A model generated the notes under the pieces. It had not been told where the DNA came from. It did not search any database and saw nothing but the letters and a program-made list of their open reading frames with translations. A program made the translations under genes and the position numbers. A stretch of DNA of 64,000 nucleotides, taken from IMG/VR virus record IMGVR_UViG_3300026538_000054, positions 62,001 through 126,000 of that record; one strand, 5' to 3'. The first letter of the stretch is position 1; each line of letters opens with the position of its first letter. Origin of the DNA: a virus. Below, piece by piece: positions 1 through 64,000 of this stretch.

Positions 1-40
1 ACAGGTGCTCATTCCGACCAGCTAAAAAACGACCGAAAAG

Positions 41-58
41 GTGTCAATATCTCTTGCC
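41..58 (+). promoter_or_regulatory. Promoter-like motif GTGTCAATATCTCTTG
   Basis: This is one of four copies of a GYGTCAATATNTMKTG motif in the window. It reads toward the + strand gene starting at 106. The closest copy is at 14188-14205, with only two differences over the first 21 bases. I infer a phage promoter or operator; no standard -35/-10 pair accompanies it. Confidence 0.4.
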
Positions 59-85
59 GCCGGTCTATCTCAGGCCGGCTTTTTC
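59..85 (+). terminator. Weak terminator-like hairpin
   Basis: GCCGG (59-63) can pair with CCGGC (75-79), followed by five T. The 11-nt loop and 5-bp stem make it weak. It could end a transcript entering from the left, or lie in the leader of the gene at 106. Confidence 0.3.
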
Positions 86-105
86 GTTTCATGCAAGAGG
101 TGGAC

Positions 106-531
106 ATGATCTTCCTGGACCGATCCGCGCTGGACCACGTCAAGTTCGCCCGCGTCATCGCTGTTCACAGGATCGTCCCGCCGGTCTATGAAGAGATTAG
201 CGAGGGCCGTGTAACCTCCACGGGCTACCGCGTGGAGTGGCAGTCCTTCCGGGCCTCGGTGCTCCGGGGAGAACAGCCCGCTCCGCCCGAGGGCTGGCGG
301 CCCCTCTGGGCGCGTCTGGTCGAGAAGATACGCCGGGCCCTGGCCTCCTCCGAGGCGCACGAGGCCGTCGCCCAACTGGTCTACGAAAGCGGCCTGGAGC
401 GACTGGATGGCCCCCTGGTCGCTCCGCCTGCCGATCCCGACGAAGAGGCGCAGGGCCTCTTCGCCTGCGCCATCGCCGACCGGCCGTCCCACGGCCCCGT
501 GGAGGCCCTGCGGAAGTTGATCTGGGCCTGA
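106..531 (+). CDS. Hypothetical protein, 141 aa
   Basis: I do not recognise this protein. I chose ATG 106 over ATG 91 because AGAGGTGG lies directly before 106, while nothing resembling a ribosome binding site precedes 91. The product is soluble-looking, with no signal peptide or membrane segment. It has a hydrophobic N-terminal half and a proline/acidic stretch around residues 108-118. It stands 15 bp upstream of a Gemmata-type paralog gene and is probably its operon partner. The long antisense frames across it are GC-rich shadows. Confidence 0.6.
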   Translation: MIFLDRSALDHVKFARVIAVHRIVPPVYEEISEGRVTSTGYRVEWQSFRASVLRGEQPAPPEGWRPLWARLVEKIRRALASSEAHEAVAQLVYESGLERLDGPLVAPPADPDEEAQGLFACAIADRPSHGPVEALRKLIWA

Positions 532-546
532 TAGGAGAAGTAGCAC

Positions 547-1338
547 GTGCCCGAAGAGGAATGGCTGCTGCCCGTCGGGGCGCTGGAGAAGCTGAACTAC
601 GTGTCGCCGAAGTCATCGTTCAGGAAGCTGCGACTCTTCGCCTGCGCGTGCTTTGCCGCAGTGGACATTCCTCTGTGCGAGGCGGAAGAGAGCCAGATCG
701 ACTTCGGCGAACAGGCCGCGGAGTCGCCGAATACCTGCTTCGGCATCAATATGCGATTCGAGTGGCTCGCCTGGCGCGAGGCGAACAACAAGCCGACAGG
801 AGGTACACAACTACCGTGCATCCATGATGATCCGCTTAGCGCCGCGGAAGAGTCGCTTTTCGATTCCGCCTCCCTTGTCGCAGCCGTGCTGGATTGCCCA
901 GCGACTGGCCACCTGTACGCCGAGAAGATTACCTCCAGGCTCAGGTCCCTGGTGTGGGACCTCTTCGGCAACCCGTTCCGGCCCGTGGAGATCAGGAAGA
1001 AGTGCCGGCGTTGTGCAGGCGTCGGCAGGTACAAGACAGTCGTCTATGTCGGCGACGGGAAAAGCGGGAGGATGGATCGCCACTGCCAGGCCTGCCGGGG
1101 CGTCGGGTGGTTTCAGCCTGACTGGCGCTCCTCTCGCGTGATCTCTCTGGCACAGCCGGCCTACGACGAGCGACTCCCTTCAAGAGAACTGGACACGGCA
1201 CGGCTCTTTGTCCTCTCCGACGCCATGGAGGAAGAGGCCGACGCGAGCCTTGATATCAGACTGCTCGAGCACCTACGCTCACCAGGGCCGCACTACCGCG
1301 GGTGCTGGGCCCTGGACCTCATCCTGGGAAAGGAGTGA
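547..1338 (+). CDS. Gemmata-type paralogous family protein with zinc-finger insert
   Basis: The GTG-started 263-aa protein carries the family landmarks in order: RKLRLFACAC near residue 26, LFGNPFRP near 142, a four-cysteine module (CRRCAGVG..CQACRGVG, roughly residues 153-183) like a DnaJ-type zinc knuckle, AYDERL, and the C-terminal LRSPGPHYRGCWALDL. The family is expanded in Gemmata genomes and has no known function. The last codons GGA AAG GAG TGA also form the Shine-Dalgarno for the gene at 1345. The repressor-like module LADALEEAGC of other copies is degenerate here (LSDAMEEEAD). Confidence 0.8.
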   Translation: MPEEEWLLPVGALEKLNYVSPKSSFRKLRLFACACFAAVDIPLCEAEESQIDFGEQAAESPNTCFGINMRFEWLAWREANNKPTGGTQLPCIHDDPLSAAEESLFDSASLVAAVLDCPATGHLYAEKITSRLRSLVWDLFGNPFRPVEIRKKCRRCAGVGRYKTVVYVGDGKSGRMDRHCQACRGVGWFQPDWRSSRVISLAQPAYDERLPSRELDTARLFVLSDAMEEEADASLDIRLLEHLRSPGPHYRGCWALDLILGKE

Positions 1339-1344
1339 TTTCTT

Positions 1345-1992
1345 GTGACCGAGCAGGAATGGCTGAATAGCAACAACCCTCATGCGATGTTGGTCTGGAT
1401 GAAGCAAGAGGGGCGGGCTGTTAGCCTGCGCACGTTGCGGCTGTTTGCCGCGGGCTGTGCGAGGAACGTCAATCCGCCTCGCGGAAGCAGCCTTATCGCC
1501 CAGGGCTTGAGCGTGGCGGAGCGTTACGCCGACCGTCAGGCCACCGCTCGTGAGCTTGCAAACGCCTCGCTTCAAATGCCCAAGGGCTGTATCCAGGGTA
1601 GGGCCCTGTGGGGCAATAGAGAACTGTGGGCGGGAGTGGAGGACATTCTGTGGTATCGCAGCTCAATGGGGCTGATGGACGCCTTCTTGTTGCGGGATCT
1701 GGTTGGCAATCCGTTCAGGCCCTGGTTGAGCGAGCCCGCGACGGTGAACGAACTTGATGCCCGTCCCGGCGCGCAGATTTTTCTTTACCGCTGGTCGCAC
1801 GCCAACGACCATCTGGCCTGGTGCCTGGCGGATGTTTGTTACGAGAAGAACGACTGGAGGTCCTTGCCCGTCATCGCTGACGCCCTCGAGGACAACGGCT
1901 GCGAGGCCGCAGACGTCCTGACGCACCTTCGGTCCCCCGGCCCTCACGCCAGGGGATGCTGGGCCCTGGACCTGGTCCTTGGAAAGTGGTGA
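1345..1992 (+). CDS. Gemmata-type paralogous family protein, short form
   Basis: This 215-aa copy starts at GTG 1345, 5 nt after the AAAGGAGTGA of the preceding gene's end. It has the N-terminal TEQEWL, LRTLRLFAAGC, an AERYAD segment, LVGNPFRP, IADALEDNGC and the C-terminal LRSPGPHARGCWALDL. It lacks the cysteine insert found in most copies here, so it shows the core of the family. It ends in LGKW rather than LGKE. That removes the GGAG, which fits its position as the last gene of the operon, directly followed by a terminator. Confidence 0.8.
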   Translation: MTEQEWLNSNNPHAMLVWMKQEGRAVSLRTLRLFAAGCARNVNPPRGSSLIAQGLSVAERYADRQATARELANASLQMPKGCIQGRALWGNRELWAGVEDILWYRSSMGLMDAFLLRDLVGNPFRPWLSEPATVNELDARPGAQIFLYRWSHANDHLAWCLADVCYEKNDWRSLPVIADALEDNGCEAADVLTHLRSPGPHARGCWALDLVLGKW

Positions 1993-1994
1993 GA

Positions 1995-2022
1995 GAGAGG
2001 CGCGCAAGCGCCCTCTTTTTTT
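1995..2022 (+). terminator. Rho-independent terminator
   Basis: GAGAGGCGC and GCGCCCTCT can pair around a GCAA loop with one bulged C, followed by a run of T. It begins right after the stop of the gene at 1345. Confidence 0.75.
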
Positions 2023-2027
2023 AGCTG

Positions 2028-2267
2028 TCAGCCCACGTGCTCAAGACCCAGCTCTCGACGGAAGAACTCTCGCGCCCAGTCCAGGCTGCTTTGCCGCATC
2101 GCCAGGACCTCAGCTTCGCTTTTTCCCTGCGCGCGCATGGCCGTGCCGAGGGCCATGTCCCAGAGCATGGCCAGCTTTATGGCCTCGATGTGCTGTTCTC
2201 TCCGTGGTAGCAAGGCCGTCTTTGTCAGCCAGTCCTTGAGGTCTTTGAACTTCGTTTCTTCTTGCAT
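2028..2267 (-). CDS. Hypothetical small helical protein, 79 aa
   Basis: This is a small minus-strand gene between two + strand operons. The start is ATG 2267 (MQEETKFKDLKDWL). A GAGAAAGG lies about 11 nt upstream, a little far. The product is mostly charged and predicted helical, without cysteines or membrane segments. I do not recognise it. It converges on the + strand terminator at 1995-2022. Confidence 0.5.
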   Translation of the reverse strand: MQEETKFKDLKDWLTKTALLPRREQHIEAIKLAMLWDMALGTAMRAQGKSEAEVLAMRQSSLDWAREFFRRELGLEHVG

Positions 2268-2325
2268 GATTCGCCGAACCTTTCTCCAGGGATAATCAGG
2301 CAGCCCGCCCTCGGGAGACAAGCCA

Positions 2326-3633
2326 ATGCCGGCTGACCCGATTCTTCTTGATAGCGTGGCCTCGGCCACGCAGCCTTTCACCGGAAGACGAGTCCTAGAG
2401 GACCTGCTCCGTGCCAAGGCCGAGTCCGACCGAAAGAACTACCCCGCCAAGCACGCCATTCTTCGCAGGCTCATCAGGCAGTCACCGGATGATTTCGCCA
2501 CCGACAGCGAGGATGCGAACTTCTACGGCCTGACTCATCTTCCTACGCGCTTCCGGGTCCATATGCCCAAGGGGGCCATCCCGGACAACGTGGTCCTCAA
2601 GAAGGCCGAGAGCGCTGTTACCAATGAGCTCGAGGTACTGGACCGTCTCGACGAGCTGCTGGACGACCACGGAGACAAAGTTCTCGCCCTGAAAGACGCC
2701 GCCTGGTCCCTGCCCGCCCTGGCCCATAACGAGCACGATCTCAACTACGACCTCAAGACCGGCAAGTTGCTCGTCCATGCCCCTGGCCTCTCTCGCACGG
2801 AGCTGGCTCCCCTGGCCAAGATCGCTTCCTTGCAGTTCTTGCAGGGGCCCTGCGTTCGTGCCGGTAAGGACGAAGTGGCCCACATCAAGCGCTCGTATAG
2901 CCCGACGGCCAGGGCGGTAACGGACCTGCTCCATTTCACCGACGGGCCTGTGAACACCTTCACCGGCGGTGCCAACCCGATGGCCGCCTCTCTTCTCGGC
3001 GGACTGGCCGGAGCTGGGATGGGTTACGCCGGCGGCGCCGCCGTTGAACAATTAGGTGGCGGCCACCTGCAGAAGAAGCGATTGCGCAGGGCCCTGGCTG
3101 CCCTGGGAGGAGCGGTCGGTGCCTCTCCCGGCGCTTACTGGGGCTGGCACTCGCTTGCGCAACAAGGCCCGCCGGGTTGGTTGCCGCCGGATGACTCGCT
3201 CGTCAAGCTCGCCCAGGCCCTGCGCGAGCTTCTTCCCGACGTCAGGCCGAGAGAGGCCTTCTGCAAGAAGTCCGACACCGGCGCCCTCTTCGAGGGACAG
3301 GGCCTCCAGGCCGCCATTCCGGTGGACGGTTTCAACAACGTGGTCTGGTCGGCGCAGGACCCGTTCACGCCGCCATCTCTTCGCTCGGCCGCCGCCGGCC
3401 TGATACAAACAGCCTCCTTGTCCAGGGGAGGCAGCCCCGTGGTGACGCCCTACGACATCGCCCGTCTAGGCGTGGGGATGGGCTCCGGTCTTGCTTCGGG
3501 CTGGGTGGCGGGCCGTGTGCTCGGCGCTCTGGCAGGACTAAGCCCTGAGGCGCAACAAGGCCTGCAACGCGCCGGTATGTGGGCCGGCGTTCTTCGCGCC
3601 GTGGTGCCGCCCGTCTACGGTCAGGATCGTTAA
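2326..3633 (+). CDS. Virion-associated-like protein with glycine-rich membrane segments
   Basis: The 435-aa product opens a co-directional run that ends with the RNA polymerase gene. The first 190 residues are soluble and contain FYGLTHLPTRFRVHMPKG. Residues about 205-265 form a glycine/alanine-rich hydrophobic hairpin (LLGGLAGAGMGYAGGAAV), and a second GxxxG-rich hydrophobic stretch lies near the C-terminus (about 375-405). Such glycine-zipper segments are common in phage ejection proteins, so DNA or RNA-polymerase delivery is a possible role, but this is inference. GGGAGA before ATG 2326 supports the start. Confidence 0.6.
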   Translation: MPADPILLDSVASATQPFTGRRVLEDLLRAKAESDRKNYPAKHAILRRLIRQSPDDFATDSEDANFYGLTHLPTRFRVHMPKGAIPDNVVLKKAESAVTNELEVLDRLDELLDDHGDKVLALKDAAWSLPALAHNEHDLNYDLKTGKLLVHAPGLSRTELAPLAKIASLQFLQGPCVRAGKDEVAHIKRSYSPTARAVTDLLHFTDGPVNTFTGGANPMAASLLGGLAGAGMGYAGGAAVEQLGGGHLQKKRLRRALAALGGAVGASPGAYWGWHSLAQQGPPGWLPPDDSLVKLAQALRELLPDVRPREAFCKKSDTGALFEGQGLQAAIPVDGFNNVVWSAQDPFTPPSLRSAAAGLIQTASLSRGGSPVVTPYDIARLGVGMGSGLASGWVAGRVLGALAGLSPEAQQGLQRAGMWAGVLRAVVPPVYGQDR

Positions 3634-3668
3634 CTGACCTACCACGAGTTACCATGTTCGGCTGTACA

Positions 3669-3696
3669 AGCCCTCTGCGGCGGGCTGAAAGCTGCG
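3669..3696 (+). ncRNA. Pseudoknot element 1
   Basis: Stem 1 is AGCCC (3669-3673) with GGGCT (3682-3686). Stem 2 is GCGGC (3677-3681) with GCTGC (3691-3695), including one G-U pair that forms only in + sense RNA. It lies between the genes at 2326 and 3721. Confidence 0.6.
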
Positions 3697-3720
3697 AATA
3701 CCGGTAGATGAGCCTGACAC

Positions 3721-4101
3721 GTGGCCGGCAAACTTTCTCACAAGGTTGGCAAGCGCTACAAGTTCCGCCAGACGGAGTTCTGGGCGGAGAACGGCAGCAT
3801 CAAGCAGTTGGACCACCGCAAGGGACCTGAGCCTGATTACACGGTGGTCAGCGTCAGGGACATGCTCTTGCGCGCTCGGGCCCTCAACGAACAGGCCAAG
3901 CGCATGACCTATGCCGACGAGCGGATGGCGCACATCAAGCTCGTCGAGGACATCATCGCCTGCTGCAAGGAGGCCAGGGCGCAGGGAGACCCGTTTGTCG
4001 AGAGCACGTTCCAGGACATCCGGAACATGCGCGACAAGCACCTGCTTCTTCCCGGCCAAAACATCCAGGCCAGCAACTTTGTCATCCAGAGGCCCAAATG
4101 A
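3721..4101 (+). CDS. Hypothetical protein, 126 aa
   Basis: The start is GTG 3721 (AGKLSHKVGKRYKF). The product is basic at the N-terminus and then largely helical (RALNEQAKRMTYADERMAHIKLVEDI), without membrane segments. The only cysteines are an adjacent pair near residue 81. It follows pseudoknot element 1 by 25 nt and overlaps the next gene by 4 bp (ATGA), so the two are probably translationally coupled. I do not recognise the family. Confidence 0.6.
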   Translation: MAGKLSHKVGKRYKFRQTEFWAENGSIKQLDHRKGPEPDYTVVSVRDMLLRARALNEQAKRMTYADERMAHIKLVEDIIACCKEARAQGDPFVESTFQDIRNMRDKHLLLPGQNIQASNFVIQRPK

Positions 4102-4520
4102 CGGACCGAGAGGCCTTCCGGCTCGGCTTTTATCTGCGCTGCGCGGAAGAGGGCCTCTCTCCCTTTGAGGCCGACCGTGTGGCTGCGGCCCCGCGCGTGA
4201 TGGAGAAAGCGGCCCTGCTACCACTGCTTGGCGCGGGCGCTTTGGCCACGGCGGCTGCGGTGCCTGCCTTTGCCCCGGCCATCGGGACGGGCGCTGGCCT
4301 TCTGGGAGGGGCCGCTCTGGCTGTTCCTCCTGCTCTGGGCTATGCGGGCGGTGTCCTGGGCGCCAAGGCGATGGATGGTACTTTGTTCAGCACTTATGAC
4401 AGCGAAGACCCTGTGATCGAGTCGGCCAAGAAGCGCGAGCTGGCCGACGAGTACCGTCGGCTGGCCGACAGGATCAAGAGGACCACGCGCAGGAGGCGGC
4501 TGCGCGCCGGCGAGCCATGA
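4098..4520 (+). CDS. Small glycine-zipper membrane protein
   Basis: The 140-aa product has a soluble start (REAFRLGFYLRCAEEG). Two hydrophobic segments follow at about residues 38-60 and 63-92, rich in Gly/Ala (GAGLLGGAALAVPPALGYAGG). The charged, arginine-rich tail ends in RRRRLRAGEP. The LGFYLRCAEEGL start resembles small virion proteins of tailed phages. It overlaps both neighbours by 4 bp. A membrane-inserting virion or ejection protein is plausible but not shown. Confidence 0.6.
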   Translation: MTDREAFRLGFYLRCAEEGLSPFEADRVAAAPRVMEKAALLPLLGAGALATAAAVPAFAPAIGTGAGLLGGAALAVPPALGYAGGVLGAKAMDGTLFSTYDSEDPVIESAKKRELADEYRRLADRIKRTTRRRRLRAGEP

Positions 4521-4897
4521 CCACGCTCTGGGACCACTTCAAGGTCGGCAAGGACAAGGAACAGCACGGCGGCGAGCTTTTCTTCAACGAGAGGCTTTTC
4601 GGCCCCGTCCCGTACCGCGGGACCAAGCTGTCACCGGCCATCACGCAGGATGATGTAGACCTCCTGGAGACCCGGCCGTCCGGCAAGGTCAAGAAGTTTG
4701 ATCTCTCGGACCCGGCGCAGCTCGAGGAATACGAGCTCATCATCCATCGGGCTTGCATCGGCTGGTACAAGGTGCTTTTCCGCGAGCGGCAGTTCGACCC
4801 CGAGAAGAAGGACTGGCTGGTCCTTTGCGAGTGGTGCCAGCTCTACCAAGAAGCGCCGCCGCACCTGAGAGATGCGCTGGAGGGCGTTCATGGTTAG
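4517..4897 (+). CDS. Hypothetical protein, 126 aa
   Basis: It starts at ATG 4517, overlapping the previous stop. The product is soluble, with LFFNERLFGPVPYRGTKLS near residue 22 and an aromatic/acidic C-terminal half (CIGWYKVLFRERQFD, LVLCEWCQLYQEAP). I found no recognisable motif. It sits inside the run leading to the RNA polymerase gene. Confidence 0.6.
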   Translation: MTTLWDHFKVGKDKEQHGGELFFNERLFGPVPYRGTKLSPAITQDDVDLLETRPSGKVKKFDLSDPAQLEEYELIIHRACIGWYKVLFRERQFDPEKKDWLVLCEWCQLYQEAPPHLRDALEGVHG

Positions 4898-5870
4898 CTC
4901 CCTGATGTCCCACTTCGCCAAGAGGGCCAACGGCAACCCTGCGACGCCGGCCACGCCGACCGGCGTCAGGGCCATTGATCCCGGCACGGAGCCCTACCCG
5001 ACCAACAACCCGGTCGAGGACCACTACGGCAGGCAGGAAGTAGCCGACGCTCTCAAGGGCATCGGCCTGCTGGGGGCCGTCGGGCTGGGGACCGGCGCGA
5101 TGGCCGGCGGCGTGAAGGGCCTGTCTCGCTGGATGGCGCTCCCCTACGATCAGCCGTCCTACGCCGCCCTTGACCGGGAGATGGAGCTGCCCGTGAAGAG
5201 AAGGAAGCGCGCTCCTCGTTCTTTCTCCAAGTACGCCGGCGAAGCGAGCACCTCTCTGCTTGACGCCCTCAAGAGACCAGGTCCTTCGTACCCGGGGCCA
5301 GGCGCCTGGGCGAAGGGATGGCACCTGGTCAACAAGTACCCCTGGGTCGGCCCGGCGGGCGTCATGGCCGGCCTCGGTGGGACCGCCGCTGGTTATCTCG
5401 GGGCCAACAAGCTGGTGGGCCAGCGAGCCACCGAGGACGATGACCAGGAAGTCGAAGATGCGCGAGCTGAGTATGAGAAGGCCCTGTTAGCGCAACAAGG
5501 TGCGAAGAAACAGGCGGGGTCGGCTTCCACCATCGACGAGCTTTACGAGGGGTGGGCCGCCAAGGAGGCTGGCCTTTCTGACTTACCAGAACTGGGGCGC
5601 GGGTTACGCGACACGGCCAGGTTCCTGTCCAGTGCCTCGCCTCTTTCCCTGGCGGCCACCTACGCCATCCCTGCTGCGGCTGGCTTCGGTCTTCTTGGCT
5701 ACCTGGGTACGCGCAAGCACAACCAGCACATCGTCAACACCGCCCTGAAGAGACGAGCCGCTATGAGGGCGATGGCCTCTCCGCCCGAGATCCACCTCAC
5801 CCCTGTCGACGTCGGCGATGAGGAGGACGAAGAAGGGCCTCCCGCTTCCCCCAGGGCCCTGAGGCGCTGA
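4890..5870 (+). CDS. Glycine-rich membrane protein upstream of RNA polymerase
   Basis: I chose ATG 4890 because TGGAGGGCG lies before it; ATG 4872 lacks a ribosome binding site. The 326-aa product has three hydrophobic Gly/Ala segments: about 58-75 (GIGLLGAVGLGTGAMAGGV), about 152-170 (AGVMAGLGGTAAGYLGA) and about 248-275. These are separated by basic and acidic linkers, and the tail is acidic and proline-rich. The stop lies 6 bp before the RNA polymerase gene. The topology resembles phage inner-membrane-spanning ejection proteins; this is inference. Confidence 0.6.
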   Translation: MVSSLMSHFAKRANGNPATPATPTGVRAIDPGTEPYPTNNPVEDHYGRQEVADALKGIGLLGAVGLGTGAMAGGVKGLSRWMALPYDQPSYAALDREMELPVKRRKRAPRSFSKYAGEASTSLLDALKRPGPSYPGPGAWAKGWHLVNKYPWVGPAGVMAGLGGTAAGYLGANKLVGQRATEDDDQEVEDARAEYEKALLAQQGAKKQAGSASTIDELYEGWAAKEAGLSDLPELGRGLRDTARFLSSASPLSLAATYAIPAAAGFGLLGYLGTRKHNQHIVNTALKRRAAMRAMASPPEIHLTPVDVGDEEDEEGPPASPRALRR

Positions 5871-5876
5871 CAACGC

Positions 5877-8800
5877 ATGGCTAACCTACCGCCGCTTCAA
5901 GGCCCCGTCTCCGCGACGCCGTCAGGCCATGGCGCCCCTGTGACCATGCGGGCCTTTGACGATCACGCCGCGACCAGGGAGGCCATTTATTCCAAGACCC
6001 TGAAGGCCCTGGAGAAACTGCCGCCTGTCGAGAACGCGCGACACTCCTTGCGCGTCGAGAGGCCCGCCTACGCAGGCCCCGGCATGGTCTCCCTGGCCGA
6101 GCAAAACAGGGCCATTCTTGAAGGGCGGTCGCTTTTTCGCCGGCTCAAAGGCGACGTGGTCCTCACGGACAAGGCCACGGGCAAGGAGCTCGACCGAAAG
6201 AACGTGACCATCGCCCAGGTGCCCATGTACACCCAACGCGGCACGTTCATCTTTAACGGTTCTGAAAATGGATTGTCACACCAATTGAGGCTGCAGTCAG
6301 GCATCTACGCCCGAATACGCAGCACGGGCGAGGCGGAGTCGCACGTCAATGTACGGCCAGGCAAAGGCCTCTCTCACCGCTACTTCCTGGACCCGGAGAC
6401 CGGCCTCTTCAAGCTCCAGGCTGGACAGGCCTCTGTGCCCCTGGTCACCGTGCTGCGCGCGATGGGTGCGACAGACAGGGAGCTGCAAGAGGCCTGGGGC
6501 CGAGAGCTCTTCTCCGTTAACGCCAAGAAGGACGACCCGCGCTCCATCGAGAAGCTCTACGAGAAGCTGGAGCGACGCCCTGACAAGCAAGCCCCTGCCG
6601 AGGGCAAGCGCCTCAGGGTGGCCGAGCTCATGGCGAAGATGGAGCTTGACCCCGAGGTCACGAAGCGGACGCTGGGCCATCCCCATGCCACCCTGAGCAA
6701 GGAGACCATCCTGGCCGCCACCAGGAAGTTGCTCCGAGTGGCCAGGGACGAAGAAGAGCCGGACGACCGAGATCACCTGGCCTATCAGACCTTCCACGGC
6801 CCGGAGGACATGATCGCGGAGAGGGCTGAGCGGTCATCGCCCCTGTTCCACCAGCTTTTGTGGAAGGCGACGCGCACGGGCAAGCTGGACCATGTTCAGC
6901 CCAACTTCCTGTCCAAACATGTTCAAGGGGCCATCCTTGACTCAGGCATTGGTAACAACCTGGAAGAAATTAACCCATTAGAGTTCCTTAACAACGCGCA
7001 CAAGATAACTCGTATGGGCCGAGGCGGCATCGCCTCAATTGACAGTATACCTTCGTCCAGTAGAGCGGTTCACTCGAGTCACGTCGGTTTCATTGACCTG
7101 GTCTCGACCCCGGAAAGTCAACGTGCCGGCGTAGACACTCGCGCCGGGTTCAAGGCCCTGAAGGGCGACGACGGCCGGCTCTACACGCCGGTACACAACG
7201 CCAGGACTGGCAAGGAAGAGCTCAAAAGCCCGCAGGACCTGGCGGACGCCGTCCTCGCCTTCCCAGGGCAAATGCAAACCGGCAAGAAGCGCGTGACCGC
7301 CCTGGTCAAGGGCAGGGCGACCAGTGTGCCTCGCGAAGAGGTGGATTATGCCCTGCCCCACATGGAGCACGCCTTCACACCTACGTCCAACCTGGTCCCG
7401 CTCAAGGCCATGAGCAAGGGCCAGCGGGTGAGCATGGGTGGTCGGTTCCTGGTTCAGTCCGTGGCGCTCAAGGACGGTGAAGCGCCCCTGGTCCAGGGCC
7501 TTGTTCCCGGCACCAACAAGTCCTTTGAAGAGCTCTACGGACGCCACGTCGGCGCTGTCCATGCCAGAGATGATCAAGGCGGTCGCGTGGTGAAAGTTAC
7601 GCCCGACGGCATCACGGTCAAGTACGACGACGGCAAGACCGAAGAACACGAACTGTACAATCACTTCGTACTGAACAGGAAATCGCTTCTGCACAATACG
7701 CCAGTGGTGCGAGAAGGTGACAGGATTGAAGCGGGCCGTCCGCTGGCGAAGTCCAACTATACCGATGCCCAGGGCCGCGTGGCTGTCGGTAAGAACCTGC
7801 GCACGGCGTACATCGCACATGGTGGAGGTTCTTCCGCGAACTACGAGGATGCCTGGGTCATCAGCGAGTCGGCGGCCAAGAAGTTCACCAGCGACCACGC
7901 CTACCAGCACGCGATCGAGTGGGAAGACAACCACAAGCGCGGCAAGCGCACCTACCAGGCGCTCTTCCCTACGAAGTACGACCGAAAGACGTTGGAGCTC
8001 CTGGACGAAGATGGCGTGATCAAGCCAGGGACCAAGGTTGAGTCCGGTACGCCCCTGGTCCTGGCCGCCAGTCAGAAAGACCCTGATCGCAAGACCGTTC
8101 ACCAGAGTAGAGGCGGTGGCTTCTCAGACGCTTCTCTTGTCTGGGACCACCACGCTCCTGGAGAGGTGGTCAGCGTCGCCAAGACGGACAAGGGCGTCAA
8201 CGTTGTAGTTAGGTCATTTAATACGACTGAGATAGCGGACAAACTTTGTTACGACCCTGAGACGGAGGTGCTGACCAGCCGCGGCTGGGCGCGCGTAGCT
8301 GAGCTAACCACCGCCGACGAGGTCGCCACGTTGGGGCCAGAGGACCGGATCGAGTACCTCCAGCCTGTCGGTATCCACCGCTACCACCACATCGGCCGGA
8401 TGTATCGGCTGGAGACGACGCAGATCGATCTACTGGTCACCGAGAACCATCACCTGTACGCCTGCCGCAGGAATCGGTCTGAGTACTCTCTCCAGACTGC
8501 GTCCGAGCTATTCGGGAAGACGTTTCGGCTGAAACGAGACGGCGTGTGGACTGGCGCCTCGCCGGACTTCGTCAAGATGCCGGACCTCGTTGTTAAGGCT
8601 GGGCAGTTCGGCCACGGTGAGCGCGCCCTGGATGGGCCGAGCTTGCCGACCGACGTGTTTGTCATGCTACTCGGGATGTACCTGTCGGAGGGCTGTACGT
8701 TCAACCAGCCGAGCTACGGGTCGTACGGCATCGATATTACGCAGATCAATCCTGGCGGGCGCGCCAAGCTGTTTCCGGCGCTGGATGCCGCTGGTCTGAA

Positions 8801-11381
8801 GTACAACGCCACGTCGAACGGCGCGCGAATCTATAGCAAGTCGTTGATGGCCTATTTCAACCAGTTTGGGCGCGCCAAGGACAAGTTCATCCCTGAAGAG
8901 GTGTTTTTCTGGGCCACGGAGCACCTCAAGTCTCTTTACTACTGGCTCATGTGGGGCGATGGCTGTGAGGGTGGTACGGGCCACTCTTACTGCACCACGT
9001 CGCCTCGACTGGCCGACGACTTTCAACGGCTCCTGCTCCACATCGGGATGTCAGGCAACATCAAGAGGGTCGAAGCCAGGCGCGGCGTGATCAAGGGCAA
9101 GGAGTACGACTTCGCCCCTCGCTACGACGTTTCTGTCTTCCGGTCGAAAAACAGGCCAGAGATCAATCACGGTCACTGGAAGACCCAAAACGGGCAGAGA
9201 GAGGCCTGGGAGGAGTACTCAGGCGAGGTCTTCTGTCCGCAAATGCCGAAGAACCACGTCATCTATGTCCGCCGAAACGGCAAGCCGGTCTGGTGCGGCA
9301 ACAGCGGGCTTTACGGAGACAAAGGTGTTATATCGGGAATCATGAAAGATGATGAGATGCCTCATGATGAGAATGGCAAACCATTTGAGATGCTAGCTAA
9401 TCCTTTAGGAGTTATATCAAGAATTAACGCTAGCCAGGTGGCAGCGGCTGTCCTGGGCAAGATCGCCCAGAAGACGGGCCAGCCGTACAAGGTGGAGGAC
9501 TTCCCTCACGACAAAGAGGACATCACGGGCTGGGTGCAGCAAGAAGCCAAGAAGCACGGCGTCAAGGACCTGGAGACGGTGATCGATCCTGTGACAGGGA
9601 AGCGCATTCCCAACGTGTTGACAGGCGTTCGCTACTATATGAAACTACACCACTCGGCTGAGGGAAAGGCTTCTGCGAGGGGCCTTGGCGCCTACGACGC
9701 TGAAGGAACGCCTGCGCGAGGCCCTGGCGAGGCGGCTCAGGCCAAGCGACTGGCGCTCATGGAGACGAACGCGCTGCTCAGCCATTCCGCGCTTGACGTC
9801 CTCAAGGACGCCAGATTGGTTCGCGGTAACCAGAACGTCGAGCTCTGGGCGAGCTACATGGGCGGTGACCACCCGTCGACGCCGCCGGTGCCTTTTGTCT
9901 TTCAGAAGTTCGTGAATCAGCTCAAGGCCGCGGGCGTGAACGTGACGCGCAAGGGTGCGCAGACCAGGATCACCGCCCTGACCGACAAGGACATTGATGA
10001 GCTGGCGGGCGACAGGGAGCTGGGAAACGCCGAGACAGTCCACTGGGGCGAGGACATGCGGCCTGTCAAGGGCGGCCTGTTCGACGAGCAACTCACGGGT
10101 GGTCACACGGGCCAGAAGTGGGTGAAATTGGTTCTTGCCGAGCCGATGCTGAACCCGGTGATGGAAGAGCCAGCCCGTCGCCTCCTAGGCCTGACCCAGG
10201 CGCAGCTCGAGAGCGTGATCAAAGGAGAGCGAGAGCTTCAGGGCAAGAAGGGCCCGGAGGCCATCTCGCACGCGCTTGCGTCTATCAACCTGGAGAAGGG
10301 CATCTCGCGCGCCAGGGCGGATATCGCTTCGGGCAGGAAGACCTTGCGAGACGACGCCGTCAAGCGGCTGAGCTACCTGAAAGCGGCGCAGTCTACTGGC
10401 GTTCACCCTGGCGACTGGGTACTGAAGGCCGCCCCTGTTCTTCCTCCTATCTTCAGGCCGGTCTCCGTGATGCAGGGCACGGGCGGCACTCTGATTGCTG
10501 ACGCCAACGTGCTCTATCGCGACTTGTTCGAGTCGAACCAGGTCCTCAAGGGCCTGAAGGGGCAGGTTGACGACACCGGTGCCGAGATGTTGTCGGTCTA
10601 CAACGCGCTCAAGGCCGTTCAGGGGCTGGGTGATCCCGTCAACGCCAAGACGCAAGAGAAGAAGGTCAAGGGCCTTCTGGACACGGTCTTCGGCTCTTCC
10701 AGCAAGCACTCCGTGGTGCAGTCGAGGCTCATTGGTACGCCTGTCAACAACGTGGGTAGGGGCGTGGTGATCCCTGACGCCGATCTGGACATGGATGAGG
10801 TAGGCATACCGGAGGCCCACGCCTGGAAGGTCTACGAGCCTTCGCTCATCAGGTCGCTTGTCCGTCGCGGCATGGGCCGTGTTGACGCCCTGGCCCACGT
10901 CAGGGACAAGAGCGATGTCGCTAGGCAGGCCCTTCTGGCCGAGACGGAGAAGGGGCCGATTCTGATGACCAGGGCCCCTGTGCTTCATCGCTTTGGCATC
11001 TTGGCCTTGCTGCCGCGGCTGGTAAAGGGTGACGCTGTTAAGGTTAATCCTTACATAGTGGCAGGCCAGGGCATGGACTTTGACGGTGATGCTGTCAACT
11101 ATCATCTCCCTTTAACGCAAGAAGCTAAGCAAGAGGCTATGGAGAAGATGCTGCCCAGCAAGAGCCTTCTCGCCGTGAGCGACCTACACACACCGATGTT
11201 CAACGTCCGCCAGGAGTTCCAGGCCGGTCTCTACCGCATGACCCACGCCGAGAACAAAGAGAAGCGAGCGCGCACCTTCGCGACCATGAAGGACCTTCAC
11301 AAGGCCTACCTGCGCGGCGAGATCGAGGCGGACGATCCGGTGACGGTCATGGACCATGGCGGCCAGAGCGGTGCGAAGTAG
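5877..11381 (+). CDS. RNA polymerase beta + beta-prime N-terminal fusion, with intein
   Basis: The 1834-aa precursor becomes about 1482 aa after splicing. The beta part runs to about residue 1380. It contains the rifampicin-pocket-like region (HVQGAILDSGIGNNLEEINP, about 340-375), SANYEDAW near 653 and SGLYGDKGVISGI from 1143, matching the beta motif AGRHGNKGVIS. The beta-prime part begins near GGLFDEQLTGGHTG (about 1399), continues with LPPIFRPV (about 1522) and holds the catalytic Mg motif GMDFDGD with D1734, D1736 and D1738. It stops about 95 residues later, so the bridge helix and trigger loop must come from the gene at 19595. The fold motifs are clear. I infer a phage transcription enzyme acting in the host, possibly virion-packaged. 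Confidence 0.92.
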   Translation: MANLPPLQGPVSATPSGHGAPVTMRAFDDHAATREAIYSKTLKALEKLPPVENARHSLRVERPAYAGPGMVSLAEQNRAILEGRSLFRRLKGDVVLTDKATGKELDRKNVTIAQVPMYTQRGTFIFNGSENGLSHQLRLQSGIYARIRSTGEAESHVNVRPGKGLSHRYFLDPETGLFKLQAGQASVPLVTVLRAMGATDRELQEAWGRELFSVNAKKDDPRSIEKLYEKLERRPDKQAPAEGKRLRVAELMAKMELDPEVTKRTLGHPHATLSKETILAATRKLLRVARDEEEPDDRDHLAYQTFHGPEDMIAERAERSSPLFHQLLWKATRTGKLDHVQPNFLSKHVQGAILDSGIGNNLEEINPLEFLNNAHKITRMGRGGIASIDSIPSSSRAVHSSHVGFIDLVSTPESQRAGVDTRAGFKALKGDDGRLYTPVHNARTGKEELKSPQDLADAVLAFPGQMQTGKKRVTALVKGRATSVPREEVDYALPHMEHAFTPTSNLVPLKAMSKGQRVSMGGRFLVQSVALKDGEAPLVQGLVPGTNKSFEELYGRHVGAVHARDDQGGRVVKVTPDGITVKYDDGKTEEHELYNHFVLNRKSLLHNTPVVREGDRIEAGRPLAKSNYTDAQGRVAVGKNLRTAYIAHGGGSSANYEDAWVISESAAKKFTSDHAYQHAIEWEDNHKRGKRTYQALFPTKYDRKTLELLDEDGVIKPGTKVESGTPLVLAASQKDPDRKTVHQSRGGGFSDASLVWDHHAPGEVVSVAKTDKGVNVVVRSFNTTEIADKLCYDPETEVLTSRGWARVAELTTADEVATLGPEDRIEYLQPVGIHRYHHIGRMYRLETTQIDLLVTENHHLYACRRNRSEYSLQTASELFGKTFRLKRDGVWTGASPDFVKMPDLVVKAGQFGHGERALDGPSLPTDVFVMLLGMYLSEGCTFNQPSYGSYGIDITQINPGGRAKLFPALDAAGLKYNATSNGARIYSKSLMAYFNQFGRAKDKFIPEEVFFWATEHLKSLYYWLMWGDGCEGGTGHSYCTTSPRLADDFQRLLLHIGMSGNIKRVEARRGVIKGKEYDFAPRYDVSVFRSKNRPEINHGHWKTQNGQREAWEEYSGEVFCPQMPKNHVIYVRRNGKPVWCGNSGLYGDKGVISGIMKDDEMPHDENGKPFEMLANPLGVISRINASQVAAAVLGKIAQKTGQPYKVEDFPHDKEDITGWVQQEAKKHGVKDLETVIDPVTGKRIPNVLTGVRYYMKLHHSAEGKASARGLGAYDAEGTPARGPGEAAQAKRLALMETNALLSHSALDVLKDARLVRGNQNVELWASYMGGDHPSTPPVPFVFQKFVNQLKAAGVNVTRKGAQTRITALTDKDIDELAGDRELGNAETVHWGEDMRPVKGGLFDEQLTGGHTGQKWVKLVLAEPMLNPVMEEPARRLLGLTQAQLESVIKGERELQGKKGPEAISHALASINLEKGISRARADIASGRKTLRDDAVKRLSYLKAAQSTGVHPGDWVLKAAPVLPPIFRPVSVMQGTGGTLIADANVLYRDLFESNQVLKGLKGQVDDTGAEMLSVYNALKAVQGLGDPVNAKTQEKKVKGLLDTVFGSSSKHSVVQSRLIGTPVNNVGRGVVIPDADLDMDEVGIPEAHAWKVYEPSLIRSLVRRGMGRVDALAHVRDKSDVARQALLAETEKGPILMTRAPVLHRFGILALLPRLVKGDAVKVNPYIVAGQGMDFDGDAVNYHLPLTQEAKQEAMEKMLPSKSLLAVSDLHTPMFNVRQEFQAGLYRMTHAENKEKRARTFATMKDLHKAYLRGEIEADDPVTVMDHGGQSGAK
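8247..9302 (+). mobile_element. Intein 1 (LAGLIDADG endonuclease type) in RNAP beta
   Basis: Residues 791-1142 (352 aa). The N-terminal splice block begins CYDPETEVLTS; block B is VTENHHLYAC. LAGLIDADG-type motifs LLGMYLSEG and YYWLMWGDG indicate a homing endonuclease. The C-terminal block is NGKPVWCGN followed by Ser. The penultimate residue is Gly instead of His, as in many phage inteins. Insertion is just before SGLYGDKG, a highly conserved active-centre loop of the beta subunit. Confidence 0.93.
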
Positions 11382-11416
11382 CTGCTGCGTGTTGACGCTG
11401 TCTGGCAGTCTTTTCT

Positions 11417-11428
11417 TTTTCCGGAAAA
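11417..11428. promoter_or_regulatory. Palindrome TTTTCCGGAAAA, copy 1
   Basis: This perfect 12-bp palindrome lies in the gap after the RNA polymerase gene. It is one of four exact copies in this GC-rich window, and a candidate protein-binding site. Confidence 0.4.
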
Positions 11429-11440
11429 CATATTCAAGCG

Positions 11441-11509
11441 GCCAATAGCTAAAAGAAAACGGCGGGATGGCGCTTGCGCGCCACCTCCCGACCGTCTTCA
11501 TCCTGCGCT
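11441..11509 (-). terminator. Terminator of Csx15-like cassette (repeat T1)
   Basis: In minus-strand sense CGGGAGGTGGCGC pairs with GCGCCATCCCG around a short loop, followed by CCGTTTTCTTTT. The 69-bp block is nearly identical to 12061-12129 (two differences), which ends the second cassette. The stop codon of the Csx15-like gene (11508-11510) overlaps its edge. Confidence 0.8.
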
Positions 11510-11858
11510 ACCAGGCCCCACCCATTTTCCTCATCGAGGGCGCTGCGGCGTAGGCCCTGGCCTTGAGCCGCAGAGACCTAGGGAAGTAGCCGGACCGGCC
11601 GTCGATCTCGGCCAGGATCGCGTCGGCGAGGGAGGAGCAGACGGGAAGCACCAGGGCGAAGCGATTGGCCTGCCACTGACTGCCGCTCCACCCGACCTGA
11701 TCCACCATCGCCTTCGCCTGCGGCCCGAAAGGCGCAGTGACGTCGGCCTGACATTCGATGTTTTTCACTTCCTGGTCGCGCGCGACCAGGTGGGGGCTTT
11801 CGGTGATCGCCTTCAGGGAGGCGGCGGTCAACGGGTGACGGAAATTGAGAATGATCAT
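11508..11858 (-). CDS. Csx15-like protein, candidate anti-type III CRISPR factor
   Basis: The 116-aa product begins MIILNFRHPLT. It continues with a central MVDQVGWSGSQWQ, a hydrophobic FALVLPVCSSLADAILAEI, and GRSGYFPRSLRLKA. This order (ILNFSHPLT, PFxxQxxxLVDxVxLSxxxWQ, LPxxxxxAxxxLAELHGRxGYFPxxxRL) matches what I remember of the CRISPR-associated Csx15 family, reported among proteins that bind or remove cyclic oligoadenylate messengers of type III CRISPR systems. No other CRISPR gene is present. By analogy with viral ring nucleases it could blunt host type III immunity; that is inference. AAGGAG stands 5 nt before the ATG. It is the only full-size gene of its cassette. Confidence 0.65.
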   Translation of the reverse strand: MIILNFRHPLTAASLKAITESPHLVARDQEVKNIECQADVTAPFGPQAKAMVDQVGWSGSQWQANRFALVLPVCSSLADAILAEIDGRSGYFPRSLRLKARAYAAAPSMRKMGGAW

Positions 11859-11868
11859 AAAAGCTCCT

Positions 11869-11898
11869 TTATCGGCGCGGGCACGCGAAAGTTCGCAT
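11869..11898 (-). CDS. Leader peptide MRTFACPRR (copy 1)
   Basis: This is a 9-codon reading frame inside repeat R1, with GAGGAG 9 nt before its ATG. Its TAA is joined to the AGGAG of the Csx15-like gene. The same nine residues occur in repeat R2 before the other cassette. I infer translational coupling or a leader-peptide attenuator. Confidence 0.4.
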   Translation of the reverse strand: MRTFACPRR

Positions 11899-11965
11899 GG
11901 CTACCCGCTCCTCACTACATATTGACGCAATTTATGTCATAATTAAGTTCTTATGCGCGGCGGCA
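11871..11965 (-). repeat. 95-bp cassette repeat R1 with promoter-like motif
   Basis: R1 matches R2 (13057-13151) over 95 bp with about five differences. Read on the minus strand it starts with the last codons of the 81-aa gene family (..PPRIRT-stop). An AT-rich stretch with TTGCGTCAATAT follows, then GCGAA..TTCGC dyads and the leader peptide. It probably supplies transcription and translation start signals for the cassette. Confidence 0.65.
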
Positions 11966-12060
11966 GCCGTCGACTTGGAGTCGCCGACCAGAACAGACTG
12001 ACGCTACCTGACAGGCGTTCCTTTCTAGACTACTGGGCGGCGCAGTGCCGGAACCGAGAA

Positions 12061-12129
12061 GCCAATAGCTAAAAGAAAACGGCGGGATGGCGCTTGCGCG
12101 CCACTTCCCGACCGTCTTCGTCCTGCGCT
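12061..12129 (-). terminator. Terminator of second cassette (repeat T2)
   Basis: Near-identical copy of T1: in minus sense CGGGAAGTGGCGC and GCGCCATCCCG pair, then CCGTTTTCTTTT. It follows the gene at 12167-12637 and pseudoknot element 2. Confidence 0.8.
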
Positions 12130-12134
12130 GTCTG

Positions 12135-12163
12135 GCGCAGCATTCAGCCCGCTGCGCAGGGCT
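12135..12163 (-). ncRNA. Pseudoknot element 2
   Basis: In minus sense AGCCC (12163-12159) pairs with GGGCT (12150-12146), and the loop CGCAGC pairs with the downstream GCTGCG. It sits between the stop codon of the membrane protein gene and terminator T2, so it is in the 3' untranslated part of that transcript. Confidence 0.55.
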
Positions 12164-12166
12164 GCT

Positions 12167-12637
12167 TCACTCGACGCGGCCCCACCGCCTGATAGCGGCG
12201 CCCCAGCGAGACGTGGAGCCGCAACAGGACGTGGGCGGATCATCCACCAGTCTAGGGCCTACCGTCGGCCCAACGCCTTGGGCATAGACAGATATCCATT
12301 TCTGCTTCATGAACAACTCGGCCTCCGGTCCCTGGTCGTTGACCTGGGACCGGCGATCCACGATCTCAGGCCGGCGAGTCGGGCCTTCGTCCGCTTCCTG
12401 CTCCGAGTGAGCCTCGGCGTCGAGCACGCTGATCCTGGACTGCACACGGTCGTTGTGCAGGCAACTCGCCGCCTTCAGAGCCGCCAGCCGGACGAACTCC
12501 TCGCGCTGAGCCCGACACTTGGCCTTGTCGAGCTGGTCGCAGAGGCCCTCGAACACGCCGATGACGATCAACGCCAGCGCGGCGATGACCAACAGAGAGC
12601 CGATGATCTCCACGAAGATGGCGGATTTCTTGTTCAT
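12167..12637 (-). CDS. Single-pass membrane protein, 156 aa
   Basis: The start is ATG 12637 with GGGAG 5 nt upstream; longer upstream frames lack a binding site. Residues about 7-30 are a hydrophobic membrane segment (IFVEIIGSLLVIAALALIVI) after a basic MNKKS. The rest is soluble, with paired cysteines (CDQLDKAKC, SCC near the end). I do not recognise the family. It is the last gene of the cassette R2-94aa-156aa-T2. A small membrane protein in a defence-related cassette could be an exclusion or inhibitor protein, but there is no direct support. Confidence 0.6.
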   Translation of the reverse strand: MNKKSAIFVEIIGSLLVIAALALIVIGVFEGLCDQLDKAKCRAQREEFVRLAALKAASCLHNDRVQSRISVLDAEAHSEQEADEGPTRRPEIVDRRSQVNDQGPEAELFMKQKWISVYAQGVGPTVGPRLVDDPPTSCCGSTSRWGAAIRRWGRVE

Positions 12638-12751
12638 TTTTCTCCCTTTCAGAAAACGAAAAAGGGAGGCCTGAAAACAGGCCTCCCGGCACCGGAAATC
12701 GAGAAGATCAGAAGACAGGAGAGGGCGGCCCTCTCCTGGCAACGCGTGTAA

Positions 12752-13036
12752 TCAGCTCGCGATGGCCGCGAGCCTGGAAGGGGAGCGCAGCCCGCGCCTC
12801 TCGCGCAGTCGCGCGCGTAAGCAGTGCAGGGCCGCCTCGTAGCGGCCCGTGCCGTCCAGGGGCTGGTTCAGTCGGTAGGACTCGACGACCGCCAGCGCGG
12901 CGGTGGCGGCAGCGTCGGCCATGTCGGCCGCATCGAAGTCGACGTCACGGCAGCACGCGGTCGCCGTCTTCTTGATTTTCTCGGCCGCGATCTCCGCCGA
13001 CCGCCGACACAGGAACAGGATCTGTTCGCCGAGCAT
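12752..13036 (-). CDS. Hypothetical helical protein, 94 aa
   Basis: The ATG at 13036 has GGAG 7 nt upstream. The product is alanine-rich and helical (ADMADAAATAALAVVESYRL), with two cysteine sites and an arginine-rich tail (CLRARLRERRGLR). I do not recognise it. It is first in the R2 cassette, directly after the second leader peptide, and shares the transcript with the membrane protein at 12167-12637. Confidence 0.6.
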   Translation of the reverse strand: MLGEQILFLCRRSAEIAAEKIKKTATACCRDVDFDAADMADAAATAALAVVESYRLNQPLDGTGRYEAALHCLRARLRERRGLRSPSRLAAIAS

Positions 13037-13048
13037 GACAAGGCTCCG

Positions 13049-13084
13049 TCAACGAGATCGGCGCGGGCACGCGAAAGTTCGCAT
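13049..13084 (-). CDS. Leader peptide MRTFACPRRSR (copy 2)
   Basis: This is an 11-codon frame in and beyond R2, sharing its first nine residues with the leader at 11869-11898. It ends 4 nt before the GGAG of the gene at 12752-13036. Conservation of both the frame and its own GAGGCG supports use, but it may simply be repeat sequence. Confidence 0.35.
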   Translation of the reverse strand: MRTFACPRRSR

Positions 13085-13151
13085 GGCTACCCGCGCCTCA
13101 CTAAATATTGACGCAATTTATGGCCTAATTAAGTTCTTATGCGCGGCGGCA
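13057..13151 (-). repeat. 95-bp cassette repeat R2 with promoter-like motif
   Basis: Partner of R1. It contains TTGCGTCAATATTTAGTG reading toward the minus-strand cassette and overlaps the stop of the 81-aa gene (13129-13131). R1 carries the same ..PPRIRT-stop coding remnant without its gene, so R1 appears to be the derived copy. Confidence 0.65.
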
Positions 13152-13374
13152 CAAGAGAGGCCACGTCCTTGTTGGTGAGCACCACGGTCCGGTCCAGGCC
13201 CAGCGACTCCAGGTGCCTCTCGAAGTCCGGCTCGCCGGCGGAGATGAACCGTACGTGCTCCTGGCTCACCTGGAAGAAGACGGCCAGCGGGCGGCCCTGA
13301 TTATCCTTGATCACGAGCCGGGTGGCGTTTATCCGGACCGGCGACTCCATCCTGTTGTGCGATTCCAGGATCAT
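13129..13374 (-). CDS. Hypothetical protein, 81 aa
   Basis: I chose ATG 13374 because GGTGGTGAGAG lies before it. The upstream extension to 13632 overlaps another gene and is low-complexity. The product contains INATRLVIKDNQGRPLAVFF and a C-terminal NKDVASLVPPRIRT. Its start is 4 nt from the stop of the 241-aa gene, so the two form an operon. Its last codons lie inside repeat R2. I do not recognise the family. Confidence 0.6.
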   Translation of the reverse strand: MILESHNRMESPVRINATRLVIKDNQGRPLAVFFQVSQEHVRFISAGEPDFERHLESLGLDRTVVLTNKDVASLVPPRIRT

Positions 13375-13378
13375 GCTC

Positions 13379-14104
13379 TCACCACCCTTCCACGGGCTGT
13401 TCGCCCACGGCCGCTTCTCTCTCCTTGAGTCGCTTCTGGAACCGCCAGGCGGCCACGCGGGCGTGTTCGACCGTGGACAGTTCGGCCCTGGGCAGGCCCC
13501 TGCCGTGCGAGGCTTGCTTGCCGCCTGCCTGCGGGAAGGCGCTTTGCATCGGCTCCATGGGCTGGATGGTGCTTTGCGGCGGCTGTCCACCCGCCTGCCC
13601 CTGTTCTTGTCCTCCCTGGACCACCGAGCCACCGTCGGCCGCTTGCGCCGGCATGCCGGTGACAGGGTCGCGGTTCGGGCCGTCCAGGATGTCGGGCGGC
13701 GGCTCCTTGCCTCTGGAGCGCATGTCGTGCATGACCAGCTTCTTGAGCTGAAACATGTCCGTGGCCATGGCGGCAGGGTCCGGTTTGTTGGTCTTGGGCT
13801 GTCCCTTGCCCGCTCCCACCCCTGACTGAGCCAGGGCGTTGTTCACGGCCGTCTGCACGGTCGTGGCCAGGTCGCCCCCTCCTTCCGTCGGAGTGGGCGC
13901 AGGGATGGGAGGGGCCGTAGGCGGCGGCATGGCCCCGCCACCGCCAGCAGGGCCTTGAGCCGGTGGCGGCGGGGACATCGCACCACCCTCCGACGCGGGT
14001 GGCCCGCCGCCACCAGCGGCGGCAGCGGCCGCGTCGGAGGGGACGGCAGCCTTTTTCGCGATGGCGGCCCGAGCGTAGAAGAGAGCGGCCTTGTCCAGGG
14101 GCAT
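13379..14104 (-). CDS. Proline/glycine-rich scaffold- or tail-like low-complexity protein
   Basis: The 241-aa product has a short start (MPLDKAALFYARAAIAKKA). A long Pro/Gly/Ala-rich stretch follows (residues about 28-90). The central part is helical (LATTVQTAVNNALAQSG, DMFQLKKLVMHDMRSRG), then Gln/Gly-rich sequence and a basic helical C-terminus. Composition resembles the scaffold-like protein at 53088, which also mixes helices with PPPP/GGG stretches. CAGGAG before ATG 14104 supports the start. Function is unknown. Confidence 0.6.
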   Translation of the reverse strand: MPLDKAALFYARAAIAKKAAVPSDAAAAAAGGGGPPASEGGAMSPPPPAQGPAGGGGAMPPPTAPPIPAPTPTEGGGDLATTVQTAVNNALAQSGVGAGKGQPKTNKPDPAAMATDMFQLKKLVMHDMRSRGKEPPPDILDGPNRDPVTGMPAQAADGGSVVQGGQEQGQAGGQPPQSTIQPMEPMQSAFPQAGGKQASHGRGLPRAELSTVEHARVAAWRFQKRLKEREAAVGEQPVEGW

Positions 14105-14187
14105 AGCGGTTGTCTCCTGTTCTTGAAGCCATCAAAAATACCGCGTGGACTGCACCTGCGTCCGCCTGCTTAATAGGTCTCCATTCC

Positions 14188-14205
14188 GTGTCAATATTTC
14201 TTGCC
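14188..14205 (+). promoter_or_regulatory. Promoter-like motif GTGTCAATATTTCTTG
   Basis: Second copy of the motif found at 41-58, reading on the + strand toward the pseudogene and the gene at 14569. It lies in the gap between divergent transcription units. On the opposite strand it reads ATATTGACAC, which contains TTGACA but no -10 at 17 nt. Confidence 0.4.
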
Positions 14206-14272
14206 ACCGCCTAGATCGTGCTGATACGACCGGTAGCGCGCTCTTGCTATCTTGAACATCCAGCCAGTGTTT

Positions 14273-14299
14273 GCAGCAATAAGCCCGCTGCAGAGGGCT
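14273..14299 (-). ncRNA. Pseudoknot element 3
   Basis: In minus sense AGCCC (14299-14295) pairs with GGGCT (14286-14282), and GCAGC in the loop pairs with GCTGC (14277-14273). It lies upstream of the minus-strand operon starting at 14104 and next to the + strand pseudogene. Confidence 0.5.
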
Positions 14300-14329
14300 T
14301 TGGTACGTCGGTCATCTTAGCAGGTACGG

Positions 14330-14563
14330 TGAAACGGTCGCTCGAGAGGCCTTCACCTGCGACCACTGCAACTGGGACGAGGTCCAGGCCTGGCAGGGCG
14401 GGCTGATCAGACAACTGGCCAGGCTGGCCTACGAAGGCCGTCAACCGGTTGACGGCGCTCTTGACCCGGCTGCGAGGAGCAAGCCATCCTTGAGTACCTT
14501 CGCAGCGCAGGCCCCCACGTCAGGGGCTGCTGGGCCCTTGACCTCGTTCTCGGTAAGGACTGA
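14330..14563 (+). pseudogene. Remnant of a Gemmata-type paralog gene
   Basis: One frame reads ..REAFTCDHCNWDEVQAW..LARLAYEGRQPVDGALDP, then shifts to another frame reading CEEQAILEYLRSAGPHVRGCWALDL and a stop at 14561. The part that normally holds RLxVLADALEEAG is missing at the junction, and the N-terminal half is gone. The 3' end TAAGGACTGA still lies at ribosome-binding distance from ATG 14569, so the remnant may persist as the leader of that gene. Confidence 0.75.
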
Positions 14564-14568
14564 CGAAG

Positions 14569-15471
14569 ATGACTTTGAGACAATGGCTTGATGGCCAGGC
14601 CCTGTGGTCGATGTTCACGACGGCCGAGATCAGTGAGCGAAAACAGCGACTTCTGGTCTGTGTGCTGGCCCAAAAAGCGCTGCGAAAATATAAGGCTAAT
14701 GCGAGCAGAAAGGCCATCGAGACGTCTCTGCGTTACGCCGACGGCCTGGCTGACTCGGCAGAACTGTACCGAGCCTTTGTCGAGGCCAGGTCCCTTTGCA
14801 ACTCGACTTCGCTGCCGCTGTCTAGCTGCAAACTGCTCGCTATGCGCATAGCGGGCTGCTGCGCCAGCTTGTCCCTGACCCACTTTTTCAGTGACAACTG
14901 GTTGCCGGCTCAGGGCGACGTGGGCTGGGAGGCCCTGCGATGTGCCATGCGCGAGGTTGTCGAGGCGCCTTTCGCCCTGAGGCGACTGTGCATCTTCAAG
15001 CCGTCCAGGAGGCGCGCCGACAGGTTCCTGGCCTCGCTGGTGGAGAGGAATGAAACGACCCAGACGGCAGAGAAGCGCAAGAAAGGCGTGGCATCTTCCA
15101 CCCTGGTGGAAGAGAGGTGGAAGAAGGTCGACTGGCTCTCCAGGGCCGCGCTTGACATCGCCAGGTTGATCTACGAAGAAGACCGCTTCGAGGACCTGCC
15201 CATCCTTGCCGACGCCCTGGAAGACGCCGGCTGTACAGAGGAGCACCTGCTCATGCACCTGAGAGGCAAGTCGCAATGCCCCGCCTGTCTGGAGAGCCGC
15301 CAGGCCCTGGCGGCCATCGAGCAAGTGGCTGCGCAGGCACGGTCGAAAGGCGTCAGGACCAGTGGCGCCGGTCAGGTCTCTTGCAGCGAGTGCAACCAGG
15401 GCTGGCGGCCTCTTCAAGGCCCGCACTTCAAGGGCTGCTGGGCCCTTGATCTCATCCTCGGAAAGGAGTGA
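14569..15471 (+). CDS. Gemmata-type paralogous family protein, divergent
   Basis: The 300-aa copy has a shortened N-terminus (MTLRQWLDGQALW) and lacks clear RLFACAC and GNPFRP motifs. Its second half is canonical: AALDIARLIYEEDRFEDLP, ILADALEDAGC, HLRGK, a cysteine insert (CPAC..CSEC) and KGCWALDLILGKE. The terminal GGAAAGGAGTGA serves the next gene. The long minus-strand frame over it (14407-15426) is a shadow. This is the most divergent intact copy in the window. Confidence 0.7.
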   Translation: MTLRQWLDGQALWSMFTTAEISERKQRLLVCVLAQKALRKYKANASRKAIETSLRYADGLADSAELYRAFVEARSLCNSTSLPLSSCKLLAMRIAGCCASLSLTHFFSDNWLPAQGDVGWEALRCAMREVVEAPFALRRLCIFKPSRRRADRFLASLVERNETTQTAEKRKKGVASSTLVEERWKKVDWLSRAALDIARLIYEEDRFEDLPILADALEDAGCTEEHLLMHLRGKSQCPACLESRQALAAIEQVAAQARSKGVRTSGAGQVSCSECNQGWRPLQGPHFKGCWALDLILGKE

Positions 15472-15476
15472 AACCG

Positions 15477-15725
15477 GTGGACAACACCAACCAGTCTGGA
15501 TCGCGGGAGCCCGCGGACGTGCTGCTCGAGGCGCTGAAGACGCCCGGTAAGACGAAGGTACGTTTCACGTTCGAGGCAGGCATATCTCGCGAGGCCATCA
15601 CCGAGCGGCTCGACGCGCTCAGAAAACTAGTCGAAAGCGTCGGCGGGACGATGACCGTGGAGAGCGTGGACTTTCCCGACGCCGAATGGGACGACGAATC
15701 GGCCGCTATGGAGGAGCACCCGTGA
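15477..15725 (+). CDS. Hypothetical protein, 82 aa
   Basis: I chose GTG 15477 because AAGGAG of the preceding gene's end lies 8 nt before it; GTG 15468 would sit inside that binding site. The product is acidic with a helical centre (ISREAITERLDALRKLVESVGG) and the tail DAEWDDESAAMEEHP. I do not recognise it. It overlaps the next gene by 4 bp. Confidence 0.55.
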   Translation: MDNTNQSGSREPADVLLEALKTPGKTKVRFTFEAGISREAITERLDALRKLVESVGGTMTVESVDFPDAEWDDESAAMEEHP

Positions 15726-16339
15726 CGACGTTGCAAACCATCATTGATCTCCAGGCCGCTCACCGCGCCGTCCTGGAAGAGCCGTTCCGTGATGAGTGGC
15801 GACTCGCCTACGCCGACGCGCGAGAGGACATGGGCCTGGGCCTCGACGCCGAGTTTCTTCGCGACAGGGTGGCCGGCAAGCCCGATGATACCGAGGGCTA
15901 CTGGTTCGGGCCGGCCCTGCCCAACGAAGTGAAGGCGCACCAGATCTACAAGGGCTTCGTCTCTGGCGTGTCGCTGGCCTGCGGGGGCTTTCAGCGACAC
16001 GCCAGGGAGCTATTCTCCTCTCACCCGATCATCGGGGTCATCCTCACGGACAGACACGCCGGCCTAGTTGGCCTGGATGGCCATGACGATTTGTCCTACT
16101 TCTTAGACGAGGCCCGCTGGCCCACTTTGACTAGCAAGACCGACCGGTTGCCTCACGCCGTTTACGAGCTACTTGAGCCGGACCTGCTGACTCGCATCGG
16201 CAACAAGGGCTTTACGAGCCCGGAGAGGGCCAACAGGGCACTGAGCCAGGCCCTGGTACGCTACGGGCGAGGCCTGGTGCAACCGCCCCTGCCCGAGCTG
16301 GTGTTTCCCAAGCCCGAAGAAGAGGAGAAGGACCGATGA
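15722..16339 (+). CDS. Degenerate TIGR02996-type domain protein
   Basis: The 205-aa product starts at GTG 15722. It has the layout of the Gemmata TIGR02996 family: an N-terminal helix (AAHRAVLEEPFRDEWRLAYADA) matching xxRLxYADWLEE, then AEFLRDRVAG. The next part matches the gene at 27317 (FVSGVSLACGGFQRHARELFSSHPI against FVEGLSLSCSEFTRLARLVF), so the two are paralogs. The YADW motif is changed to YADA. It overlaps neighbours by 4 bp on both sides. Confidence 0.65.
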   Translation: MTTLQTIIDLQAAHRAVLEEPFRDEWRLAYADAREDMGLGLDAEFLRDRVAGKPDDTEGYWFGPALPNEVKAHQIYKGFVSGVSLACGGFQRHARELFSSHPIIGVILTDRHAGLVGLDGHDDLSYFLDEARWPTLTSKTDRLPHAVYELLEPDLLTRIGNKGFTSPERANRALSQALVRYGRGLVQPPLPELVFPKPEEEEKDR

Positions 16340-16842
16340 ACTGCCGCGTGAGGCTCACTGATGTCCAGGGTGATCGAGCTGGTTTCGCCGACCTGATCGG
16401 CAAGGAGGGGGCGCTTACCACCGTCGCCGAGGGCGTGTACTTGTCGCTCGACGGCGTGATCGGTTCCATGACTCTGCCGGCCCGGAGCATCGAGAAGGAC
16501 GACGAGAAAATCGTGGTCAAGACCCGACGGGACAACACCTTCGTCTTCGCCGTCGGCAAGGGCTTGCTCGCCGCGGCCCAGGCTGACAAGGCGCACAAAG
16601 AAGAGCACAAGGATAAGGCCGCGCCGGCCATGCCCGAGGAGAAGAAACCGCATCACGAAGAGATCAGGCCCTCCGAGCCAGAGAAGAAGGACGTGCCGGA
16701 GAGCATCACCCAGCCGATCGTCGAGCTGCCTCCTCCCGAGGAGAAGAAGGCGCAGCCGGAAGAGAGCAAGCCCGCGCAGGCGCCCAAGAAGGATGCCTCT
16801 ACGCCGCCGGCTACCGGCAAGCACGAGAGAAAAGGGAAGTGA
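16336..16842 (+). CDS. Hypothetical protein with charged low-complexity tail
   Basis: Residues 1-85 form a compact beta-rich domain (RVRLTDVQGDRAGFADLIGK..GVYLSLDGVIGSMTLP). The remaining half is a Lys/Glu/Pro-rich disordered tail (EEKKPHHEEIRPSEPEKKD). The family is unknown. It is translationally coupled to both neighbours. Confidence 0.55.
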   Translation: MNCRVRLTDVQGDRAGFADLIGKEGALTTVAEGVYLSLDGVIGSMTLPARSIEKDDEKIVVKTRRDNTFVFAVGKGLLAAAQADKAHKEEHKDKAAPAMPEEKKPHHEEIRPSEPEKKDVPESITQPIVELPPPEEKKAQPEESKPAQAPKKDASTPPATGKHERKGK

Positions 16843-17261
16843 TGGCGAGCGAGGAGCGGGCGAACAAGCCGTTCTATCTGAGCGTGTTCCTGCGACCAGG
16901 GAAGTCACCCGAGGCCCCACAGCGATTGCATGTGCGTGTCGGCCTCACCTCCTGGGCCGGGGTAGATGATGCGGCGGGACGCGAGAACAGACTTCATGAA
17001 TGGACTTTCAGCCACGCTCATGCTCCCGCCCCCGATGCCCGAACCGTTGATGTTGTCGTGATCGCCCCGCAGTGCCGCGTCGAGCCTCTGTCCGCCCGGC
17101 TGCCCTGGCCTCCGGGGGAGGAGCAGTTCCGCGAGTTCTTCCTCACCCTCTTCCCCGAAGAGGTCGGCAAGCGGGACAGCCTCTGGGTTCGGGTGGAGCT
17201 GCTGACCCGGAATCGGGAGGTCGAGTCGGTGCAGGAAGAGTTCGCTCTGTCCGTAGGGTAG
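16842..17261 (+). CDS. Hypothetical protein, 139 aa
   Basis: ATG 16842 follows GTG 16839 within the stop codon of the previous gene; either could be used. The product has no membrane segment or cysteine cluster. A central VDVVVIAPQCRVEPLSARLP and a C-terminal LWVRVELLTRN suggest a beta-rich fold. Not recognised. It is the last gene of the 14569-17261 run. Confidence 0.5.
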   Translation: MASEERANKPFYLSVFLRPGKSPEAPQRLHVRVGLTSWAGVDDAAGRENRLHEWTFSHAHAPAPDARTVDVVVIAPQCRVEPLSARLPWPPGEEQFREFFLTLFPEEVGKRDSLWVRVELLTRNREVESVQEEFALSVG

Positions 17262-17415
17262 TGGCCGCAAAATGGATGACTAACGCCCGGCCTAGACAAG
17301 AAGAGAGGCCACGACCATGAGCGATTCGCAGCTTTTAGCCCGCTGCGTAGGGCTTGATCACGTCTGCTAGCCCAGTGAAGCGCGCCGATTGGTCAAGTAG
17401 CGAGGGACAAGCACC
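17262..17415. other. Gap with pseudoknot element on minus strand
   Basis: The gap contains a possible 17-codon frame (17317-17370, MSDSQLLARCVGLDHVC) whose sequence is largely the reverse of pseudoknot element 4. I do not call it a gene. Nothing else was seen. Confidence 0.4.
17327..17354 (-). ncRNA. Pseudoknot element 4
   Basis: In minus sense AGCCC (17354-17350) pairs with GGGCT (17341-17337), and CGCAGC pairs with GCTGCG. It is antisense to the surrounding + strand genes, so either it is on a minus transcript or it is an inverted copy. Confidence 0.45.
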
Positions 17416-17628
17416 ATGAGCGACAAAGCCTGGATCGTGTTGCGCTGTGAGATTTGTGATCGTGAAGAGGGCCCGATGACCAAGGCAGAGATGGTGACCT
17501 GCCGGAACGAAGGCTGGTCGGGCCTCGAGAGGGGATACTTCCCCGGCTGGTGGCCAAGACACATACCCATCACCTGGACGCATATGGGTGACTGCCCCGC
17601 GTGCGTCAAAGAGGCGAAAATAGCATGA
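17416..17628 (+). CDS. Small zinc-binding-like protein, 70 aa
   Basis: CEIC near residue 11 and CPAC near residue 63 could bind one zinc. The middle is aromatic (WSGLERGYFPGWWPRHIPITW). GAGGG precedes the ATG at a slightly long distance. Overlaps the next gene by 4 bp. Not recognised beyond the cysteine pattern. Confidence 0.55.
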   Translation: MSDKAWIVLRCEICDREEGPMTKAEMVTCRNEGWSGLERGYFPGWWPRHIPITWTHMGDCPACVKEAKIA

Positions 17629-17834
17629 CGATAGAAGAACGAGAGGCGTTTCTGGGCTGGCGAGCCAACGAGGCGCCGACGGAAGAGCAACTGCGCTACC
17701 TGGCCCGCAGGCTCTTAAACCATCTACCCATGAGCAGGGTCATGTCCTGCGACGTCGATGAGGCCGTCACGTTGCTCAAGGCCCTTCACGAACACGGTCG
17801 TTTGTGCGGCGCTGCTGAGTTCATGCGGCTGTGA
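17625..17834 (+). CDS. Hypothetical protein, 69 aa
   Basis: ATG 17625 overlaps the previous stop codon. The product is a small helical protein (EEREAFLGWRANEAPTEEQL, DEAVTLLKALHEHGRLCG). No known motif. Confidence 0.5.
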   Translation: MTIEEREAFLGWRANEAPTEEQLRYLARRLLNHLPMSRVMSCDVDEAVTLLKALHEHGRLCGAAEFMRL

Positions 17835-17912
17835 AGACGGGCGCAGTTTGATCCGGAAAAGAAACCAGGGGCCGGCTGCCGTGTAGCCTGGCCCTCTCAC
17901 CAGGATGAGGAG

Positions 17913-18224
17913 ATGAAACGACGACCTGTGGTGACGAGAGAGATCCTAGAGGGCTTGTGTCAAGCCTACGGCCGCATGGAGGCGGACGACCTGTCTGACC
18001 TGACCGATGAGCAGCAGGCCGCGTTCGAGGCGGCTGGGCGGTGGGTCAGTAAGATGTGGGAATTCATGCCACCTTCGGAACGGCGGGAGGAAGAAGCCGA
18101 GGCGCTGCTTGACCAGCAGCGCGCCAGCGGCCCCATCCAGGAAGCTCAGGAGCGGATGGCTAACCGTATCAAGGAGATACAGGCGGAGAAGAACCGGCAA
18201 GGGCCGTACCACTGGGAGGCGTGA
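17913..18224 (+). CDS. Hypothetical helical protein, 103 aa
   Basis: ATG 17913 is preceded by ATGAGGAG. The product is charged and helical (LSDLTDEQQAAFEAAGRWVS, then a Glu/Arg-rich coiled-coil-like region). Not recognised. A short stretch DDLTDEQ recurs in a non-coding-looking remnant near 26320. Confidence 0.55.
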   Translation: MKRRPVVTREILEGLCQAYGRMEADDLSDLTDEQQAAFEAAGRWVSKMWEFMPPSERREEEAEALLDQQRASGPIQEAQERMANRIKEIQAEKNRQGPYHWEA

Positions 18225-18240
18225 CTGACCCGCGACACCT

Positions 18241-18263
18241 GAGCGGCCCTCGCCCGGCCGCTC
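18241..18263 (+). repeat. Hairpin GAGCGGCC/GGCCGCTC
   Basis: An 8-bp perfect stem with a 7-nt loop in the gap between two small genes. No T-run follows, so it is not a classic terminator. Confidence 0.4.
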
Positions 18264-18282
18264 GTCTCTGAAAGATGATTGG

Positions 18283-18480
18283 ATGACGCCGGAACACCGT
18301 GACAATATTCGCGCCGCCAACAAGCGGCGCAGCAAGCACCTCTGTCAAAGCTGCGGCCAGCTCGTGACCGTTCGAGATGGATCGGAAGTTGGCGGCTTGC
18401 CTGGAGTCAAGTACCGCCAGTGCAACGGCTGTGGTGCGACCGTCGCCATTACCAGGCGGCCTCCTCGTCGCCTGCCGTAA
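18283..18480 (+). CDS. Small zinc-ribbon protein, 65 aa
   Basis: CQSC (about residues 21-24) and CNGC (about 47-50) form a four-cysteine ribbon within a basic protein (NIRAANKRRSKHLCQSCGQL, TRRPPRRLP). Nucleic-acid binding is plausible. The upstream binding site is weak. The next gap carries a 6-bp GGCCCG/CGGGCC hairpin (18484-18505). Confidence 0.5.
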   Translation: MTPEHRDNIRAANKRRSKHLCQSCGQLVTVRDGSEVGGLPGVKYRQCNGCGATVAITRRPPRRLP

Positions 18481-18521
18481 ACCGGCCCGGTTCGCCAGAC
18501 GGGCCATATAGAGGAGTGAGA

Positions 18522-18950
18522 ATGTCCGAGATGAAGCACACGGAAGAGCCTTGGGAATTGGTGTTGATGGAGGAGGGGCCGGTACTGATGGGTGGAGACG
18601 GCCAGCCAGTGCTGTACTCCATGCCGCAAAAGGCGCCGTACCGTCGCCCTCCAGAGGAGCGAGCCGCCAACATGCGTCGCATGGGCGTGTGCGTCAACGC
18701 CATGGTTGGTGTGCCCAACGAGGCGGTGGAAGAGGTGACGTGCAGACTGGGCGCCTTGATCCGACAGCGGGACGCGTTTTTGGCGATCGTAGCGGCCTAC
18801 GAGCAATGGGAGGCCGACCTGATCCAGTCGCAAGAAGCGTGGGCGGGAGGGCTGGCTCCGTTGCCGACCCTGACGCAGGAGTTGTTCGACCGCTTGCTGG
18901 AGATTCAGGCGTTGCGCAACGCCGCCATCGCCAGCGCGAACGGCAAGTAA
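18522..18950 (+). CDS. Phage accessory protein of the HTxxPW..N-x-R type
   Basis: ATG 18522 is preceded by GAGGAGTGAG. The 142-aa product starts MSEMKHTEEPWELV and has ERAANMRRMGVCVNAMVGVP and a C-terminal helix with AIVAAYEQWEADL. Proteins with an HTxGPW start followed by an N-A-x-L-I-A-A-A-type helix are widespread in tailed phages and have no known function; the match here is loose. Confidence 0.55.
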   Translation: MSEMKHTEEPWELVLMEEGPVLMGGDGQPVLYSMPQKAPYRRPPEERAANMRRMGVCVNAMVGVPNEAVEEVTCRLGALIRQRDAFLAIVAAYEQWEADLIQSQEAWAGGLAPLPTLTQELFDRLLEIQALRNAAIASANGK

Positions 18951-18986
18951 CCAAGACAGAAGCACGGCCCTGGAGGGACCACGAAG

Positions 18987-19511
18987 ATGAACAACTGGGC
19001 CACCATCGACGACCCTTTGGACGAGGAAGAGCGCCGCGCCTTGCTAGCCGCCAAGGACCGCGGTCGTAAGCGCCTGAAGAGCGGCGTCATGGACATCCGT
19101 CCAGACCTGCACGCGGTCGCTCGCGGGGGCCTGGAGGCCGAGGTCCGCCGGCTGCAGCTCCTCGTCTTCCGTCTGCTCAGGGACAGGCCGCCCAGCCTTT
19201 CTCAGCCCGACGACGCACCCGAGCTGAAAACGCCATGCGCCCAGATGGAGCGGGCCTTGCTTGACGCCATGGCGTTTCTTTCCCGCTTGTCTGATGCCGA
19301 CGAGCTGTGCGACCGGATCATCGGTCTCCTGGAGCCGGGGGCGTGCGGTATCGACGGTTGTAAAGACCCAGCGGACCATCTGGTATGGGACCGGGTCAAG
19401 GAACAGGTAGTTCGTTGCTGCGACAGCCACTCCAACGAGATCCTCGACCAGGAAGGCCCGGAGTACTCCAGTTTCTGCCCCAACTGTGGTTGCGACATCC
19501 CTATCAACTGA
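18987..19511 (+). CDS. Hypothetical protein with C-terminal zinc ribbon
   Basis: The 174-aa product has a basic, helical N-terminal half (EERRALLAAKDRGRKRLKSG) and a C-terminal cysteine module: CGIDGC, CC near residue 147 and CPNCGC at residues about 165-170. Predicted soluble. Not recognised. Last gene before the beta-prime C-terminal subunit. Confidence 0.55.
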   Translation: MNNWATIDDPLDEEERRALLAAKDRGRKRLKSGVMDIRPDLHAVARGGLEAEVRRLQLLVFRLLRDRPPSLSQPDDAPELKTPCAQMERALLDAMAFLSRLSDADELCDRIIGLLEPGACGIDGCKDPADHLVWDRVKEQVVRCCDSHSNEILDQEGPEYSSFCPNCGCDIPIN

Positions 19512-19536
19512 CTCCTGCTAACATCACGGGTTGTCA

Positions 19537-19565
19537 AGCCCGCCGCGGCGGGCCTGTTGCCGCGA
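19537..19565 (+). ncRNA. Pseudoknot element 5, upstream of RNAP beta-prime C
   Basis: GCCC (19538-19541) pairs with GGGC (19550-19553), and CGCGGC (19544-19549) pairs with GCCGCG (19559-19564). Stem 2 has changed at several positions relative to other copies while staying paired. It ends 30 nt before ATG 19595. Confidence 0.5.
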
Positions 19566-19594
19566 CCACCCGATGTGCCACGCGTGAGAACTTC

Positions 19595-22417
19595 ATGCCC
19601 CTTAACAGCACCGCCGGCCAGGCCCTCGTGAACGCCGTCCTCCCTGAGGAACTGCGCAACCACGAGCGCGCCCTGGACAAGAAGGGCATGGCCTCGCTCA
19701 TGAAGGAGGTGGCCAGGAAGCACCCTGAGCAGTACCGAGAGGTCCTCTTTCGCCTGGGGAAGCTAGGCCATCTCACCGCCTACCACACAGGGTCTCTCTC
19801 CTTTGGCCTGGAACACATGCGCACCGCGGTCAGCGCCAGAGACATGAAGAGAAAGCTGCGCCAGGAGATCGATCAGATCTATGACCACCGTTCTCTATCT
19901 CAAAAAGAGAAAGAACAGAAGATCGTTGAGCTGGTGAGCTCCTATCAAGCTCCTCTCGAGAAGGCCGTCTACGACGAGTCCCTTGCCGAGGGAAACCCTC
20001 TTGCTCTGCAAGTTCTCTCAGGGGCCAGGGGCAACAAGACCAACCTGCGCTCCCTGAGAGGCGCTGATCTTCTCTACGTAGACCACAAGGACCAGCCCGT
20101 CCCCATCCCTATCTTGCGATCCTACTCCGAGGGCCTGACCCCGGCTGACTACTATGCCGGCAGTTTCGGAGCGCGAAAGGGCGTCATTGACGTCAAGCAG
20201 GGCGTGGCTGATTCGGGCTTCGCCTCCAAGTTGCTCGTCCAGATGTCTCATCGCCTGGTGACCACCTCTCTGGATCATCCCGAGCCACCCTCTCGTATCA
20301 GGGGCCTGCCTGTTGACCTTGACGACCCTGACAACGAAGGTGCTCTCCTCGCCCATGACATAGGGCCGTTCAAGAGAAACACCGTCCTCACCCCTGACGT
20401 GCTTCACCGGCTCAAGCAAGAAGGCCACAAACACCTCCTTGTGAGATCGCCTACCGTCGGCGGCCCGCCTGACGGAGGAGTGTACGCCCGTGACGTTGGT
20501 ATCAGAGAGAAGGGCGTGATATCTCCCGTAGGAGATTTCGTCGGCATCGCCGCCGCACAGGCTCTCTGCCTAGCTGAAGGCACGTTGGTCACCCTGGCTG
20601 ATCTCACTTTCAAGCGCATCGAAGAGGTCGCTCCGGGAGACCTTATTCTGGCGGCCAACAGCAAGGGTGAGACCGCTTCGGCCAAGGTGAACAGACGTTT
20701 CCTTAACGGCCCCCGTGCGTGTTTACGTTACTTCTGGTCGAATCAGGAGCATTCTGTTCTTGCCACGAGCGAACACAAAGTGCTCAGGCCTGACAAGACC
20801 GTCAGGCCCTTCGACCAGACCTCCGTGGTCTTGCTTCATACGCCTCAAGGGCCTACTCCAGCCGCCCTGGATGAGCCTCTTCATCAAGAGCCAATCATCC
20901 TGCCCACCTATGACCTGGAGATCGACCACCCCGAGCATCTCTACGTGCTCAAGGGCGGCTTGATCGTGGCCAACTCTGAGCCTCTTACCCAGAGCACGCT
21001 GGGCAGCAAGCACTCGGGGGGCGTAGCTGGGGCCAAGAAATCAGGGCCTACGGGCTTCAAATTGCTCTCTTGCTTGGGAGAAGGCACGTTGGTGCGCATG
21101 GCCGACGTGCCTTCCAAGGAGATTGAGAAGATCAAGCCGGGTGACAGGGTCATCGGTGCGAACTTGGAGGGGGGATGGTTCCCCGTCCAGGTCAAGAACG
21201 TCTTTGACAACGGCCAGCGCCCTTGTCGCACGTTCACCTTTGAGTCGATGCTTGGTGAGGAGAGCCTCACTGCCACGGACGACCATCTCGTACTGGCTCA
21301 GGCGCCCTGCTACAAGATCGACAAGACCCTGGCTGACAAGGGCCTGAAACGGTTTGATGAGTGGGAAGGCGGCCTCAAGGTCTCGCTGGGAGAGATACGC
21401 ACGGCGCATAACTTGCCTCACCCGTTGGCGCCTGTGGGCTACAGGCCTGTGAAGGCCGCCAAGGAGCCTGGTTCTCCAGGCGTTCGTGTCGAGCTCCTCT
21501 ACGCCACCCCTGAGGTGCTTCTCCCTACCTACGACCTGGAGGTGGATCACCCTGACCACCTCTTCGTCCTGGCCAACGGCCTGGTGGTGAGCAACTCGCA
21601 GATTCAGGTTCCCAAGGCCTTCCCATCTGGAGCTTCTCACTCTCAAGAAGATGGCCGCGTGCAAGCCGTCTTCCCTGCGCCCCAGGGCGGTAACTACGTG
21701 CAGGTCAACGGCCACAAGCACTACGTGGCCCCTGGCTTCGACGTCCTGGTCAAGCCAGGCGATGAGGTTGAATCTGGCGATGTTCTCAGCGAGGGAGTAC
21801 CGAACCCTGCGGAAGTGGTGGCTCACAAGGGCGTTGGAGAAGGCAGGGCCTACTTCGTCCAGGCGTTCAGAGACTCGTTCAAGCGCTCAGGCCTGCAGGC
21901 GCATCGCCGGAACATCGAGCTGGTCGCCAGGGGCCTGATTGACCATGTCAGGCTTACCGAGGAGCATGGGCACTACTCCCCGGATGACGTAGTGCAGTAC
22001 TCCCGTCTGGAGAGGGACTGGCAGCCAAGAGACGGTGCCAAGGAAAAGGCCCCCAACGAGGCCATGGGGCACTACCTGGAAGCGCCGGTGCTGCACTACT
22101 CCATCGGGACGAAGATCAGGCCCAGCGTGGTGAAGCGCCTGTCTCAGTTCGGCGTCAAGAGCGTGTTGGTGCATCAGCAACCACCGCCTTTTGAGCCTGA
22201 AATGGTCAGGGGGATGGAGAACCTGACCCATGACCCCGACTGGATGACGAGATTTCTGGGGCCTTATGTGAAAAAGAACTTCCTGAAGGGCGTTGCCAGG
22301 GGTGACATCTCCGACGAGGCCGGAAGCAGCTACGTCCCTTCTCTGGCCAGGGGAGCGGACTTCAACCGTCTGCCGCCTGTCAAGGGCTTTGACCCCAGGT
22401 CTCTGGGCCAGCTCTAA
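19595..22417 (+). CDS. RNA polymerase beta-prime C-terminal subunit with two mini-inteins
   Basis: The start is ATG 19595 (MPLNSTAGQ). The 940-aa precursor becomes about 629 aa after loss of both inteins. LQVLSGARGNKTNLRSLRG (about 130-150) matches the beta-prime SGARGSxxxIxQLxG motif. The bridge helix is about 178-220 (LTPADYYAGSFGARKGVIDV). GDFVGIAAAQAL (about 313-324) plus SEPLTQSTLGSKHSGG (from 461) reconstruct the trigger-loop region. The C-terminal part includes RRNIELVARGLIDHVR, matching HIEVIVRQM. It complements the split beta-prime in the gene at 5877. ATG-proximal GTGAGAAC is a poor binding site. Confidence 0.92.
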   Translation: MPLNSTAGQALVNAVLPEELRNHERALDKKGMASLMKEVARKHPEQYREVLFRLGKLGHLTAYHTGSLSFGLEHMRTAVSARDMKRKLRQEIDQIYDHRSLSQKEKEQKIVELVSSYQAPLEKAVYDESLAEGNPLALQVLSGARGNKTNLRSLRGADLLYVDHKDQPVPIPILRSYSEGLTPADYYAGSFGARKGVIDVKQGVADSGFASKLLVQMSHRLVTTSLDHPEPPSRIRGLPVDLDDPDNEGALLAHDIGPFKRNTVLTPDVLHRLKQEGHKHLLVRSPTVGGPPDGGVYARDVGIREKGVISPVGDFVGIAAAQALCLAEGTLVTLADLTFKRIEEVAPGDLILAANSKGETASAKVNRRFLNGPRACLRYFWSNQEHSVLATSEHKVLRPDKTVRPFDQTSVVLLHTPQGPTPAALDEPLHQEPIILPTYDLEIDHPEHLYVLKGGLIVANSEPLTQSTLGSKHSGGVAGAKKSGPTGFKLLSCLGEGTLVRMADVPSKEIEKIKPGDRVIGANLEGGWFPVQVKNVFDNGQRPCRTFTFESMLGEESLTATDDHLVLAQAPCYKIDKTLADKGLKRFDEWEGGLKVSLGEIRTAHNLPHPLAPVGYRPVKAAKEPGSPGVRVELLYATPEVLLPTYDLEVDHPDHLFVLANGLVVSNSQIQVPKAFPSGASHSQEDGRVQAVFPAPQGGNYVQVNGHKHYVAPGFDVLVKPGDEVESGDVLSEGVPNPAEVVAHKGVGEGRAYFVQAFRDSFKRSGLQAHRRNIELVARGLIDHVRLTEEHGHYSPDDVVQYSRLERDWQPRDGAKEKAPNEAMGHYLEAPVLHYSIGTKIRPSVVKRLSQFGVKSVLVHQQPPPFEPEMVRGMENLTHDPDWMTRFLGPYVKKNFLKGVARGDISDEAGSSYVPSLARGADFNRLPPVKGFDPRSLGQL
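20567..20974 (+). mobile_element. Mini-intein 2 in RNAP beta-prime
   Basis: Residues 325-460 (136 aa). It starts CLAEGTLVTLADL and has ATSEHKVL (block B) and YDLEIDHPEHLYVLKGG (block F). It ends LIVAN before Ser. No endonuclease domain fits in this length. The penultimate residue is Ala, not His. The insertion point is between GIAAAQAL and SEPLTQSTL, the start of the trigger-loop segment. Confidence 0.9.
21071..21595 (+). mobile_element. Mini-intein 3 in RNAP beta-prime
   Basis: Residues 493-667 (175 aa). It starts CLGEGTLVRMADV and has ATDDHLVLAQ and YDLEVDHPDHLFVLANG. It ends LVVSN before Ser. It is clearly related to intein 2 (same CLxEGTLV start and HPxHLxVL block), so the two are probably paralogs. 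No endonuclease. Only 32 extein residues separate it from intein 2. Confidence 0.9.
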
Positions 22418-22445
22418 GCCCTGCGCAGCGGGCTAAATGCTGCGA
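22417..22445 (+). ncRNA. Pseudoknot element 6
   Basis: AGCCC (22417-22421) pairs with GGGCT (22430-22434), and CGCAGC (22424-22429) pairs with GCTGCG (22439-22444). It begins on the last base of the beta-prime C stop codon. Confidence 0.6.
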
Positions 22446-22503
22446 CTTTCCGATGTGCCGTGTCTACCCTTGTCTGTTGCGCTACAGCGCGGAGGAAATT
22501 GCG

Positions 22504-22860
22504 ATGGATGGCTTTGGCCTGGTTCTCGGGCATCTGCTGGGCGACTACATTTTTCAAAACGACTGGATGGCCGCCAACAAGACCTCCCGTTCGTTCCCGT
22601 GCGCCGTTCACTGCACGGCGTACACGCTGGCCGTATGGCTCTGCTCCTTCTGGTGGCTACCTATCTGGGCGCTTGCGGTCATCTGGCTAGCCCACTTCCC
22701 GCTCGACCGCTGGCGGCTGGCAAAGCTCTGGATGGAACGAGTTTCCGGGCAGACCAAGTTCGCTTCGGCACCAGGTCTGGCTCCCTGGTCCGTCATCGTG
22801 GTGGACAACACCATGCACCTGACCGTGCTGTTCTTGCTGGGCGTGTTCGTCCAGGGGTGA
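22504..22860 (+). CDS. DUF3307-type membrane protein
   Basis: ATG 22504 follows GCGGAGGAAATTGCG. The 118-aa product has GHLLGDYIFQNDWMAANK at the start, matching the DUF3307 signature (HLLxDxxxQxxWMAxxK). Hydrophobic helices follow with HCTAYTLAVWLCSFWWLPIW and HFPLDRWRL, and a C-terminal TVLFLLGVFV. The family is an uncharacterised membrane protein found in bacteria and phages. It stands between pseudoknot elements 6 and 7. Confidence 0.75.
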   Translation: MDGFGLVLGHLLGDYIFQNDWMAANKTSRSFPCAVHCTAYTLAVWLCSFWWLPIWALAVIWLAHFPLDRWRLAKLWMERVSGQTKFASAPGLAPWSVIVVDNTMHLTVLFLLGVFVQG

Positions 22861-22868
22861 TTCGTCTG

Positions 22869-22897
22869 AGCCCTGCGCGGCGGGCTAAATGCCGCGA
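22869..22897 (+). ncRNA. Pseudoknot element 7
   Basis: AGCCC (22869-22873) pairs with GGGCT (22882-22886), and CGCGGC (22876-22881) pairs with GCCGCG (22891-22896). Compared with element 6, one base has changed on each side of stem 2 with pairing preserved. Confidence 0.6.
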
Positions 22898-22921
22898 CTA
22901 GCCGAGCTGCCGCCCTGTACC

Positions 22922-22950
22922 AGGCCTCCGCAGCGGCCTTATTGCTGCGG
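22922..22950 (+). ncRNA. Pseudoknot element 8, both stems changed
   Basis: Stem 1 is AGGCC (22922-22926) with GGCCT (22935-22939) instead of AGCCC/GGGCT, a compensatory change. Stem 2 is CCGCAGC (22928-22934) with GCTGCGG (22944-22950), seven pairs. This copy gives the best evidence that the pairing itself is conserved. Confidence 0.6.
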
Positions 22951-23118
22951 CAGGATGTTGTGCAGGCAGTCGATGTGTCACGTCTCGCTCATCTTTCGCA
23001 CAAGGACACGACCATGGACGATTTCCAGCAGTAACTCCGTCTGCAGGAGCAGCACTACCGACTGCTCCTGAACGGTGAGGAGCCCAGCACCGGGCCGGTT
23101 GAGGACCTCGAGGACCGG

Positions 23119-23427
23119 ATGGATGCGTTGTGGGACAAGTTCACCGAGGAACAACGGAAGGCGGTCATGGCCCTGGATGGTAACGAGGGCCTTCCCGAGG
23201 TCATCCAGCAAGCGATCAACGCCTACAAGGCCTTGTACGACGCTGGCGGTGGTAGGGGCAACGACACGCCGAGGCCCAAGGTGCAGCAGGACTTCAGCCC
23301 TGCTCAGCTCGGCGATCTTGCCGAGCTGAGTTTGGCCTTTGACGACGCCCGCTGGGGCCTGGAGATGGCCCTTCTCGACAGGAGGCTCGCCAGCCTCAGT
23401 CTCAGCGACAGGAGCGAGGCCCAATGA
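23119..23427 (+). CDS. Hypothetical protein, 102 aa (possibly 5'-interrupted gene)
   Basis: The clean frame starts at ATG 23119 with GAGGACC about 9 nt upstream. The same frame is open back to ATG 23014 except for one TAA at 23032. That reads MDDFQQ-stop-LRLQEQHYRLLLNGE and looks like a longer coding sequence with a C-to-T change in a CAA codon. The product is helical and acidic (FTEEQRKAVMALDGNEGLPE). The family is unknown. It overlaps the next gene by 4 bp. Confidence 0.55.
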   Translation: MDALWDKFTEEQRKAVMALDGNEGLPEVIQQAINAYKALYDAGGGRGNDTPRPKVQQDFSPAQLGDLAELSLAFDDARWGLEMALLDRRLASLSLSDRSEAQ

Positions 23428-23455
23428 AAGAGATAGAAGACCTGATCTTCGACTG
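23409..23455 (+). repeat. 47-bp direct repeat, copy 1
   Basis: Identical to 23823-23869. It covers the ribosome binding region and the first codons (MKEIEDLIFD) of two tandem paralogous genes, which indicates a recent duplication or gene conversion. Confidence 0.85.
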
Positions 23456-23792
23456 GATCGACACCGACCTGGCCTACCAGGCAGCCAGGTCGCGTGGTTA
23501 CACGAGAAGCCGGGACGACAAGAACTACGTGGCAATGCATCAGGCCCGCGCAGTTTGGGGGCGCGCCTGGCGTGCTCTTGCAATTCTTACGAAACCGCTC
23601 TACCCGAAGAGCCCTTTGGAGGAGTTGTTTGCGGACTACCAGGCCTTCAGGGAGCGCCACGGCTGCCAGATTGACCCGAAGGACATACCCGCCCCTTTCA
23701 GCCAGGAGCTGGCCGAGCTCAGGGAGCGCTGCAGCGTGGCGCTCCTAGCGCTTCGCGGGGCGTACCACAAGCAGTTCGACGAGAAGCGCTGA
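23424..23792 (+). CDS. Hypothetical protein, tandem paralog A
   Basis: The 122-aa helical protein (MKEIEDLIFDWIDTDLAYQA..) contains KSPLEELFADYQAFRERHG and a C-terminal RGAYHKQFDEKR. It is about half identical to the gene at 23838, and the first 10 codons are identical in DNA. Not recognised otherwise. Confidence 0.6.
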   Translation: MKEIEDLIFDWIDTDLAYQAARSRGYTRSRDDKNYVAMHQARAVWGRAWRALAILTKPLYPKSPLEELFADYQAFRERHGCQIDPKDIPAPFSQELAELRERCSVALLALRGAYHKQFDEKR

Positions 23793-23822
23793 AGACGCCC
23801 GTGGCGTACTCGAGGCTGCGTG

Positions 23823-23869
23823 CAGGAGCGAGGCCCAATGAAAGAGATAGAAGACCTGATCTTCGACTG
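23823..23869 (+). repeat. 47-bp direct repeat, copy 2
   Basis: Second copy of the repeat at 23409-23455, at the start of the second paralog. Confidence 0.85.
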
Positions 23870-24263
23870 TATCGACAACGAACTGGCCTCCCAGGTAGCC
23901 GTGGCGCGTGGCTGTATGAGAGCCCCGGACGACAAGAACTACACAGTACGCGAGGCCTACGCGCGCGCACGCCAGGCTTACGAGCGCTCACGGCGAGTGC
24001 TTGTAAATCTCATGAAGACGGCTGCGCCGAAGCTCGCGATACAAGAGTTGTTCGATGACTACGCGGCCTTCAAGGAGCGCCACGGCCCACTGGGTGACCC
24101 GAAGGACATACCAACCCTTTTCAGCCAGGAGCTTGCTAATCTCAGGTGCCACCACGCCGTGGCGCATCTGGCGCTTCAAGAGGCGTACGCCAGACAGTTC
24201 GACGAGACAGCTAGCGCCAGGTGCGCGACCAGTAGTGGACCAGGTAGCTCTCCGGATGGATGA
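23838..24263 (+). CDS. Hypothetical protein, tandem paralog B with altered C-terminus
   Basis: ATG 23838 corresponds exactly to the start of paralog A. The two align to QEAYARQFDE, where paralog A ends after EKR. This one reads on for 21 residues (TASARCATSSGPGSSPDG..) across the 3' end of the convergent glycosyltransferase gene. The native stop was probably lost when the downstream gene joined. The tail is composition-driven and unlikely to be functional. Confidence 0.6.
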   Translation: MKEIEDLIFDCIDNELASQVAVARGCMRAPDDKNYTVREAYARARQAYERSRRVLVNLMKTAAPKLAIQELFDDYAAFKERHGPLGDPKDIPTLFSQELANLRCHHAVAHLALQEAYARQFDETASARCATSSGPGSSPDG

Positions 24264-24765
24264 CCGGCTCCTCGTCCCAGAGAAACGGGTAGAAGAAGTG
24301 CCGGGGGTGAATGGTCACTCCCGTCATGTCCTCGCTGAAGAGATCAGGCCCCCAGGGCGGGTATCTATCCACGTAGAAGGGCAGCCGCGCTACCTGCCGC
24401 TTGATCCAGTTATGGCCGGCTTCTGCGCCGAAGACTGCGCTGCAGTAGGTGTGCATGGTCAGGTCACCGGCGAACGCGCGGGCCTCCAACAAAGGATCAA
24501 GTGGCCTCAGGCACTCAATGTCTGCGTCCAGGTACACGCCGCCAAAGGTGTTGACCACGTCCAGGCGCACTACATTGGACCTGGAAGACGGCTTTACGCA
24601 GCGTGGCAGAAAGCGGTAGGTGGCCAATCTCTTGACTGCTGCGTCGTCCCAGAGGACGTACTTCCAGCTCGGGTGCTTGGCCTTGACCGTCTCCATCCAG
24701 GCGCGTTGCTGCTCTGGGACAGGCCCGCCCAACCAGACCTGATGAATGATCTTGGGGATGCTCAT
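24211..24765 (-). CDS. Glycosyltransferase, DXD sugar-binding family
   Basis: The start is ATG 24765 (MSIPKIIHQVWLGG). The 184-aa product has the signature of the Gly_transf_sug/capsular-polysaccharide family: IPKIIHQVWLGG, YVLWDD, SNVVRLDVVNTFGGVYLDADIEC with the DxD metal/nucleotide-sugar site, and a C-terminal LVHYWSRTW. Such enzymes use sugar nucleotides to glycosylate polysaccharides, lipids or proteins. In a phage it could modify virion proteins or host surface glycans. It is a lone minus-strand gene convergent with the paralogs, probably a later acquisition. Confidence 0.85.
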   Translation of the reverse strand: MSIPKIIHQVWLGGPVPEQQRAWMETVKAKHPSWKYVLWDDAAVKRLATYRFLPRCVKPSSRSNVVRLDVVNTFGGVYLDADIECLRPLDPLLEARAFAGDLTMHTYCSAVFGAEAGHNWIKRQVARLPFYVDRYPPWGPDLFSEDMTGVTIHPRHFFYPFLWDEEPVIHPESYLVHYWSRTWR

Positions 24766-24793
24766 GATTTTGACTCTAACCTGGGGGAAGAGC

Positions 24794-24967
24794 ATGCGAG
24801 TTGTAAGGTGCAGTAGCTGCGGCAAGGACTTGTGCCTGAAGTGTGACGGTGATGGGTGGTTGTACACCGACGCTGCCGAAGGGGCAGAGTTTTGCCCGGA
24901 CTGCGCCGGCCCGCACCAGTGCCCCAACGAGGAAACGCATGAAGCTCAAGGACAAGACGGCGGCTGA
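24794..24967 (+). CDS. Small zinc-finger protein, 57 aa
   Basis: ATG 24794 has GGGGGAAG upstream, and 28 bp separate it from the divergent glycosyltransferase start. Cysteines are paired as CSSC, CLKC, CPDC with CP nearby (residues 6-50), in a DnaJ-like GxGW context (CLKCDGDGWLYT). This resembles the cysteine insert of the paralog family. Role unknown. Confidence 0.6.
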   Translation: MRVVRCSSCGKDLCLKCDGDGWLYTDAAEGAEFCPDCAGPHQCPNEETHEAQGQDGG

Positions 24968-25241
24968 CATCGTCGCTACCTGGTACAGGCTCAGGGCCCA
25001 GGGATGGCGTCGCCATCCCGTCGCTTTGGATAACCTCAGAAGCGCGATGTTGGCTCTCGAAGGGCCTGACCTGCCTGAGGAGCTTATCGCGTGGCAGGCG
25101 GCCGTTGAGGCGGAGCGGCAGATGACCGCTGAGCTGGACGCGGACAACATGGTCCCCATGTTGTCCGCGTTTCGCTTCGTCAGGGCCAACCAGGCCCTTA
25201 TCGAGGCCTGTGCAGAAGGAGTAACTGTTGATGGCGACTGA
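24939..25241 (+). CDS. Hypothetical protein, 100 aa
   Basis: ATG 24939 follows GAGGAAACGC. The product is helical (KDKTAADIVATWYRLRAQGW, ELIAWQAAVEAERQMTAELD) without cysteine pairs or membrane segments. It overlaps both neighbours. Not recognised. Confidence 0.55.
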   Translation: MKLKDKTAADIVATWYRLRAQGWRRHPVALDNLRSAMLALEGPDLPEELIAWQAAVEAERQMTAELDADNMVPMLSAFRFVRANQALIEACAEGVTVDGD

Positions 25242-25551
25242 AAAGCAGAAGAAACTGGCGGCCTCTTTTCCCTACGCCGTTCCACAATGCTTCGTCCGGT
25301 TCCTCGACAACAACCACGAAGGCATCGCGGTCTACACCAAACGTGGCGGCGCGGTCAGCTTCACGCGCCATCTCGGCACGCCCATGAACGCTAAGCTCTG
25401 GGAGGACCTGGTGGAGCGGCTGGGCTGCCTGGGGCTGCGTATCTACGGCCCGGGCTTCGACGGTGCGTGGACCATGGGCTTTTTCGGGCCGGGCGCGTTC
25501 ATATACCTGGACGAGAACTTCCTCGTCCGGGACATCGAGTTTCAACCGTGA
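25231..25551 (+). CDS. Hypothetical protein, 106 aa
   Basis: ATG 25231 is preceded by AGAAGGAG. The product has AASFPYAVPQCFVRFLDNNH and an aromatic/Gly-rich C-terminal part (YGPGFDGAWTMGFFGPGAF), probably beta-rich. Family unknown. Confidence 0.55.
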   Translation: MATEKQKKLAASFPYAVPQCFVRFLDNNHEGIAVYTKRGGAVSFTRHLGTPMNAKLWEDLVERLGCLGLRIYGPGFDGAWTMGFFGPGAFIYLDENFLVRDIEFQP

Positions 25552-25571
25552 GGTGAGCCATACAAGACGAG

Positions 25572-26060
25572 GTGCTTCAGAAGGCCCTTGAGACCATCAG
25601 GGCCGTCGGCGTCAATCTGCCCGACCCTGCTCCCGGTCTCTGTACCGCCGTCGTGCGACCCTACTACCTGACGGCCGACCAGAACTGGCTCTGCATCGCG
25701 ACCCAGATACACGGGCAGGTCGTCTTCGTGCTCAATTTGTTTTCCGGAAAAGCACACGAGAATGAGCAATGCGTGGCCGATTGGCGGCCTGGTGATGCCC
25801 TGGATGACCAACTGCTTGAGCGATTGCGGCTCTTCGTCCGCGTTGACCATGAGGCCCTTCTCGCCCAGGCCAGGGCCCTGCTTCAGGGCTGGGTGGACAA
25901 ACAAGCCCATGACCGCTGCTGGTACTACCCTGATGTCTTCCGTGAGTTGGCTGCCTTGCTAGGCGTGAAGACGACCGTCCCTGGAGGCTTGCCGCCCAGG
26001 CCTGAGTTCGAGGACGGCTGCAGGAGATACCAGGACGAGGAGTACAACCGCACGGTTTGA
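25572..26060 (+). CDS. Hypothetical protein, 162 aa, unusual start
   Basis: GTG 25572 is the first standard start, but GAGGTGAG lies 3 nt before an in-frame ATA at 25560, which looks like a former or alternative start (IQDEVLQKALETI). The product has VRPYYLTADQNWLCIATQ and GQVVFVLNLFSGKA; the latter is encoded across the palindrome TTTTCCGGAAAA. Family unknown. Confidence 0.55.
   Translation: MLQKALETIRAVGVNLPDPAPGLCTAVVRPYYLTADQNWLCIATQIHGQVVFVLNLFSGKAHENEQCVADWRPGDALDDQLLERLRLFVRVDHEALLAQARALLQGWVDKQAHDRCWYYPDVFRELAALLGVKTTVPGGLPPRPEFEDGCRRYQDEEYNRTV
25741..25752. promoter_or_regulatory. Palindrome TTTTCCGGAAAA, copy 2
   Basis: Exact copy inside the coding sequence at 25572 (codons for LFSGK), using A/T-ending codons that are rare in this genome. 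Confidence 0.35.
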
Positions 26061-26072
26061 CAGCTCACCTGT

Positions 26073-26108
26073 TTACCATTACGCTGGAGAGCTCCAGCGT
26101 AATGGTAA
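26073..26108. repeat. 17-bp perfect inverted repeat
   Basis: 26073-26089 and 26092-26108 are perfect reverse complements separated by two bases. No T-run follows on either strand, so a protein-binding site or RNA processing hairpin is as likely as termination. Confidence 0.6.
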
Positions 26109-26119
26109 GGTTCTCAGCA

Positions 26120-26146
26120 AGGCCTTCTCGGCGGCCTCGATGCCGT
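26120..26146 (+). ncRNA. Pseudoknot element 9 (weak)
   Basis: AGGCC (26120-26124) pairs with GGCCT (26133-26137), the same compensated stem 1 as element 8. Stem 2 is only CGGC with GCCG. A further degenerate copy follows at 26150-26180. Confidence 0.4.
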
Positions 26147-26358
26147 GAAATGCCGTCGGCGCTGCGCTAAATGCCGCAACTCGACCTTGCACACTCGCTC
26201 GCGGGCCAGTAGCATGATGGTGCTCGGAGTGCGTGTTGAGCAGGACAGAGGAAGAAGCCTAGTAGTGTAAGCCGTTCCCCGCGCGGACAGAGCGCCGCCA
26301 ATAGTGGGCCGCGTCGAACAGCTACCCGACGACCTGACCGACGAGCAGAACGAGCAAA

Positions 26359-26388
26359 AGCCCTGTGCAGCGGGCTGGATGCTGCAAC
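26359..26388 (+). ncRNA. Pseudoknot element 11
   Basis: AGCCC (26359-26363) pairs with GGGCT (26372-26376), and TGCAGC (26366-26371) pairs with GCTGCA (26381-26386). First strong copy in the array. Confidence 0.6.
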
Positions 26389-26430
26389 TCTAGCAGTTGG
26401 GGCCAGGACAGGCCTTGCTACACGTACTGA

Positions 26431-26460
26431 AGCCCTATACAGCGGGCTGATAGCTGTAGC
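26431..26460 (+). ncRNA. Pseudoknot element 12, covarying stem 2
   Basis: AGCCC (26431-26435) pairs with GGGCT (26444-26448). Stem 2 is TACAGC (26438-26443) with GCTGTA (26453-26458): relative to element 11 a G-C pair has become A-T on both sides. Confidence 0.6.
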
Positions 26461-26498
26461 ACGGCGAGCGCGTCGACGCCGAGTGGTCAACGCACTGA

Positions 26499-26528
26499 AG
26501 CCCTCTGCGGCGGGCTGAATGCTGCAAC
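26499..26528 (+). ncRNA. Pseudoknot element 13
   Basis: AGCCC (26499-26503) pairs with GGGCT (26512-26516), and TGCGGC pairs with GCTGCA through one G-U pair. Confidence 0.6.
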
Positions 26529-26562
26529 TGGAAGTAGTTGTTCGACAAGGTGGTCGCACCGA

Positions 26563-26592
26563 AGCCCTCTATAGTGGGCTGAAAGCTGCAGC
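26563..26592 (+). ncRNA. Pseudoknot element 14 (partly decayed)
   Basis: Stem 1 AGCCC (26563-26567) with GGGCT (26576-26580) is intact. Stem 2 ATAGT with GCTGC has two G-U pairs and one mismatch. Confidence 0.45.
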
Positions 26593-26626
26593 AGGAGACC
26601 GAGAGCTTGGCGGCCCGGCCCATACC

Positions 26627-26881
26627 ATGTCTACACGCACCATCACCGTCCACGATCGATGTACAAAATGCAACCGCACGCTCCACTTCATATCCGAAGG
26701 CGAGCGAGGCGTGTGCGGTCCTTGCTGGGTGGCCTCTCTCGCGCCCGAGACCAAGAAGGCCATAAATCGCGTGATCGCCAGCGCCTTCAACGGCAGCGGC
26801 GAAGAAGAGAAGAGCCAGGCCGTTGATGGGGCCATGAAGGCCCTCCAGCAAGAAGACAAGAAGCCCTCTGCAGCGGGCTGA
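26627..26881 (+). CDS. Small zinc-ribbon protein, 84 aa
   Basis: ATG 26627 (MSTRTITVHDRCTKC). CTKC and CGPC (residues about 12-33) form a zinc ribbon with HFISEGERGV between them. The rest is helical and charged. The stop codon lies within pseudoknot element 15, so the last residues (KKPSAAG) are encoded by the element. No strong binding site upstream. Function unknown. Confidence 0.55.
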   Translation: MSTRTITVHDRCTKCNRTLHFISEGERGVCGPCWVASLAPETKKAINRVIASAFNGSGEEEKSQAVDGAMKALQQEDKKPSAAG

Positions 26882-26891
26882 AAGCTGCAAC
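26862..26891 (+). ncRNA. Pseudoknot element 15, overlapping a stop codon
   Basis: AGCCC (26862-26866) pairs with GGGCT (26875-26879), and TGCAGC (26869-26874) pairs with GCTGCA (26884-26889). The TGA of the preceding gene is within the element. Confidence 0.6.
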
Positions 26892-26919
26892 TGGAAATAC
26901 TCAAGCATGGGAGTGCCAA

Positions 26920-26949
26920 AGCCCTCTGTAGCGGGCTAAAAGCTGCGAC
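26920..26949 (+). ncRNA. Pseudoknot element 16
   Basis: AGCCC (26920-26924) pairs with GGGCT (26933-26937), and TGTAGC pairs with GCTGCG using G-U pairs. It ends 14 nt before ATG 26964. Confidence 0.55.
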
Positions 26950-26963
26950 TGGCGACCGGAGCG

Positions 26964-27155
26964 ATGACGCGCATGTCCGTCGAGGACGACAAGTTCTGGA
27001 ACGAGGTAGTAGGCGATCTCCGCAAGAAGCGAGGCTTTGGCCCGCTCACGCCAGAAGAGGCCCAGGCGGCCTATGACGCCGCGCCGGAAGAGCCTCTCTC
27101 CGAGGACAGGATCAAGGAGATCGTCAAATACGCCGTTTCAGGCGGCCAGGGCTAA
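26964..27155 (+). CDS. Hypothetical protein, 63 aa
   Basis: GGAGCG lies before ATG 26964; ATG 26973 is an alternative. The product is acidic and helical (VEDDKFWNEVVGDLRKKRGF, EDRIKEIVKYAVSGG). Its stop is inside a 13-bp inverted repeat (27129-27141 with 27161-27173). Confidence 0.5.
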   Translation: MTRMSVEDDKFWNEVVGDLRKKRGFGPLTPEEAQAAYDAAPEEPLSEDRIKEIVKYAVSGGQG

Positions 27156-27230
27156 CCCGACTGAAACGGCGTAGGTAGCACCTCGTCAGGCCTAGAAGCG
27201 CCTACTGGAAAACCAGTAGGCGCTTCTTTT
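27129..27230 (+). terminator. Inverted repeat followed by strong terminator
   Basis: 27129-27141 pairs with 27161-27173 (13 bp). A second, perfect 15-bp hairpin (27194-27208 with 27213-27227, loop AAAA) is followed by TTT. The second hairpin is a classic rho-independent terminator, and its A-run allows some action on the other strand. Confidence 0.85.
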
Positions 27231-27249
27231 GTCTGTATCATCCCGATAA

Positions 27250-27284
27250 GCCAGGTGGCCAGGGCGGAGCAGAGGCCACCTGGC
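27250..27284. repeat. 11-bp inverted repeat before TIGR02996 gene
   Basis: GCCAGGTGGCC (27250-27260) and GGCCACCTGGC (27274-27284) are reverse complements around a 13-nt loop, 33 nt upstream of ATG 27317. Possible operator or leader hairpin. Confidence 0.45.
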
Positions 27285-27316
27285 ACCGTACACGCCTTCA
27301 ACGAGAAGTAGGCTTG

Positions 27317-28030
27317 ATGCCCGTAGCAGTTCAATCCCTGGGCGACGTTCTTATTCAAGAGGTGCTTGAGCACCCCGAGGACGACGTCCCCCGCCTGATC
27401 TACGCCGACTGGCTCGCCGAGAACGATCAGCCCGTCAGGGCCGAGTTCATCCAGCTCCAGTGCCGGCTGGCCAAAGAGCAGCCCGACTACGCCCTTGACA
27501 CTGGAACTTCACCCAGGGCCTACACGTCCTCGGGCGACCCTCGTATCAGGCGGGCCTACGCGCTCTTCCAGGAACTGGCCTTTCCTACCGTCAGCAAGGG
27601 CCCGATTACCTTGACTTCCTTTCAATGGACCGCGGCCACCTGGCGACGAGGCTTCGTGGAGGGCCTCTCCTTGAGCTGCTCGGAATTCACGAGGCTAGCG
27701 CGGCTAGTGTTCAAGCTGCACCCGGTCACGCGCGTGCAGCTCAAAGACAGGCAACCGACCTGGTGCCCGGGATGGAACGGTTACTGGAGTTGGCGCGTTA
27801 CGGGTGACGAGGTCCCGTTTTTTAGCGACGGCTTCTTACTGCCTCACGAAATCTTCAATCTCCTCGGCCCTGGGCACAGGGAGTCGCAACACGGTCAGTG
27901 GCGGCACTTTGACAGCAAGGAGAGGGCCGTACAAGAGCTCTCTCAGGCCTGTGTCGCCTTTGGCATCACCAAGAGGAAGGAGGGCCTCTCTGAGGCCCTG
28001 TCGGCAGAAAGCGAGAAAGATACCTCATGA
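27317..28030 (+). CDS. TIGR02996 domain protein
   Basis: The 237-aa product begins with the Gemmata-specific TIGR02996 motif (LGDVLIQEVLEHPEDDVPRL, IYADWLAENDQPVRAEFIQLQ). It continues with a C-terminal domain shared with the gene at 15722 (RRGFVEGLSLSCSEFTRLARL). The domain occurs in large paralogous sets in Gemmataceae, and its function is not known. GAGAAGTAG precedes the start. It heads a six-gene run with 4-bp overlaps ending in a paralog-family gene. Confidence 0.8.
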   Translation: MPVAVQSLGDVLIQEVLEHPEDDVPRLIYADWLAENDQPVRAEFIQLQCRLAKEQPDYALDTGTSPRAYTSSGDPRIRRAYALFQELAFPTVSKGPITLTSFQWTAATWRRGFVEGLSLSCSEFTRLARLVFKLHPVTRVQLKDRQPTWCPGWNGYWSWRVTGDEVPFFSDGFLLPHEIFNLLGPGHRESQHGQWRHFDSKERAVQELSQACVAFGITKRKEGLSEALSAESEKDTS

Positions 28031-28332
28031 CCGATTACGAACAGTGGCGCTTCCGGACCACCTTGCTTAGCGATCTGGCCACCGTGATCGCCGGCAGCGA
28101 ACGTGACTACTCTCCCGAGGAGATCGTCGCCAGGGCCAAGGTCATCACCGAGGCCGTGATCAGAGAGGCGGGCAAGGCCCCGGAGAGACAGGAAAAGCCC
28201 GTCTCTCCGGGGCCTGCCCCCGACGACTACGCGGCCCTGGTGTTTTCGGGCGTCGCCAAGAAACTCGGCGACACGCTGCATGAGTCGGCCGCTTGTTTGA
28301 ACGAAGCGGCCAGAAAGGCCGGGCCGTCGTGA
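28027..28332 (+). CDS. Hypothetical protein, 101 aa
   Basis: A small helical protein (DYEQWRFRTTLLSDLATVIA, CLNEAARKAGPS), coupled to both neighbours by ATGA/GTGA overlaps. Not recognised. Confidence 0.5.
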   Translation: MTDYEQWRFRTTLLSDLATVIAGSERDYSPEEIVARAKVITEAVIREAGKAPERQEKPVSPGPAPDDYAALVFSGVAKKLGDTLHESAACLNEAARKAGPS

Positions 28333-28895
28333 ACGAACACCAACGGCTGGAGAGAGACCTTGAGTCTCTCCAGCGTGATCACCTTCTGGTCCTCGCCGAC
28401 GCCGCTCTTGAAGCCGGCGAGGAGCTTCTTGCCGTTGGTTACCGTCGCCTGGCCGAGTGCGGGGCCTGGCCCTTGCAGGTGCTTGAAGACGGCCTGTCTC
28501 GCTGGGAGTGGTGGACGGAGAAGGAAGAAGGCCGCTCCTTTGAGTGCTCCTTGCCGCACCGGTGGATCAAGCGCGTCCGCCAGCTCACCAGGAGCCCTCA
28601 TGGCCAGACGTGCAGGGCCCCTACCAGACAGGCAGCGCTGCGGGCGGCCGCCCAGGCCTGGGGCGAGTTGGCCTTGTCCGTTCACCTGGCTGGGCCGGGC
28701 ACGTCTCTGGGCGATTGGCGCAAGCCCGGGAAGAAGGAAGAAGAAGCGCCAGCTCCCACGGCCTTGCTTGAGGAAATTCAGCAGGAGATGGAGCGCATGC
28801 AGTCGATCAAGGAGCACGTTGACCACATGCGGGCCGCCAGCCCAGCCGGTTGGCGGTCCTGGCGCACGTTCAACCAAGGAGATCAAGGATCATGA
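28329..28895 (+). CDS. Degenerate TIGR02996-like protein
   Basis: GTG 28329 overlaps the previous stop; the earlier frame start lacks a binding site. Residues about 19-50 (HLLVLADAALEAGEELLAVG, YRRLAECGAWP) resemble RLVLADWLEExGDPxRAExYR without the Trp. The C-terminal third is a charged helix. Probably a relative of the TIGR02996 set. Confidence 0.55.
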   Translation: MNEHQRLERDLESLQRDHLLVLADAALEAGEELLAVGYRRLAECGAWPLQVLEDGLSRWEWWTEKEEGRSFECSLPHRWIKRVRQLTRSPHGQTCRAPTRQAALRAAAQAWGELALSVHLAGPGTSLGDWRKPGKKEEEAPAPTALLEEIQQEMERMQSIKEHVDHMRAASPAGWRSWRTFNQGDQGS

Positions 28896-29680
28896 GCCCA
28901 CCGTTCGATCGCTGTGACAACTGCGGCGGCCAGCTCGGCCACTTCAAACGAGAGGCCTACCTGGAAAAGGCTGTTTGCCTTGCCTGCGGGCTCAAGCACT
29001 TCCGCGACCTGGATGACCATAGGATGTTCAACGCGCCGTATCGCTCGACCCACCCTGTGGACCTGGTCATGTCCCTGCCGGCTGACGACACGAGAGCGCA
29101 GGTGTCGTCTTTCCACCAGCGAGTGGCTGACTCTGGAGTGCCGGTCCTCTTACCGCCGGCGATGTTCGCCAGGCCGTTGGAAGCGGATGCTGAGAGAGGC
29201 CCATCGGCGCCGGCTGGTGTCTGTCAGGGCGACTACGCGGAGATGTTCACCCTTGCCTTCCTGCTCATTCCCGGTCAGGCCCCGCGGATGATCGCTGCGC
29301 CAGGGTTCTCCAGGCCTATCTCCGAGCACATCGGTGACGAACGCGCCTTCCTGGCCCCGTTGGTTCAAGCGGCCGTGCTGCAAGGCGCGCAGCGCATCGC
29401 CAGGGAGGTCCTGGGTCAGGGGCCTTTGCCCCTTCGGGACCTGGACCGCGGCTTGCTCGAGGACATGGGCTTCAAGCGCTACGACAGCCCGTCCCGGGGG
29501 GACTACGAGACCTGGGCCTACGATGGCGGCACCCCGCACGTGCAGTTCTTCGATGGCGAGATAGACCTGCCGCACTGGGCGATCAACGGTCGCGGTCTCT
29601 CTCGCAAGGACTTCTTCGCCTGGTTCCTCAGGGAGCTCAAGACCCAGGTGGTGGATGACGCGCGGGAGAACATGACATGA
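28892..29680 (+). CDS. Hypothetical protein with N-terminal zinc ribbon, 262 aa
   Basis: CDNC (about residues 8-11) and CLAC (about 31-34) form a zinc ribbon. The rest is a mixed domain with DYAEMFTLAFLLIPGQAPRM and ETWAYDGGTPHVQFFDGEID, and a C-terminal helix (RKDFFAWFLRELKTQVVDD). ATG 28892 overlaps the previous stop. No function assigned. Confidence 0.55.
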   Translation: MSPPFDRCDNCGGQLGHFKREAYLEKAVCLACGLKHFRDLDDHRMFNAPYRSTHPVDLVMSLPADDTRAQVSSFHQRVADSGVPVLLPPAMFARPLEADAERGPSAPAGVCQGDYAEMFTLAFLLIPGQAPRMIAAPGFSRPISEHIGDERAFLAPLVQAAVLQGAQRIAREVLGQGPLPLRDLDRGLLEDMGFKRYDSPSRGDYETWAYDGGTPHVQFFDGEIDLPHWAINGRGLSRKDFFAWFLRELKTQVVDDARENMT

Positions 29681-30087
29681 ACGTTTACATCTACTGCGGC
29701 GAGCTCTACTGCGAGGCGTGCGGCAACGTCATGCGCGACGCCTTGAAGAGGATCGGCCGCGCCCCTGCCAACCCTGACGACGAGACGAGCTACGATTCTG
29801 ACTTCTACCCCAAGGGCCCCTACGCCGATGCGGGGGGCGAATCAGACGTCGTTCACCACTGCGGCAGCGACCACAAGTGTCGCGAGCCTGTCGAGATCGG
29901 TGGTAGCCGCTACGGAAAGTTCCTCGAAAACGCCTTGACGACGGCCGGCGTCGCGGAGCTCGAGAGGATGCTTGCGGAAGACCTGGCCAGTCAGGCCGAC
30001 CCGGTCCTACAGTTCTGGGCGGACTACTACCGGAAGGCCGGATACGACATTCGGCAATACGAGAAAGGGAAGCAGGAAGAGAGATGA
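29677..30087 (+). CDS. Phage-type small cysteine protein
   Basis: The 136-aa product starts NVYIYCGELYCEACGNVM and has DSDFYPKGPYADAGGESDVVHHCGSDHKC, FLENALTTAGV and DYYRKAGYDI. This layout (YIYxxxLxCExC, YPxGPYxDGGGExDxPxHC, FLENxLTxxG) is common in tailed phages. The family is uncharacterised and probably zinc-binding. It overlaps the paralog-family gene at 30084 by 4 bp. Confidence 0.75.
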   Translation: MNVYIYCGELYCEACGNVMRDALKRIGRAPANPDDETSYDSDFYPKGPYADAGGESDVVHHCGSDHKCREPVEIGGSRYGKFLENALTTAGVAELERMLAEDLASQADPVLQFWADYYRKAGYDIRQYEKGKQEER

Positions 30088-30890
30088 CAGAGGCCCAGTG
30101 GCTTGAGAGCAAAGACCCTTTCGACCTGTTTATGGTGGCGTCCAGCGACGCGCCGGCAAGAAGAAGCGATAGAGAACTGCGTCTTTTCGCCTGCGCCTGC
30201 TGCCGTAGCGTTTGGCACTTGCTTGGCGACGAGAGAAGCAGGCGCGTGGTCGAGGTCGCCGAGAGGTTTGCCGACGGCGAGGTGAGCAGAGAGGAACTGG
30301 GCAGGGCACTCGTCTGCGGCCCTGGTGGTTTCGTTAGCCACTCTCAGCGCACGGACGAACTGGTGCGGCTGTTCTACGCCACGGCCGAGCCCGGCTTCTT
30401 CGTCTTCGCCGGACAACTGCGCAACCTTGGCCGCGGCTGGGAGGGCGAGATGCCGGACAGTGACTGGCACGAGCGCTGGCTGCCCGTGTGGGCCAACTTG
30501 CTCAGGGACGTGGTCGGCAACCCCTTCAGCCCACTCCCTGTCAAGGTGGGCCTTTATCAACCATCCGAAGAGATCACCCGCCTGGCCACGACGGCCTACG
30601 AAGAGCGCTGCCCTGTGTCGGGCGCACTGGAGCCTGCGCGACTCGCCATCCTCGCTGATGCCGTTGAAGAAGCAGGCTGCACGGAAGAGTTATTGCTTCA
30701 TCACCTTCGCGACATGGAGCCGTGCCAGGAGAGGACCAGCCAGGGCTACGAGTGCAAGAACGGGCAGCTCTTCTACCTCAACTCAGGCGGCGCGACTTAC
30801 CATCGCTGTAAAGGGACAGGCTGGATGCGTCATCGCGGTGCTCACGTTCGTGGCTGCTGGGCCCTGGATCTCATCCTGGGAAAGGAGTGA
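30084..30890 (+). CDS. Gemmata-type paralogous family protein
   Basis: This 268-aa copy has all landmarks: EAQWLESKDP, LRLFACACCRSVWHLLGDER, VVEVAERFADG, DVVGNPFSPL, ARLAILADAVEEAGC, a cysteine/histidine insert close to the end (CKNG..HRCKGTGW), and HVRGCWALDLILGKE. The GGAAAGGAGTGA end supplies the binding site for the next gene. It is the closest copy here to the chromosomal Gemmata consensus. Confidence 0.85.
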   Translation: MTEAQWLESKDPFDLFMVASSDAPARRSDRELRLFACACCRSVWHLLGDERSRRVVEVAERFADGEVSREELGRALVCGPGGFVSHSQRTDELVRLFYATAEPGFFVFAGQLRNLGRGWEGEMPDSDWHERWLPVWANLLRDVVGNPFSPLPVKVGLYQPSEEITRLATTAYEERCPVSGALEPARLAILADAVEEAGCTEELLLHHLRDMEPCQERTSQGYECKNGQLFYLNSGGATYHRCKGTGWMRHRGAHVRGCWALDLILGKE

Positions 30891-30894
30891 CCAC

Positions 30895-31791
30895 TTGACC
30901 GAGCGAGAGTGGCTGGGGAGCACGCGGCCCGAGAAGTTACTACGGTGGCTTGACAGTACGACCAGAGCGGACCGCAAGCCCACTCACAGGGGCATGCGTC
31001 TTTTCGTATGCGCCTGTTGCCGCAGCCTGTGGGACAAGTTGAAAGACCAACGACTTCGCGACTCGGTGGAGACCGCCGAGCTTTTCGCCGATGGCGAGGC
31101 TACGGAAAGGCAGTTGGAGCTTGCACACAAAATGGCCTGCCCGGCGGTTAGCAAAACGCATAGTAGCGCGCCTAACGAGTATTTTTGCGTCTGGGCCGCC
31201 CTGATGACGTCGAAGCCTGGTGACCGGTTCCATGACTTCCTAACCGAGCTTGAGCGCTGCCCCTCTGATGATCACCCCCTGCCAAAGGCGACGCAGCTTG
31301 AGTTGATCCGAGAGATCTTCGGCAATCCTTTCCGGCCGGCCATTGCGGACTGCAACGAGGCCCTGGACGGCTCGTGCGAGGCTCACGGCTGCGACTTCCA
31401 GAAGACAGGCGAGGCCACGTCCATATGCCCTGGCGGCAGAGGATGGTTTCGTACACGAATCGCCTGTACACCTACTGTTCGTGATCTTGCGTTAGCCAGC
31501 TACATGGATCGGTCCAGCCAGGATCGTGCTGAGCTCGACCCTTCCAGGCTCCTGGTCCTCGCAGACGCCCTGGAGGAAGCGGGCATGCGGCCCGTTACCG
31601 GCCGTACCGTCTCTCAGGTCGTCCAAGCAAGACAACAAGCCGTCATGGGCGGCTGCTGTGAGCGCTTCGCTGATCACTCGGCTTGTGACTGCCTGGAGCT
31701 GGCCGTTCCTGACGGCGTGCTTGAGCACCTGCGCTCGCCTGGTCCCCACTACCGCGGGTGCTGGGCGCTTGACTTCGTCCTGGGCAGGTAG
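30895..31791 (+). CDS. Gemmata-type paralogous family protein
   Basis: I place the start at TTG 30895 (TEREWLGSTRPEKLL), 4 nt after the AAGGAGTGA end of the preceding gene. The 298-aa product has MRLFVCACCRSLW, AELFADGEA, IFGNPFRP, a cysteine insert, SRLLVLADALEEAGM, an extra cysteine-bearing loop (CCERFADHSACDC) and HLRSPGPHYRGCWALDF. It ends LGR, without the GGAG, and the next gene starts over 100 bp away under its own promoter-like sequence. Confidence 0.82.
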   Translation: MTEREWLGSTRPEKLLRWLDSTTRADRKPTHRGMRLFVCACCRSLWDKLKDQRLRDSVETAELFADGEATERQLELAHKMACPAVSKTHSSAPNEYFCVWAALMTSKPGDRFHDFLTELERCPSDDHPLPKATQLELIREIFGNPFRPAIADCNEALDGSCEAHGCDFQKTGEATSICPGGRGWFRTRIACTPTVRDLALASYMDRSSQDRAELDPSRLLVLADALEEAGMRPVTGRTVSQVVQARQQAVMGGCCERFADHSACDCLELAVPDGVLEHLRSPGPHYRGCWALDFVLGR

Positions 31792-31837
31792 CGACGGCCC
31801 GCCTCATGGTCGTTGGTGCGACGGACGAGCAGTCGGG

Positions 31838-31856
31838 TGAGGCCTGGTACAATTCT
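31838..31856 (+). promoter_or_regulatory. Extended -10 promoter candidate TGGTACAAT
   Basis: TGGTACAAT fits an extended -10 (TGnTACAAT). No good -35 is visible at 17 nt. It lies about 50 nt before the first gene of the secreted/peptidase module. A similar TGGTACAAA occurs at 37107-37115. Confidence 0.4.
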
Positions 31857-31899
31857 CCGCCGTGGCTGCTTCGAGTTGCTGGCCGTAGGGAGGCGGAGC

Positions 31900-32235
31900 A
31901 TGTCAGACCAGGCCGTGATGGGCTTGATCACTGCCGTGGTGAGCTTGCTCGGGACGATGTTTACAGGCATCCTCACGTACCTCATGGCCAGGCTCAACGC
32001 TCGCGCCGCCGTCGCCGCGACGGCCGTTGAGCAGGTCAAGAAGGACCTGTCCACCAGCCAGGGCGTGGTCAACGAGAAGCTCGACAAGGCCGAGAAGATA
32101 GCCGAGAAGACGCACACTTTAGTTAACAGTAATATGGGTGTGCAGCTCGAGATGCACGCGCTGCTTGCCAGGCGAATGGCGGACAAGACCCACGAGCCGG
32201 ATGACATCGCGGCGTTCCTGGTCGGCAAGCTGTAA
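31900..32235 (+). CDS. Small membrane-anchored coiled-coil protein (holin/spanin candidate)
   Basis: ATG 31900 follows GTAGGGAGGCGGAGC. Residues about 4-28 form one membrane segment (VMGLITAVVSLLGTMFTGIL). A helical, charged coiled-coil-like region follows (AAVEQ-type heptads through TLVNS), then a soluble tail. Small phage membrane proteins with this topology serve as holins, pinholins or inner-membrane spanins. The position, directly before a signal-peptide protein and a papain-like peptidase, fits a lysis role, but this is inference. Confidence 0.5.
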   Translation: MSDQAVMGLITAVVSLLGTMFTGILTYLMARLNARAAVAATAVEQVKKDLSTSQGVVNEKLDKAEKIAEKTHTLVNSNMGVQLEMHALLARRMADKTHEPDDIAAFLVGKL

Positions 32236-32248
32236 GGGAGCCAGCGGT

Positions 32249-33067
32249 ATGAGGATCTTTGCGTGCGTTCTCCTGCTACCATTCCTGCTTCTCGGCCCTG
32301 CCGAGACCAGGAGGGCAGGACAAGCTCCCACGGCCGAGAAGCGACCGCGTGGCGCATTGAGTTTGAAGCTCGACGGCAACGTGCTGCTCATCGTGCAGTC
32401 GATGCCTTGTACGGTGACGGCCCCCGCCGGCGCAGACTTCTACATGTGGAACTACCCTGAGACCGTGAAGGCCTCAGCCGACGACAACGTCCTGGTGGTG
32501 AAAGACGCCCCCAAGGGCGCTTCGACGATCTCGGTCCTCTCCGTTACCATTGACTTTCAGCTCGACAAGGACGGGAAGGTCAAGAAAGAGATCAAGAAGG
32601 AGACCGGGTCGATCGTCTTGACCTACGGGAGTGGCCCTGAGCCGAAGCCGCCCGTTCCGCCAGGACCGCTTCCGCCCGATCCTCCAGGCCCTGATGACGC
32701 GCCGATCAAGGAGCCAGGCTTTCGCGTCTTGATCGTCTACGAGTCAGCCGAGTTGACCAAGATGCCGTCTGCGCAGCAGTCCGTCCTCTACGCCAAGAGC
32801 GTCAGGGACTACCTGAACGCCAAGTGCGTCGTCGGCCCGGATGGGAAGACGCGTGAGTGGCGCATCTGGGATGCCGACGTGGATACCTCTGCCGAGTCCA
32901 AAATCTGGCAGGGCGCGATGAAGCGGCCCAGGAAGTCCTTGCCCTGGATCTTGATCTCCAACGGCAAGACGGGCTTTGAAGGCGCGCTTCCTGCCGACAC
33001 GACCAAGGCGCTCGAGCTCCTGAAGAAGTACGCCGAGACGTCGACGACGAAAGGTGGCCAGAGATGA
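32249..33067 (+). CDS. Secreted protein, partner of the papain-like peptidase
   Basis: ATG 32249 follows AAGGGAG. The 272-aa product has a signal peptide (MRIFACVLLLPFLLLGPAET, residues 1-19) and then an Ig-like beta domain to about 130. A proline linker (PKPPVPPGPLPPDPPGP) leads to a C-terminal domain with FRVLIVYESAELTKMPSAQQ, RIWDADVD, WQGAMKRPRKSLPWILISNG and a final helix. I have no function for this domain. It overlaps the peptidase gene by 4 bp, so the two likely act together outside the cytoplasm. Confidence 0.65.
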   Translation: MRIFACVLLLPFLLLGPAETRRAGQAPTAEKRPRGALSLKLDGNVLLIVQSMPCTVTAPAGADFYMWNYPETVKASADDNVLVVKDAPKGASTISVLSVTIDFQLDKDGKVKKEIKKETGSIVLTYGSGPEPKPPVPPGPLPPDPPGPDDAPIKEPGFRVLIVYESAELTKMPSAQQSVLYAKSVRDYLNAKCVVGPDGKTREWRIWDADVDTSAESKIWQGAMKRPRKSLPWILISNGKTGFEGALPADTTKALELLKKYAETSTTKGGQR

Positions 33068-33984
33068 TGCTACGGCCCAACGAGTTGCTGATCGGCGACC
33101 ACAACTACGCTGAGCACGTCGTCTCCGTGGTGGACGGGGAGCAGAAGGCCAGGGGCCTCGTCCCGCGGGACTTCAAGCTTCACCCTCAAGGGTGCTACGG
33201 CAGCGTCCAGGCCGTGGACATCCCGCTTATCCCCAGGGGCGAATGGAGCGAGCGGATCAAGGACAAGGTCGCGCAGCAGTCGCAACTCTCGGACATCAGG
33301 CTGGTCGGCAACAACGGACAAATAATACCCTCCCTCGACCAGGGAAATAAGGGTTATTGCTGGGCGCACAGCACGACGCAGGGAGTTATCATCGCCCGTG
33401 CGGTCAGCAATCAGCCTTATGTTCCGTTAAGTGCCTATGCCGTGGCTTGTGTTTTGAAAAACTTTCGGGATGAGGGCGGTTGGGGCGCTCTCTCTTGCGA
33501 CTTCATCTCGACGCGTGGCGTGCCCAGCCAGGAGAAGTGGCCGCAGCAGTCGATGAGCCGCAGCAATGACAACCCCGACACCTGGGCCAACGCGGCGCTG
33601 CACAAGATCCAGGAGGGCTGGGTCGACCTGGGGTCCTCGGTCTACGAACGCAACCTCTCCTTCGACCAGACGATCAGCCTGCTGCTCTCGGATGTTCCGG
33701 TGGTGATCGATCTGAACTGGTGGGGGCACAGTATTTTGGGCTTGGACGCGGTGGACGGCTTGTCGATGCGCAAACAGACGAGGGCGAGGTCTGGCAAGCG
33801 CGCTACGCTGCAGGAGTTCGAGTTAGCCTGGGGCGTGAACGAGGTGACAGGCGGCTACGGCGTACGCATACTGAACAGTTGGTCAGATGCGTGGTCCGAT
33901 CGTGGCATGGGAACGCTCTCCGGCAGCAAGGCGATCCCGGACGGTGCGGTCGCTCCGCGAGCCATCACGGCCGCGGCAGCGTAG
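33064..33984 (+). CDS. Papain-like (C1A family) cysteine peptidase
   Basis: The 306-aa product has the papain catalytic set in order: SLDQGNKGYCWAHSTTQ with Cys99 (matching GxCGSCWAFS), the oxyanion-side Gln in the DQG segment, NWWGHSILG with His222, and RILNSWSDAWSDRGMG with Asn271 (matching NSWG..WGxxGY). No obvious signal peptide, so export may depend on the membrane partner or on lysis. In a planctomycete phage it could digest the protein-rich cell envelope. Its 3' end overlaps the convergent HNH gene by 20 bp. Confidence 0.88.
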   Translation: MMLRPNELLIGDHNYAEHVVSVVDGEQKARGLVPRDFKLHPQGCYGSVQAVDIPLIPRGEWSERIKDKVAQQSQLSDIRLVGNNGQIIPSLDQGNKGYCWAHSTTQGVIIARAVSNQPYVPLSAYAVACVLKNFRDEGGWGALSCDFISTRGVPSQEKWPQQSMSRSNDNPDTWANAALHKIQEGWVDLGSSVYERNLSFDQTISLLLSDVPVVIDLNWWGHSILGLDAVDGLSMRKQTRARSGKRATLQEFELAWGVNEVTGGYGVRILNSWSDAWSDRGMGTLSGSKAIPDGAVAPRAITAAAA

Positions 33985-34861
33985 GGGACTTGCGACGAGG
34001 CGGCTGGGGAGTGGTCAGAATGCGTTCGACCGACCACCCGCTACGGAGACGGCCCTCAATCGTGTTTCGCTTGAGCCCGAGGAGCAGACACCATTCGCGG
34101 ACCGTGAGGGACTTACCGTCGTGGGTCAGCCGGCGGTTGGTTCTCCTGTTGCAGGACTGCTGAAAACGCGTGGCCCAGCGGCAGTTAGCCGGCTGACCAC
34201 GCTCTCGGCACTCTTCGCACTTGCCGCAGGTGTAGTTGCCGTTATTGTCGATGCGATCGATGCTGTGGTCGTCGTCGGGGATCGGCCCCATGTCTTCGAG
34301 GAAGTTCGCGGCCGAGGCCAGCCAGCGCTTGCAGACGCGAATACCTCGCCCGCCGTAGTTCTCCCAGGCCGGGCTTTTCGGGTTGGTGCATCGGCTGACC
34401 ATGCCGGCCCAGGAGTGGTACTGGACGGTATTGGACTGACCGTGCTTTCGGTTGGCGGCGGATGATCTCTCGCGATGAAAGCAGCCGCAACTCGTGGATT
34501 CGCCCTTGCGGAGTTTATAGGCTTCGATGTCCTTGACGGCCCCGCAGTCGCAGCGGCAAACCCAAAACACCTTCTTGCCGACTCGGCTGGAGCGTTCGAT
34601 CACCGTTAACCTGCCAAACCGCTTGCCGACGTGATCGATACCGCGGAACCGGCAGCCGCAACTCGTGGAGGTGCCGTTACGGAGGTTCTGCCCTTTAACG
34701 GTTCGCTCCTTGCCGCAGTCGCAACGGCACAGCCAGAAACTTACACGGCACGTAGCGGTGTACTTTCGCATCGGATCGATGCCGATAACTTGCCAGGAGC
34801 CGAAACGACGCCCGGTAAGGTCGATAAGCGAAGGTACGTTCGTAGAATGGTCCGTAGCCAT
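33965..34861 (-). CDS. HNH-type homing endonuclease, free-standing
   Basis: ATG 34861 (MATDHSTNVPS) has GGAG 10 nt upstream. The 298-aa product has two repeated zinc-finger units (WLCRCDCGKERTVKGQNLRN..SCGC and WVCRCDCGAVKDIEAYKLRK..SCGC). The HNH core follows with HSWAGMVSRCTNPKSPAWEN, SIDRIDNNGNYTCGKCEECR and CRWAT. A C-terminal DNA-binding repeat region (LTVREWCLLLGLKRNTIEGR) resembles an NUMOD-type helix-turn-helix. It is the only minus-strand gene in this module and separates two peptidase genes, as expected for a selfish insertion. Confidence 0.85.
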   Translation of the reverse strand: MATDHSTNVPSLIDLTGRRFGSWQVIGIDPMRKYTATCRVSFWLCRCDCGKERTVKGQNLRNGTSTSCGCRFRGIDHVGKRFGRLTVIERSSRVGKKVFWVCRCDCGAVKDIEAYKLRKGESTSCGCFHRERSSAANRKHGQSNTVQYHSWAGMVSRCTNPKSPAWENYGGRGIRVCKRWLASAANFLEDMGPIPDDDHSIDRIDNNGNYTCGKCEECRERGQPANCRWATRFQQSCNRRTNRRLTHDGKSLTVREWCLLLGLKRNTIEGRLRSGWSVERILTTPQPPRRKSPTLPRP

Positions 34862-34985
34862 GACGTGCAGCTCCGTGAGGCTGTTACGGGTGGTTAGGGC
34901 CGCCGCGGCGTTACCAGCGCCTTGGCGGTCCACATTATTATATGGATGCGAAGCGCTTGGCCTGATCTTCGCGTGGGAGACATCC

Positions 34986-35873
34986 ATGATCCGCGTTATG
35001 ACCGTCCTGGCCGTTCTGGTCCTCTTGACGGGCACTCTCTGTGCCGGCCCTCCGCAAGCGCCCTTGCCGCCCCAGGGCCCGTCACCACCGCAGTGCCCAC
35101 TGCCCGCCAGTGACAACGCAGTTCGGCGAGCTGCCTCGCTCAAGCAAACGGTCTGCGGCGTCTGGTGCAACGGCGGCTGGGGCACCGGCACTCTGATCGC
35201 CGGTGCGCGCAAGGATGGCAAGCAAGAAGTGCTGACCGCCGCTCATGTCGCGAGCCCGCCTGGCGCCTACTGCATGATCGTCCTGGAAGACGGGCGCAAG
35301 CTCGATGCCTCCGTCGCCTCCTGCGATACGATCGCCGATGTCGCCTGGCTGCTGACCAAGACCGCCGTCAAGTTGGATGGCGCTACCCTGGCGGCCCGCG
35401 GGCCTCGTGTAGGCGACATTGTCAGGCACTTCGGTCGTGGCAGCGACCGAAGGAGCGGCTGTGCGGGGAAGGTTGTTAGCGCGTCGAATGAACGGATCTG
35501 GGCGGACTACCCGCGTGCCTCCGGAGACTCCGGGGCCGGGCTGTTCAGCCCCGTCGGCGAGCTGGTCGCCCTTCACGTCGCGTACCAGGGCGCCCTTCGC
35601 TACGGTCCGACGTGCGAGGTCGCCGCTCGTATCAGGCCAGGTGATAGCAAACAGAGGCCGGCCCTTGCGCTCTCCCAACAGACCGTCCCCGTCTACCAGG
35701 CCCTGGCGGCGTACTTGCAGCCTGCGCCCCAGCCCACGTATCAGCCCCTGTATCAACCGACGTACCAACCGCTCTACCAGTCGGCTCCAAGCACGATGCG
35801 TTACACCACGTCAGGGCCGCAGTTCTTCGCCCAGCCAAGGCAAGCTGCGTTGAACTGCGGCCCAGGTGGTTGA
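34986..35873 (+). CDS. Secreted trypsin-like serine peptidase
   Basis: ATG 34986 follows GGGAGACATCC. The 295-aa product has a signal peptide (MIRVMTVLAVLVLLTGTLCA), a proline-rich linker and a chymotrypsin-fold domain. The triad is LTAAHV with His87, IADVAWLL with Asp118 and ASGDSGAGLF with Ser182; GTGTLIAG precedes it. The C-terminus has a tyrosine/proline repeat (TYQPLYQPTYQPLYQ, residues about 250-267) typical of surface-associated proteins. It would act outside the cytoplasm, possibly on the host envelope or in virion entry. Confidence 0.88.
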   Translation: MIRVMTVLAVLVLLTGTLCAGPPQAPLPPQGPSPPQCPLPASDNAVRRAASLKQTVCGVWCNGGWGTGTLIAGARKDGKQEVLTAAHVASPPGAYCMIVLEDGRKLDASVASCDTIADVAWLLTKTAVKLDGATLAARGPRVGDIVRHFGRGSDRRSGCAGKVVSASNERIWADYPRASGDSGAGLFSPVGELVALHVAYQGALRYGPTCEVAARIRPGDSKQRPALALSQQTVPVYQALAAYLQPAPQPTYQPLYQPTYQPLYQSAPSTMRYTTSGPQFFAQPRQAALNCGPGG

Positions 35874-35952
35874 CGTTGACCCTGTGCGCCCGGTCGGGCG
35901 CAGCGCGTGTCCGCGGTATGCTGTGAAGGCCCACACCCAACCCGAGAAAACC

Positions 35953-36192
35953 ATGCACGAAGAACAGGTCGCTGAACAACCAGAGAAAACCACGCAGAAA
36001 GAACAGGGCGCCGAACACCACTTGACCACCGCCGGCGTGTCCCAGGCGTTGCTCGAGGCTGGCAAGGCCCAGGGCCTCGACCCGGCCGCCGTCCTGGCCT
36101 TGTTAACGCAGTTCGCCCCGCTCGTCTTGCAGATAATAACGGCGCTTCAGGAGATCCTGAAGAGTAGGCAGCAGTCGCCTCCGGCACCGTGA
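35953..36192 (+). CDS. Small hydrophobic-helix protein, paralog A
   Basis: ATG 35953. The 79-aa product has a charged Glu/Lys start, TTAGVSQALLEAGKAQGLDP and a hydrophobic helix (AAVLALLTQFAPLVLQIITA, about 44-65), ending with LQEILKSRQQ. It is a paralog of the protein at 36846. One helix with a basic end fits a holin-like or antiholin-like peptide; unproven. A TATGCT sequence lies 38 nt upstream of the start in both paralogs' leaders or nearby. It is followed by strong hairpins. Confidence 0.6.
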   Translation: MHEEQVAEQPEKTTQKEQGAEHHLTTAGVSQALLEAGKAQGLDPAAVLALLTQFAPLVLQIITALQEILKSRQQSPPAP

Positions 36193-36252
36193 GGTGCCAG
36201 GCATACCGTGAAGCAGCGAAGAGCACAGAGAGCTACGGCGATCCGAGTCGAG

Positions 36253-36334
36253 ATCAGCAAGGCCCTGGAGGTTCTCTCCAGGGCCTTGCTGATATCCGGA
36301 CAGACCGCTGAACATAGTTCAGCGGTCTGTCCGG
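36253..36334 (+). terminator. Two consecutive 18-bp perfect hairpins
   Basis: 36253-36270 pairs perfectly with 36276-36293 (5-nt loop). 36296-36313 pairs perfectly with 36317-36334 (3-nt loop). The region after them (36335-36358) is pyrimidine-rich with CCTTTTTCG. Together they should stop transcription or stabilise the upstream mRNA. Confidence 0.75.
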
Positions 36335-36372
36335 GGCGCTTCCCTTTCGCCTTTTTCGAGAGAAAGTGACTT

Positions 36373-36876
36373 ATGAGGCGATTTGCAGTCTGCTTACCGC
36401 TCCTGTTTACGCAGTTGGCTGTTTTGTGGTCCGCTCCCGTCCCTCCGCCTCGAAAATCGCCTGTACGACCTGGCTCGCCGGTTGGTCGCTGGCGTATCGT
36501 TCGTACGGACGCCAAGAGGCCTCCGGGGACGATGGAGTTGCTGGCGGATGGGCGGGCCGGTTATTGTGGTGTCCAGGGCGGGTCTTCGGTGGCTGCTCGC
36601 TGGGTCCTTAACGAGACGGAGGACGGGACGGACTTCCTTCTAACCCAGGGGCGGGGCGACGATGCCGTCGTGCTTGAGAGCGGAAGGTGGGAGGACGGGC
36701 GGCTGAAGATGCCGGGAGGATGGACGCTCCGATTCGATTCGAGAGGTTGCCGTAAGGTATGCTGGAGAAGAGAACCACGTGTTGCGGCCGTTCTTCGGGC
36801 CGGCTGTGGGTTGAAACAAACAAACAAACAAACCAGGAGAAGGTCATGCACGAAGAGATTAAGGAACACCATCTGA
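36373..36876 (+). CDS. Secreted small protein, planctomycete TIGR03067-like
   Basis: ATG 36373. It has a signal peptide (MRRFAVCLPLLFTQLAVLWS) and then VGRWRIVRTDAKRPPGTMEL, GRWEDGRLKMPGG and WTLRFDS. The order resembles the TIGR03067-type planctomycete domain (GxWxvvxxxxxGxxxxxxxxxF). The last ~45 residues are compositionally odd and overlap the next gene's leader and start, so the true protein may have ended earlier and this tail may be a read-on. Confidence 0.5.
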   Translation: MRRFAVCLPLLFTQLAVLWSAPVPPPRKSPVRPGSPVGRWRIVRTDAKRPPGTMELLADGRAGYCGVQGGSSVAARWVLNETEDGTDFLLTQGRGDDAVVLESGRWEDGRLKMPGGWTLRFDSRGCRKVCWRREPRVAAVLRAGCGLKQTNKQTRRRSCTKRLRNTI

Positions 36877-37040
36877 TGGCCGCCGGCGTGTCCCAGGCGG
36901 GGATGTCTGCGGCCAAGGCCATGGGCCTTGGCCCGGCCGAGATCCTGGCCCTACTGGCCCAGTTCGGTCCTCTCGCCCTGCAGTTCCTGACGGCGCTTCA
37001 GGAGATCCTGAAGAAGAAGCAGCAGTCTGCGGCGCCGTGA
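36846..37040 (+). CDS. Small hydrophobic-helix protein, paralog B
   Basis: ATG 36846 has CAGGAGAAGG upstream. The 64-aa product (MHEEIKEHHLMAAGVSQAGM, then AEILALLAQFGPLALQFLTA, LQEILKKKQQ) is closely related to the gene at 35953. Its leader contains (CAAA)n-like repeats (36815-36831). Holin-like topology is possible. Confidence 0.6.
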   Translation: MHEEIKEHHLMAAGVSQAGMSAAKAMGLGPAEILALLAQFGPLALQFLTALQEILKKKQQSAAP

Positions 37041-37061
37041 ACGGGCTGCCGTGCGCGAACT

Positions 37062-37098
37062 CAGCAAGGCCCTGGAGAGAACCTCCAGGGCCTTGCTG
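37062..37098 (+). terminator. 16-bp hairpin, copy of the 36253 hairpin
   Basis: 37062-37077 pairs with 37083-37098 around a 5-nt loop and is followed by TTTG. The stem sequence (CAGCAAGGCCCTGGAG) is the same as at 36255-36270, so gene and terminator were duplicated together. Confidence 0.75.
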
Positions 37099-37104
37099 TT
37101 TGAC

Positions 37105-37116
37105 CGCTTGTGTCTG
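37105..37116 (+). promoter_or_regulatory. Extended -10 candidate TGGTACAAA
   Basis: Located 43 nt before ATG 37159. It shares TGGTACAA with the sequence at 31845-31853. No clear -35. Confidence 0.35.
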
Positions 37117-37158
37117 GTACAAAGAGGTTGAGAGAGAACGAGAGCTGGAGAGAGCCTA

Positions 37159-37578
37159 ATGGTCACGAAGAGAGAGCTGCAAGAAGACGACGTGCGGCGG
37201 GCCAAGCTGGCCGAGGAAGCGGCTCGGCGGGCAGAGGAGTGGCGCAAGGGGCAAGGCGACAGGGACCTCAAACGCGCGAAGGGCCTGCTGGACGGCGAGC
37301 TGGGAGCGGCCCTAAAGCGGTTGAATGCTGCGGGCCAAAAGATAGTGAAGTTGAGCGAGAGTATTGTCTGGGAGGCTGACGACACCGCTAGCTTCGATCT
37401 CAGCGACGATAAGTTCATGCTCGGCTTCGAGCCTCGTCCGAACTACGAGCCGACCCTGGTCTTGATCGAGCACCTTCAAGAGGCCGGCTTCGCGGTCTTC
37501 GTCGAGGCCGTCGAAGAACAGGACGACTACGGACCGGGCACGCAGTTGCTGTACTACCTGGTGATTGACTGGAGGTGA
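37159..37578 (+). CDS. Hypothetical protein, tandem paralog C
   Basis: ATG 37159 after GGAGAGAGC. The 139-aa product has a coiled-coil-like basic/acidic N-terminal half (KLAEEAARRAEEWRKGQGDR), then GFEPRPNYEPTLVLIEHLQE and a C-terminal YYLVIDWR. It is a paralog of the next gene. Function unknown. Confidence 0.6.
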   Translation: MVTKRELQEDDVRRAKLAEEAARRAEEWRKGQGDRDLKRAKGLLDGELGAALKRLNAAGQKIVKLSESIVWEADDTASFDLSDDKFMLGFEPRPNYEPTLVLIEHLQEAGFAVFVEAVEEQDDYGPGTQLLYYLVIDWR

Positions 37579-37585
37579 TCTGACC

Positions 37586-38044
37586 ATGGTCACGAAGAGA
37601 GAGCTTCAAGAAGACGACGCCCTGCGCGCCAGACTGGCCCGTCAGCAGTCCCTGGAGCAGGCCCAGATCTCCGAGGAGTGGAACAAGGAGCGAGAGGCAA
37701 GGGACCGCAAGCGCGCCAAAGGGCTGGTGAACGGCGAGCTGGGAGAGGCCATCAAGAGGTGGAACGCCGCGGGGCACAAACGGGTGAAGCTGGAAGAGAA
37801 CCGCGCCTGGAAGGCCGACGGCGGCGAGATCTACAGCGAGCCGTTCAAGCTCGACTTCGAGCCGCGCTTGCAATACGCGCCGGCTTCCATCCTGTGCAAG
37901 CACCTTCAAGAGGCCGGCTTCGTGACCTTCGTCGAGAAAGTGGCGGAACGGAATTGGGCCACCGTCACTACGGCGGACGGGTACGAGTTCGTGGACGCGC
38001 CGGGCTGGCATGACCGCTACTACCTGGTCATTGACTGGAGCTGA
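37586..38044 (+). CDS. Hypothetical protein, tandem paralog D
   Basis: ATG 37586 has a near-perfect GGAGGTGAT upstream. The 152-aa product shares MVTKRELQEDD, RDxKRAKGLxxGELG, HLQEAGFxxFVE and the end YYLVIDWS with the gene before it. Soluble. Unknown role. The GAGCTGATC end leads directly into the next gene. Confidence 0.6.
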   Translation: MVTKRELQEDDALRARLARQQSLEQAQISEEWNKEREARDRKRAKGLVNGELGEAIKRWNAAGHKRVKLEENRAWKADGGEIYSEPFKLDFEPRLQYAPASILCKHLQEAGFVTFVEKVAERNWATVTTADGYEFVDAPGWHDRYYLVIDWS

Positions 38045-38046
38045 TC

Positions 38047-38619
38047 ATGATCAATGAACTTGCGGAGAAAGAGCTTCTCGAGGTCATCAGGAGGCGCTGC
38101 GTCCTCAGGGGAGACTTCACCCTGGCCTCAGGCGCGAAGAGCAACACCTACCTGGACCTGAGACGGGCCTCCTGCTCCTGGGAGGCCGCCGAGCTGATCG
38201 GCGACGTGCTGTTCGATCGCCTGTCTGAGCCCCCGCCTGACGCCGTGGCCGGAATGGCCTCCGGCGCCATCCCCCTGGTCACCTCCACGGTACTGGCGGC
38301 CAGGCACTTCGCGGCCGGCTACTACGACCAGCCCCTCGAGGGGCTGTGGGTGCGAGAAGCGCCCAAGGACCACGGCTCGTTGTCGGTGGTGGAGGGCATG
38401 TTCACGCCGGGCGACACCGTGGTCCTCCTGGAAGACGTCGCCACCTCGGGCGGCTCCTTGCTCAAGGCCGCCACCGTGCTGAGAGACATGGGCCTCAAGG
38501 TCCTCGCCGCCATCGCCCTGGTGGACAGACAGCAAGGGGCCAACGAGCTGCTCAAGGAGCACGACATCGACTTTCAGGCCGTCTTCACCCTGGCCCAGGT
38601 CCTCGAAGAGGAGAAGTAG
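38047..38619 (+). CDS. pyrE: Orotate phosphoribosyltransferase-like enzyme
   Basis: The 190-aa product matches PyrE in length and motif order: FTLASGAKSNTYLDLRRAS (PyrE FxLxSGxxSxxYxDLR), a GMASGAIPLVTSTVLAAR loop and the PRPP-binding VVLLEDVATSGGSLLKAATV (about 125-143). It ends with a LVDRQQGA loop. The enzyme makes OMP from orotate and PRPP in pyrimidine synthesis. A phage copy would support nucleotide supply; alternatively it may use another base. It sits between two unknown genes, with 3-bp spacing downstream. Confidence 0.85.
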   Translation: MINELAEKELLEVIRRRCVLRGDFTLASGAKSNTYLDLRRASCSWEAAELIGDVLFDRLSEPPPDAVAGMASGAIPLVTSTVLAARHFAAGYYDQPLEGLWVREAPKDHGSLSVVEGMFTPGDTVVLLEDVATSGGSLLKAATVLRDMGLKVLAAIALVDRQQGANELLKEHDIDFQAVFTLAQVLEEEK

Positions 38620-38622
38620 CCG

Positions 38623-38769
38623 ATGAGCCTTTTCAAGCAGCTTCTGCTCATGGGCGTTGCCATCTCCGTGGTGTTTGTTTTCCTCGTCGTGATCTCGGCG
38701 TTGACCGGGGCCGACCTGACCTTGCTCGCCATGTGCTTGATCGTCGGGCTGCTGATCAGCCGCAGGTGA
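38623..38769 (+). CDS. 48-aa membrane protein
   Basis: ATG 38623 lies 3 nt after the previous stop, with GAGGAG within the end of that gene. The product is nearly all hydrophobic, with two possible membrane segments (LLLMGVAISVVFVFLVVISA and LTLLAMCLIVGLLI), ending RR. Unknown function. Confidence 0.6.
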   Translation: MSLFKQLLLMGVAISVVFVFLVVISALTGADLTLLAMCLIVGLLISRR

Positions 38770-38783
38770 GCTGGCACAAAGGG

Positions 38784-39182
38784 GTGATCTTGAAGACAAC
38801 GCAGTTCACGCTCAACATCGGCGTAAACGCCGGCTACGGCCATGAGAACCAGGCCGTCGACCCGATGAAGCTGGTGGCGCAGATCTGGCAGCGCCACGCG
38901 CGCAACCAGTACTTCAATGAGCGCGGCCCGCTGGTAGCGGGGATCGTCTCGCCTGCCAAGACGGTCTATCTTGAAAGCCACGGCTGCCCGCCCGGTGGTG
39001 AGGACACCGTGCTGGTCACCGGGCTTCGCAACCCGGCGTTTAACTCCGACGACAAGTCCTGGCGAGAGGCCGTCAAGGCCATCGCCTTGGCCGTTGGGAA
39101 GGAGCTGAACCAGACGACGGCCTACCTCTCCTTCTCGGAGATCGACTTCCTGTACCTCAAACCATCGGCGCAAGAGGGCTGA
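38784..39182 (+). CDS. Hypothetical protein, about 130 aa
   Basis: Start is GTG 38784 or TTG 38790 (KTTQFTLNIGVNAGYG); AAAGGGG fits TTG 38790 better. The product has GIVSPAKTVYLESHG, PGGEDTVLVTGLRN and a C-terminal VGKELNQTTAYLSFSEIDFL. Soluble, mixed alpha/beta. I do not recognise it. It couples to the next gene. Confidence 0.55.
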   Translation: MILKTTQFTLNIGVNAGYGHENQAVDPMKLVAQIWQRHARNQYFNERGPLVAGIVSPAKTVYLESHGCPPGGEDTVLVTGLRNPAFNSDDKSWREAVKAIALAVGKELNQTTAYLSFSEIDFLYLKPSAQEG

Positions 39183-39184
39183 TC

Positions 39185-39670
39185 GTGGCAGAGATCAAAG
39201 ACCAACCACCACCTGTGCCCAACACACGCGAGGCGAGCTGGGACCTGGTCCTCCAGGACATCAAGGACCGCGACAAGATCGGCCAGGAGCGCTACGGCAC
39301 TCGGTTACAACCGCTCAACGGCAGAGACACCCTGGTTGACCTGTACCAGGAGCTATTAGACGCGGTTGTTTACGCACGGACGCTCATCGCGGAAGGTTGG
39401 CGAGAAAGGGCCATGGCCGCCGAGCAGAAGTTGGCTGCCAGGTCTTACGTCGGCCCTGTGGCGTTCAGCTCCGACGGCCTCAGGCAACAACGCATCGCCG
39501 CCAAGATGAGCCAGGGCGCCCTGGCTGATCACCTTGAGGTGAGCCGCAATACCGTGATCGCCTGGGAGAGCGGCAAGAGCGAACCGTCGGCCTCGAAGCT
39601 GGCCATGGCGGCGACCCTGTTTGTCTGTCACATCGCGGACTTCTTCGAGCCGCTCAAGAACGCGCCGTGA
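39185..39670 (+). CDS. MazG-like helical domain fused to XRE helix-turn-helix
   Basis: GTG 39185. The first 85 residues contain DIKDRDKIGQERYGTRLQ and NGRDTLVDLYQELLDAVVYA, matching small phage proteins of the dATP/dGTP pyrophosphohydrolase/MazG-like type. Residues about 98-155 are a classic XRE domain (LRQQRIAAKMSQGALADHLE, VSRNTVIAWESGKSEPS). The fusion links a nucleotide-pool-type domain to a DNA-binding domain. Whether the first domain is catalytic is unclear. Confidence 0.7.
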   Translation: MAEIKDQPPPVPNTREASWDLVLQDIKDRDKIGQERYGTRLQPLNGRDTLVDLYQELLDAVVYARTLIAEGWRERAMAAEQKLAARSYVGPVAFSSDGLRQQRIAAKMSQGALADHLEVSRNTVIAWESGKSEPSASKLAMAATLFVCHIADFFEPLKNAP

Positions 39671-39767
39671 CGGTCCTCAACGACCCCTGGCTGACTCGTG
39701 CCGGCCAAGGGTCGCTTTTCTCTTCGTCTATGCGACCTGACCATTCACTTTCTTCTGGAGAGACCTG

Positions 39768-40706
39768 ATGCTTAACAGGCCGTTGGTGCTTTATCACGCG
39801 GGTTGCTACGACGGCTTTACCGCTGCCTGGTGCGCGTGGAAAAAGCACGGCGATCAGGCCGACTATCTGCCCGTGCAGTACGGGCAACCGCCGCCTGATG
39901 TCACGGACAGGAACGTTGAAGTCCTGGACTTCTGCTACCCGCACGATGTGCTTCAAGAGATGGCCCGGAAGGCCAGGTACATCAGGGTGCTGGATCACCA
40001 CAAGAGCCGGGCCAGGGACATGGCCGGTCGGTACTGGGAGGAAGGCGACGAAGAGAAGGACTTCAGCGCCGGGTTCGGCAACCTGATCTGTTTCTACCAC
40101 CCGAAGAAGTCCGGCGCCCGGCTCGCCTGGGAGCACTACCAGACCAACAAGGAAGCGCCGTTCCTGGTGGACTTGATCCAGGACCGAGATCTCTGGCTCC
40201 ACGAGCAGCCCTACTCCAAGGAGCTCAACGCCTGGATACGCACGTATGACTTCGACTTCAAGACCTGGAGCTGGATGGCCGACGGCCTGGTGAGGCCCTG
40301 GCCAAGCGCTCACCTGGATGAGAAAGGCACCTCTAGGGCTGGCTGGGCCTGCGCCGGCTTAGCAGTCCAAGCGCGTCAGCAAGGCCAGGCCGTCCTGCGC
40401 GCTCAAGCCCAGTTGGTGGCCAACATCTGCAAGACGGCGAGAGAGGTCTGCATCGGCGGGCATCAAGTGCTCGCCGCCAACACCTCCTGTCTCTTCTCCG
40501 AGGTGGCCGAGAAGCTGGCTGAAGGAATGCCCTTCGGTGCCGCCTGGTTTCAGCGCTCGGACGGCAAGTTTCAGTGGTCGCTGCGCTCCAGGGAAGGTGG
40601 CGTGGACGTATCAGAGGTGGCCAGGGCCTACGGTGGTGGTGGACACGCCGCCGCGGCCGGCTTTGAGACGATAGCGCTTCACCCTGAGTTGAGGAAGACC
40701 TTGTGA
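39768..40706 (+). CDS. DHH/DHHA1 family phosphoesterase
   Basis: The 312-aa product has VLYHAGCYDGFTAAWCAW near the start, VLDFCYP near 48, VLDHHKS with Asp76-His77-His78, a DRDLW motif and the DHHA1 end GGGGHAAAAGFE. These proteins hydrolyse small phosphoester substrates such as short oligonucleotides or cyclic dinucleotides using Mn/Mg. In this phage it could recycle oligoribonucleotides or remove nucleotide second messengers; the substrate is not visible from sequence. GAGAGACC precedes ATG 39768. It overlaps the paralog gene by 4 bp. Confidence 0.85.
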   Translation: MLNRPLVLYHAGCYDGFTAAWCAWKKHGDQADYLPVQYGQPPPDVTDRNVEVLDFCYPHDVLQEMARKARYIRVLDHHKSRARDMAGRYWEEGDEEKDFSAGFGNLICFYHPKKSGARLAWEHYQTNKEAPFLVDLIQDRDLWLHEQPYSKELNAWIRTYDFDFKTWSWMADGLVRPWPSAHLDEKGTSRAGWACAGLAVQARQQGQAVLRAQAQLVANICKTAREVCIGGHQVLAANTSCLFSEVAEKLAEGMPFGAAWFQRSDGKFQWSLRSREGGVDVSEVARAYGGGGHAAAAGFETIALHPELRKTL

Positions 40707-41758
40707 CAGAGAAGGAATGGCTGACAACCAAAGACCCGGTCGCGATGCTGACCTGGGCCCGAATCGAGCGCCCGACCTACAGCAGTTACCGCAGCTACCC
40801 GGACAACTGGCGACCGATGAGCGACCGCCAGGTCCGTCTCCTCGGTGTCGCTTGTTGCCGGCAGGTCTGGCAATCCTTGATTGACGGGCGCAGTCGCAAG
40901 GCTGTACAGGTGGCTGAGCGCTTCGCCGACGGCCTGGCTACGCCGGACCAGGTGAGGATCGCCGGGGCAGGTGCGAAGCGAGCCTTATACCAGGCCAATC
41001 CATTATTCGAGGTCGACCTGCCCATGAGGTGCCTCGGCCCGGTTGGCCAGTTGACGGATAACAACGGCCTGCCTCGCTGGTTCAGTGTTTCCAACAGCCT
41101 AGCCGCGGCCCAGGCTGACCTGATCAGGGACATCGGCGGCAACCCGTTCCAGCCGGTAGAGCTTGAGCCGACCTTCCTTGCCGGTCGTCGCGGATGCCGT
41201 AGGGCCGGCAGTTATTACACGCAGCCGCCGGGCGGTGTGCTTGTTTGTCCGACCTGCGGTGACGAGGCAGTGCTGCACTGGCATCCCTGGCTTACCCCTG
41301 ACGTACGGTCTCTGGCGCAGGCGGCCTACGACGAGCGACCAGGGAGAGAATGCGACAAGTGCCAAGGTTGCGGCAGTTACAAGCGCATTAGGGGGTTGCC
41401 GGCCGCCTGCAACGTCTGCGATGGCGAGAAGTACATTCCTGACGGCCCGCTTAACCCGCACCGACTTGCCATCCTTGCCGACGCCCTGGAAGAAGCGGGG
41501 TGTCCCTCCGTTTGCGAGTCGCCTTGCCCGAGGTGCTCGCCGTACCACGACGATGAGAAAAACCCTTTTCACGAGCCTGGTTATCACCCGGAGCGCGACC
41601 CGGCCAGCGGCCGCCATGAGGGCGGCTGGACCAATTGCAAGACCTGCAAAGGCGGCGGCGTGGTTCGTGCGGACAACCCTTTGCTGCAGCACCTCCGCTC
41701 ACTAGGCCCTCATGTCCGTGGTTGCTGGGTGCTTGATCTTCTCCTTGGAAAGGAGTGA
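40703..41758 (+). CDS. Gemmata-type paralogous family protein, three cysteine inserts
   Basis: GTG 40703 starts TEKEWLTTKDPVAML. The 351-aa copy is the longest. It has DRQVRLLGVACCRQVWQ, AERFADGLA, IGGNPFQPV, a CPTCG unit, CDKCQGCG..CNVCDG, ILADALEEAGC, a further CPRC..CKTCKGGG unit, and GPHVRGCWVLDLLLGKE. It is first of four tandem copies. The cysteine units sit at the two points where other copies also carry inserts. Confidence 0.85.
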   Translation: MTEKEWLTTKDPVAMLTWARIERPTYSSYRSYPDNWRPMSDRQVRLLGVACCRQVWQSLIDGRSRKAVQVAERFADGLATPDQVRIAGAGAKRALYQANPLFEVDLPMRCLGPVGQLTDNNGLPRWFSVSNSLAAAQADLIRDIGGNPFQPVELEPTFLAGRRGCRRAGSYYTQPPGGVLVCPTCGDEAVLHWHPWLTPDVRSLAQAAYDERPGRECDKCQGCGSYKRIRGLPAACNVCDGEKYIPDGPLNPHRLAILADALEEAGCPSVCESPCPRCSPYHDDEKNPFHEPGYHPERDPASGRHEGGWTNCKTCKGGGVVRADNPLLQHLRSLGPHVRGCWVLDLLLGKE

Positions 41759-41764
41759 CTTCTC

Positions 41765-42622
41765 ATGGACGCACGCCTCTGGGACGGGACCACGGACCAC
41801 GTCGCCATGCTCAAGTCGCTCACCATGCCCCTGGCCCCTCGTGAGTCACTTGGCGCGGCAACCAACAGGAAGCTCAGGCTCTTCGCCGTCGCCTGTCACA
41901 GGTCTCTGCCCGGCTTTCTGTCCTGGGCGGACGGGATTGACCCCAAGCAGATCGTCCTGGATGCCGAGCGTCACGCCGAGGGCCCTTCTCCCGAGGAGAA
42001 CGCGACGGACGACCTGAACAGCAGAGCGACGGCCACGAGCACCTGGTGCGGTGTCTGGTTTGCCGGCGACTCAGCCTGGGGGACGGTGAACTCTCTTGTC
42101 CGCTCCACAGGGCTGTTCAAGGGGCCGTTGTCGCCTGTCCGTGCGGCGAGCTTGCTCAGGGAGATATTCGGCAACCCCTTCAGGCCTTGCGAGGCCTTCA
42201 GGGCCGAGTGCAAGCTCTGTGTCGGCCTTGGCCGCATCACCGATGGTTTTTGGCTCGATGTTGAGTGCCCTACCTGCGGCGGGGTCGGCCTTGTTCGTCG
42301 TACGCCTGCCTGGCTTGGCCCCTGTGTGATGGACCTGGCTCGCGCCGTCGGCGAGGAGCGACTTCCCGACGGCGCCTTCGTGACGGACCGGCTTTTCGTT
42401 CTTGCCGACGCCCTGGAGGAGGCGGGATGCACGGAGTCGGAGTTGCTTTCTCACCTGCGCTGCACGGTCCTCTGTGCCAATTGCGGCCATGGCGTTTCTC
42501 ACCTGCTAGACGAGGAACGGAGACTGTACGGCGGCTGCCTGTGGTGCCAGTCCCTGGAGACCATGCCCCACCGGCACTTCCCAGGCTGCTGGGTGCTTGA
42601 CCTTCTCCTGGGAAAGGAGTGA
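41765..42622 (+). CDS. Gemmata-type paralogous family protein
   Basis: ATG 41765 lies 6 nt after the AAGGAGTGA end of the previous copy. The 285-aa product lacks the TExEWL start (MDARLWDGTTDHVAML). It keeps LRLFAVACHRSL, IFGNPFRP, CKLCVGLG..CPTCGGVG, FVLADALEEAGC, CANCGHG..CLWC and HFPGCWVLDLLLGKE. The sequence between HLR and GCW differs from other copies. Confidence 0.83.
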   Translation: MDARLWDGTTDHVAMLKSLTMPLAPRESLGAATNRKLRLFAVACHRSLPGFLSWADGIDPKQIVLDAERHAEGPSPEENATDDLNSRATATSTWCGVWFAGDSAWGTVNSLVRSTGLFKGPLSPVRAASLLREIFGNPFRPCEAFRAECKLCVGLGRITDGFWLDVECPTCGGVGLVRRTPAWLGPCVMDLARAVGEERLPDGAFVTDRLFVLADALEEAGCTESELLSHLRCTVLCANCGHGVSHLLDEERRLYGGCLWCQSLETMPHRHFPGCWVLDLLLGKE

Positions 42623-42627
42623 CGACC

Positions 42628-43458
42628 ATGGACTCGTCAGCCTGGGAAGACTGCAGCGACTCAGGGGCGATGCTCGATGCCCTGCTGAGCGCCCATGACC
42701 CAAGCGAGAGAAAACTGCGTCTTTTCGCCCTCGCGTCTGCCTACTGGCGCGCGCCTGGCTTCTTCCCCTACGAACAGGCCGAGCAACTCGCTGAGGGCCG
42801 GTTGTCGTACAAGGTTGCCGTTCTCCGCGCACAGGAGTGGCAAGACGGGCGCGACCATACCGTCGTGTGGCGGGAGTCGTACATCTTTCGCGTTCGAGCG
42901 AAGGACGCCGCCAGTGAGGCCATTCGTTACTGGCGGCGGATATACGGCACCGACGGCCCTCTCGCCGACCTTCTCCGAGATGTCTTCGGCGACCCCTGTC
43001 GGAAAGATCACGTTCACCTGCCCTACCATCGTCGTGTCGAGCTGGTAACGCCGACGGTCCTGTCTCTGGCGCAAGCGGCCTACGAGAGCAGGCTTCTTGC
43101 GCCCTGTCCAGTCTGCAAGGGCACGGGCGGCAGCGAGTACCGGGACTGCGATCGCTGCAAAGCCAGTGGTCAGGTGGACAAGCATCATCTGGACCCGGTT
43201 CGCCTCCAGGTCCTTGCCGACGCCCTGGAAGACGCCGGTTGCGAAAACGCCATCATTCTGGAGCACATGCGAGGTGCTCCTTGTCCCTTCTGCAAGGACG
43301 CGCTCTTCGACGTTGGTGACAGCGGTAACGCCTTCGGTTTCCCACAGTTGAGGGCCCATGTGGCCAAGCAGTGCGCCTGCAGGGGGACCAGAAAAGCGCC
43401 GCTGTTGCCGCATGCCAGAGGGTGTTGGGCCCTGGACCTGGTACTGGGGAGATCATGA
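42628..43458 (+). CDS. Gemmata-type paralogous family protein
   Basis: I chose ATG 42628; GTG 42619 lies inside the AAGGAGTGA binding site of the preceding gene's end. The 276-aa product has RKLRLFALASAYW, AEQLAEGR, DVFGDPCRKD in place of GNPFRP, CPVCKGTG..CDRCKASG, LQVLADALEDAGC, a CPFC..CACRG unit and HARGCWALDLVLGRS. The end GGGGAGATC still serves as a binding site for the next start. Confidence 0.82.
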   Translation: MDSSAWEDCSDSGAMLDALLSAHDPSERKLRLFALASAYWRAPGFFPYEQAEQLAEGRLSYKVAVLRAQEWQDGRDHTVVWRESYIFRVRAKDAASEAIRYWRRIYGTDGPLADLLRDVFGDPCRKDHVHLPYHRRVELVTPTVLSLAQAAYESRLLAPCPVCKGTGGSEYRDCDRCKASGQVDKHHLDPVRLQVLADALEDAGCENAIILEHMRGAPCPFCKDALFDVGDSGNAFGFPQLRAHVAKQCACRGTRKAPLLPHARGCWALDLVLGRS

Positions 43459-44213
43459 CCGAGCACGAATGGCTGACATGCAAGCGGCCCAGGAGGATGC
43501 TCTATCACCTGGGCTGCGACGAGCGCCACGACCTGTTAGAAGCGCAGACTAACGGGAGGCAACTCAGGCTTTGGTGCGCCGCACTGGCCGTGCGCGCGTA
43601 CGGGCGGGACCGCGCCCTTGGTCCTCAAGGTGGCTACGCCAGTTGGGCCGAAGGCGAGCCCGCGCTGGCTGACCTGGAGGACGATGCGGCTGCGCCTCTT
43701 CGCATCGCGATTAGTTGGGCGAAGAAGTACAATGGTCACACGAACGTCAGCGACGAAGTCAAGGCCGACCTTCTCAGAGAGATCGTCGGCAACCCTTTCA
43801 GGCCATTCAAGTGGTGTCATCCCAGTACGGGCTGGTCGACCGATGACTTCGACGACGCTCTGCCCGGTTTCGTCCTGTTGGACTACCGCTGGCGGACCGA
43901 GACCGTGCGAGACCTTGCCAAGGCGGCCTGGGACCATCTTTCTCCTGCCGGCGAGCTGGACACTACCCGACTCGCCGTTCTTGCAGATGCCCTGGAAGAG
44001 GCCGGGTGCGTCGGCAAGAGGTGCCGAACGTGCGTTGGCACAGGCGTCATCTCACAAGAACACCCGTTCGGCGACACCTGGGCCGTGGAGAGGCTAACGT
44101 GTTACGATTGTGCGGGCATCGGGCGTTGGCCACACCCTTTGCTTGAGCACCTTCGGTCCCCTGGCCCTCACGTCAGAGGGTGCTGGGCGCTTGATCTCGT
44201 TCTTCTCTCGTAA
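43455..44213 (+). CDS. Gemmata-type paralogous family protein, last of tandem array
   Basis: ATG 43455 overlaps the previous stop by 4 bp. The 252-aa product has TEHEWLTCKRP, RQLRLWCAALAVR, IVGNPFRP, LAVLADALEEAGC, CRTCVGTG..CYDCAGIG and HLRSPGPHVRGCWALDLV. It ends in LLS rather than LGKE. With no paralog following, the encoded binding site is lost. The array ends here, before the virion module. Confidence 0.83.
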   Translation: MTEHEWLTCKRPRRMLYHLGCDERHDLLEAQTNGRQLRLWCAALAVRAYGRDRALGPQGGYASWAEGEPALADLEDDAAAPLRIAISWAKKYNGHTNVSDEVKADLLREIVGNPFRPFKWCHPSTGWSTDDFDDALPGFVLLDYRWRTETVRDLAKAAWDHLSPAGELDTTRLAVLADALEEAGCVGKRCRTCVGTGVISQEHPFGDTWAVERLTCYDCAGIGRWPHPLLEHLRSPGPHVRGCWALDLVLLS

Positions 44214-44216
44214 GTG

Positions 44217-44273
44217 ACTTCTCCCTTCTCAGGGCATAATCGGGCGTTTGGTGGGTGCCTGGGAGGGAGAAGT
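44217..44273 (+). promoter_or_regulatory. Inverted repeat covering the ribosome binding site
   Basis: ACTTCTCCCT (44217-44226) is the perfect reverse complement of AGGGAGAAGT (44264-44273), which contains the binding site of the gene at 44276. CATAAT (44235-44240) in the loop could be a -10 element, in which case the left arm would not be transcribed from it. Confidence 0.45.
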
Positions 44274-44275
44274 CC

Positions 44276-46750
44276 ATGCCGATCCTGAGTAAGAAGGCCC
44301 GTGTTCGCCAGAGCGCTCTGGCCCGCCTCCTGGCCGAGCCGAGGCAGGCCCGTATCAAGCAGGCCGAGGCCGGCGGCTCGCAAGAAGCAGGCTTCGAGCA
44401 GGCCTTCGCCTCTCTGGCTCACACGTATCTCGCCGACAAGGCGCCCAAGCTCCTCGCGTTTGAGCTGGGCTTTCAGCTCATCGACAAGAACGATGACGGC
44501 ACGCGCGCCGCGGGAGCGTTTGGTTTCAAGATCGGCAACCGCTGGGCGCTCGCGCCTGTTTTCTTCCTGGGCGGGGAGCTCAAGGGCCACGAGCTCCTCT
44601 ACCTCAAGGACCAGGACCTGTTCGTCCCGCTCAAGGAGCCCTGGGTCAACTACCTGCTCGGCAAGGACGACTCGGCCAAGCTGGGAGAGGGAGTTCACCG
44701 AAACACCTCTCTCATGGGCCTGACGGGCAGCAACATCGCTCAGCTCGTGCGGTCGCCCTACAAGTACGCCAGTGAGTGGCGAAAGACCGCCGCGCTCGTC
44801 ATGGCCAGGTCTCTGGGTCGCTCCCCCGCGGAGGCCCTGGAGGGCCGCGGCGATCTCGTCGACTTCATGAAGTCGGCAGGGGAAGCGGCCGTCAAGCCGC
44901 TCCTGGCCATCTGCAAGGCCGTGCCCGCGGCTATCACCGCCCTGGACAAGCACTACGGCCCGCAAGGGCTGGAGCGCCTTGTTTCTTTAGCTATCGGCAG
45001 TGAGAAGAAGGCCCTCTACGAGGGCCATCCCGCGGTCAAGCTCGACGGGCCGGCGATCTACGGGCGAGAGGCGGCGGAGAGCTACAAGTACAAGGGCAAG
45101 AAGAAGCCGAAAGAGAAGGAGCCTGCGCAAGAAGAGAAACCGCGAAACGTCCTGGACATCATGGCCGAGGGCCGCGGCAAGCAGGCGGCTGCCCAGGCGA
45201 AACCCACCGTCAAACTCAAGGTCTATAGGCCGGGAGGGGCCGCCGTCAGAGACCTGAACTCGGAAGAGAAGGAGAAGCTCCTCCGGGCCAGGTATCTCAT
45301 CAAGGATGACCGCGATGACGACGAAGTGGCGACGGCCTTCAACGTCAGTACGCCTCTGAGCCTCGTCAACCCTGATCGGACGGGCCTTTACGAGGTGCTC
45401 ATCAAGCCCGACTCCTGGAAGAAGTGCCTGGTGGTGATGTCGCCGCAGAGCTCTTACAGGAGAGAGAACTTCTGCACGGTCGTGGACCTCGAGAACAAGC
45501 GCTGGGTAAGCACGCACCCGTCGCGCGTCTGGACCATTGCCTCCACCACGCTGGAGAGCTTCGAGAAGTGGTGGGAGGGCCTCCCTGAGATCAAGGACGA
45601 GCCGCCCGACGGCGTGACCATGCTGCTCACCAGGGGCGGTCAGGGCACGGTCCCCTTCACCGTTGACGAGAAAACCAGCGACACCTGGGAGGTCTGGTGG
45701 AGGGACCAAGCCGACCTTCGACGGCCCTATCGACTCAACGACCTGGACCGCTGGGCGTTCAGCAGGCGTCGGGAGATCTCAGGCCCGACGCCCAACCACG
45801 ACTGCTGCTGCACCCGCATCCGCCTGACCAGGCGGCCCGGCTCGAAGCTCGGCATTCACGCCGGCGGCGAGCTCTGGGCCCCGCCCGAGACCAGGGTGCT
45901 ATCTCTGGCGGACGAGAAGGAAGAGGGCGATGACACGGGCAGCTCGCATCCTCGCCCGCTCGAGCCCGGCGAGCTTGATGAAGTGCAGGTGCTCCTTCGC
46001 GCGCAGACCGAGAAGGTCAAGGTCTCCGAGAAGCAAGGGGCCTACCTGGTCGAGTGGCAGGACAACAAGCCCGTGCGGCTCGCGAGGGAGGAAGCGATTT
46101 GCTACCTGGTGCAGGAGACGGGCGTTCGAGAGAAGGTCGCCTGCGCTCTGCTGGACCAGGTGACCACGGCCGTGGCGGCCACGGCCTTGATCAAGAAGGC
46201 CCGGCCCGACGACTTCGTGGATGGAGCGCCGAGCGCTCCCGGCTTCCCGGACCCGTCCTACGGCTCCGAGCCCGTGATCGGCGGCACGGTGCCTTCCATC
46301 GAGAGACAGGACTGGCGCATCCCGGTCCAGGACGTGCTCGCCACGAAGGGCTCGCCGTCCGACTACGACCCGACCGTCCTGCCCGACCACTCCGCGCTGC
46401 GATCCGTCGCCACGGCGGTGCAGTCGGGCGACAAGGAGATCTTCGACACGGCGGTCATTGGAGGGCTGCTCAAGGCGACGAGGGAGGACACCCTCATCGA
46501 TCGCCACCTGCCCGACGTCATGAAGGGGATGAACGCCCTGGGGCGACTCATCCTCTGCTTCTACTGGCATGGAGACCAGTTCGGCGACCGCTACGGCAAG
46601 GGCGACCTGCCCGAGATTGAAGACGGCCTCAGGAACGCCTTCGAGGCGGCCGGGCAGGTGTTCCTGGACCTGAAGAGCAAGAAGGTGATCTCGGGGCCGG
46701 GCGACGCCGGCGGGCCGGGCGACGACCTGGATTACGTCGCCTCGGTGTAG
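44276..46750 (+). CDS. Large virion-module protein, 824 aa, unknown function
   Basis: I chose ATG 44276 with GGGAGGGAG upstream. Residues 1-250 are soluble (GFEQAFASLAHTYLADKAPK, FGFKIGNRWALAPVFFLGGE). A Lys/Glu-rich linker follows (about 265-300), then a beta-rich middle (about 310-560) with CCCTRIRLTRRPGSK. The acidic C-terminal part ends with MNALGRLILCFYWHGDQFGD, RYGKGDLPEIEDGLRN. No Walker motif, so it is not a terminase ATPase. The first position in the head module and its size allow a portal or a portal-associated role, but no portal motif is evident. Confidence 0.65.
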   Translation: MPILSKKARVRQSALARLLAEPRQARIKQAEAGGSQEAGFEQAFASLAHTYLADKAPKLLAFELGFQLIDKNDDGTRAAGAFGFKIGNRWALAPVFFLGGELKGHELLYLKDQDLFVPLKEPWVNYLLGKDDSAKLGEGVHRNTSLMGLTGSNIAQLVRSPYKYASEWRKTAALVMARSLGRSPAEALEGRGDLVDFMKSAGEAAVKPLLAICKAVPAAITALDKHYGPQGLERLVSLAIGSEKKALYEGHPAVKLDGPAIYGREAAESYKYKGKKKPKEKEPAQEEKPRNVLDIMAEGRGKQAAAQAKPTVKLKVYRPGGAAVRDLNSEEKEKLLRARYLIKDDRDDDEVATAFNVSTPLSLVNPDRTGLYEVLIKPDSWKKCLVVMSPQSSYRRENFCTVVDLENKRWVSTHPSRVWTIASTTLESFEKWWEGLPEIKDEPPDGVTMLLTRGGQGTVPFTVDEKTSDTWEVWWRDQADLRRPYRLNDLDRWAFSRRREISGPTPNHDCCCTRIRLTRRPGSKLGIHAGGELWAPPETRVLSLADEKEEGDDTGSSHPRPLEPGELDEVQVLLRAQTEKVKVSEKQGAYLVEWQDNKPVRLAREEAICYLVQETGVREKVACALLDQVTTAVAATALIKKARPDDFVDGAPSAPGFPDPSYGSEPVIGGTVPSIERQDWRIPVQDVLATKGSPSDYDPTVLPDHSALRSVATAVQSGDKEIFDTAVIGGLLKATREDTLIDRHLPDVMKGMNALGRLILCFYWHGDQFGDRYGKGDLPEIEDGLRNAFEAAGQVFLDLKSKKVISGPGDAGGPGDDLDYVASV

Positions 46751-46771
46751 CCCATAGCAGATCGAGTTTTG

Positions 46772-46783
46772 TTTTCCGGAAAA
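46772..46783. promoter_or_regulatory. Palindrome TTTTCCGGAAAA, copy 3
   Basis: Exact copy in the 38-bp gap between the 824-aa and 296-aa genes, 5 nt before ATG 46789. A protein bound here would cover the ribosome binding region or a promoter. Confidence 0.45.
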
Positions 46784-46788
46784 CAATC

Positions 46789-47679
46789 ATGCTTTTAAGC
46801 CCTCATGACCCCTTTCGACCTGCTGACTGGCGGTGGCTCAGGGCCTGCTGGCTCCTGGGCCCTGACGCCAGGTCGTGTCGCAAGAAGGGCGAGGACGAGC
46901 ACGTCAAGGTGGCGAAGACCTTTCTCACCAAGTGGCAGAAGGCCACCACGGACGTGGGGCGCTACTCCCTGGCCGACAAGTACCCGGGCGTCTACTTCGC
47001 TCGGTCTCTGAAAGAGGCCTCGGGGCCTGACGACCGCTTTGTCCTCGAGGCGCGCGTCCTGGCGAATCAACCGGCCGAGGTTATTGCGGGGAAGATGCAC
47101 ACGACCCCCGAGGTGGTCTTCTGGTACGAGAAGCTTTTTTTCGACGTGCGAAGCAACCTGCACCGAAGGGACTGGCTCGTCAACCGGGTCCTGGGCCCGA
47201 GTTTCCACCGAGGCGTCAAGGCGAGGGAGTTTGATCTTCTCTTGAAGCTCTACGCCCTGACCGGCGGCCCGGCGGTCATTGACGCTCTGGTTGAAGGCTC
47301 GGCCCTGGTCATCAACCAGCCCGTTCAGAAGAAGGACGTCCAGGCCTTCTTCATCGCCGACAAGATGGACACGCTCGCGCGACAGGGAGCGCTTGCCGCC
47401 CGGTGCATGCCGGTCCTCTCCGAGACGCAAGCGCTGGTCCTCGATGCGCACCACAAGGCGATGTCCCTCGAGGCCGAGCTGAAAAGCTCAAACCAGGGGC
47501 CGCAGTCGGCCTGGCACGCCGGCGCCGACATGGTGCTCAAGGCCCTGGTCTTCCGTTCTCCTGAGGAACAGGCGGCCGCCCCGACAAGGGAAAAGAAGCC
47601 GGCAGGCCGCCACGACGAGCTCTTCAAGGACTTCAAGATCACGGAGTCACTCAATGGCAAATCAGGCGAGAAGGCTTGA
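46789..47679 (+). CDS. Helix-turn-helix-like protein, 296 aa
   Basis: ATG 46789 (MLLSPHDPFRPADWRWLRAC). RVLANQPAEVIAGKMHTTPE followed by VVFWYEKLFFDVRSNLHRRD looks like a helix-turn-helix (about residues 88-118) of the sigma region 4/terminase-small-subunit type. The N-terminal DPFRPADWRWLRA is seen in planctomycete proteins with the same layout. Position near the start of the head module would allow a small-terminase or late-regulator role. It overlaps the next gene by 26 bp. Confidence 0.55.
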   Translation: MLLSPHDPFRPADWRWLRACWLLGPDARSCRKKGEDEHVKVAKTFLTKWQKATTDVGRYSLADKYPGVYFARSLKEASGPDDRFVLEARVLANQPAEVIAGKMHTTPEVVFWYEKLFFDVRSNLHRRDWLVNRVLGPSFHRGVKAREFDLLLKLYALTGGPAVIDALVEGSALVINQPVQKKDVQAFFIADKMDTLARQGALAARCMPVLSETQALVLDAHHKAMSLEAELKSSNQGPQSAWHAGADMVLKALVFRSPEEQAAAPTREKKPAGRHDELFKDFKITESLNGKSGEKA

Positions 47680-49177
47680 CAGGGACGACGAGTCAAGGCT
47701 CTTGCGTTTCATCGACAGGGTTAACGACCTGGTGGAAGAGGGCGAGCTCCCCACCGACGCCGTGGTGAAGGTTGCTTCCACGGTGAAGCTCCCTCCCGGT
47801 CATGTACGGCTGGCCTGCCAGGGCTTCAACATCGGCCGGGCCAACTTCCTGAGAAAGACCGCGGAGAGCCTGCTCGAAAGAGCGCAGCCCGTGCCCCTCG
47901 CTGACGCCGAGGAAGCGTTGCGCAGGCTGTACCCGGACCATGTGGTCTCCGCGGCCGCCCTGGTCCGTTCGCATGGTCTCTCAGGCGATTACACGAGCGG
48001 CGAGAACGAGCTCAAGAAGGCCGCGCGCGCCATGAAGCGCTCCGCCCGGCAGGAGATGGAGAAGACGGCCTCTTGTGACGCGCCCCCGGGACCAGTGAGG
48101 CGCGTTCACCGAGAGCTGGAGAGAAAGGCCGCCTCGGCCGTCAGACAGTGGCGCAGGCTGCTTGCCCAGCTCGATGCCAACGTCGTCCACGCCGAAGACG
48201 GGGTGAAGAGCGCGTGTGAAGAGGCCGTGCTCTGTGTTCGGCGAGGAGAGGTCGCCAACCTCGATCAGGCCGAGAAGGACTTCGTCGCCCTGAGAGGCGG
48301 CCCGGCGGCTGAGCTGTTCTCGTACCTCAAAGAGAAGTGCGCGTCTTTCCGCTACGTCAAGGAGGCGAGGCAGTTTACGGGCCCTTGCGTGATCGACCAG
48401 GGCAAAAGGCCCTGGTCGGTCTTCCTGGTCGCCTGTGACGCGATAGAGCTCGCCAAGCAGGCGGTCGCGGAGAAAGAGGCTGCTCAAAAGGAGGAGTCGC
48501 CGAGGCTGCTCCAGGAGGCGCTGTTTCCTTTCCTCGAGCAAGAGAAACAGGCCGCGGCCGCGCAGAAAGATTCCCTGCCGGGCGCCAAAGGCGGGCCGGC
48601 TGACTTCTTGAACCGCGCGGGAGAGGGGGTGATCAGCATGATGCGCCCTTTCGGCAGTACGGCCCTTGACACGTTCGGGGCCCTGACTGCGCCTCTGCGC
48701 GACCACGATCAGTCCAGCGCCAACTGGAAGGGCAAGGATGACAAGGCCCTGGCTCACCTCACGAGCGTCTCTCACGAGGGCGCCATGGAACACGCGCGCC
48801 TCAAGGCCGTACTTTCCGACCTGTCCGCCAATGACCCGGTGATCTCGGGCTACCACCCTGACGACGTGTCCGAGGCCTTCAACGAGCTCCAGCAACTGGC
48901 GCCGCGGGCGACCCGGCAGCCCGCGCTGCTCAAGGCGCTTCTTCGTCGCCACCTGGCCCAGGGCTCGCTGGACACCCACGAGCTCAAGCAGCTCCTGGAC
49001 GCCGAGAAGCAACTCCGTGATGTGCGCACGGTCCCCGGCGCCGACAAGAGCTTGCCCGAGGACCTCAGGCCCGTCGGGCCGATCGGCGGCGGGCGCGGCT
49101 ACGGACGAGAGGGCGGTTCGCCCAAATCGCCCTTGGCCTCCATCATTTCCCGCATCGGAGAGAGGGCGACGACGTGA
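47654..49177 (+). CDS. Virion-module helical protein, 507 aa
   Basis: ATG 47654 lies inside the end of the previous gene. The product is highly charged and helical, with repeated KxAxEKE stretches, a Lys/Ala/Gln-rich region around 270-305 (EQEKQAAAAQKDSL) and a glycine-rich end (GPIGGGRGYGREGGS). No membrane segment. It is cotranscribed with the glycine-zipper protein at 49174. It may be an internal virion or scaffolding protein; not recognised. Confidence 0.55.
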   Translation: MANQARRLDRDDESRLLRFIDRVNDLVEEGELPTDAVVKVASTVKLPPGHVRLACQGFNIGRANFLRKTAESLLERAQPVPLADAEEALRRLYPDHVVSAAALVRSHGLSGDYTSGENELKKAARAMKRSARQEMEKTASCDAPPGPVRRVHRELERKAASAVRQWRRLLAQLDANVVHAEDGVKSACEEAVLCVRRGEVANLDQAEKDFVALRGGPAAELFSYLKEKCASFRYVKEARQFTGPCVIDQGKRPWSVFLVACDAIELAKQAVAEKEAAQKEESPRLLQEALFPFLEQEKQAAAAQKDSLPGAKGGPADFLNRAGEGVISMMRPFGSTALDTFGALTAPLRDHDQSSANWKGKDDKALAHLTSVSHEGAMEHARLKAVLSDLSANDPVISGYHPDDVSEAFNELQQLAPRATRQPALLKALLRRHLAQGSLDTHELKQLLDAEKQLRDVRTVPGADKSLPEDLRPVGPIGGGRGYGREGGSPKSPLASIISRIGERATT

Positions 49178-50529
49178 CCGATCGCTTCGACTTCCTGAAG
49201 AAGGGCTACGAGGAGGCCCTGGAAGAGATCGCGCTTGGCGCCGAGCTGGTGCGAGCCTTGCGTCACGGCCCCTCGCTCGAGAAGAAAGCAGACGGCGAAG
49301 AGAGCACCTCTCAGCTGGGAGATCTCGCCAACCAGGCCCGCTCCTACAACGCCGTGAACTACGGCCTCCTGGGCGCTGGCGCCGGGGCGGGCGTCGGCCT
49401 CCTGCGAGGCCTCATGAGCAAGAAGAAGCGCCAGCTCCTGAGAGACGCCCTCACGGGCGCTCTGGCCGGCGGGGCCATAGGGGCTGGCGCCGGCGGCCTG
49501 ACGGACGCGTTGGGCCAGAGCAAGAAAGACGACAAGCCTGCCACTCCCCAGCCGCCAGGGACCAGGCCGTTAAGCGGCCCTCCGGAGGCTGGCCGTATGC
49601 AGAGGCTAACCACGGACTTTCTCCACCGAAGCGGCAGTAACCCTGAGGACGTGCAGCAAGCCGTACGGCGTCACACGGAGGCCTGGCACGACGCCAGCGC
49701 CAGGGCCACGGCCCTGGAGAGATCTGGTCGGCAGGACGAAGCCAGGGCCCTGAGAGAGCAGGCCGGCGCTGCTTACACGACCGGCCTTGCGTCCGTAAGC
49801 GCCGCCGTGGATCGCAACCGCTCTGACACCAACATGTTTGGGCGGGCCTACAGAGCGTTTACGTCACCAGGGCTTGGGTACGTCGAGAACGCGCAAGAGG
49901 GGCTGGCGGAACTGGACCCAGGGCTCAAACACGCTCTGCCATGGACGGACGCCTTCGAGCGATCTCACCAGACGCACGCGGCCAGGGGCGGCTACGGCCT
50001 TGCAGGCGCCCTCGCTGCGGCCTCTGGTGTCGGCGCTTATGGCTTGATGCAACGTCGGCAGAACACCTCTCTCCTGCGAGAGGCCCTGCAGGGTCAGCTC
50101 CGGACGCAAGGCCCTGTCAAGGACCAGCTGAGCGCCCTGGGCGCGGCCGACCCCACGCTTCAGCCTTTGCTCACCGGCCTGGCGGGCCACACCGGACAGA
50201 TAGATCGCTCGTTGCTGGGTGGCCGCGTCGGCTCGACAGCCCTCCCGAACGGGCCGACCCTGTCAAGACCACAGACCAGCGCCCTGTTAGGCGTGGCCAG
50301 GACCGCGAACAATCAACTGGGCCGACCCGTGGGGCCGAGCCGCAAGGCGACAACTGCCGTCGTCGGTGCCGGGGCTACCCTGCCTCTTCTCGGGTACGGT
50401 CTCTACCGGCGGTTTACCTCTCCTGTCAGCAACTGGAACACGGGCCAGCCGGCGGTGGCAGACCAGGCGTCAGTTACGAACCGGATCGTCGCTGAAGAGC
50501 GCGCGAGAAGAGGGGAGACGTCGCCGTGA
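49174..50529 (+). CDS. Glycine-zipper membrane protein in head module (ejection-protein candidate)
   Basis: The 451-aa product has a helical start (FLKKGYEEALEEIALG). A glycine-rich hydrophobic hairpin lies at about 62-112 (YGLLGAGAGAGVGLLRGLMS, GALAGGAIGAGAGGLTDAL). Further hydrophobic segments lie near 270-290 (YGLAGALAAASGVGAYGLM) and 390-410 (AVVGAGATLPLLGYGLYRR). The arrangement resembles proteins at 2326, 4098 and 4890. Insertion into the host membrane during genome delivery is a reasonable guess. Confidence 0.6.
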   Translation: MTDRFDFLKKGYEEALEEIALGAELVRALRHGPSLEKKADGEESTSQLGDLANQARSYNAVNYGLLGAGAGAGVGLLRGLMSKKKRQLLRDALTGALAGGAIGAGAGGLTDALGQSKKDDKPATPQPPGTRPLSGPPEAGRMQRLTTDFLHRSGSNPEDVQQAVRRHTEAWHDASARATALERSGRQDEARALREQAGAAYTTGLASVSAAVDRNRSDTNMFGRAYRAFTSPGLGYVENAQEGLAELDPGLKHALPWTDAFERSHQTHAARGGYGLAGALAAASGVGAYGLMQRRQNTSLLREALQGQLRTQGPVKDQLSALGAADPTLQPLLTGLAGHTGQIDRSLLGGRVGSTALPNGPTLSRPQTSALLGVARTANNQLGRPVGPSRKATTAVVGAGATLPLLGYGLYRRFTSPVSNWNTGQPAVADQASVTNRIVAEERARRGETSP

Positions 50530-53045
50530 GCATGACCAAGACCTTCGGGCCCGACGGTTGGGCCTTCGGTGATGAAGCTCCCTGTGCCAGGCTGGTGAAG
50601 GTTGGCAGAGAGGGGCTTCGCGGAAATGACCTCAGGGACTTCATCAAGCGAGCCGGGCACTACCTGGCCGATGTGGTGCGAGGTCTAGAGTTCAAGCCTG
50701 GAGAGGTCCCCGTTCATGTTCTTGCCGTCGGCGCGACCGAGTTCTGGGCGCCGAACAAGAACTTTGACGGCTTCATGGAGAAGGCGTGTCGTAAACACCA
50801 CCACACGTTTGAGAAGTACGCGAAGTGGTTCTATGACCATAAAAATTCGAGCGGCTCTCCGCACTACGGGCTGGTCAAGAAATCCGTTTACAACCCGGAG
50901 ATGCACCGAGTCGAGTTAGTCGTGGCCCTCAACGGCAACGAGGAAATCGCTCGCTCCAATGCCGGGTATGTGGCCGAGAGGACCCTGAAGAAGATGGCCG
51001 AAGGGAGACCGGCCGGGGCTAGTATGAGCTGCGTGCTGGACCCGCTCACGCCGGTACTGACAGCGACCGGCTACAAGGCGATCACCGACGTCACCATCGG
51101 GGACCTGGTCTACACCCACATGGGGCGATGGCGGCGTGTCAAGGAGCTAAACCGACGCACCTATACGGGCGATGTCGTATCCGCGAAAGTCAACGGCCTG
51201 CCTTACACGCTGGAGCTAACGGCTGACCACCCGATGAGGGCCAAGGTCCTTCAGGACTACCCTGCGCTCAGGCAGCGACAGCGGCCAGTGGCCCAGTGGG
51301 CGCAGGAAGTCGAGGCGGGGGCGGAGGCGTTTGAGTGGATACACGCCGGCCATCTGCAGAAGGACGATCGCATCGAGGTCGTCCCTGTGTCGCATTTCCC
51401 CGACCAGCCGGTGCTCGACGACCCTCGCTTCGCGGCTCTTCTGGGGACCTACGTCGCTGAGGGCAGTCTCGAGTTCAACAAGGACAAGCCCGCGCTCGTG
51501 AACTTCACCGTCCACGTCGACGACTGGTCGATGAGCGGCGTGCCATCGATCGTGCGTGAGCTGTGGCCTGCCACCTACGTTGCCATACGGCCGAAATCCA
51601 ACAGCGCGGTCTCGTTCACACTGGCCGTTAGCAACAGGGAGCTGGCCGACTGGATGCTCGCGCTGGTAGGCGAGGGAGCGACCACGAAACGAGTCCCGCC
51701 TGGGCTGTTTGCTGCGCCGGAGGAGTGCAAGCGAGTCTTCATGGGGCGGTGGCTGGACGGGGACGGCTTCTGCGATATCAAGGGCGCGCACTGGTCGAGC
51801 GCCAGTTTGTCGCTGATCCTTCAGGGACGCGATCTGCTCCTGTCGATGGGGGTGGCTTCGTCCATCTACCGGATCGTCCACAACAACGGCTACAAGATAG
51901 GCGCGGTCGAGTTCACCCTGAACATCTCCCCTTTCGACGCCGATTTCCTCGTTGGCCGCTCGCTCAAAGTCTCGCAAAACGCCAGGTACTTCTCGCTCTT
52001 CAAGCGGACGAAGCCGCCTTGCCTCTATGAGGTTGGCACCAGCTACGCCTATCGCGTGAAAGAGGTCTCTGTCAGGAGGGTGGAGAACGCGCCGACCTGG
52101 AACCTGGAGGTGGAAGAGGACGAGTCTTATTCGCTCCTCGGGATGGTTAGTCACAACTGCAAAGTGGCCTTTGATTCCTGCAGTTTTTGCGGCAACAGGG
52201 CGAGAAACCGCGACGAATACTGCACCGAGAAGACGTGCAGTGCCGGCGGGCTGAAGGGAAACATGGGCACTGTTCTCAAGTGCGGTCATGTGCTTCACGC
52301 CGACAACCCGGAGCCCGTCTTCTTCGATATCTCGGACGTCGAAAGCCCCGCGGAGCGCACCGCCTACGTCCTGGGCCGTCTCGACAAGATGGCGGCCGAA
52401 GCGCCGCCCCCTGTTTTCGCCCCTCGCGACGAAGACGGTCCTTCGTGTCTCGATGCTCTCTTTCTGACCGATGCCGAACGGCTGGTGAAAGAGCTCATCA
52501 CCCTCGAGAAGATCGCCGACTTCAGAGCGGTGGCCCCGGCTCTCCCGCAAGGGGCCTCTCCCTGCGTCTTCAGGGGGACGGTCTCTCAGGCGCTTTCCTC
52601 TCTCGCCCACAGGGGACAGGTGCTGCCTCCCTGCGAGTGGTTATCTCTGATCGTTGGTGATCACGCCAAGGCCGCCTCTGTCGCGCCTTTGCTTGCTCCC
52701 CTGGCCTCTCTGGGCCTGGCGCGACTTTTGCGCTACCCCTCCTATCTCGAGAAGGCCTCGCGTTTTCTCTCTGCGGGGCCGGGCGATCAGAGTGCGGAAC
52801 GGTTTTCCCTATTGGCGCCCGACCTCCGGAAAAGACTTCTTCTGGCCTCTTTACACGATGAATCGGGGCCGGCGCTGTCCAATCAGTCGCTTCTGGTCAA
52901 ATCAGGTGCTGACTTGCTCGACCTGGCTGCGCACTACTCGGCCTATGGCGTATGCTCCTTGCTTCTTGCCGAGAGAAACCATTCAGTATCTCGTTTGACG
53001 CGATGCGCACTGCTGGCCCAGAATCGCCTAGTCCCCGATGCGTGA
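50526..53045 (+). CDS. Prohead (head maturation) protease, interrupted by an intein
   Basis: GTG 50526 overlaps the previous stop. The precursor is 839 aa, about 463 aa after splicing. The extein has FWAPNKNFDGFMEKACRKHH, WFYDHKNSSGSPHYGLVKKS (the PVYxDHKN histidine region) and GRPAGASMS joined to CKVAFDSCSFCGNRARNRDEYC. This matches phage prohead core proteases with DVSMGC..CSICGN..YC. The Ser in ASMS is the likely nucleophile. A C-terminal region of about 200 residues (CGHVLHADNPEPVFFDISDV onward) may be a scaffold-type tail. It is followed by the scaffold-like gene. Confidence 0.8.
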   Translation: MSMTKTFGPDGWAFGDEAPCARLVKVGREGLRGNDLRDFIKRAGHYLADVVRGLEFKPGEVPVHVLAVGATEFWAPNKNFDGFMEKACRKHHHTFEKYAKWFYDHKNSSGSPHYGLVKKSVYNPEMHRVELVVALNGNEEIARSNAGYVAERTLKKMAEGRPAGASMSCVLDPLTPVLTATGYKAITDVTIGDLVYTHMGRWRRVKELNRRTYTGDVVSAKVNGLPYTLELTADHPMRAKVLQDYPALRQRQRPVAQWAQEVEAGAEAFEWIHAGHLQKDDRIEVVPVSHFPDQPVLDDPRFAALLGTYVAEGSLEFNKDKPALVNFTVHVDDWSMSGVPSIVRELWPATYVAIRPKSNSAVSFTLAVSNRELADWMLALVGEGATTKRVPPGLFAAPEECKRVFMGRWLDGDGFCDIKGAHWSSASLSLILQGRDLLLSMGVASSIYRIVHNNGYKIGAVEFTLNISPFDADFLVGRSLKVSQNARYFSLFKRTKPPCLYEVGTSYAYRVKEVSVRRVENAPTWNLEVEEDESYSLLGMVSHNCKVAFDSCSFCGNRARNRDEYCTEKTCSAGGLKGNMGTVLKCGHVLHADNPEPVFFDISDVESPAERTAYVLGRLDKMAAEAPPPVFAPRDEDGPSCLDALFLTDAERLVKELITLEKIADFRAVAPALPQGASPCVFRGTVSQALSSLAHRGQVLPPCEWLSLIVGDHAKAASVAPLLAPLASLGLARLLRYPSYLEKASRFLSAGPGDQSAERFSLLAPDLRKRLLLASLHDESGPALSNQSLLVKSGADLLDLAAHYSAYGVCSLLLAERNHSVSRLTRCALLAQNRLVPDA
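51030..52157 (+). mobile_element. Intein 4 (LAGLIDADG endonuclease type) in prohead protease
   Basis: Residues 169-544 (376 aa). It starts CVLDPLTPVLTATGYKAI and has ELTADHPMRAK (block B). LLGTYVAEGSLEF and MGRWLDGDGFCD are LAGLIDADG-type motifs. The end is YSLLGMVSHN before Cys. Unlike the other three inteins it has the canonical penultimate His. Confidence 0.93.
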
Positions 53046-53068
53046 AGAAGGCCTCTCGCCTTCTTCAC
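53042..53068 (+). repeat. 11-bp hairpin between protease and scaffold genes
   Basis: GTGAAGAAGGC (53042-53052) pairs perfectly with GCCTTCTTCAC (53058-53068). It contains the protease stop codon and has no T-run, so it is more likely an RNA-stability or translation element than a terminator. Confidence 0.5.
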
Positions 53069-53087
53069 CTAAGGGAGAAGAGGGCGA

Positions 53088-54413
53088 GTGGACATGCCCG
53101 CGGTCATCGACAAGAACAGCACACTGGGTCGGATCAACGACATCCTGAAGCAGATCCAGGGCGAGAAGCAGGCCGCGGCCAAGAAGGCCACGGAGATGGG
53201 CCTGTCAGGCTCGGCTGCGGACGACCCGGGTAGTGTGGGCGGCACGTCCAGTCACCCGACGGCCGACGCCGACTCAGGCGCAGGCAAAGCACCCCTGGGT
53301 GAGCGGGGCAAGGAGAACGAAGAGGACGTCAAGGAGGTGTTCCCGGCGGCCGTGGACGCCACCACGCCGGGAGAGGGCGGCTCGCAAGAGGACCACACGC
53401 AGGACATTGGGATGCGCCCGTCCGCCACGGGCGAGGACCCGTCCGTAGAAGACAACTACGACCACACCCAGCCGGACCCCGGCACCACCCACCCCGCTCG
53501 CGCCGACGCCGAGAAGACCGCCGCCGACTACCAGAAAATGGCTTTCGATCCTCTGGTCAAGCTGGCCTTCGACAAGATGAACGGCGTTTTGAAAGAGATC
53601 GGCGACGGCGCCGACGTGGAGAAGAAGGCCTCGCCCGCCAAGCCAGCCAAGCCCGGAGCGCCCGCCACTCAAGCCCCGCCAACCTCGGCGCAGACTCGCA
53701 AGGCCGCCGAGGCCGGCTATCAGACCGCCGGCACGGGCCTGGACAAGAAGGCCGCTGCTCAGGCGATGATCGAGCGGGCCCTCTTGGAGGCCGAGGCCGA
53801 CGCGGACAGGGTAGGGCGCTTCCTCGTGCAGCACCAGGCCGCCAGGGCCAAGCAGGCCGCCTTCTTGAAGAAGCAGGCCGAGGGCGAACCGATGCCCATG
53901 CCGCCTCCCCCGCCGGGAGGCGGTGGCATGCCTCCTCCGGGCATGGATGGCGGGCAACTGCCTCCGGAGGCCTACGCCGGCGGCGGTGGAGCGCCTCCCC
54001 CCGATGCCGGCGGAGCCCCCCCGCCAGGCGAGGCTCCGCCCGGAGGTGGCGAAGACCACCAGGCTGCCCTGGAGGAGCTGGGGAACGCCTTGCAAGAGGC
54101 GAACATCGACCCGCAGGAAATCATCGAGTTGGTCAAGAGCATGGGCCAGGGCGGCGGCGCCAACGGCGCGCCTCCTCCCGCCGGCGGCGAGAGGCCCCCT
54201 GCCTCCCCTGCCGAGAAGGAGGCCCGAACGAAGATGGCCGCCTCCCTGAAGTCCTTCCCCAAAGAGGCCTCTCACCTGGCCGGGCTGTGCAAACAGGTGG
54301 TTGACCTACGGGACAAGGGCAAGCTCCGTCTCAAGGCTGCTCGCTCGCCCGAGGGCCGTTCCCAGCGAGACGAGATCAAGCACTGGGTGCGGAACATCTG
54401 CGGCGTGCGATAA
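53088..54413 (+). CDS. Scaffold-like head assembly protein
   Basis: The start is GTG 53088 or ATG 53094 (MPAVIDKNSTLGRINDILKQ). The 441-aa product is acidic, helical and of low complexity. It has a charged N-terminal half, Ala/Lys-rich helices around 180-250, a Pro/Gly stretch (PPPPPGGGGMPPPGMDGG, about 267-320) and a C-terminal helix with FPKEASHLAGLCKQVVDLRD. Composition and position between prohead protease and capsid proteins fit a scaffolding or prohead core protein. Confidence 0.65.
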   Translation: MDMPAVIDKNSTLGRINDILKQIQGEKQAAAKKATEMGLSGSAADDPGSVGGTSSHPTADADSGAGKAPLGERGKENEEDVKEVFPAAVDATTPGEGGSQEDHTQDIGMRPSATGEDPSVEDNYDHTQPDPGTTHPARADAEKTAADYQKMAFDPLVKLAFDKMNGVLKEIGDGADVEKKASPAKPAKPGAPATQAPPTSAQTRKAAEAGYQTAGTGLDKKAAAQAMIERALLEAEADADRVGRFLVQHQAARAKQAAFLKKQAEGEPMPMPPPPPGGGGMPPPGMDGGQLPPEAYAGGGGAPPPDAGGAPPPGEAPPGGGEDHQAALEELGNALQEANIDPQEIIELVKSMGQGGGANGAPPPAGGERPPASPAEKEARTKMAASLKSFPKEASHLAGLCKQVVDLRDKGKLRLKAARSPEGRSQRDEIKHWVRNICGVR

Positions 54414-54431
54414 GGCCGGAGCGACGAGGAC

Positions 54432-54857
54432 ATGGCGATGACCCAAACGTTGACCGAGAAAGCCATCGACGCTCTGGCCTGCGCTGGCGCCGCGCTCGAG
54501 AAGGCCGAGGCGATGCAGAAGCAGGCCGAGAACACCAGGGTCAAGGCGGCCGCCGCCCTTACCCCTGCTGTTTCCGCGCTGATCAAGGCGGGCCTCTACG
54601 ACGAGACCATGCGCCAGGACCTGATCCGGGCGCTGGCCGATCCGGCCACGGCGCTTGAGGCCCTGAAGAAGGTGGCCGAGTATCACGCCGCCAGCGTGAC
54701 CACCACGAAACAGGCCATGGGCCGTGGTTATTCGCAGGCAGATAGCAACGGCGAAAAACGGCCGCGCGTCCTCTCCGACGTCCCGGGCGGAAAGTTGCGG
54801 CCGTCGGACCGGGTGTACTACGGCCTCCTTGGCGTGGAAGTGCCGCCGGACGCTTGA
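54432..54857 (+). CDS. Hypothetical virion-module protein, 141 aa
   Basis: ATG 54432 follows GGAGCGACGAGGAC. The product has an alanine-rich coiled-coil-like first half (AIDALACAGAALEKAEAMQK) and a C-terminal DRVYYGLLGVEVPPDA. It sits between the scaffold-like and decoration-like genes. Not recognised. Confidence 0.6.
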   Translation: MAMTQTLTEKAIDALACAGAALEKAEAMQKQAENTRVKAAAALTPAVSALIKAGLYDETMRQDLIRALADPATALEALKKVAEYHAASVTTTKQAMGRGYSQADSNGEKRPRVLSDVPGGKLRPSDRVYYGLLGVEVPPDA

Positions 54858-54866
54858 CGGCCCTAC

Positions 54867-54896
54867 GGCCCTCTGCGGCGGGCTCGATGCCGTAAC
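54867..54896 (+). ncRNA. Pseudoknot element 17
   Basis: GGCCC (54867-54871) pairs with GGGCT (54880-54884), and TGCGGC (54874-54879) pairs with GCCGTA (54889-54894). The T-A pair at the end of stem 2 and the GCC/GGC pairing are compensatory relative to other copies. It lies 34 nt before ATG 54931. Confidence 0.6.
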
Positions 54897-54930
54897 AATG
54901 CCGCAATCAGACCAACGGGAGTGATCAGCG

Positions 54931-55503
54931 ATGCCGACCGTGCCCGACCAGCCTTACCTGTTCTCGCTCAACCCGATCAAGGGCTGGCCGAACGTGGCCG
55001 CCTGCGACTTCGTTGCCAAGCCCAGCGCGAACGTGCTCTACGATCTGCGCGCCGGCCAGTGCTGCCACTTGAACGCCTCAGGGGAGCTTGAGCCGGGCGT
55101 GGGCACCAGCAACATGGCCGTCTGGATCTTCCAGGGCGTCAACGCCTACGACGTCAGCACCGCCAGGCCCGCGGACTATCTCTGGGAGCCGATCACGCCG
55201 GGCGGCAACATCATGTGCATCCCGGCCAAGGCCTCCATGGAGCTGGAGACCACGGAGTACGTGTTCAGCCAGACCTTTGCGCCCAACAACTTGCTGAAGT
55301 CGCCCATTGGCAACACCGCCAACGACGAAGGGCTGTCCGCCACCAGGCGGCCGACCACCACTTCGTCGGGCGTCCTGCGCAACGACGCGATCACCCTCTT
55401 CACGACGGCCGTCGTCGGCGTGGTCTCGAGGGGCGTTCGGACCAATTACAACAAGCGATCCATGCTCGGCTTCTGGCCGGTCTGGGGCCCTGGCACGGCG
55501 TGA
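54931..55503 (+). CDS. Putative capsid decoration/accessory protein, 190 aa
   Basis: ATG 54931 after GGGAGTGATCAGCG. The product is soluble and beta-rich (FVAKPSANVLYDLRAGQCCH, PITPGGNIMCIPAKASMELE). It has a C-terminal DAITLFTTAVVGVVSRGVRT. Location directly before the major capsid gene, after scaffold, and its size fit a decoration or cement protein. No family match recalled. Confidence 0.55.
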   Translation: MPTVPDQPYLFSLNPIKGWPNVAACDFVAKPSANVLYDLRAGQCCHLNASGELEPGVGTSNMAVWIFQGVNAYDVSTARPADYLWEPITPGGNIMCIPAKASMELETTEYVFSQTFAPNNLLKSPIGNTANDEGLSATRRPTTTSSGVLRNDAITLFTTAVVGVVSRGVRTNYNKRSMLGFWPVWGPGTA

Positions 55504-55549
55504 TCGCGCCCTTTGACCTACACGAGCAAGAGCCAGCGCGGAGGACAAG

Positions 55550-56485
55550 ATGGCCAGCTACGCCTTCGAGAAGGTCGCCAACGAGACCATGTTTGAGTGG
55601 TTGACGTCGCCCTCGGACGGACAGTTCAAGAAGGCGGAAGACGCCATCAACGGCTACACGCGCTACCGAGTGCGTGAAGACGGCATTCATCGACGGGTGA
55701 TGCCGTTCGTGGACCTGCCGAACGACGAGCTCGACAGGGACCACCAGGAGAAGCCGATCAAGTGGGTCGATCGCGAGCCTGATTCCCCCGCGGCCATCAG
55801 TGTGCCCTTCGCGACCTTGCCCGAGAACGTCTACATCCTGGGCATTCGCTACCCCGTAAAGTTCCACCGCGTTCAGACGGTGAACTTCACGAAGGACGTG
55901 GACGAACTGCGCACCTACCACATGGACATTCGGCAGGTGCTCAGCGACAACTCGATCAAGGACATGCTCTACGAAGAGGACGTCAAGTTCTTCGGCACCG
56001 TCAACCGGGCCATGGGCGGCACGGTGGACACGTTGGCGCCCTGGTCGGGTGTCTATCAGTGGCGGAGCGTCCAGGGAGGCACCACCAGGGACGGCACCCG
56101 CGAAGCGTTCAAGATCCTGCCTTCGGGGCCCACTCACCTCGAGGTCAAGACCGTGGTGATCAACAACGTCACCATGCAGGAGATCATGAAGTGGGGCCGC
56201 GATGAGGTCGGTGGCGACTTCAGCCAGGACATGATGAAGAACGGCTACGAGGAGACCACCTTCCAGAAGGCCCAGTTGATCATCACGATCAAGACGGACC
56301 TGGTGCCCAACGACACCATGTACATGTTCCCCGACGAGAAGTTCATCGGGCGGGCCTACACCCTTGACGACACCACCATGGCCGTCAAGCGGGAGTTCTT
56401 CATGATCAACTGGTTCTGCTACGAGACCATCGGGAGCTCCATCGGCAACGCGGCCTCCCCGACCAGGGCCGACCTGGCCGCGTGA
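55550..56485 (+). CDS. Major capsid protein (HK97-fold expected)
   Basis: The 311-aa product has FEWLTSPSDGQFKKAEDAIN, DELDRDHQEKPIKWVDREPD and SPAAISVPFATLPENVYILG. Then come KFHRVQTVNFTKDVDELRTY and HMDIRQVLSDNSIKDMLYEE. This order matches what I know of capsid proteins of large tailed phages (VDKEPxSPAAxSxPFGTxP, RFTKDVDELRTxxMDIRQVLSDNxxKDM). The C-terminal FIGRAYTLDDTTMAVKREFF suits a late beta region. ATG 55550 is preceded by GCGGAGGACAAG. Upstream are protease, scaffold and decoration genes, as expected. Confidence 0.8.
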   Translation: MASYAFEKVANETMFEWLTSPSDGQFKKAEDAINGYTRYRVREDGIHRRVMPFVDLPNDELDRDHQEKPIKWVDREPDSPAAISVPFATLPENVYILGIRYPVKFHRVQTVNFTKDVDELRTYHMDIRQVLSDNSIKDMLYEEDVKFFGTVNRAMGGTVDTLAPWSGVYQWRSVQGGTTRDGTREAFKILPSGPTHLEVKTVVINNVTMQEIMKWGRDEVGGDFSQDMMKNGYEETTFQKAQLIITIKTDLVPNDTMYMFPDEKFIGRAYTLDDTTMAVKREFFMINWFCYETIGSSIGNAASPTRADLAA

Positions 56486-56508
56486 TCGACCCAGAACGGA
56501 GCACGACC

Positions 56509-56886
56509 ATGAGCGAACAAAACTTCCCGCAGGCCGAATACGACCTCCTGATCGAGCAGGTCCACGCCCCGGTGTTCTTCGAGAAGCTGGCTCGGGACTA
56601 CGGCGTCGTCCCGGCCTCCGAAGAAGAGAAGCTGAGCCTTCTGGAGCTGGCCGGCGTCCTTCAGACCGAGGAGGCCAGGGAGCTGGAGAAGAAGGCCTCC
56701 TCGCCCGACAGCCCGATCATCAGGGCCCTGGACGATCTCAAGAAGATCGTCGCCGCGGAGGGTCGGCCCCATTGGCCTACCAGTCACCAGAGGATGCTCA
56801 AGGCCGCTGCAAGCGAGCTGGCCCAGAGAGAGGACCTGGCTGAGGCCGCTGCGCGTTTCGGGGCCTGGCTCGCCCGCGGCGCCTGA
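56509..56886 (+). CDS. Hypothetical head-module protein, 125 aa
   Basis: I chose ATG 56509 (MSEQNFPQAEYDLL), with CGGAG upstream. The product is helical, with VFFEKLARDYGVVPASEEEK and a C-terminal AQREDLAEAAARFGAWLARG. It may be a small head-completion or capsid accessory protein. Not recognised. Confidence 0.6.
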   Translation: MSEQNFPQAEYDLLIEQVHAPVFFEKLARDYGVVPASEEEKLSLLELAGVLQTEEARELEKKASSPDSPIIRALDDLKKIVAAEGRPHWPTSHQRMLKAAASELAQREDLAEAAARFGAWLARGA

Positions 56887-56895
56887 TAGCACCAA

Positions 56896-56925
56896 AGCCC
56901 TCTGCAGCGGGCTGAAAGCTGCAAC
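56896..56925 (+). ncRNA. Pseudoknot element 18 (consensus copy)
   Basis: AGCCC (56896-56900) pairs with GGGCT (56909-56913), and TGCAGC (56903-56908) pairs with GCTGCA (56918-56923). It begins 9 nt after the previous stop and ends 42 nt before ATG 56968. Confidence 0.65.
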
Positions 56926-56967
56926 ATCGGCTGCGGTAGCAGCCAGCAAAGAACGGAAGACCTGATC

Positions 56968-57681
56968 ATGGCGACGACCGTTGACCTCTACACGACCGTG
57001 ATCAACACCAGCGGGAAGGAGATGATCTTCTCGTATCTGGGCAAGCACGGCAAGAAACTGGCCGCCGGCGCTTCGTTCACGGTCTTCGGTGACATCCAGC
57101 ACAGCTTCCCCGACGGGACGACCAAGCAGACCAGGCGCAGGGCGCTGGAGCGCGATCTCCTGGCCGGCAGGCTGGCCATCGTCAGCACGCCCAGGACGAT
57201 CGTGCTGGACACCAACCCCGACGCCATCGTGGCCAATCCGACCGTCGCCGCCACCGTGGCCGTTACGGGCGGCGGCGCTTCGGGTGGCTTGATGGTCGCC
57301 GGCCATTACAAGGTGGCCTACACCTTTGTGAACTCCTGGGGCAGCACGACGATCGGCACGAGCACGAGCGCGGACTTCACGGTCGCCACCGCGAACATCC
57401 CGCGGGTCACCGTGCCTGCGCTGCCTACCAACGCGACGAGCATCTCGCTTTACGTCACGGACATGCACGCCACCCTGGGCGACGCGACCACCCTGCACCG
57501 GTATGCCACGGGCATCACGGGCACGACCACGGACATGGCCACGGCCGTGGTCGCGGTGGACGCCACGCACCCCGTGCCTCCGACCACCAACACTACGCAG
57601 GCTCATGCGGCCAGGGCCCTGGGCGCGACCGACAACGTCCTGGGGTTTGTGGACCCGTCCTGGGGCAGCTACACGACGTAA
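56968..57681 (+). CDS. Virion protein with Ig/FN3-like domain, 237 aa
   Basis: The first 85 residues are compact (LYTTVINTSGKEMIFSYLGK, LAAGASFTVFGDIQHSFPDG). From about 105 a beta-sandwich-like domain follows (GHYKVAYTFVNSWGSTTIGT, SISLYVTDMHATLGDATTLH) with the spacing of phage Ig/FN3 decoration domains. It is probably exposed on the capsid or neck. The exact role is not defined. Confidence 0.65.
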   Translation: MATTVDLYTTVINTSGKEMIFSYLGKHGKKLAAGASFTVFGDIQHSFPDGTTKQTRRRALERDLLAGRLAIVSTPRTIVLDTNPDAIVANPTVAATVAVTGGGASGGLMVAGHYKVAYTFVNSWGSTTIGTSTSADFTVATANIPRVTVPALPTNATSISLYVTDMHATLGDATTLHRYATGITGTTTDMATAVVAVDATHPVPPTTNTTQAHAARALGATDNVLGFVDPSWGSYTT

Positions 57682-57708
57682 ATCTGACGCAGAGAGTGGA
57701 GCCAGCTC

Positions 57709-58176
57709 GTGCCCAAGGTCTTCGAGCAAATACGGCGCGGCACGACCGCTATCACCATCGCCGCGGCCAGCTACCGCCTGGTCAAAGTGCCCATGGCCAC
57801 GGAGGCCCGGCTCGCCCGCGTGGTGGTAAGGCAGCTTGACGCGACCAGAGAAGCCGGCGGCGCGGCCGTGGCCTTCACGGTGGACGTGCTTTCTTCAGCC
57901 GTTGGCATGGTCGCGGACACGGACATCCCCAACGCCACGCTCCTGCCCGACGACATTGATCTCTTCAAGGTGCTGGACGTCACCCTGGCCGGCACTTCGG
58001 GCAACGCCGCCAAGTCGGTCACGGCCAATGACGGCTTCGTGTACAAGAACGCCGACAGCCCGTCCCAGACCGTCAGGGAGTACTTCCTCTACTTGCTCAT
58101 CCGCCCGACGGCGGCCGCCACCGCCACCCTGTGGAAGTACTGTCTCACCTGCTTCCAGGACGTCGGCTCCGGTTAA
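57709..58176 (+). CDS. Hypothetical virion protein, 155 aa
   Basis: The start is GTG 57709 (PKVFEQIRRGTTAITIAAAS). The protein is beta-rich, with RLVKVPMATEARLARVVVRQ and a C-terminal TVREYFLYLLIRPTAAATAT. Candidate head-tail joining or tail-completion protein by position only. Confidence 0.55.
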   Translation: MPKVFEQIRRGTTAITIAAASYRLVKVPMATEARLARVVVRQLDATREAGGAAVAFTVDVLSSAVGMVADTDIPNATLLPDDIDLFKVLDVTLAGTSGNAAKSVTANDGFVYKNADSPSQTVREYFLYLLIRPTAAATATLWKYCLTCFQDVGSG

Positions 58177-58185
58177 GGGCCTGAC

Positions 58186-59217
58186 ATGCCTACCAAGTCT
58201 CCCGTCACTACCAGGCTCTATGAAGTACCGGTCCCGGCCAAGCGTCGCTCCGTGGCGCTTCCTGCCGGTGACCGTTCTTCACTGAGCCTGCAGCTTCTTG
58301 ACCCAAACGGCGACCCGGTGGATCTCACGGCCTACACGGACACCGCTCGCTACACGCCCTGCGGCGCCTACGGTGAAGCAGTAAGCGACATCTCTACTAC
58401 GCGCTTTGAAACAGGCTCTCTGGGTTCTCCCCTTGACGAGGGCTGGGTGGACCTGCCCGTCCCTGCCAAGTTCGCCATCAGGCCGGGCGTTTATCTCCTC
58501 CAGGCCGTCATCACGGACGACCTCCTGTATCCCAGGGCCTCTTCCGACGGCGAAGTGGTTACCGCCTCGGCCAGGCTGAATCCGACCACGTATCGCATCA
58601 GCACGTTGACGACCCTGAGCGTGGCCATCGACTACGACTTCCCCGTGGACGTCACCCCGGCCGTGGGCGTAGGTGAGACCGTCGTCGCCAAACAACAACT
58701 GGTACGAGACGTCAGCCTGGTCTGCTCGAACATCCTCTACCTGGTGGTGGAGCGCGCGCTTTTCGGCGCTGCCTCGCCAAGACAGGGCCCGCCGACCATC
58801 GCCGAGGTTCGCCTCGCTCTTCGGGACTACCCGGAGACGAACTTGTTGCTAGACGAGTACGAGTTCGACGAGGCCGAGATCGCGTTGGCCGCCTCTCGAA
58901 TCGTGGACTACTTCAACGAGCTGGCGCCGCCGTTGGGCAGGTACTTCACCACCGATGACTTCCCCTGGCGGTTCCACTGGCTGGAAGGGATCGCCTGGCA
59001 GCTCTTCATGACGGCGGCGCACTGGCATCGCAGGGGCGAGTTGCCGTACTCCGCCGGCGGCGTGCAAATCAACGACATCGGCAAGGAAAAGCAGTACCTT
59101 CAGGCGGCCATGCAGCAGATGCAGCTCTTCAAGGAGTGGGCGTCGAAGAAGAAGGTCCAGCTCAACATGGAAGATGGCTTCGGCGGCGTGGGCTCTGAAT
59201 ACGGCTGGTACTGGTGA
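58186..59217 (+). CDS. Neck/connector-like virion protein, 343 aa
   Basis: ATG 58186. Residues about 25-150 form a beta domain (PAGDRSSLSLQLLDPNGDPV, YLLQAVITDDLL). The C-terminal half has a helical domain (PPTIAEVRLALRDYPETNLL, WLEGIAWQLFMTAAHWHRRG). This WxxGxxxxxxxxAxxxxRRxxLxY pattern is frequent in phage neck proteins downstream of the capsid gene. Role inferred from position and pattern. Confidence 0.6.
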   Translation: MPTKSPVTTRLYEVPVPAKRRSVALPAGDRSSLSLQLLDPNGDPVDLTAYTDTARYTPCGAYGEAVSDISTTRFETGSLGSPLDEGWVDLPVPAKFAIRPGVYLLQAVITDDLLYPRASSDGEVVTASARLNPTTYRISTLTTLSVAIDYDFPVDVTPAVGVGETVVAKQQLVRDVSLVCSNILYLVVERALFGAASPRQGPPTIAEVRLALRDYPETNLLLDEYEFDEAEIALAASRIVDYFNELAPPLGRYFTTDDFPWRFHWLEGIAWQLFMTAAHWHRRGELPYSAGGVQINDIGKEKQYLQAAMQQMQLFKEWASKKKVQLNMEDGFGGVGSEYGWYW

Positions 59218-59236
59218 TTAGCCGCAGGAGGCCGCC

Positions 59237-59470
59237 GTGTCGAAAGAGAAGCCAAACTGCGTCACCTACGACGACAGGCGTAAGGCAAAGCCCAGGCGGC
59301 CCATACCTGGCGACGTCGGCCACGAAGAAGACGGGTCGGAGTACACCGCACTAGAGGCCCTCTACCTTGCCGCTTGCGAGAAGTACCGATCAGCCAAGGG
59401 GCTGCTTTTCCTGAGAGCAACAGATTATCTGAAGGTGCTGCTATCTCTGGGCTATCGCCGTGTAGAGTAG
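59237..59470 (+). CDS. Hypothetical protein, 77 aa
   Basis: GTG 59237 has GGAGGCCGCC upstream. The product is basic at the N-terminus (DDRRKAKPRRPIPGDVG) and helical at the C-terminus (ALEALYLAACEKYRSAKGLL). Not recognised. Confidence 0.55.
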   Translation: MSKEKPNCVTYDDRRKAKPRRPIPGDVGHEEDGSEYTALEALYLAACEKYRSAKGLLFLRATDYLKVLLSLGYRRVE

Positions 59471-59515
59471 CGGGCTGCGCCTTCGCCAGCTTCCTAAGCG
59501 TGTCGGAGCCCACGT

Positions 59516-59935
59516 ATGCCATCCTTCCAGAAGTTCAACAGTTTCGTGGAGGCCGCCCCCGAGAAGGTCCACAACCTCGGCGCCGACACGCTGAAGGTGA
59601 TGTTGACCCTGACGGCCCCGGTTGCGACCAACGCCGTCAAGGCCGACTTGACCGAGATCGCCGCCGGCAACGGCTATACCGCAGGCGGTACGCAGTCCGC
59701 GCAGTCCTCTAGTGCTCAGACTTCAGGGGTTTACAAGCTGGTCATTGCAGACGTGGTCTTTACCGCGTCGGGCTCACCGATGGCTGCTTTCAGATACGCT
59801 GTGCTCTACAACGACACGGCCACGAACAAGGAGCTGATCGGCTTCTGGGATTATGGCAGCTCCCTTACCCTCGGCGTCGCCGAAACGCTTACCGTGGACT
59901 TCGACGGCACCAACGGCGTGCTGACTATCACGTGA
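59516..59935 (+). CDS. Conserved phage virion protein (FNSFVE/NLGADTLKV family)
   Basis: The 139-aa product matches a family I recall across tailed phages: FQKFNSFVEAAPEKVHNLGA, DTLKVMLTLTAPVATNAVKA, ITEIAAGNGYTAGGT-type run, AFRYAVLYNDTATNKELIGF, WDYGSSLTL and VDFDGTNGVLTI. The members are structural (capsid-surface or tail-associated) beta proteins. Start ATG 59516. Confidence 0.75.
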   Translation: MPSFQKFNSFVEAAPEKVHNLGADTLKVMLTLTAPVATNAVKADLTEIAAGNGYTAGGTQSAQSSSAQTSGVYKLVIADVVFTASGSPMAAFRYAVLYNDTATNKELIGFWDYGSSLTLGVAETLTVDFDGTNGVLTIT

Positions 59936-59942
59936 GGTAGCT

Positions 59943-60380
59943 ATGCGGAACATCCTTGTAGTTCGAGGCGAATGGGAGAAGGCGCAGGCGGACTACGCTG
60001 CCGCGGTCAAGCTGCAGCCCGAGAGCGCGTGGCGGCCCTTGCACAAGCGCGTCGTCGCGCTTGCCAAGGAACTGTCCAAAACCATTGCCGCCGACGCGGT
60101 CCCGTGTTCTCGCTGCGGCGGGGAGCCGATCGGCCTGCGCCACGTACGTGGCGATTTACCACGGCTCGGCAAGCCGACCTATCGGCACGTCTATGAGATC
60201 GGTTGCGTGTCGTGCCATGACACGGACAAGGACGACCGCCGCGGCATGGCCGAGACGCCGAGGATGGGTAGCGGCGCGGAACTGGACAAGCTGGCGGAAA
60301 AGACCGCCAAGGAAGCCGTCGCCGACTGGAATGCGAAGAACGCACCGCCCGTAGGAAAAGACGCCCCTCGGGAGAGTTGA
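59943..60380 (+). CDS. Zinc-ribbon-like protein, 145 aa
   Basis: ATG 59943 after GAGGTAGCT. CSRC (about residues 56-59) and CVSC (about 91-94) with nearby His could bind zinc. The N-terminal helix (EWEKAQADYAAAVKLQPES) precedes it and a charged helix follows. Unknown function; unusual among virion genes. Confidence 0.55.
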   Translation: MRNILVVRGEWEKAQADYAAAVKLQPESAWRPLHKRVVALAKELSKTIAADAVPCSRCGGEPIGLRHVRGDLPRLGKPTYRHVYEIGCVSCHDTDKDDRRGMAETPRMGSGAELDKLAEKTAKEAVADWNAKNAPPVGKDAPRES

Positions 60381-60384
60381 ACTT

Positions 60385-60702
60385 ATGGCTCTGAATCACA
60401 TCACTCTGGACGCCACGAAGGCCGCCGGCAATCGCGTCCGCGCCGTGAGGGCGCAGGGGTCGTCCTTCCTCGCGGAACTACGGCTCATCCAGGGCGAGTT
60501 GGCGCAGTTCATCAACGGCGACGGCAGTGCGGACGCGCATTATGCGCCGATGCAGTTGGCCGGCGTGGGCGCCACGAACGCCGAGGCCCATAGCGCCTTC
60601 GTGCAGATCGACACCCTGTTTCAGGCGCTGAACACGAACAGCTCGCAGTCGGCCGTGCTGGACAAGTTCAACCAGTTCGTCAACTTCCTGGGCTGCAACT
60701 GA
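60385..60702 (+). CDS. Hypothetical virion-module protein, 105 aa
   Basis: GAGAG precedes ATG 60385. It is a helical protein (SSFLAELRLIQGELAQFING, VQIDTLFQALNTNSSQSAVL), similar in style to small phage structural proteins that precede fibre genes. Not recognised. Confidence 0.55.
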   Translation: MALNHITLDATKAAGNRVRAVRAQGSSFLAELRLIQGELAQFINGDGSADAHYAPMQLAGVGATNAEAHSAFVQIDTLFQALNTNSSQSAVLDKFNQFVNFLGCN

Positions 60703-60735
60703 GCGGTCAAAAGAGCAAGGCGCGAGGCTTGAGCG

Positions 60736-63555
60736 ATGCCGCTCACGACCGCTCTCGAAGCGGGTTATCGCTGTGACGAGGCGTCCGGCACGCGCTTCGA
60801 CGCGACGGCCAACGGCCGCAACCTGGCGGAGTCAGGGAGCGTTACGAGCACGACGGGAGTGCTCAATAGCGCGGCGGTCGTAACCTCTTCAGGCGACGTG
60901 CTGGAGTTGCTTTCGCCTCCGACCGTGATGCGGGGCGGGGATTATGACTTCACGGTATGCGGCTGGGTGCGACTGACGACGGACACGACGTCGGAGCGCG
61001 TCCCGATCGCCTGCGCCGACTACTCGGCCAGCTCGGGCGGCTGGGCGCTGGCCCGCACCTCCAGCAACAAGTACGGCCGTTTCAGCGTCTGGGTCGGAGG
61101 CTTGCGGGTCAACGTCACCGGGACGGCGTTCGGCGCGTTGGCGGCCAATACCTGGTACTTCGTTCTCGGTTGGCACGATAGCGTCAACAACGAGATCGGC
61201 TTGCGCATCAACGGCTCGGAGTTTACCGCCAGTCATTCGGGCGGCGTTGACCCGGCCCCGAGCGGCTGTCCTTTTTGGTTGGGGACGGACTCGGCCGGAA
61301 TCTACGGGCCGGCCGGCTGGAACGGCTCGATCGACGGCGTTTATTTCTGGTCGCGCGTGCTCGACTCCGGCGAGCGCGCCTCGATGTACAACTCGGGCTA
61401 CGGGCGGGACTACCCGTTCATCATGTCCCTGCTAACCAATCTCGTCTCTTATTGGAAGATGGACGAGGCCTCCGGCAACGCGCTGGACGCTCACGGCTCA
61501 AACGACCTGACCGACAACAACGGCGTCGGCTCCGCGACAGGCAAGATCGGCAACGCCCGAGACCTCGAGCAGTCATCCAGCCAGTACTTCTCCCATGCCG
61601 ACAACGCCGACCTGAGCACGGGCGACATCGACTTCACCTTTGCGATGTGGGTGAAGGCCGAATCGTTTCCCAGCTTTCCGGTCTTGCTCAACAAGGGCGT
61701 GACCAGCGGGACGCGCGAGTACCTGCTCTACTACGACACCTCCGCCAGCCGGTTCGTCTGGCTCGTCCAGGACGCGAGCACCGCCGAGACGAACGTCGTG
61801 GCCAACAACTTTGGCGCGGCCTCCACTTCAACCTGGTATCACGTCGTCGTCTGGCACGATGCAGGCAACAACCAGATCGGTATCTCTGTCAACGCCGGTA
61901 CGCCCAACACGAGCAGCACCTCCGGCGGGGTGGTGGATGGTGCGGGGACGTTCTCGGTCGGCGCGTCTCCCTCGCAGTCTCTGTACTGGGACGGGCTGAT
62001 CGACGAGGTTGGCTTCTGGAAGAGGGTGCTCACCAGTCAGGAGCGCGCGGACCTCTACGCCGGCGGCGCAGGCCTTGCCTACCCCTTCAGCGCCAGCTCC
62101 TTCACTCTGACCGCCTCGACCGGCTCCTTCGCCCTGGCTGGCCAGGCCGTAACCCTCAAGGCCGCCCGGCAGCTTACGTCATCTACTGGTGCTTTCTCCC
62201 TCGCCGGTCAGCCCGCTGCGCTTCGGAGCACACGCCAACTCACGTCATCTACTGGTGCTTTCTCCCTCGCCGGTCAGGCTGCTTCGCTCAGGGCCGCTAG
62301 GCAGCTCACGTCATCTGCTGGTGCTTTCTCTCTTGTTGGTCAGGCAGCAGGGCTCAGGGCCACTCGGCAACTCACGTCATCCACGGGCGTGTTCAGTCTT
62401 ACTGGTCAGCCCGCTGCGCTTCGGAGCACACGCCAACTCACGGCCTCTACCGGCGTGCTCGGCCTGACGGGCCAGTCGGCCAATCTGGTACACGGCTCTG
62501 TCGGCGCGTTCACCCTGTCCTCGAACGTGGGCACGTTCACCCTGGCAGGGCAGGCGGCCTTGCTGTCCAGGGGCCGCAGCCTGGCTTGCTCGAGCAGGTC
62601 CTTCATCCTGGCGGGGCAGGCGGCCTCATTTTTCAGGGGACGTAAACTCACGTCCTCCAGGGGCGTTTTCATCCTGACAGGCTACTCCACGGCGCCGTTG
62701 ACGGCGCTGGCGGCCCTGCCAGGGCCGGCCTTCCAGCGCGTCAACGTCGACTACATGATCCTGGGCGAGACGCGCGTTACCTGGGTGTTCGAGCGGCACT
62801 TCAAGGACCCTGACCCCGATACCTGGGTCTATCAACTCCAGGCCGGCGCGCACGGCAGGATGCCCAGCTACAAGACGGCGGGGTCGCCCGAGCGCATTGA
62901 CGACTGGGTTGATGTCGGTGCGCCCGTCATCAACGCGGCTGCTCTTTTCGACACGGCGCACCGAGCCTTTGGAAAGACCCTGACCATCGCCTACAGGGTC
63001 AAGCTCACGACCCCGAAGGGTTACTACCTATCGCCGCCCGGTACTTCTCTGGGCCTTCTTGACAAGCACGACTGGCTCAAGGCGCGCGAGATCGTGAGGC
63101 GAGAGCTTCTTCTTCATCGAAAATACGCCTCTCAATCCGGATTTCTTTTCCGGAAAAGACGAGATGGTGACCCCTGCACCAAGTGCCTGGACCCCGCCAC
63201 CGGGGACGTCACCCTCTCGCAGTGCGATATCTGCAAGGGCACGCGATTCGTTGACGGCTACTTCGCTCCCGTGCCCATGACCTTCGCCTCGCTGAGCAAC
63301 AAGTCAACAAGAGAGATGCGCGAACAGACGATGCGCGGGCCGATCAAGGAGGACGTGGTCGAAGGCCGGGTGGTGGCCGTGCCGGGCATGGAGAGCCAGG
63401 ACGTCTGGGCCGACGGAGCGAGCGACTTGCGCTACCGAGTGCAAAAGGTAACGCAGGCCGCCCACGTCAAGAACGTCCCTGTGATCCTGTCTCTGGAGCT
63501 GCGGCAGGAGCCCTTGAGCGATGTGATCTACACCCTGGCTCTTACGGGCGGTTGA
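60736..63555 (+). CDS. Large virion protein: two LamG domains, 22-residue repeats, conserved C-terminal phage domain
   Basis: The 939-aa product has two LamG/concanavalin-like domains, at about 1-215 and 236-452. Both carry FTxxxWV, NTWYxVxxWHDxxNNxIGxxxN and DxVxFWxRVLxxxER. About nine units of 22 residues follow (STGAFSLAGQPAALRSTRQL and variants, 455-655). The C-terminal domain (about 660-939) has CTKC..CDICKGTRFVDGYF, which resembles a cysteine-bearing structural protein of other tailed phages. LamG domains bind carbohydrate, so this is a candidate receptor-binding or surface-display protein. Confidence 0.75.
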   Translation: MPLTTALEAGYRCDEASGTRFDATANGRNLAESGSVTSTTGVLNSAAVVTSSGDVLELLSPPTVMRGGDYDFTVCGWVRLTTDTTSERVPIACADYSASSGGWALARTSSNKYGRFSVWVGGLRVNVTGTAFGALAANTWYFVLGWHDSVNNEIGLRINGSEFTASHSGGVDPAPSGCPFWLGTDSAGIYGPAGWNGSIDGVYFWSRVLDSGERASMYNSGYGRDYPFIMSLLTNLVSYWKMDEASGNALDAHGSNDLTDNNGVGSATGKIGNARDLEQSSSQYFSHADNADLSTGDIDFTFAMWVKAESFPSFPVLLNKGVTSGTREYLLYYDTSASRFVWLVQDASTAETNVVANNFGAASTSTWYHVVVWHDAGNNQIGISVNAGTPNTSSTSGGVVDGAGTFSVGASPSQSLYWDGLIDEVGFWKRVLTSQERADLYAGGAGLAYPFSASSFTLTASTGSFALAGQAVTLKAARQLTSSTGAFSLAGQPAALRSTRQLTSSTGAFSLAGQAASLRAARQLTSSAGAFSLVGQAAGLRATRQLTSSTGVFSLTGQPAALRSTRQLTASTGVLGLTGQSANLVHGSVGAFTLSSNVGTFTLAGQAALLSRGRSLACSSRSFILAGQAASFFRGRKLTSSRGVFILTGYSTAPLTALAALPGPAFQRVNVDYMILGETRVTWVFERHFKDPDPDTWVYQLQAGAHGRMPSYKTAGSPERIDDWVDVGAPVINAAALFDTAHRAFGKTLTIAYRVKLTTPKGYYLSPPGTSLGLLDKHDWLKAREIVRRELLLHRKYASQSGFLFRKRRDGDPCTKCLDPATGDVTLSQCDICKGTRFVDGYFAPVPMTFASLSNKSTREMREQTMRGPIKEDVVEGRVVAVPGMESQDVWADGASDLRYRVQKVTQAAHVKNVPVILSLELRQEPLSDVIYTLALTGG
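62102..62690 (+). repeat. 66-bp tandem coding repeats
   Basis: Around nine 66-bp units encode the 22-residue repeats of the LamG protein. Some DNA segments recur exactly, for example CGCTTCGGAGCACACGCCAA at 62219-62238 and 62417-62436, so unit number is likely to change by recombination. Confidence 0.8.
63146..63157. promoter_or_regulatory. Palindrome TTTTCCGGAAAA, copy 4
   Basis: Exact copy inside the coding sequence for the C-terminal domain of the LamG protein (around FLFRKRRDG). Confidence 0.35.
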
Positions 63556-63565
63556 CGTCTCGAGC

Positions 63566-63571
63566 TTATAA
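63566..63571 (+). promoter_or_regulatory. -10-like TATAAT in gap
   Basis: TATAAT lies 30 nt before ATG 63601. TTGACG occurs upstream but only 9 nt away, so the pairing is not canonical. It shares the form (T/C)ATAATCGG with 44235-44243. Confidence 0.3.
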
Positions 63572-63600
63572 TCGGCTCGCCGTGGCACGGGGAGAGCGAC

Positions 63601-63780
63601 ATGGACGAGAAGGACGAGGAAGAAACGCGACCGGAGAGTGGGTCGCCAGGGGAGAGCGATCCTGAAAAGGAGCGTGAGGGCCTTCTCTCGCCGGTCGCGT
63701 TTCTCCCTCGTATCTCGTTGGCGACCTGGCTGCCTGACCCCGGCCTGATCCAGCGGTCCCTATACGGCAAGGAGCGCTGA
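63601..63780 (+). CDS. Small acidic protein, 59 aa
   Basis: GGGGAGAG lies before ATG 63601. The first 30 residues are strongly acidic (MDEKDEEETRPESGSPGESD). The rest is hydrophobic/proline-containing (PVAFLPRISLATWLPDPGL). The stop abuts GTG 63781. Not recognised. Confidence 0.6.
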   Translation: MDEKDEEETRPESGSPGESDPEKEREGLLSPVAFLPRISLATWLPDPGLIQRSLYGKER

Positions 63781-64000
63781 GTGGCCCAACTCTCCACCCC
63801 GCATGTGTCCAGTTATCCGGGGCCTTCGCGGCTGCGGATAACGGGCGCCCTGGTGCAGTGGCTCAGGGCCCACTTCCAGGACCCCAACAACCTGGAGGAC
63901 CAGGACCTGGCGAAGGCCGGCACCGAGATGGTCTGGTCGCCGGACCGGGCGACCAAGCTCGTGATCGAGAGCATCACCCGCTACGACCCGAAGCAGATCG
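63781..64000 (+). CDS. Virion protein, N-terminal part (runs off window)
   Basis: The frame starts at GTG 63781 (AQLSTPHVSSYPGPSRLRIT) and stays open to the window end. It contains ALVQWLRAHFQDPNNLEDQD and WSPDRATKLVIESITRYDPK. The WLRxxFxDPxNLxD pattern is seen in phage baseplate or connector-region proteins. Function not certain from this fragment. Confidence 0.6.
   Translation, partial: MAQLSTPHVSSYPGPSRLRITGALVQWLRAHFQDPNNLEDQDLAKAGTEMVWSPDRATKLVIESITRYDPKQI

Follow-up and report, generated by a model that had tools for sequence, protein, structure and literature searches.

The window, the 64,000-nucleotide stretch of viral DNA analysed here, corresponds to positions 40146-104145 (minus strand) of contig C51 within a 5.39 Mb assembly, and C51, which is 199,122 bp long and bounded on either side by a 100-bp repeat, appears to be a complete, circular phage genome. 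The window encodes an RNA polymerase in two genes. A fusion of β with the N-terminal part of β′, which extends past the catalytic DFDGD motif and carries intein 1, was assigned from its translation to 5877..11381 (plus strand; Pfam Rpb2_6 1e-39, Rpb1_2 9e-19), and 8 kb past this fusion a separate gene at 19595..22417 (plus strand; Pfam Rpb1_5 4e-11, rpoC_TIGR 5.6e-44) encodes the β′ C-part, starting upstream of the bridge helix and comprising the bridge helix, the trigger loop and the C-terminal domains. The same split of β′ between the DFDGD domain and the bridge helix, with the N-part fused to β, is seen in the phage of L001, the nearest relative found (193,694 bp, 127-bp end repeat). When two inteins (inteins 2 and 3) are removed in silico from the β′ C-part, a protein of 629 aa remains, which matches β′ in the PDB at 1e-34; its bridge helix (GARKG...DSG) aligns to Thermus β′ 1053-1111, and the bridge-helix and trigger-loop motifs are conserved in the Thermus alignment, including the catalytic His. 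In an annotated phage collection only distant β′ relatives were found, all below 60% identity and the first-ranked ones near 29%, and an extein search of genome contigs returned no relative.

Two mini-inteins flanking a trigger-loop segment

The initial annotation had described a 136-aa and a 175-aa intein separated by 32 extein residues in this gene, and the positions and lengths that it gave prove correct. Intein 2 (20567..20974, plus strand; C...VAN/S, with the slash marking the splice junction) lies at profile site 334, between residues 1229 and 1230 of Thermus β′, and intein 3 (21071..21595, plus strand; C...VVSN/S) lies downstream at profile site 364, after FKLLS. Both start with Cys1, carry a TxxH motif in block B as located by alignment (T67-S-E-H70 at 20765..20776 and T69-D-D-H72 at 21275..21286, both plus strand), contain a YDLE(V/I)...H(L)(Y/F)VL block, and end in Asn (Asn136 and Asn175) followed by Ser+1; their C-terminal splicing blocks are near-identical (TYDLEIDHPEHLYVLKGGLIVAN in intein 2 versus TYDLEVDHPDHLFVLANGLVVSN in intein 3). 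The penultimate residue is Ala in intein 2 and Ser in intein 3 in place of His, and a homing endonuclease is absent from both (136 and 175 aa).

That these segments are Hint domains is borne out at the level of the whole protein, of the profile and of the predicted fold. Each insert alone remains below the gathering cut-off of Pfam Hint (E 0.011 and 4.5e-5), while the whole β′ C-part protein exceeds it and also exceeds the cut-off of TIGR01443 intein_Cterm. Among PDB entries, a five-row family profile retrieved the Mtu RecA mini-intein (5e-8), and AlphaFold2 models (pLDDT 84.4 for intein 2 and 80.9 for intein 3) matched solved inteins in Foldseek at 8.5e-8 and 2.3e-7, with a probability of 1.00 in both cases. 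By sequence, excision of the two inserts restores a contiguous β′, collinear both with bacterial β′ and with relatives that have no intein. L004, L005 and many other relatives are uninterrupted over both junctions, L005 reading AAQALSEKLTQGQLSSKHSGGVAGADKAVSGFKLIDQFVQVPK across the positions where the window is interrupted, and since these relatives are collinear and the sites are empty in most relatives overall, the inserts are not conserved β′ insertions. Judged by their residues and predicted fold, both inserts are intact mini-inteins of class 1, and they presumably splice.

The 32-residue extein between them (20975..21070, plus strand; SEPLTQSTLGSKH...GFKLLS), the first codon of which encodes the Ser+1 nucleophile of intein 2, had been identified as trigger loop, correctly so: once spliced, it forms the N-terminal half of this element and aligns without gaps to Thermus β′ 1216-1250. 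The alignment places the equivalent of Thermus His1242, which we take to be the equivalent of E. coli His936, at 21011..21013 (plus strand), and a Gly at the position of Thermus Arg1239; all Thermus residue numbers were derived from ungapped alignments. Both junctions thus flank an element that catalysis requires, and it is reasonable to infer that the precursor has no activity until inteins 2 and 3 have both spliced.

One intein family in the bridge helix and trigger loop of phage β′

Viral contigs were searched with an intein profile and an extein profile, which yielded approximately 80 distinct β′ C-parts, the extein sample consisting of the 80 top-ranking contigs from a single scan and the contigs reached via their inteins. 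Inteins were mapped by profile alignment allowing jumps of at least 90 residues, from a candidate start (Cys preferred) to an Asn followed by Ser, Thr or Cys, and each site was named after the profile column of its +1 residue, with the Thermus boundary given where aligned. In this sample, mapping gave 35 inteins, spread over nine sites and 23 distinct proteins, and every one of them has Cys1, a terminal Asn and Ser or Thr at +1. All mapped sites fall within columns 203-216 (bridge helix) or 334-364 (trigger loop) of the 633-column profile, with none elsewhere, and intein sites fall in conserved stretches (permutation p 0.001). The bridge-helix sites are 203 (Thermus 1081/1082), 204 (1082/1083), 207 (one case, which may be site 208 shifted by one residue), 208 (1086/1087) and 216 (1094/1095); those of the trigger loop are 334 (1229/1230, the site of intein 2), 343 (1238/1239), 347 (1242/1243) and 364, the site of intein 3, which is occupied only in the window phage.

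Two or three inteins are present in 10 of the 23 proteins, namely L128 (sites 204, 334 and 343), L001 (208, 216 and 343), L143 (208 and 334), L082 (216 and 347), L083 and L094 (both 208 and 343), L089 (334 and 343), L090 (208 and 347), L101 (207 and 343) and the window phage (334 and 364). L001, where the two sites used in the window are empty, has one intein within the trigger loop and, in the bridge helix, two more separated by a spacer of 8 residues; this spacer and those of 9 residues in L128 and L089 are the shortest between co-resident inteins. By length the family comprises 19 members of 373-418 aa and 16 of 126-178 aa. The site 343 intein of L001, the full-length member scanned, matches LAGLIDADG_3 at 3e-16, and the remaining full-length members were put in the endonuclease class by size.

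The 35 inteins form one side of a branch with support 91/81, for which 12 other inteins of the window phage and L001's phage served as the outgroup, and the family HMM gives 101-147 bits on four tested members versus at most 30.5 bits on the 12 outgroup inteins. In the family-profile and extein searches, members with full-length similarity were found in phage β′ only. A bacterial or archaeal home of the family was considered and is ruled against by a search of 299 host-phylum genomes, in which the window's own copy was the sole match.

A penultimate His is common in inteins but not essential, and other inteins splice without it. The initial annotation had noticed its absence from all three polymerase inteins of the window, and this holds, with Gly, Ala and Ser in inteins 1, 2 and 3, respectively, and intein 1 belonging to a separate family. 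As the penultimate residue is Ser in 32 of the 35 family members, the missing His is the family norm and not peculiar to the window polymerase, and Ala or Ser at this position is no evidence of decay. Inteins 2 and 3 had also been called clearly related, which they are, with 46% identity in the splicing core; this is no closer than an average pair of the family (46.9%).

Intein 1 (8247..9302, plus strand; C...WCGN/S) is a 352-aa intein in β at ADKL/SGLYGDKG with a LAGLIDADG endonuclease (PF14528 1.7e-5, over the cut-off), to which the HMM of the β′ family assigns only -1.5 bits. The β inteins of the window phage (8247-9302) and of L001 (2516-2956) are homologous, with 30% identity overall and 48% at the C-terminus, and occupy different β sites, as is the case in the β′ family. 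A further intein at 7052-8623 of L001 sits right behind the catalytic DFDGD of β′ (GMDFDGD/QQIGIV...VILSN/TSNYYVP), with an apparent Gln start and not Cys or Ser. By inspection, the window phage has approximately six inteins and L001's phage (G001, 193,694 bp) approximately 12, six of the latter in RNA polymerase and two each in DNA polymerase (136579-142254), ribonucleotide reductase (159524-163870) and an unnamed protein (25236-28709). In the window phage, an unnamed phage protein (window 50526-53042) contains a 376-aa LAGLIDADG-type intein (CVLDPLTPVL...MVSHN/C), and its homologue in L001's phage has two inteins. Elsewhere in C51, an AAA+ ATPase (L026, 5269-7566, minus strand) carries a 147-aa mini-intein inside Walker A (VPG/C...NHN/TGKS), and the terminase large subunit (L032, 187291-190557) carries a 477-aa Ala1-type intein, the middle of which resembles out-of-frame sequence and is possibly a decayed endonuclease.

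Spread of the family and origin of the window pair

On intein trees of 112 columns, in which many branches are weak, the inteins cluster by site (15 changes versus 23.8 when shuffled, matched by none of 300 shuffles), whereas no clustering by phage is seen (29 changes versus 30.1, 75 of 300). On the extein tree the number of changes equals the number of occupants at sites 208 (5/5), 216 (5/5), 334 (5/5), 343 (8/8) and 347 (5/5), as is expected at random, while the site 203 inteins follow the extein tree (two changes), a pattern that inheritance fits as well as homing. L194, with an intein at 347, and L173, with one at 334, have relatives that are 87 and 82% identical, respectively, and lack that intein, and L091 (site 343) and L104 (site 203) are 75% identical yet occupied at different sites. 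For a common origin of all site 334 inteins, the AU test gave p 0.31. Kinship by site together with scattered host occupancy is the usual mark of homing and hence points to it.

The residues at the insertion sites suggest that more than the intein itself is transferred. Ser, Thr or Cys is found at the uninvaded +1 position in 3% (site 203), 9% (204), 14% (208) and 1% (364) of relatives, whereas all 35 invaded alleles have Ser or Thr, so the Ser codon probably travels with the intein. Likewise, the Ser+1 codon of intein 3 (21596..21598, plus strand), at a position where 80 of 81 uninvaded relatives have Ala or Gln, probably arrived together with the intein, and after such an arrival the Ser would probably stay in the mature polymerase.

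The initial annotation had left the pair as either a post-translational timing switch or a stable pair of parasites. A switch, by which slow or conditional splicing of both inteins would yield active polymerase only late or under permissive conditions, would draw on the probable inactivity of the precursor, on the persistence of 16 of the 35 family members as minis without an endonuclease, and on the conditional splicing documented in one of two Mycobacterium smegmatis DnaB inteins (PMC6195587). However, in a sample of 81 distinct exteins whose composition biases occupancy frequencies, site 334 is occupied in five and site 364 in one, the two are combined only in the window phage, and close relatives are intein-free; this leaves a conserved timing switch unsupported, and no sensor residue pattern specific to inteins 2 and 3 was found. 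We regard the switch as unlikely, and it is the parasite half of the alternative that stands, with endonuclease-bearing kin at adjoining sites, scattered occupancy and kinship by site.

The near-identity of the two C-terminal splicing blocks would be compatible with a reaction of the N-terminal half of intein 2 with the C-terminal half of intein 3, which would delete the 32 trigger-loop residues and give a slow polymerase variant. Selection against such cross-splicing was sought as a lower identity of co-resident inteins, of which there is no trace, as these are as alike as random pairs (49 versus 47%), and nothing in the sequences forbids the reaction. However, no sequence feature speaks in its favour, a complete intein 2 can fold before intein 3 is synthesised, and several phages tolerate spacers of 8-9 residues, which would be costly were skipping common, so that this outcome appears very improbable.

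Inteins 2 and 3 pair on the intein tree, as a local duplication within the β′ gene in either direction would predict, with weak support (66/49); but both lie on long branches, which this pairing joins, their identity is that of an average family pair, DNA-level similarity between them does not extend beyond 14 bp, and there is no overall clustering by phage. The nearest extein to that of the window phage in the sample is 60% identical. We consider a duplication doubtful, if less so than a switch.

Inteins 2 and 3 are thus very probably self-excising remnants of a mobile family that spread by homing, as mini forms locked in the catalytic motifs of β′. In the proposed mechanism, a single mobile family would have become specialised for two elements, bridge helix and trigger loop, in the RNA polymerases of this phage group, and its LAGLIDADG-bearing members would home between phages during mixed infections, occasionally establishing themselves at an adjacent site and bringing along the Ser+1 codon needed there. 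Upon decay of the endonuclease the mini-intein would be locked in, because an imprecise deletion would destroy the catalytic motif. The window pair would represent two such remnants that came to lie 32 residues apart, and both would excise from the β′ C-part, presumably during or soon after folding, to rejoin a normal trigger loop. More tentatively, with somewhat less confidence than doubt, the family may have made at least eight switches among nine adjacent sites of a single gene, apparently without ever settling in another gene. If so, short-range ectopic homing would combine relaxed endonuclease specificity with co-conversion of Ser+1, and the catalytic centre of RNA polymerase would be an intein refuge in which Ser 'scars' are left at active-centre positions of the mature enzyme.

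Relation to known intein systems

A literature search, which had most subscription journals outside its reach, returned no paper on a phage RNA polymerase whose bridge helix or trigger loop contains inteins, and no report of a single-family intein cluster on the catalytic centre of RNA polymerase. Multi-site intein clusters as such are already known from haloarchaeal MCM, so what is apparently unreported is the single-family cluster at this catalytic centre: one family at nine sites in two short catalytic motifs, with up to three members at once, in the most conserved moving parts of the polymerase. The β′ proteins, which range from empty to triply occupied and carry both minis and full-length inteins, form a natural series in which intein site change can be studied, and in which one can ask by what means adjacent inteins escape cross-splicing and whether an essential enzyme permanently retains residue changes at the insertion sites.

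The closest parallel is that of the haloarchaeal mcm gene, in which inteins are often gained and lost at four neighbouring sites (MCM-a to MCM-d) without indications of co-homing, and for MCM-d of which a Ser codon has been reported to travel with the intein (PMC10643990). Both systems combine minis with full-length inteins at neighbouring sites of an essential gene, and they share gain and loss, co-residence and a flanking residue co-converted to Ser (probably so in β′), but the haloarchaeal case comprises four helicase sites and the phage case nine RNA polymerase sites of one family, down to one residue apart. M. smegmatis DnaB likewise has two inteins in one protein (DnaBi1 and DnaBi2), one of them a mini-intein within a catalytic motif; these are dissimilar in sequence and splicing class, and the conditional, stress-responsive splicing of one was measured (PMC6195587). 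The inteins of eukaryotic RPB2, RPA2 and RPC2 also occupy several non-allelic RNA polymerase sites in conserved motifs near the active site, but in the second-largest subunit, and the non-allelic ones are not close kin, as is usual for inteins at separate sites of one gene (PMC1635734). The M. tuberculosis RecA mini-intein (PDB 3ifj, 5i0a), the top match by sequence and a near-top match by fold, shares class 1 and a CLAEGT start but has the penultimate His and resides in another host protein. Delta and Zeta crAss-like phages are similarly large, carry unusually many self-splicing elements and have RNA polymerase genes that are hit; the 'unprecedented density' described for Zeta phages amounts to up to three inteins per genome, alongside as many as 14 introns (PMC7886860), in contrast to approximately six inteins in the window phage and approximately 12 in that of L001.
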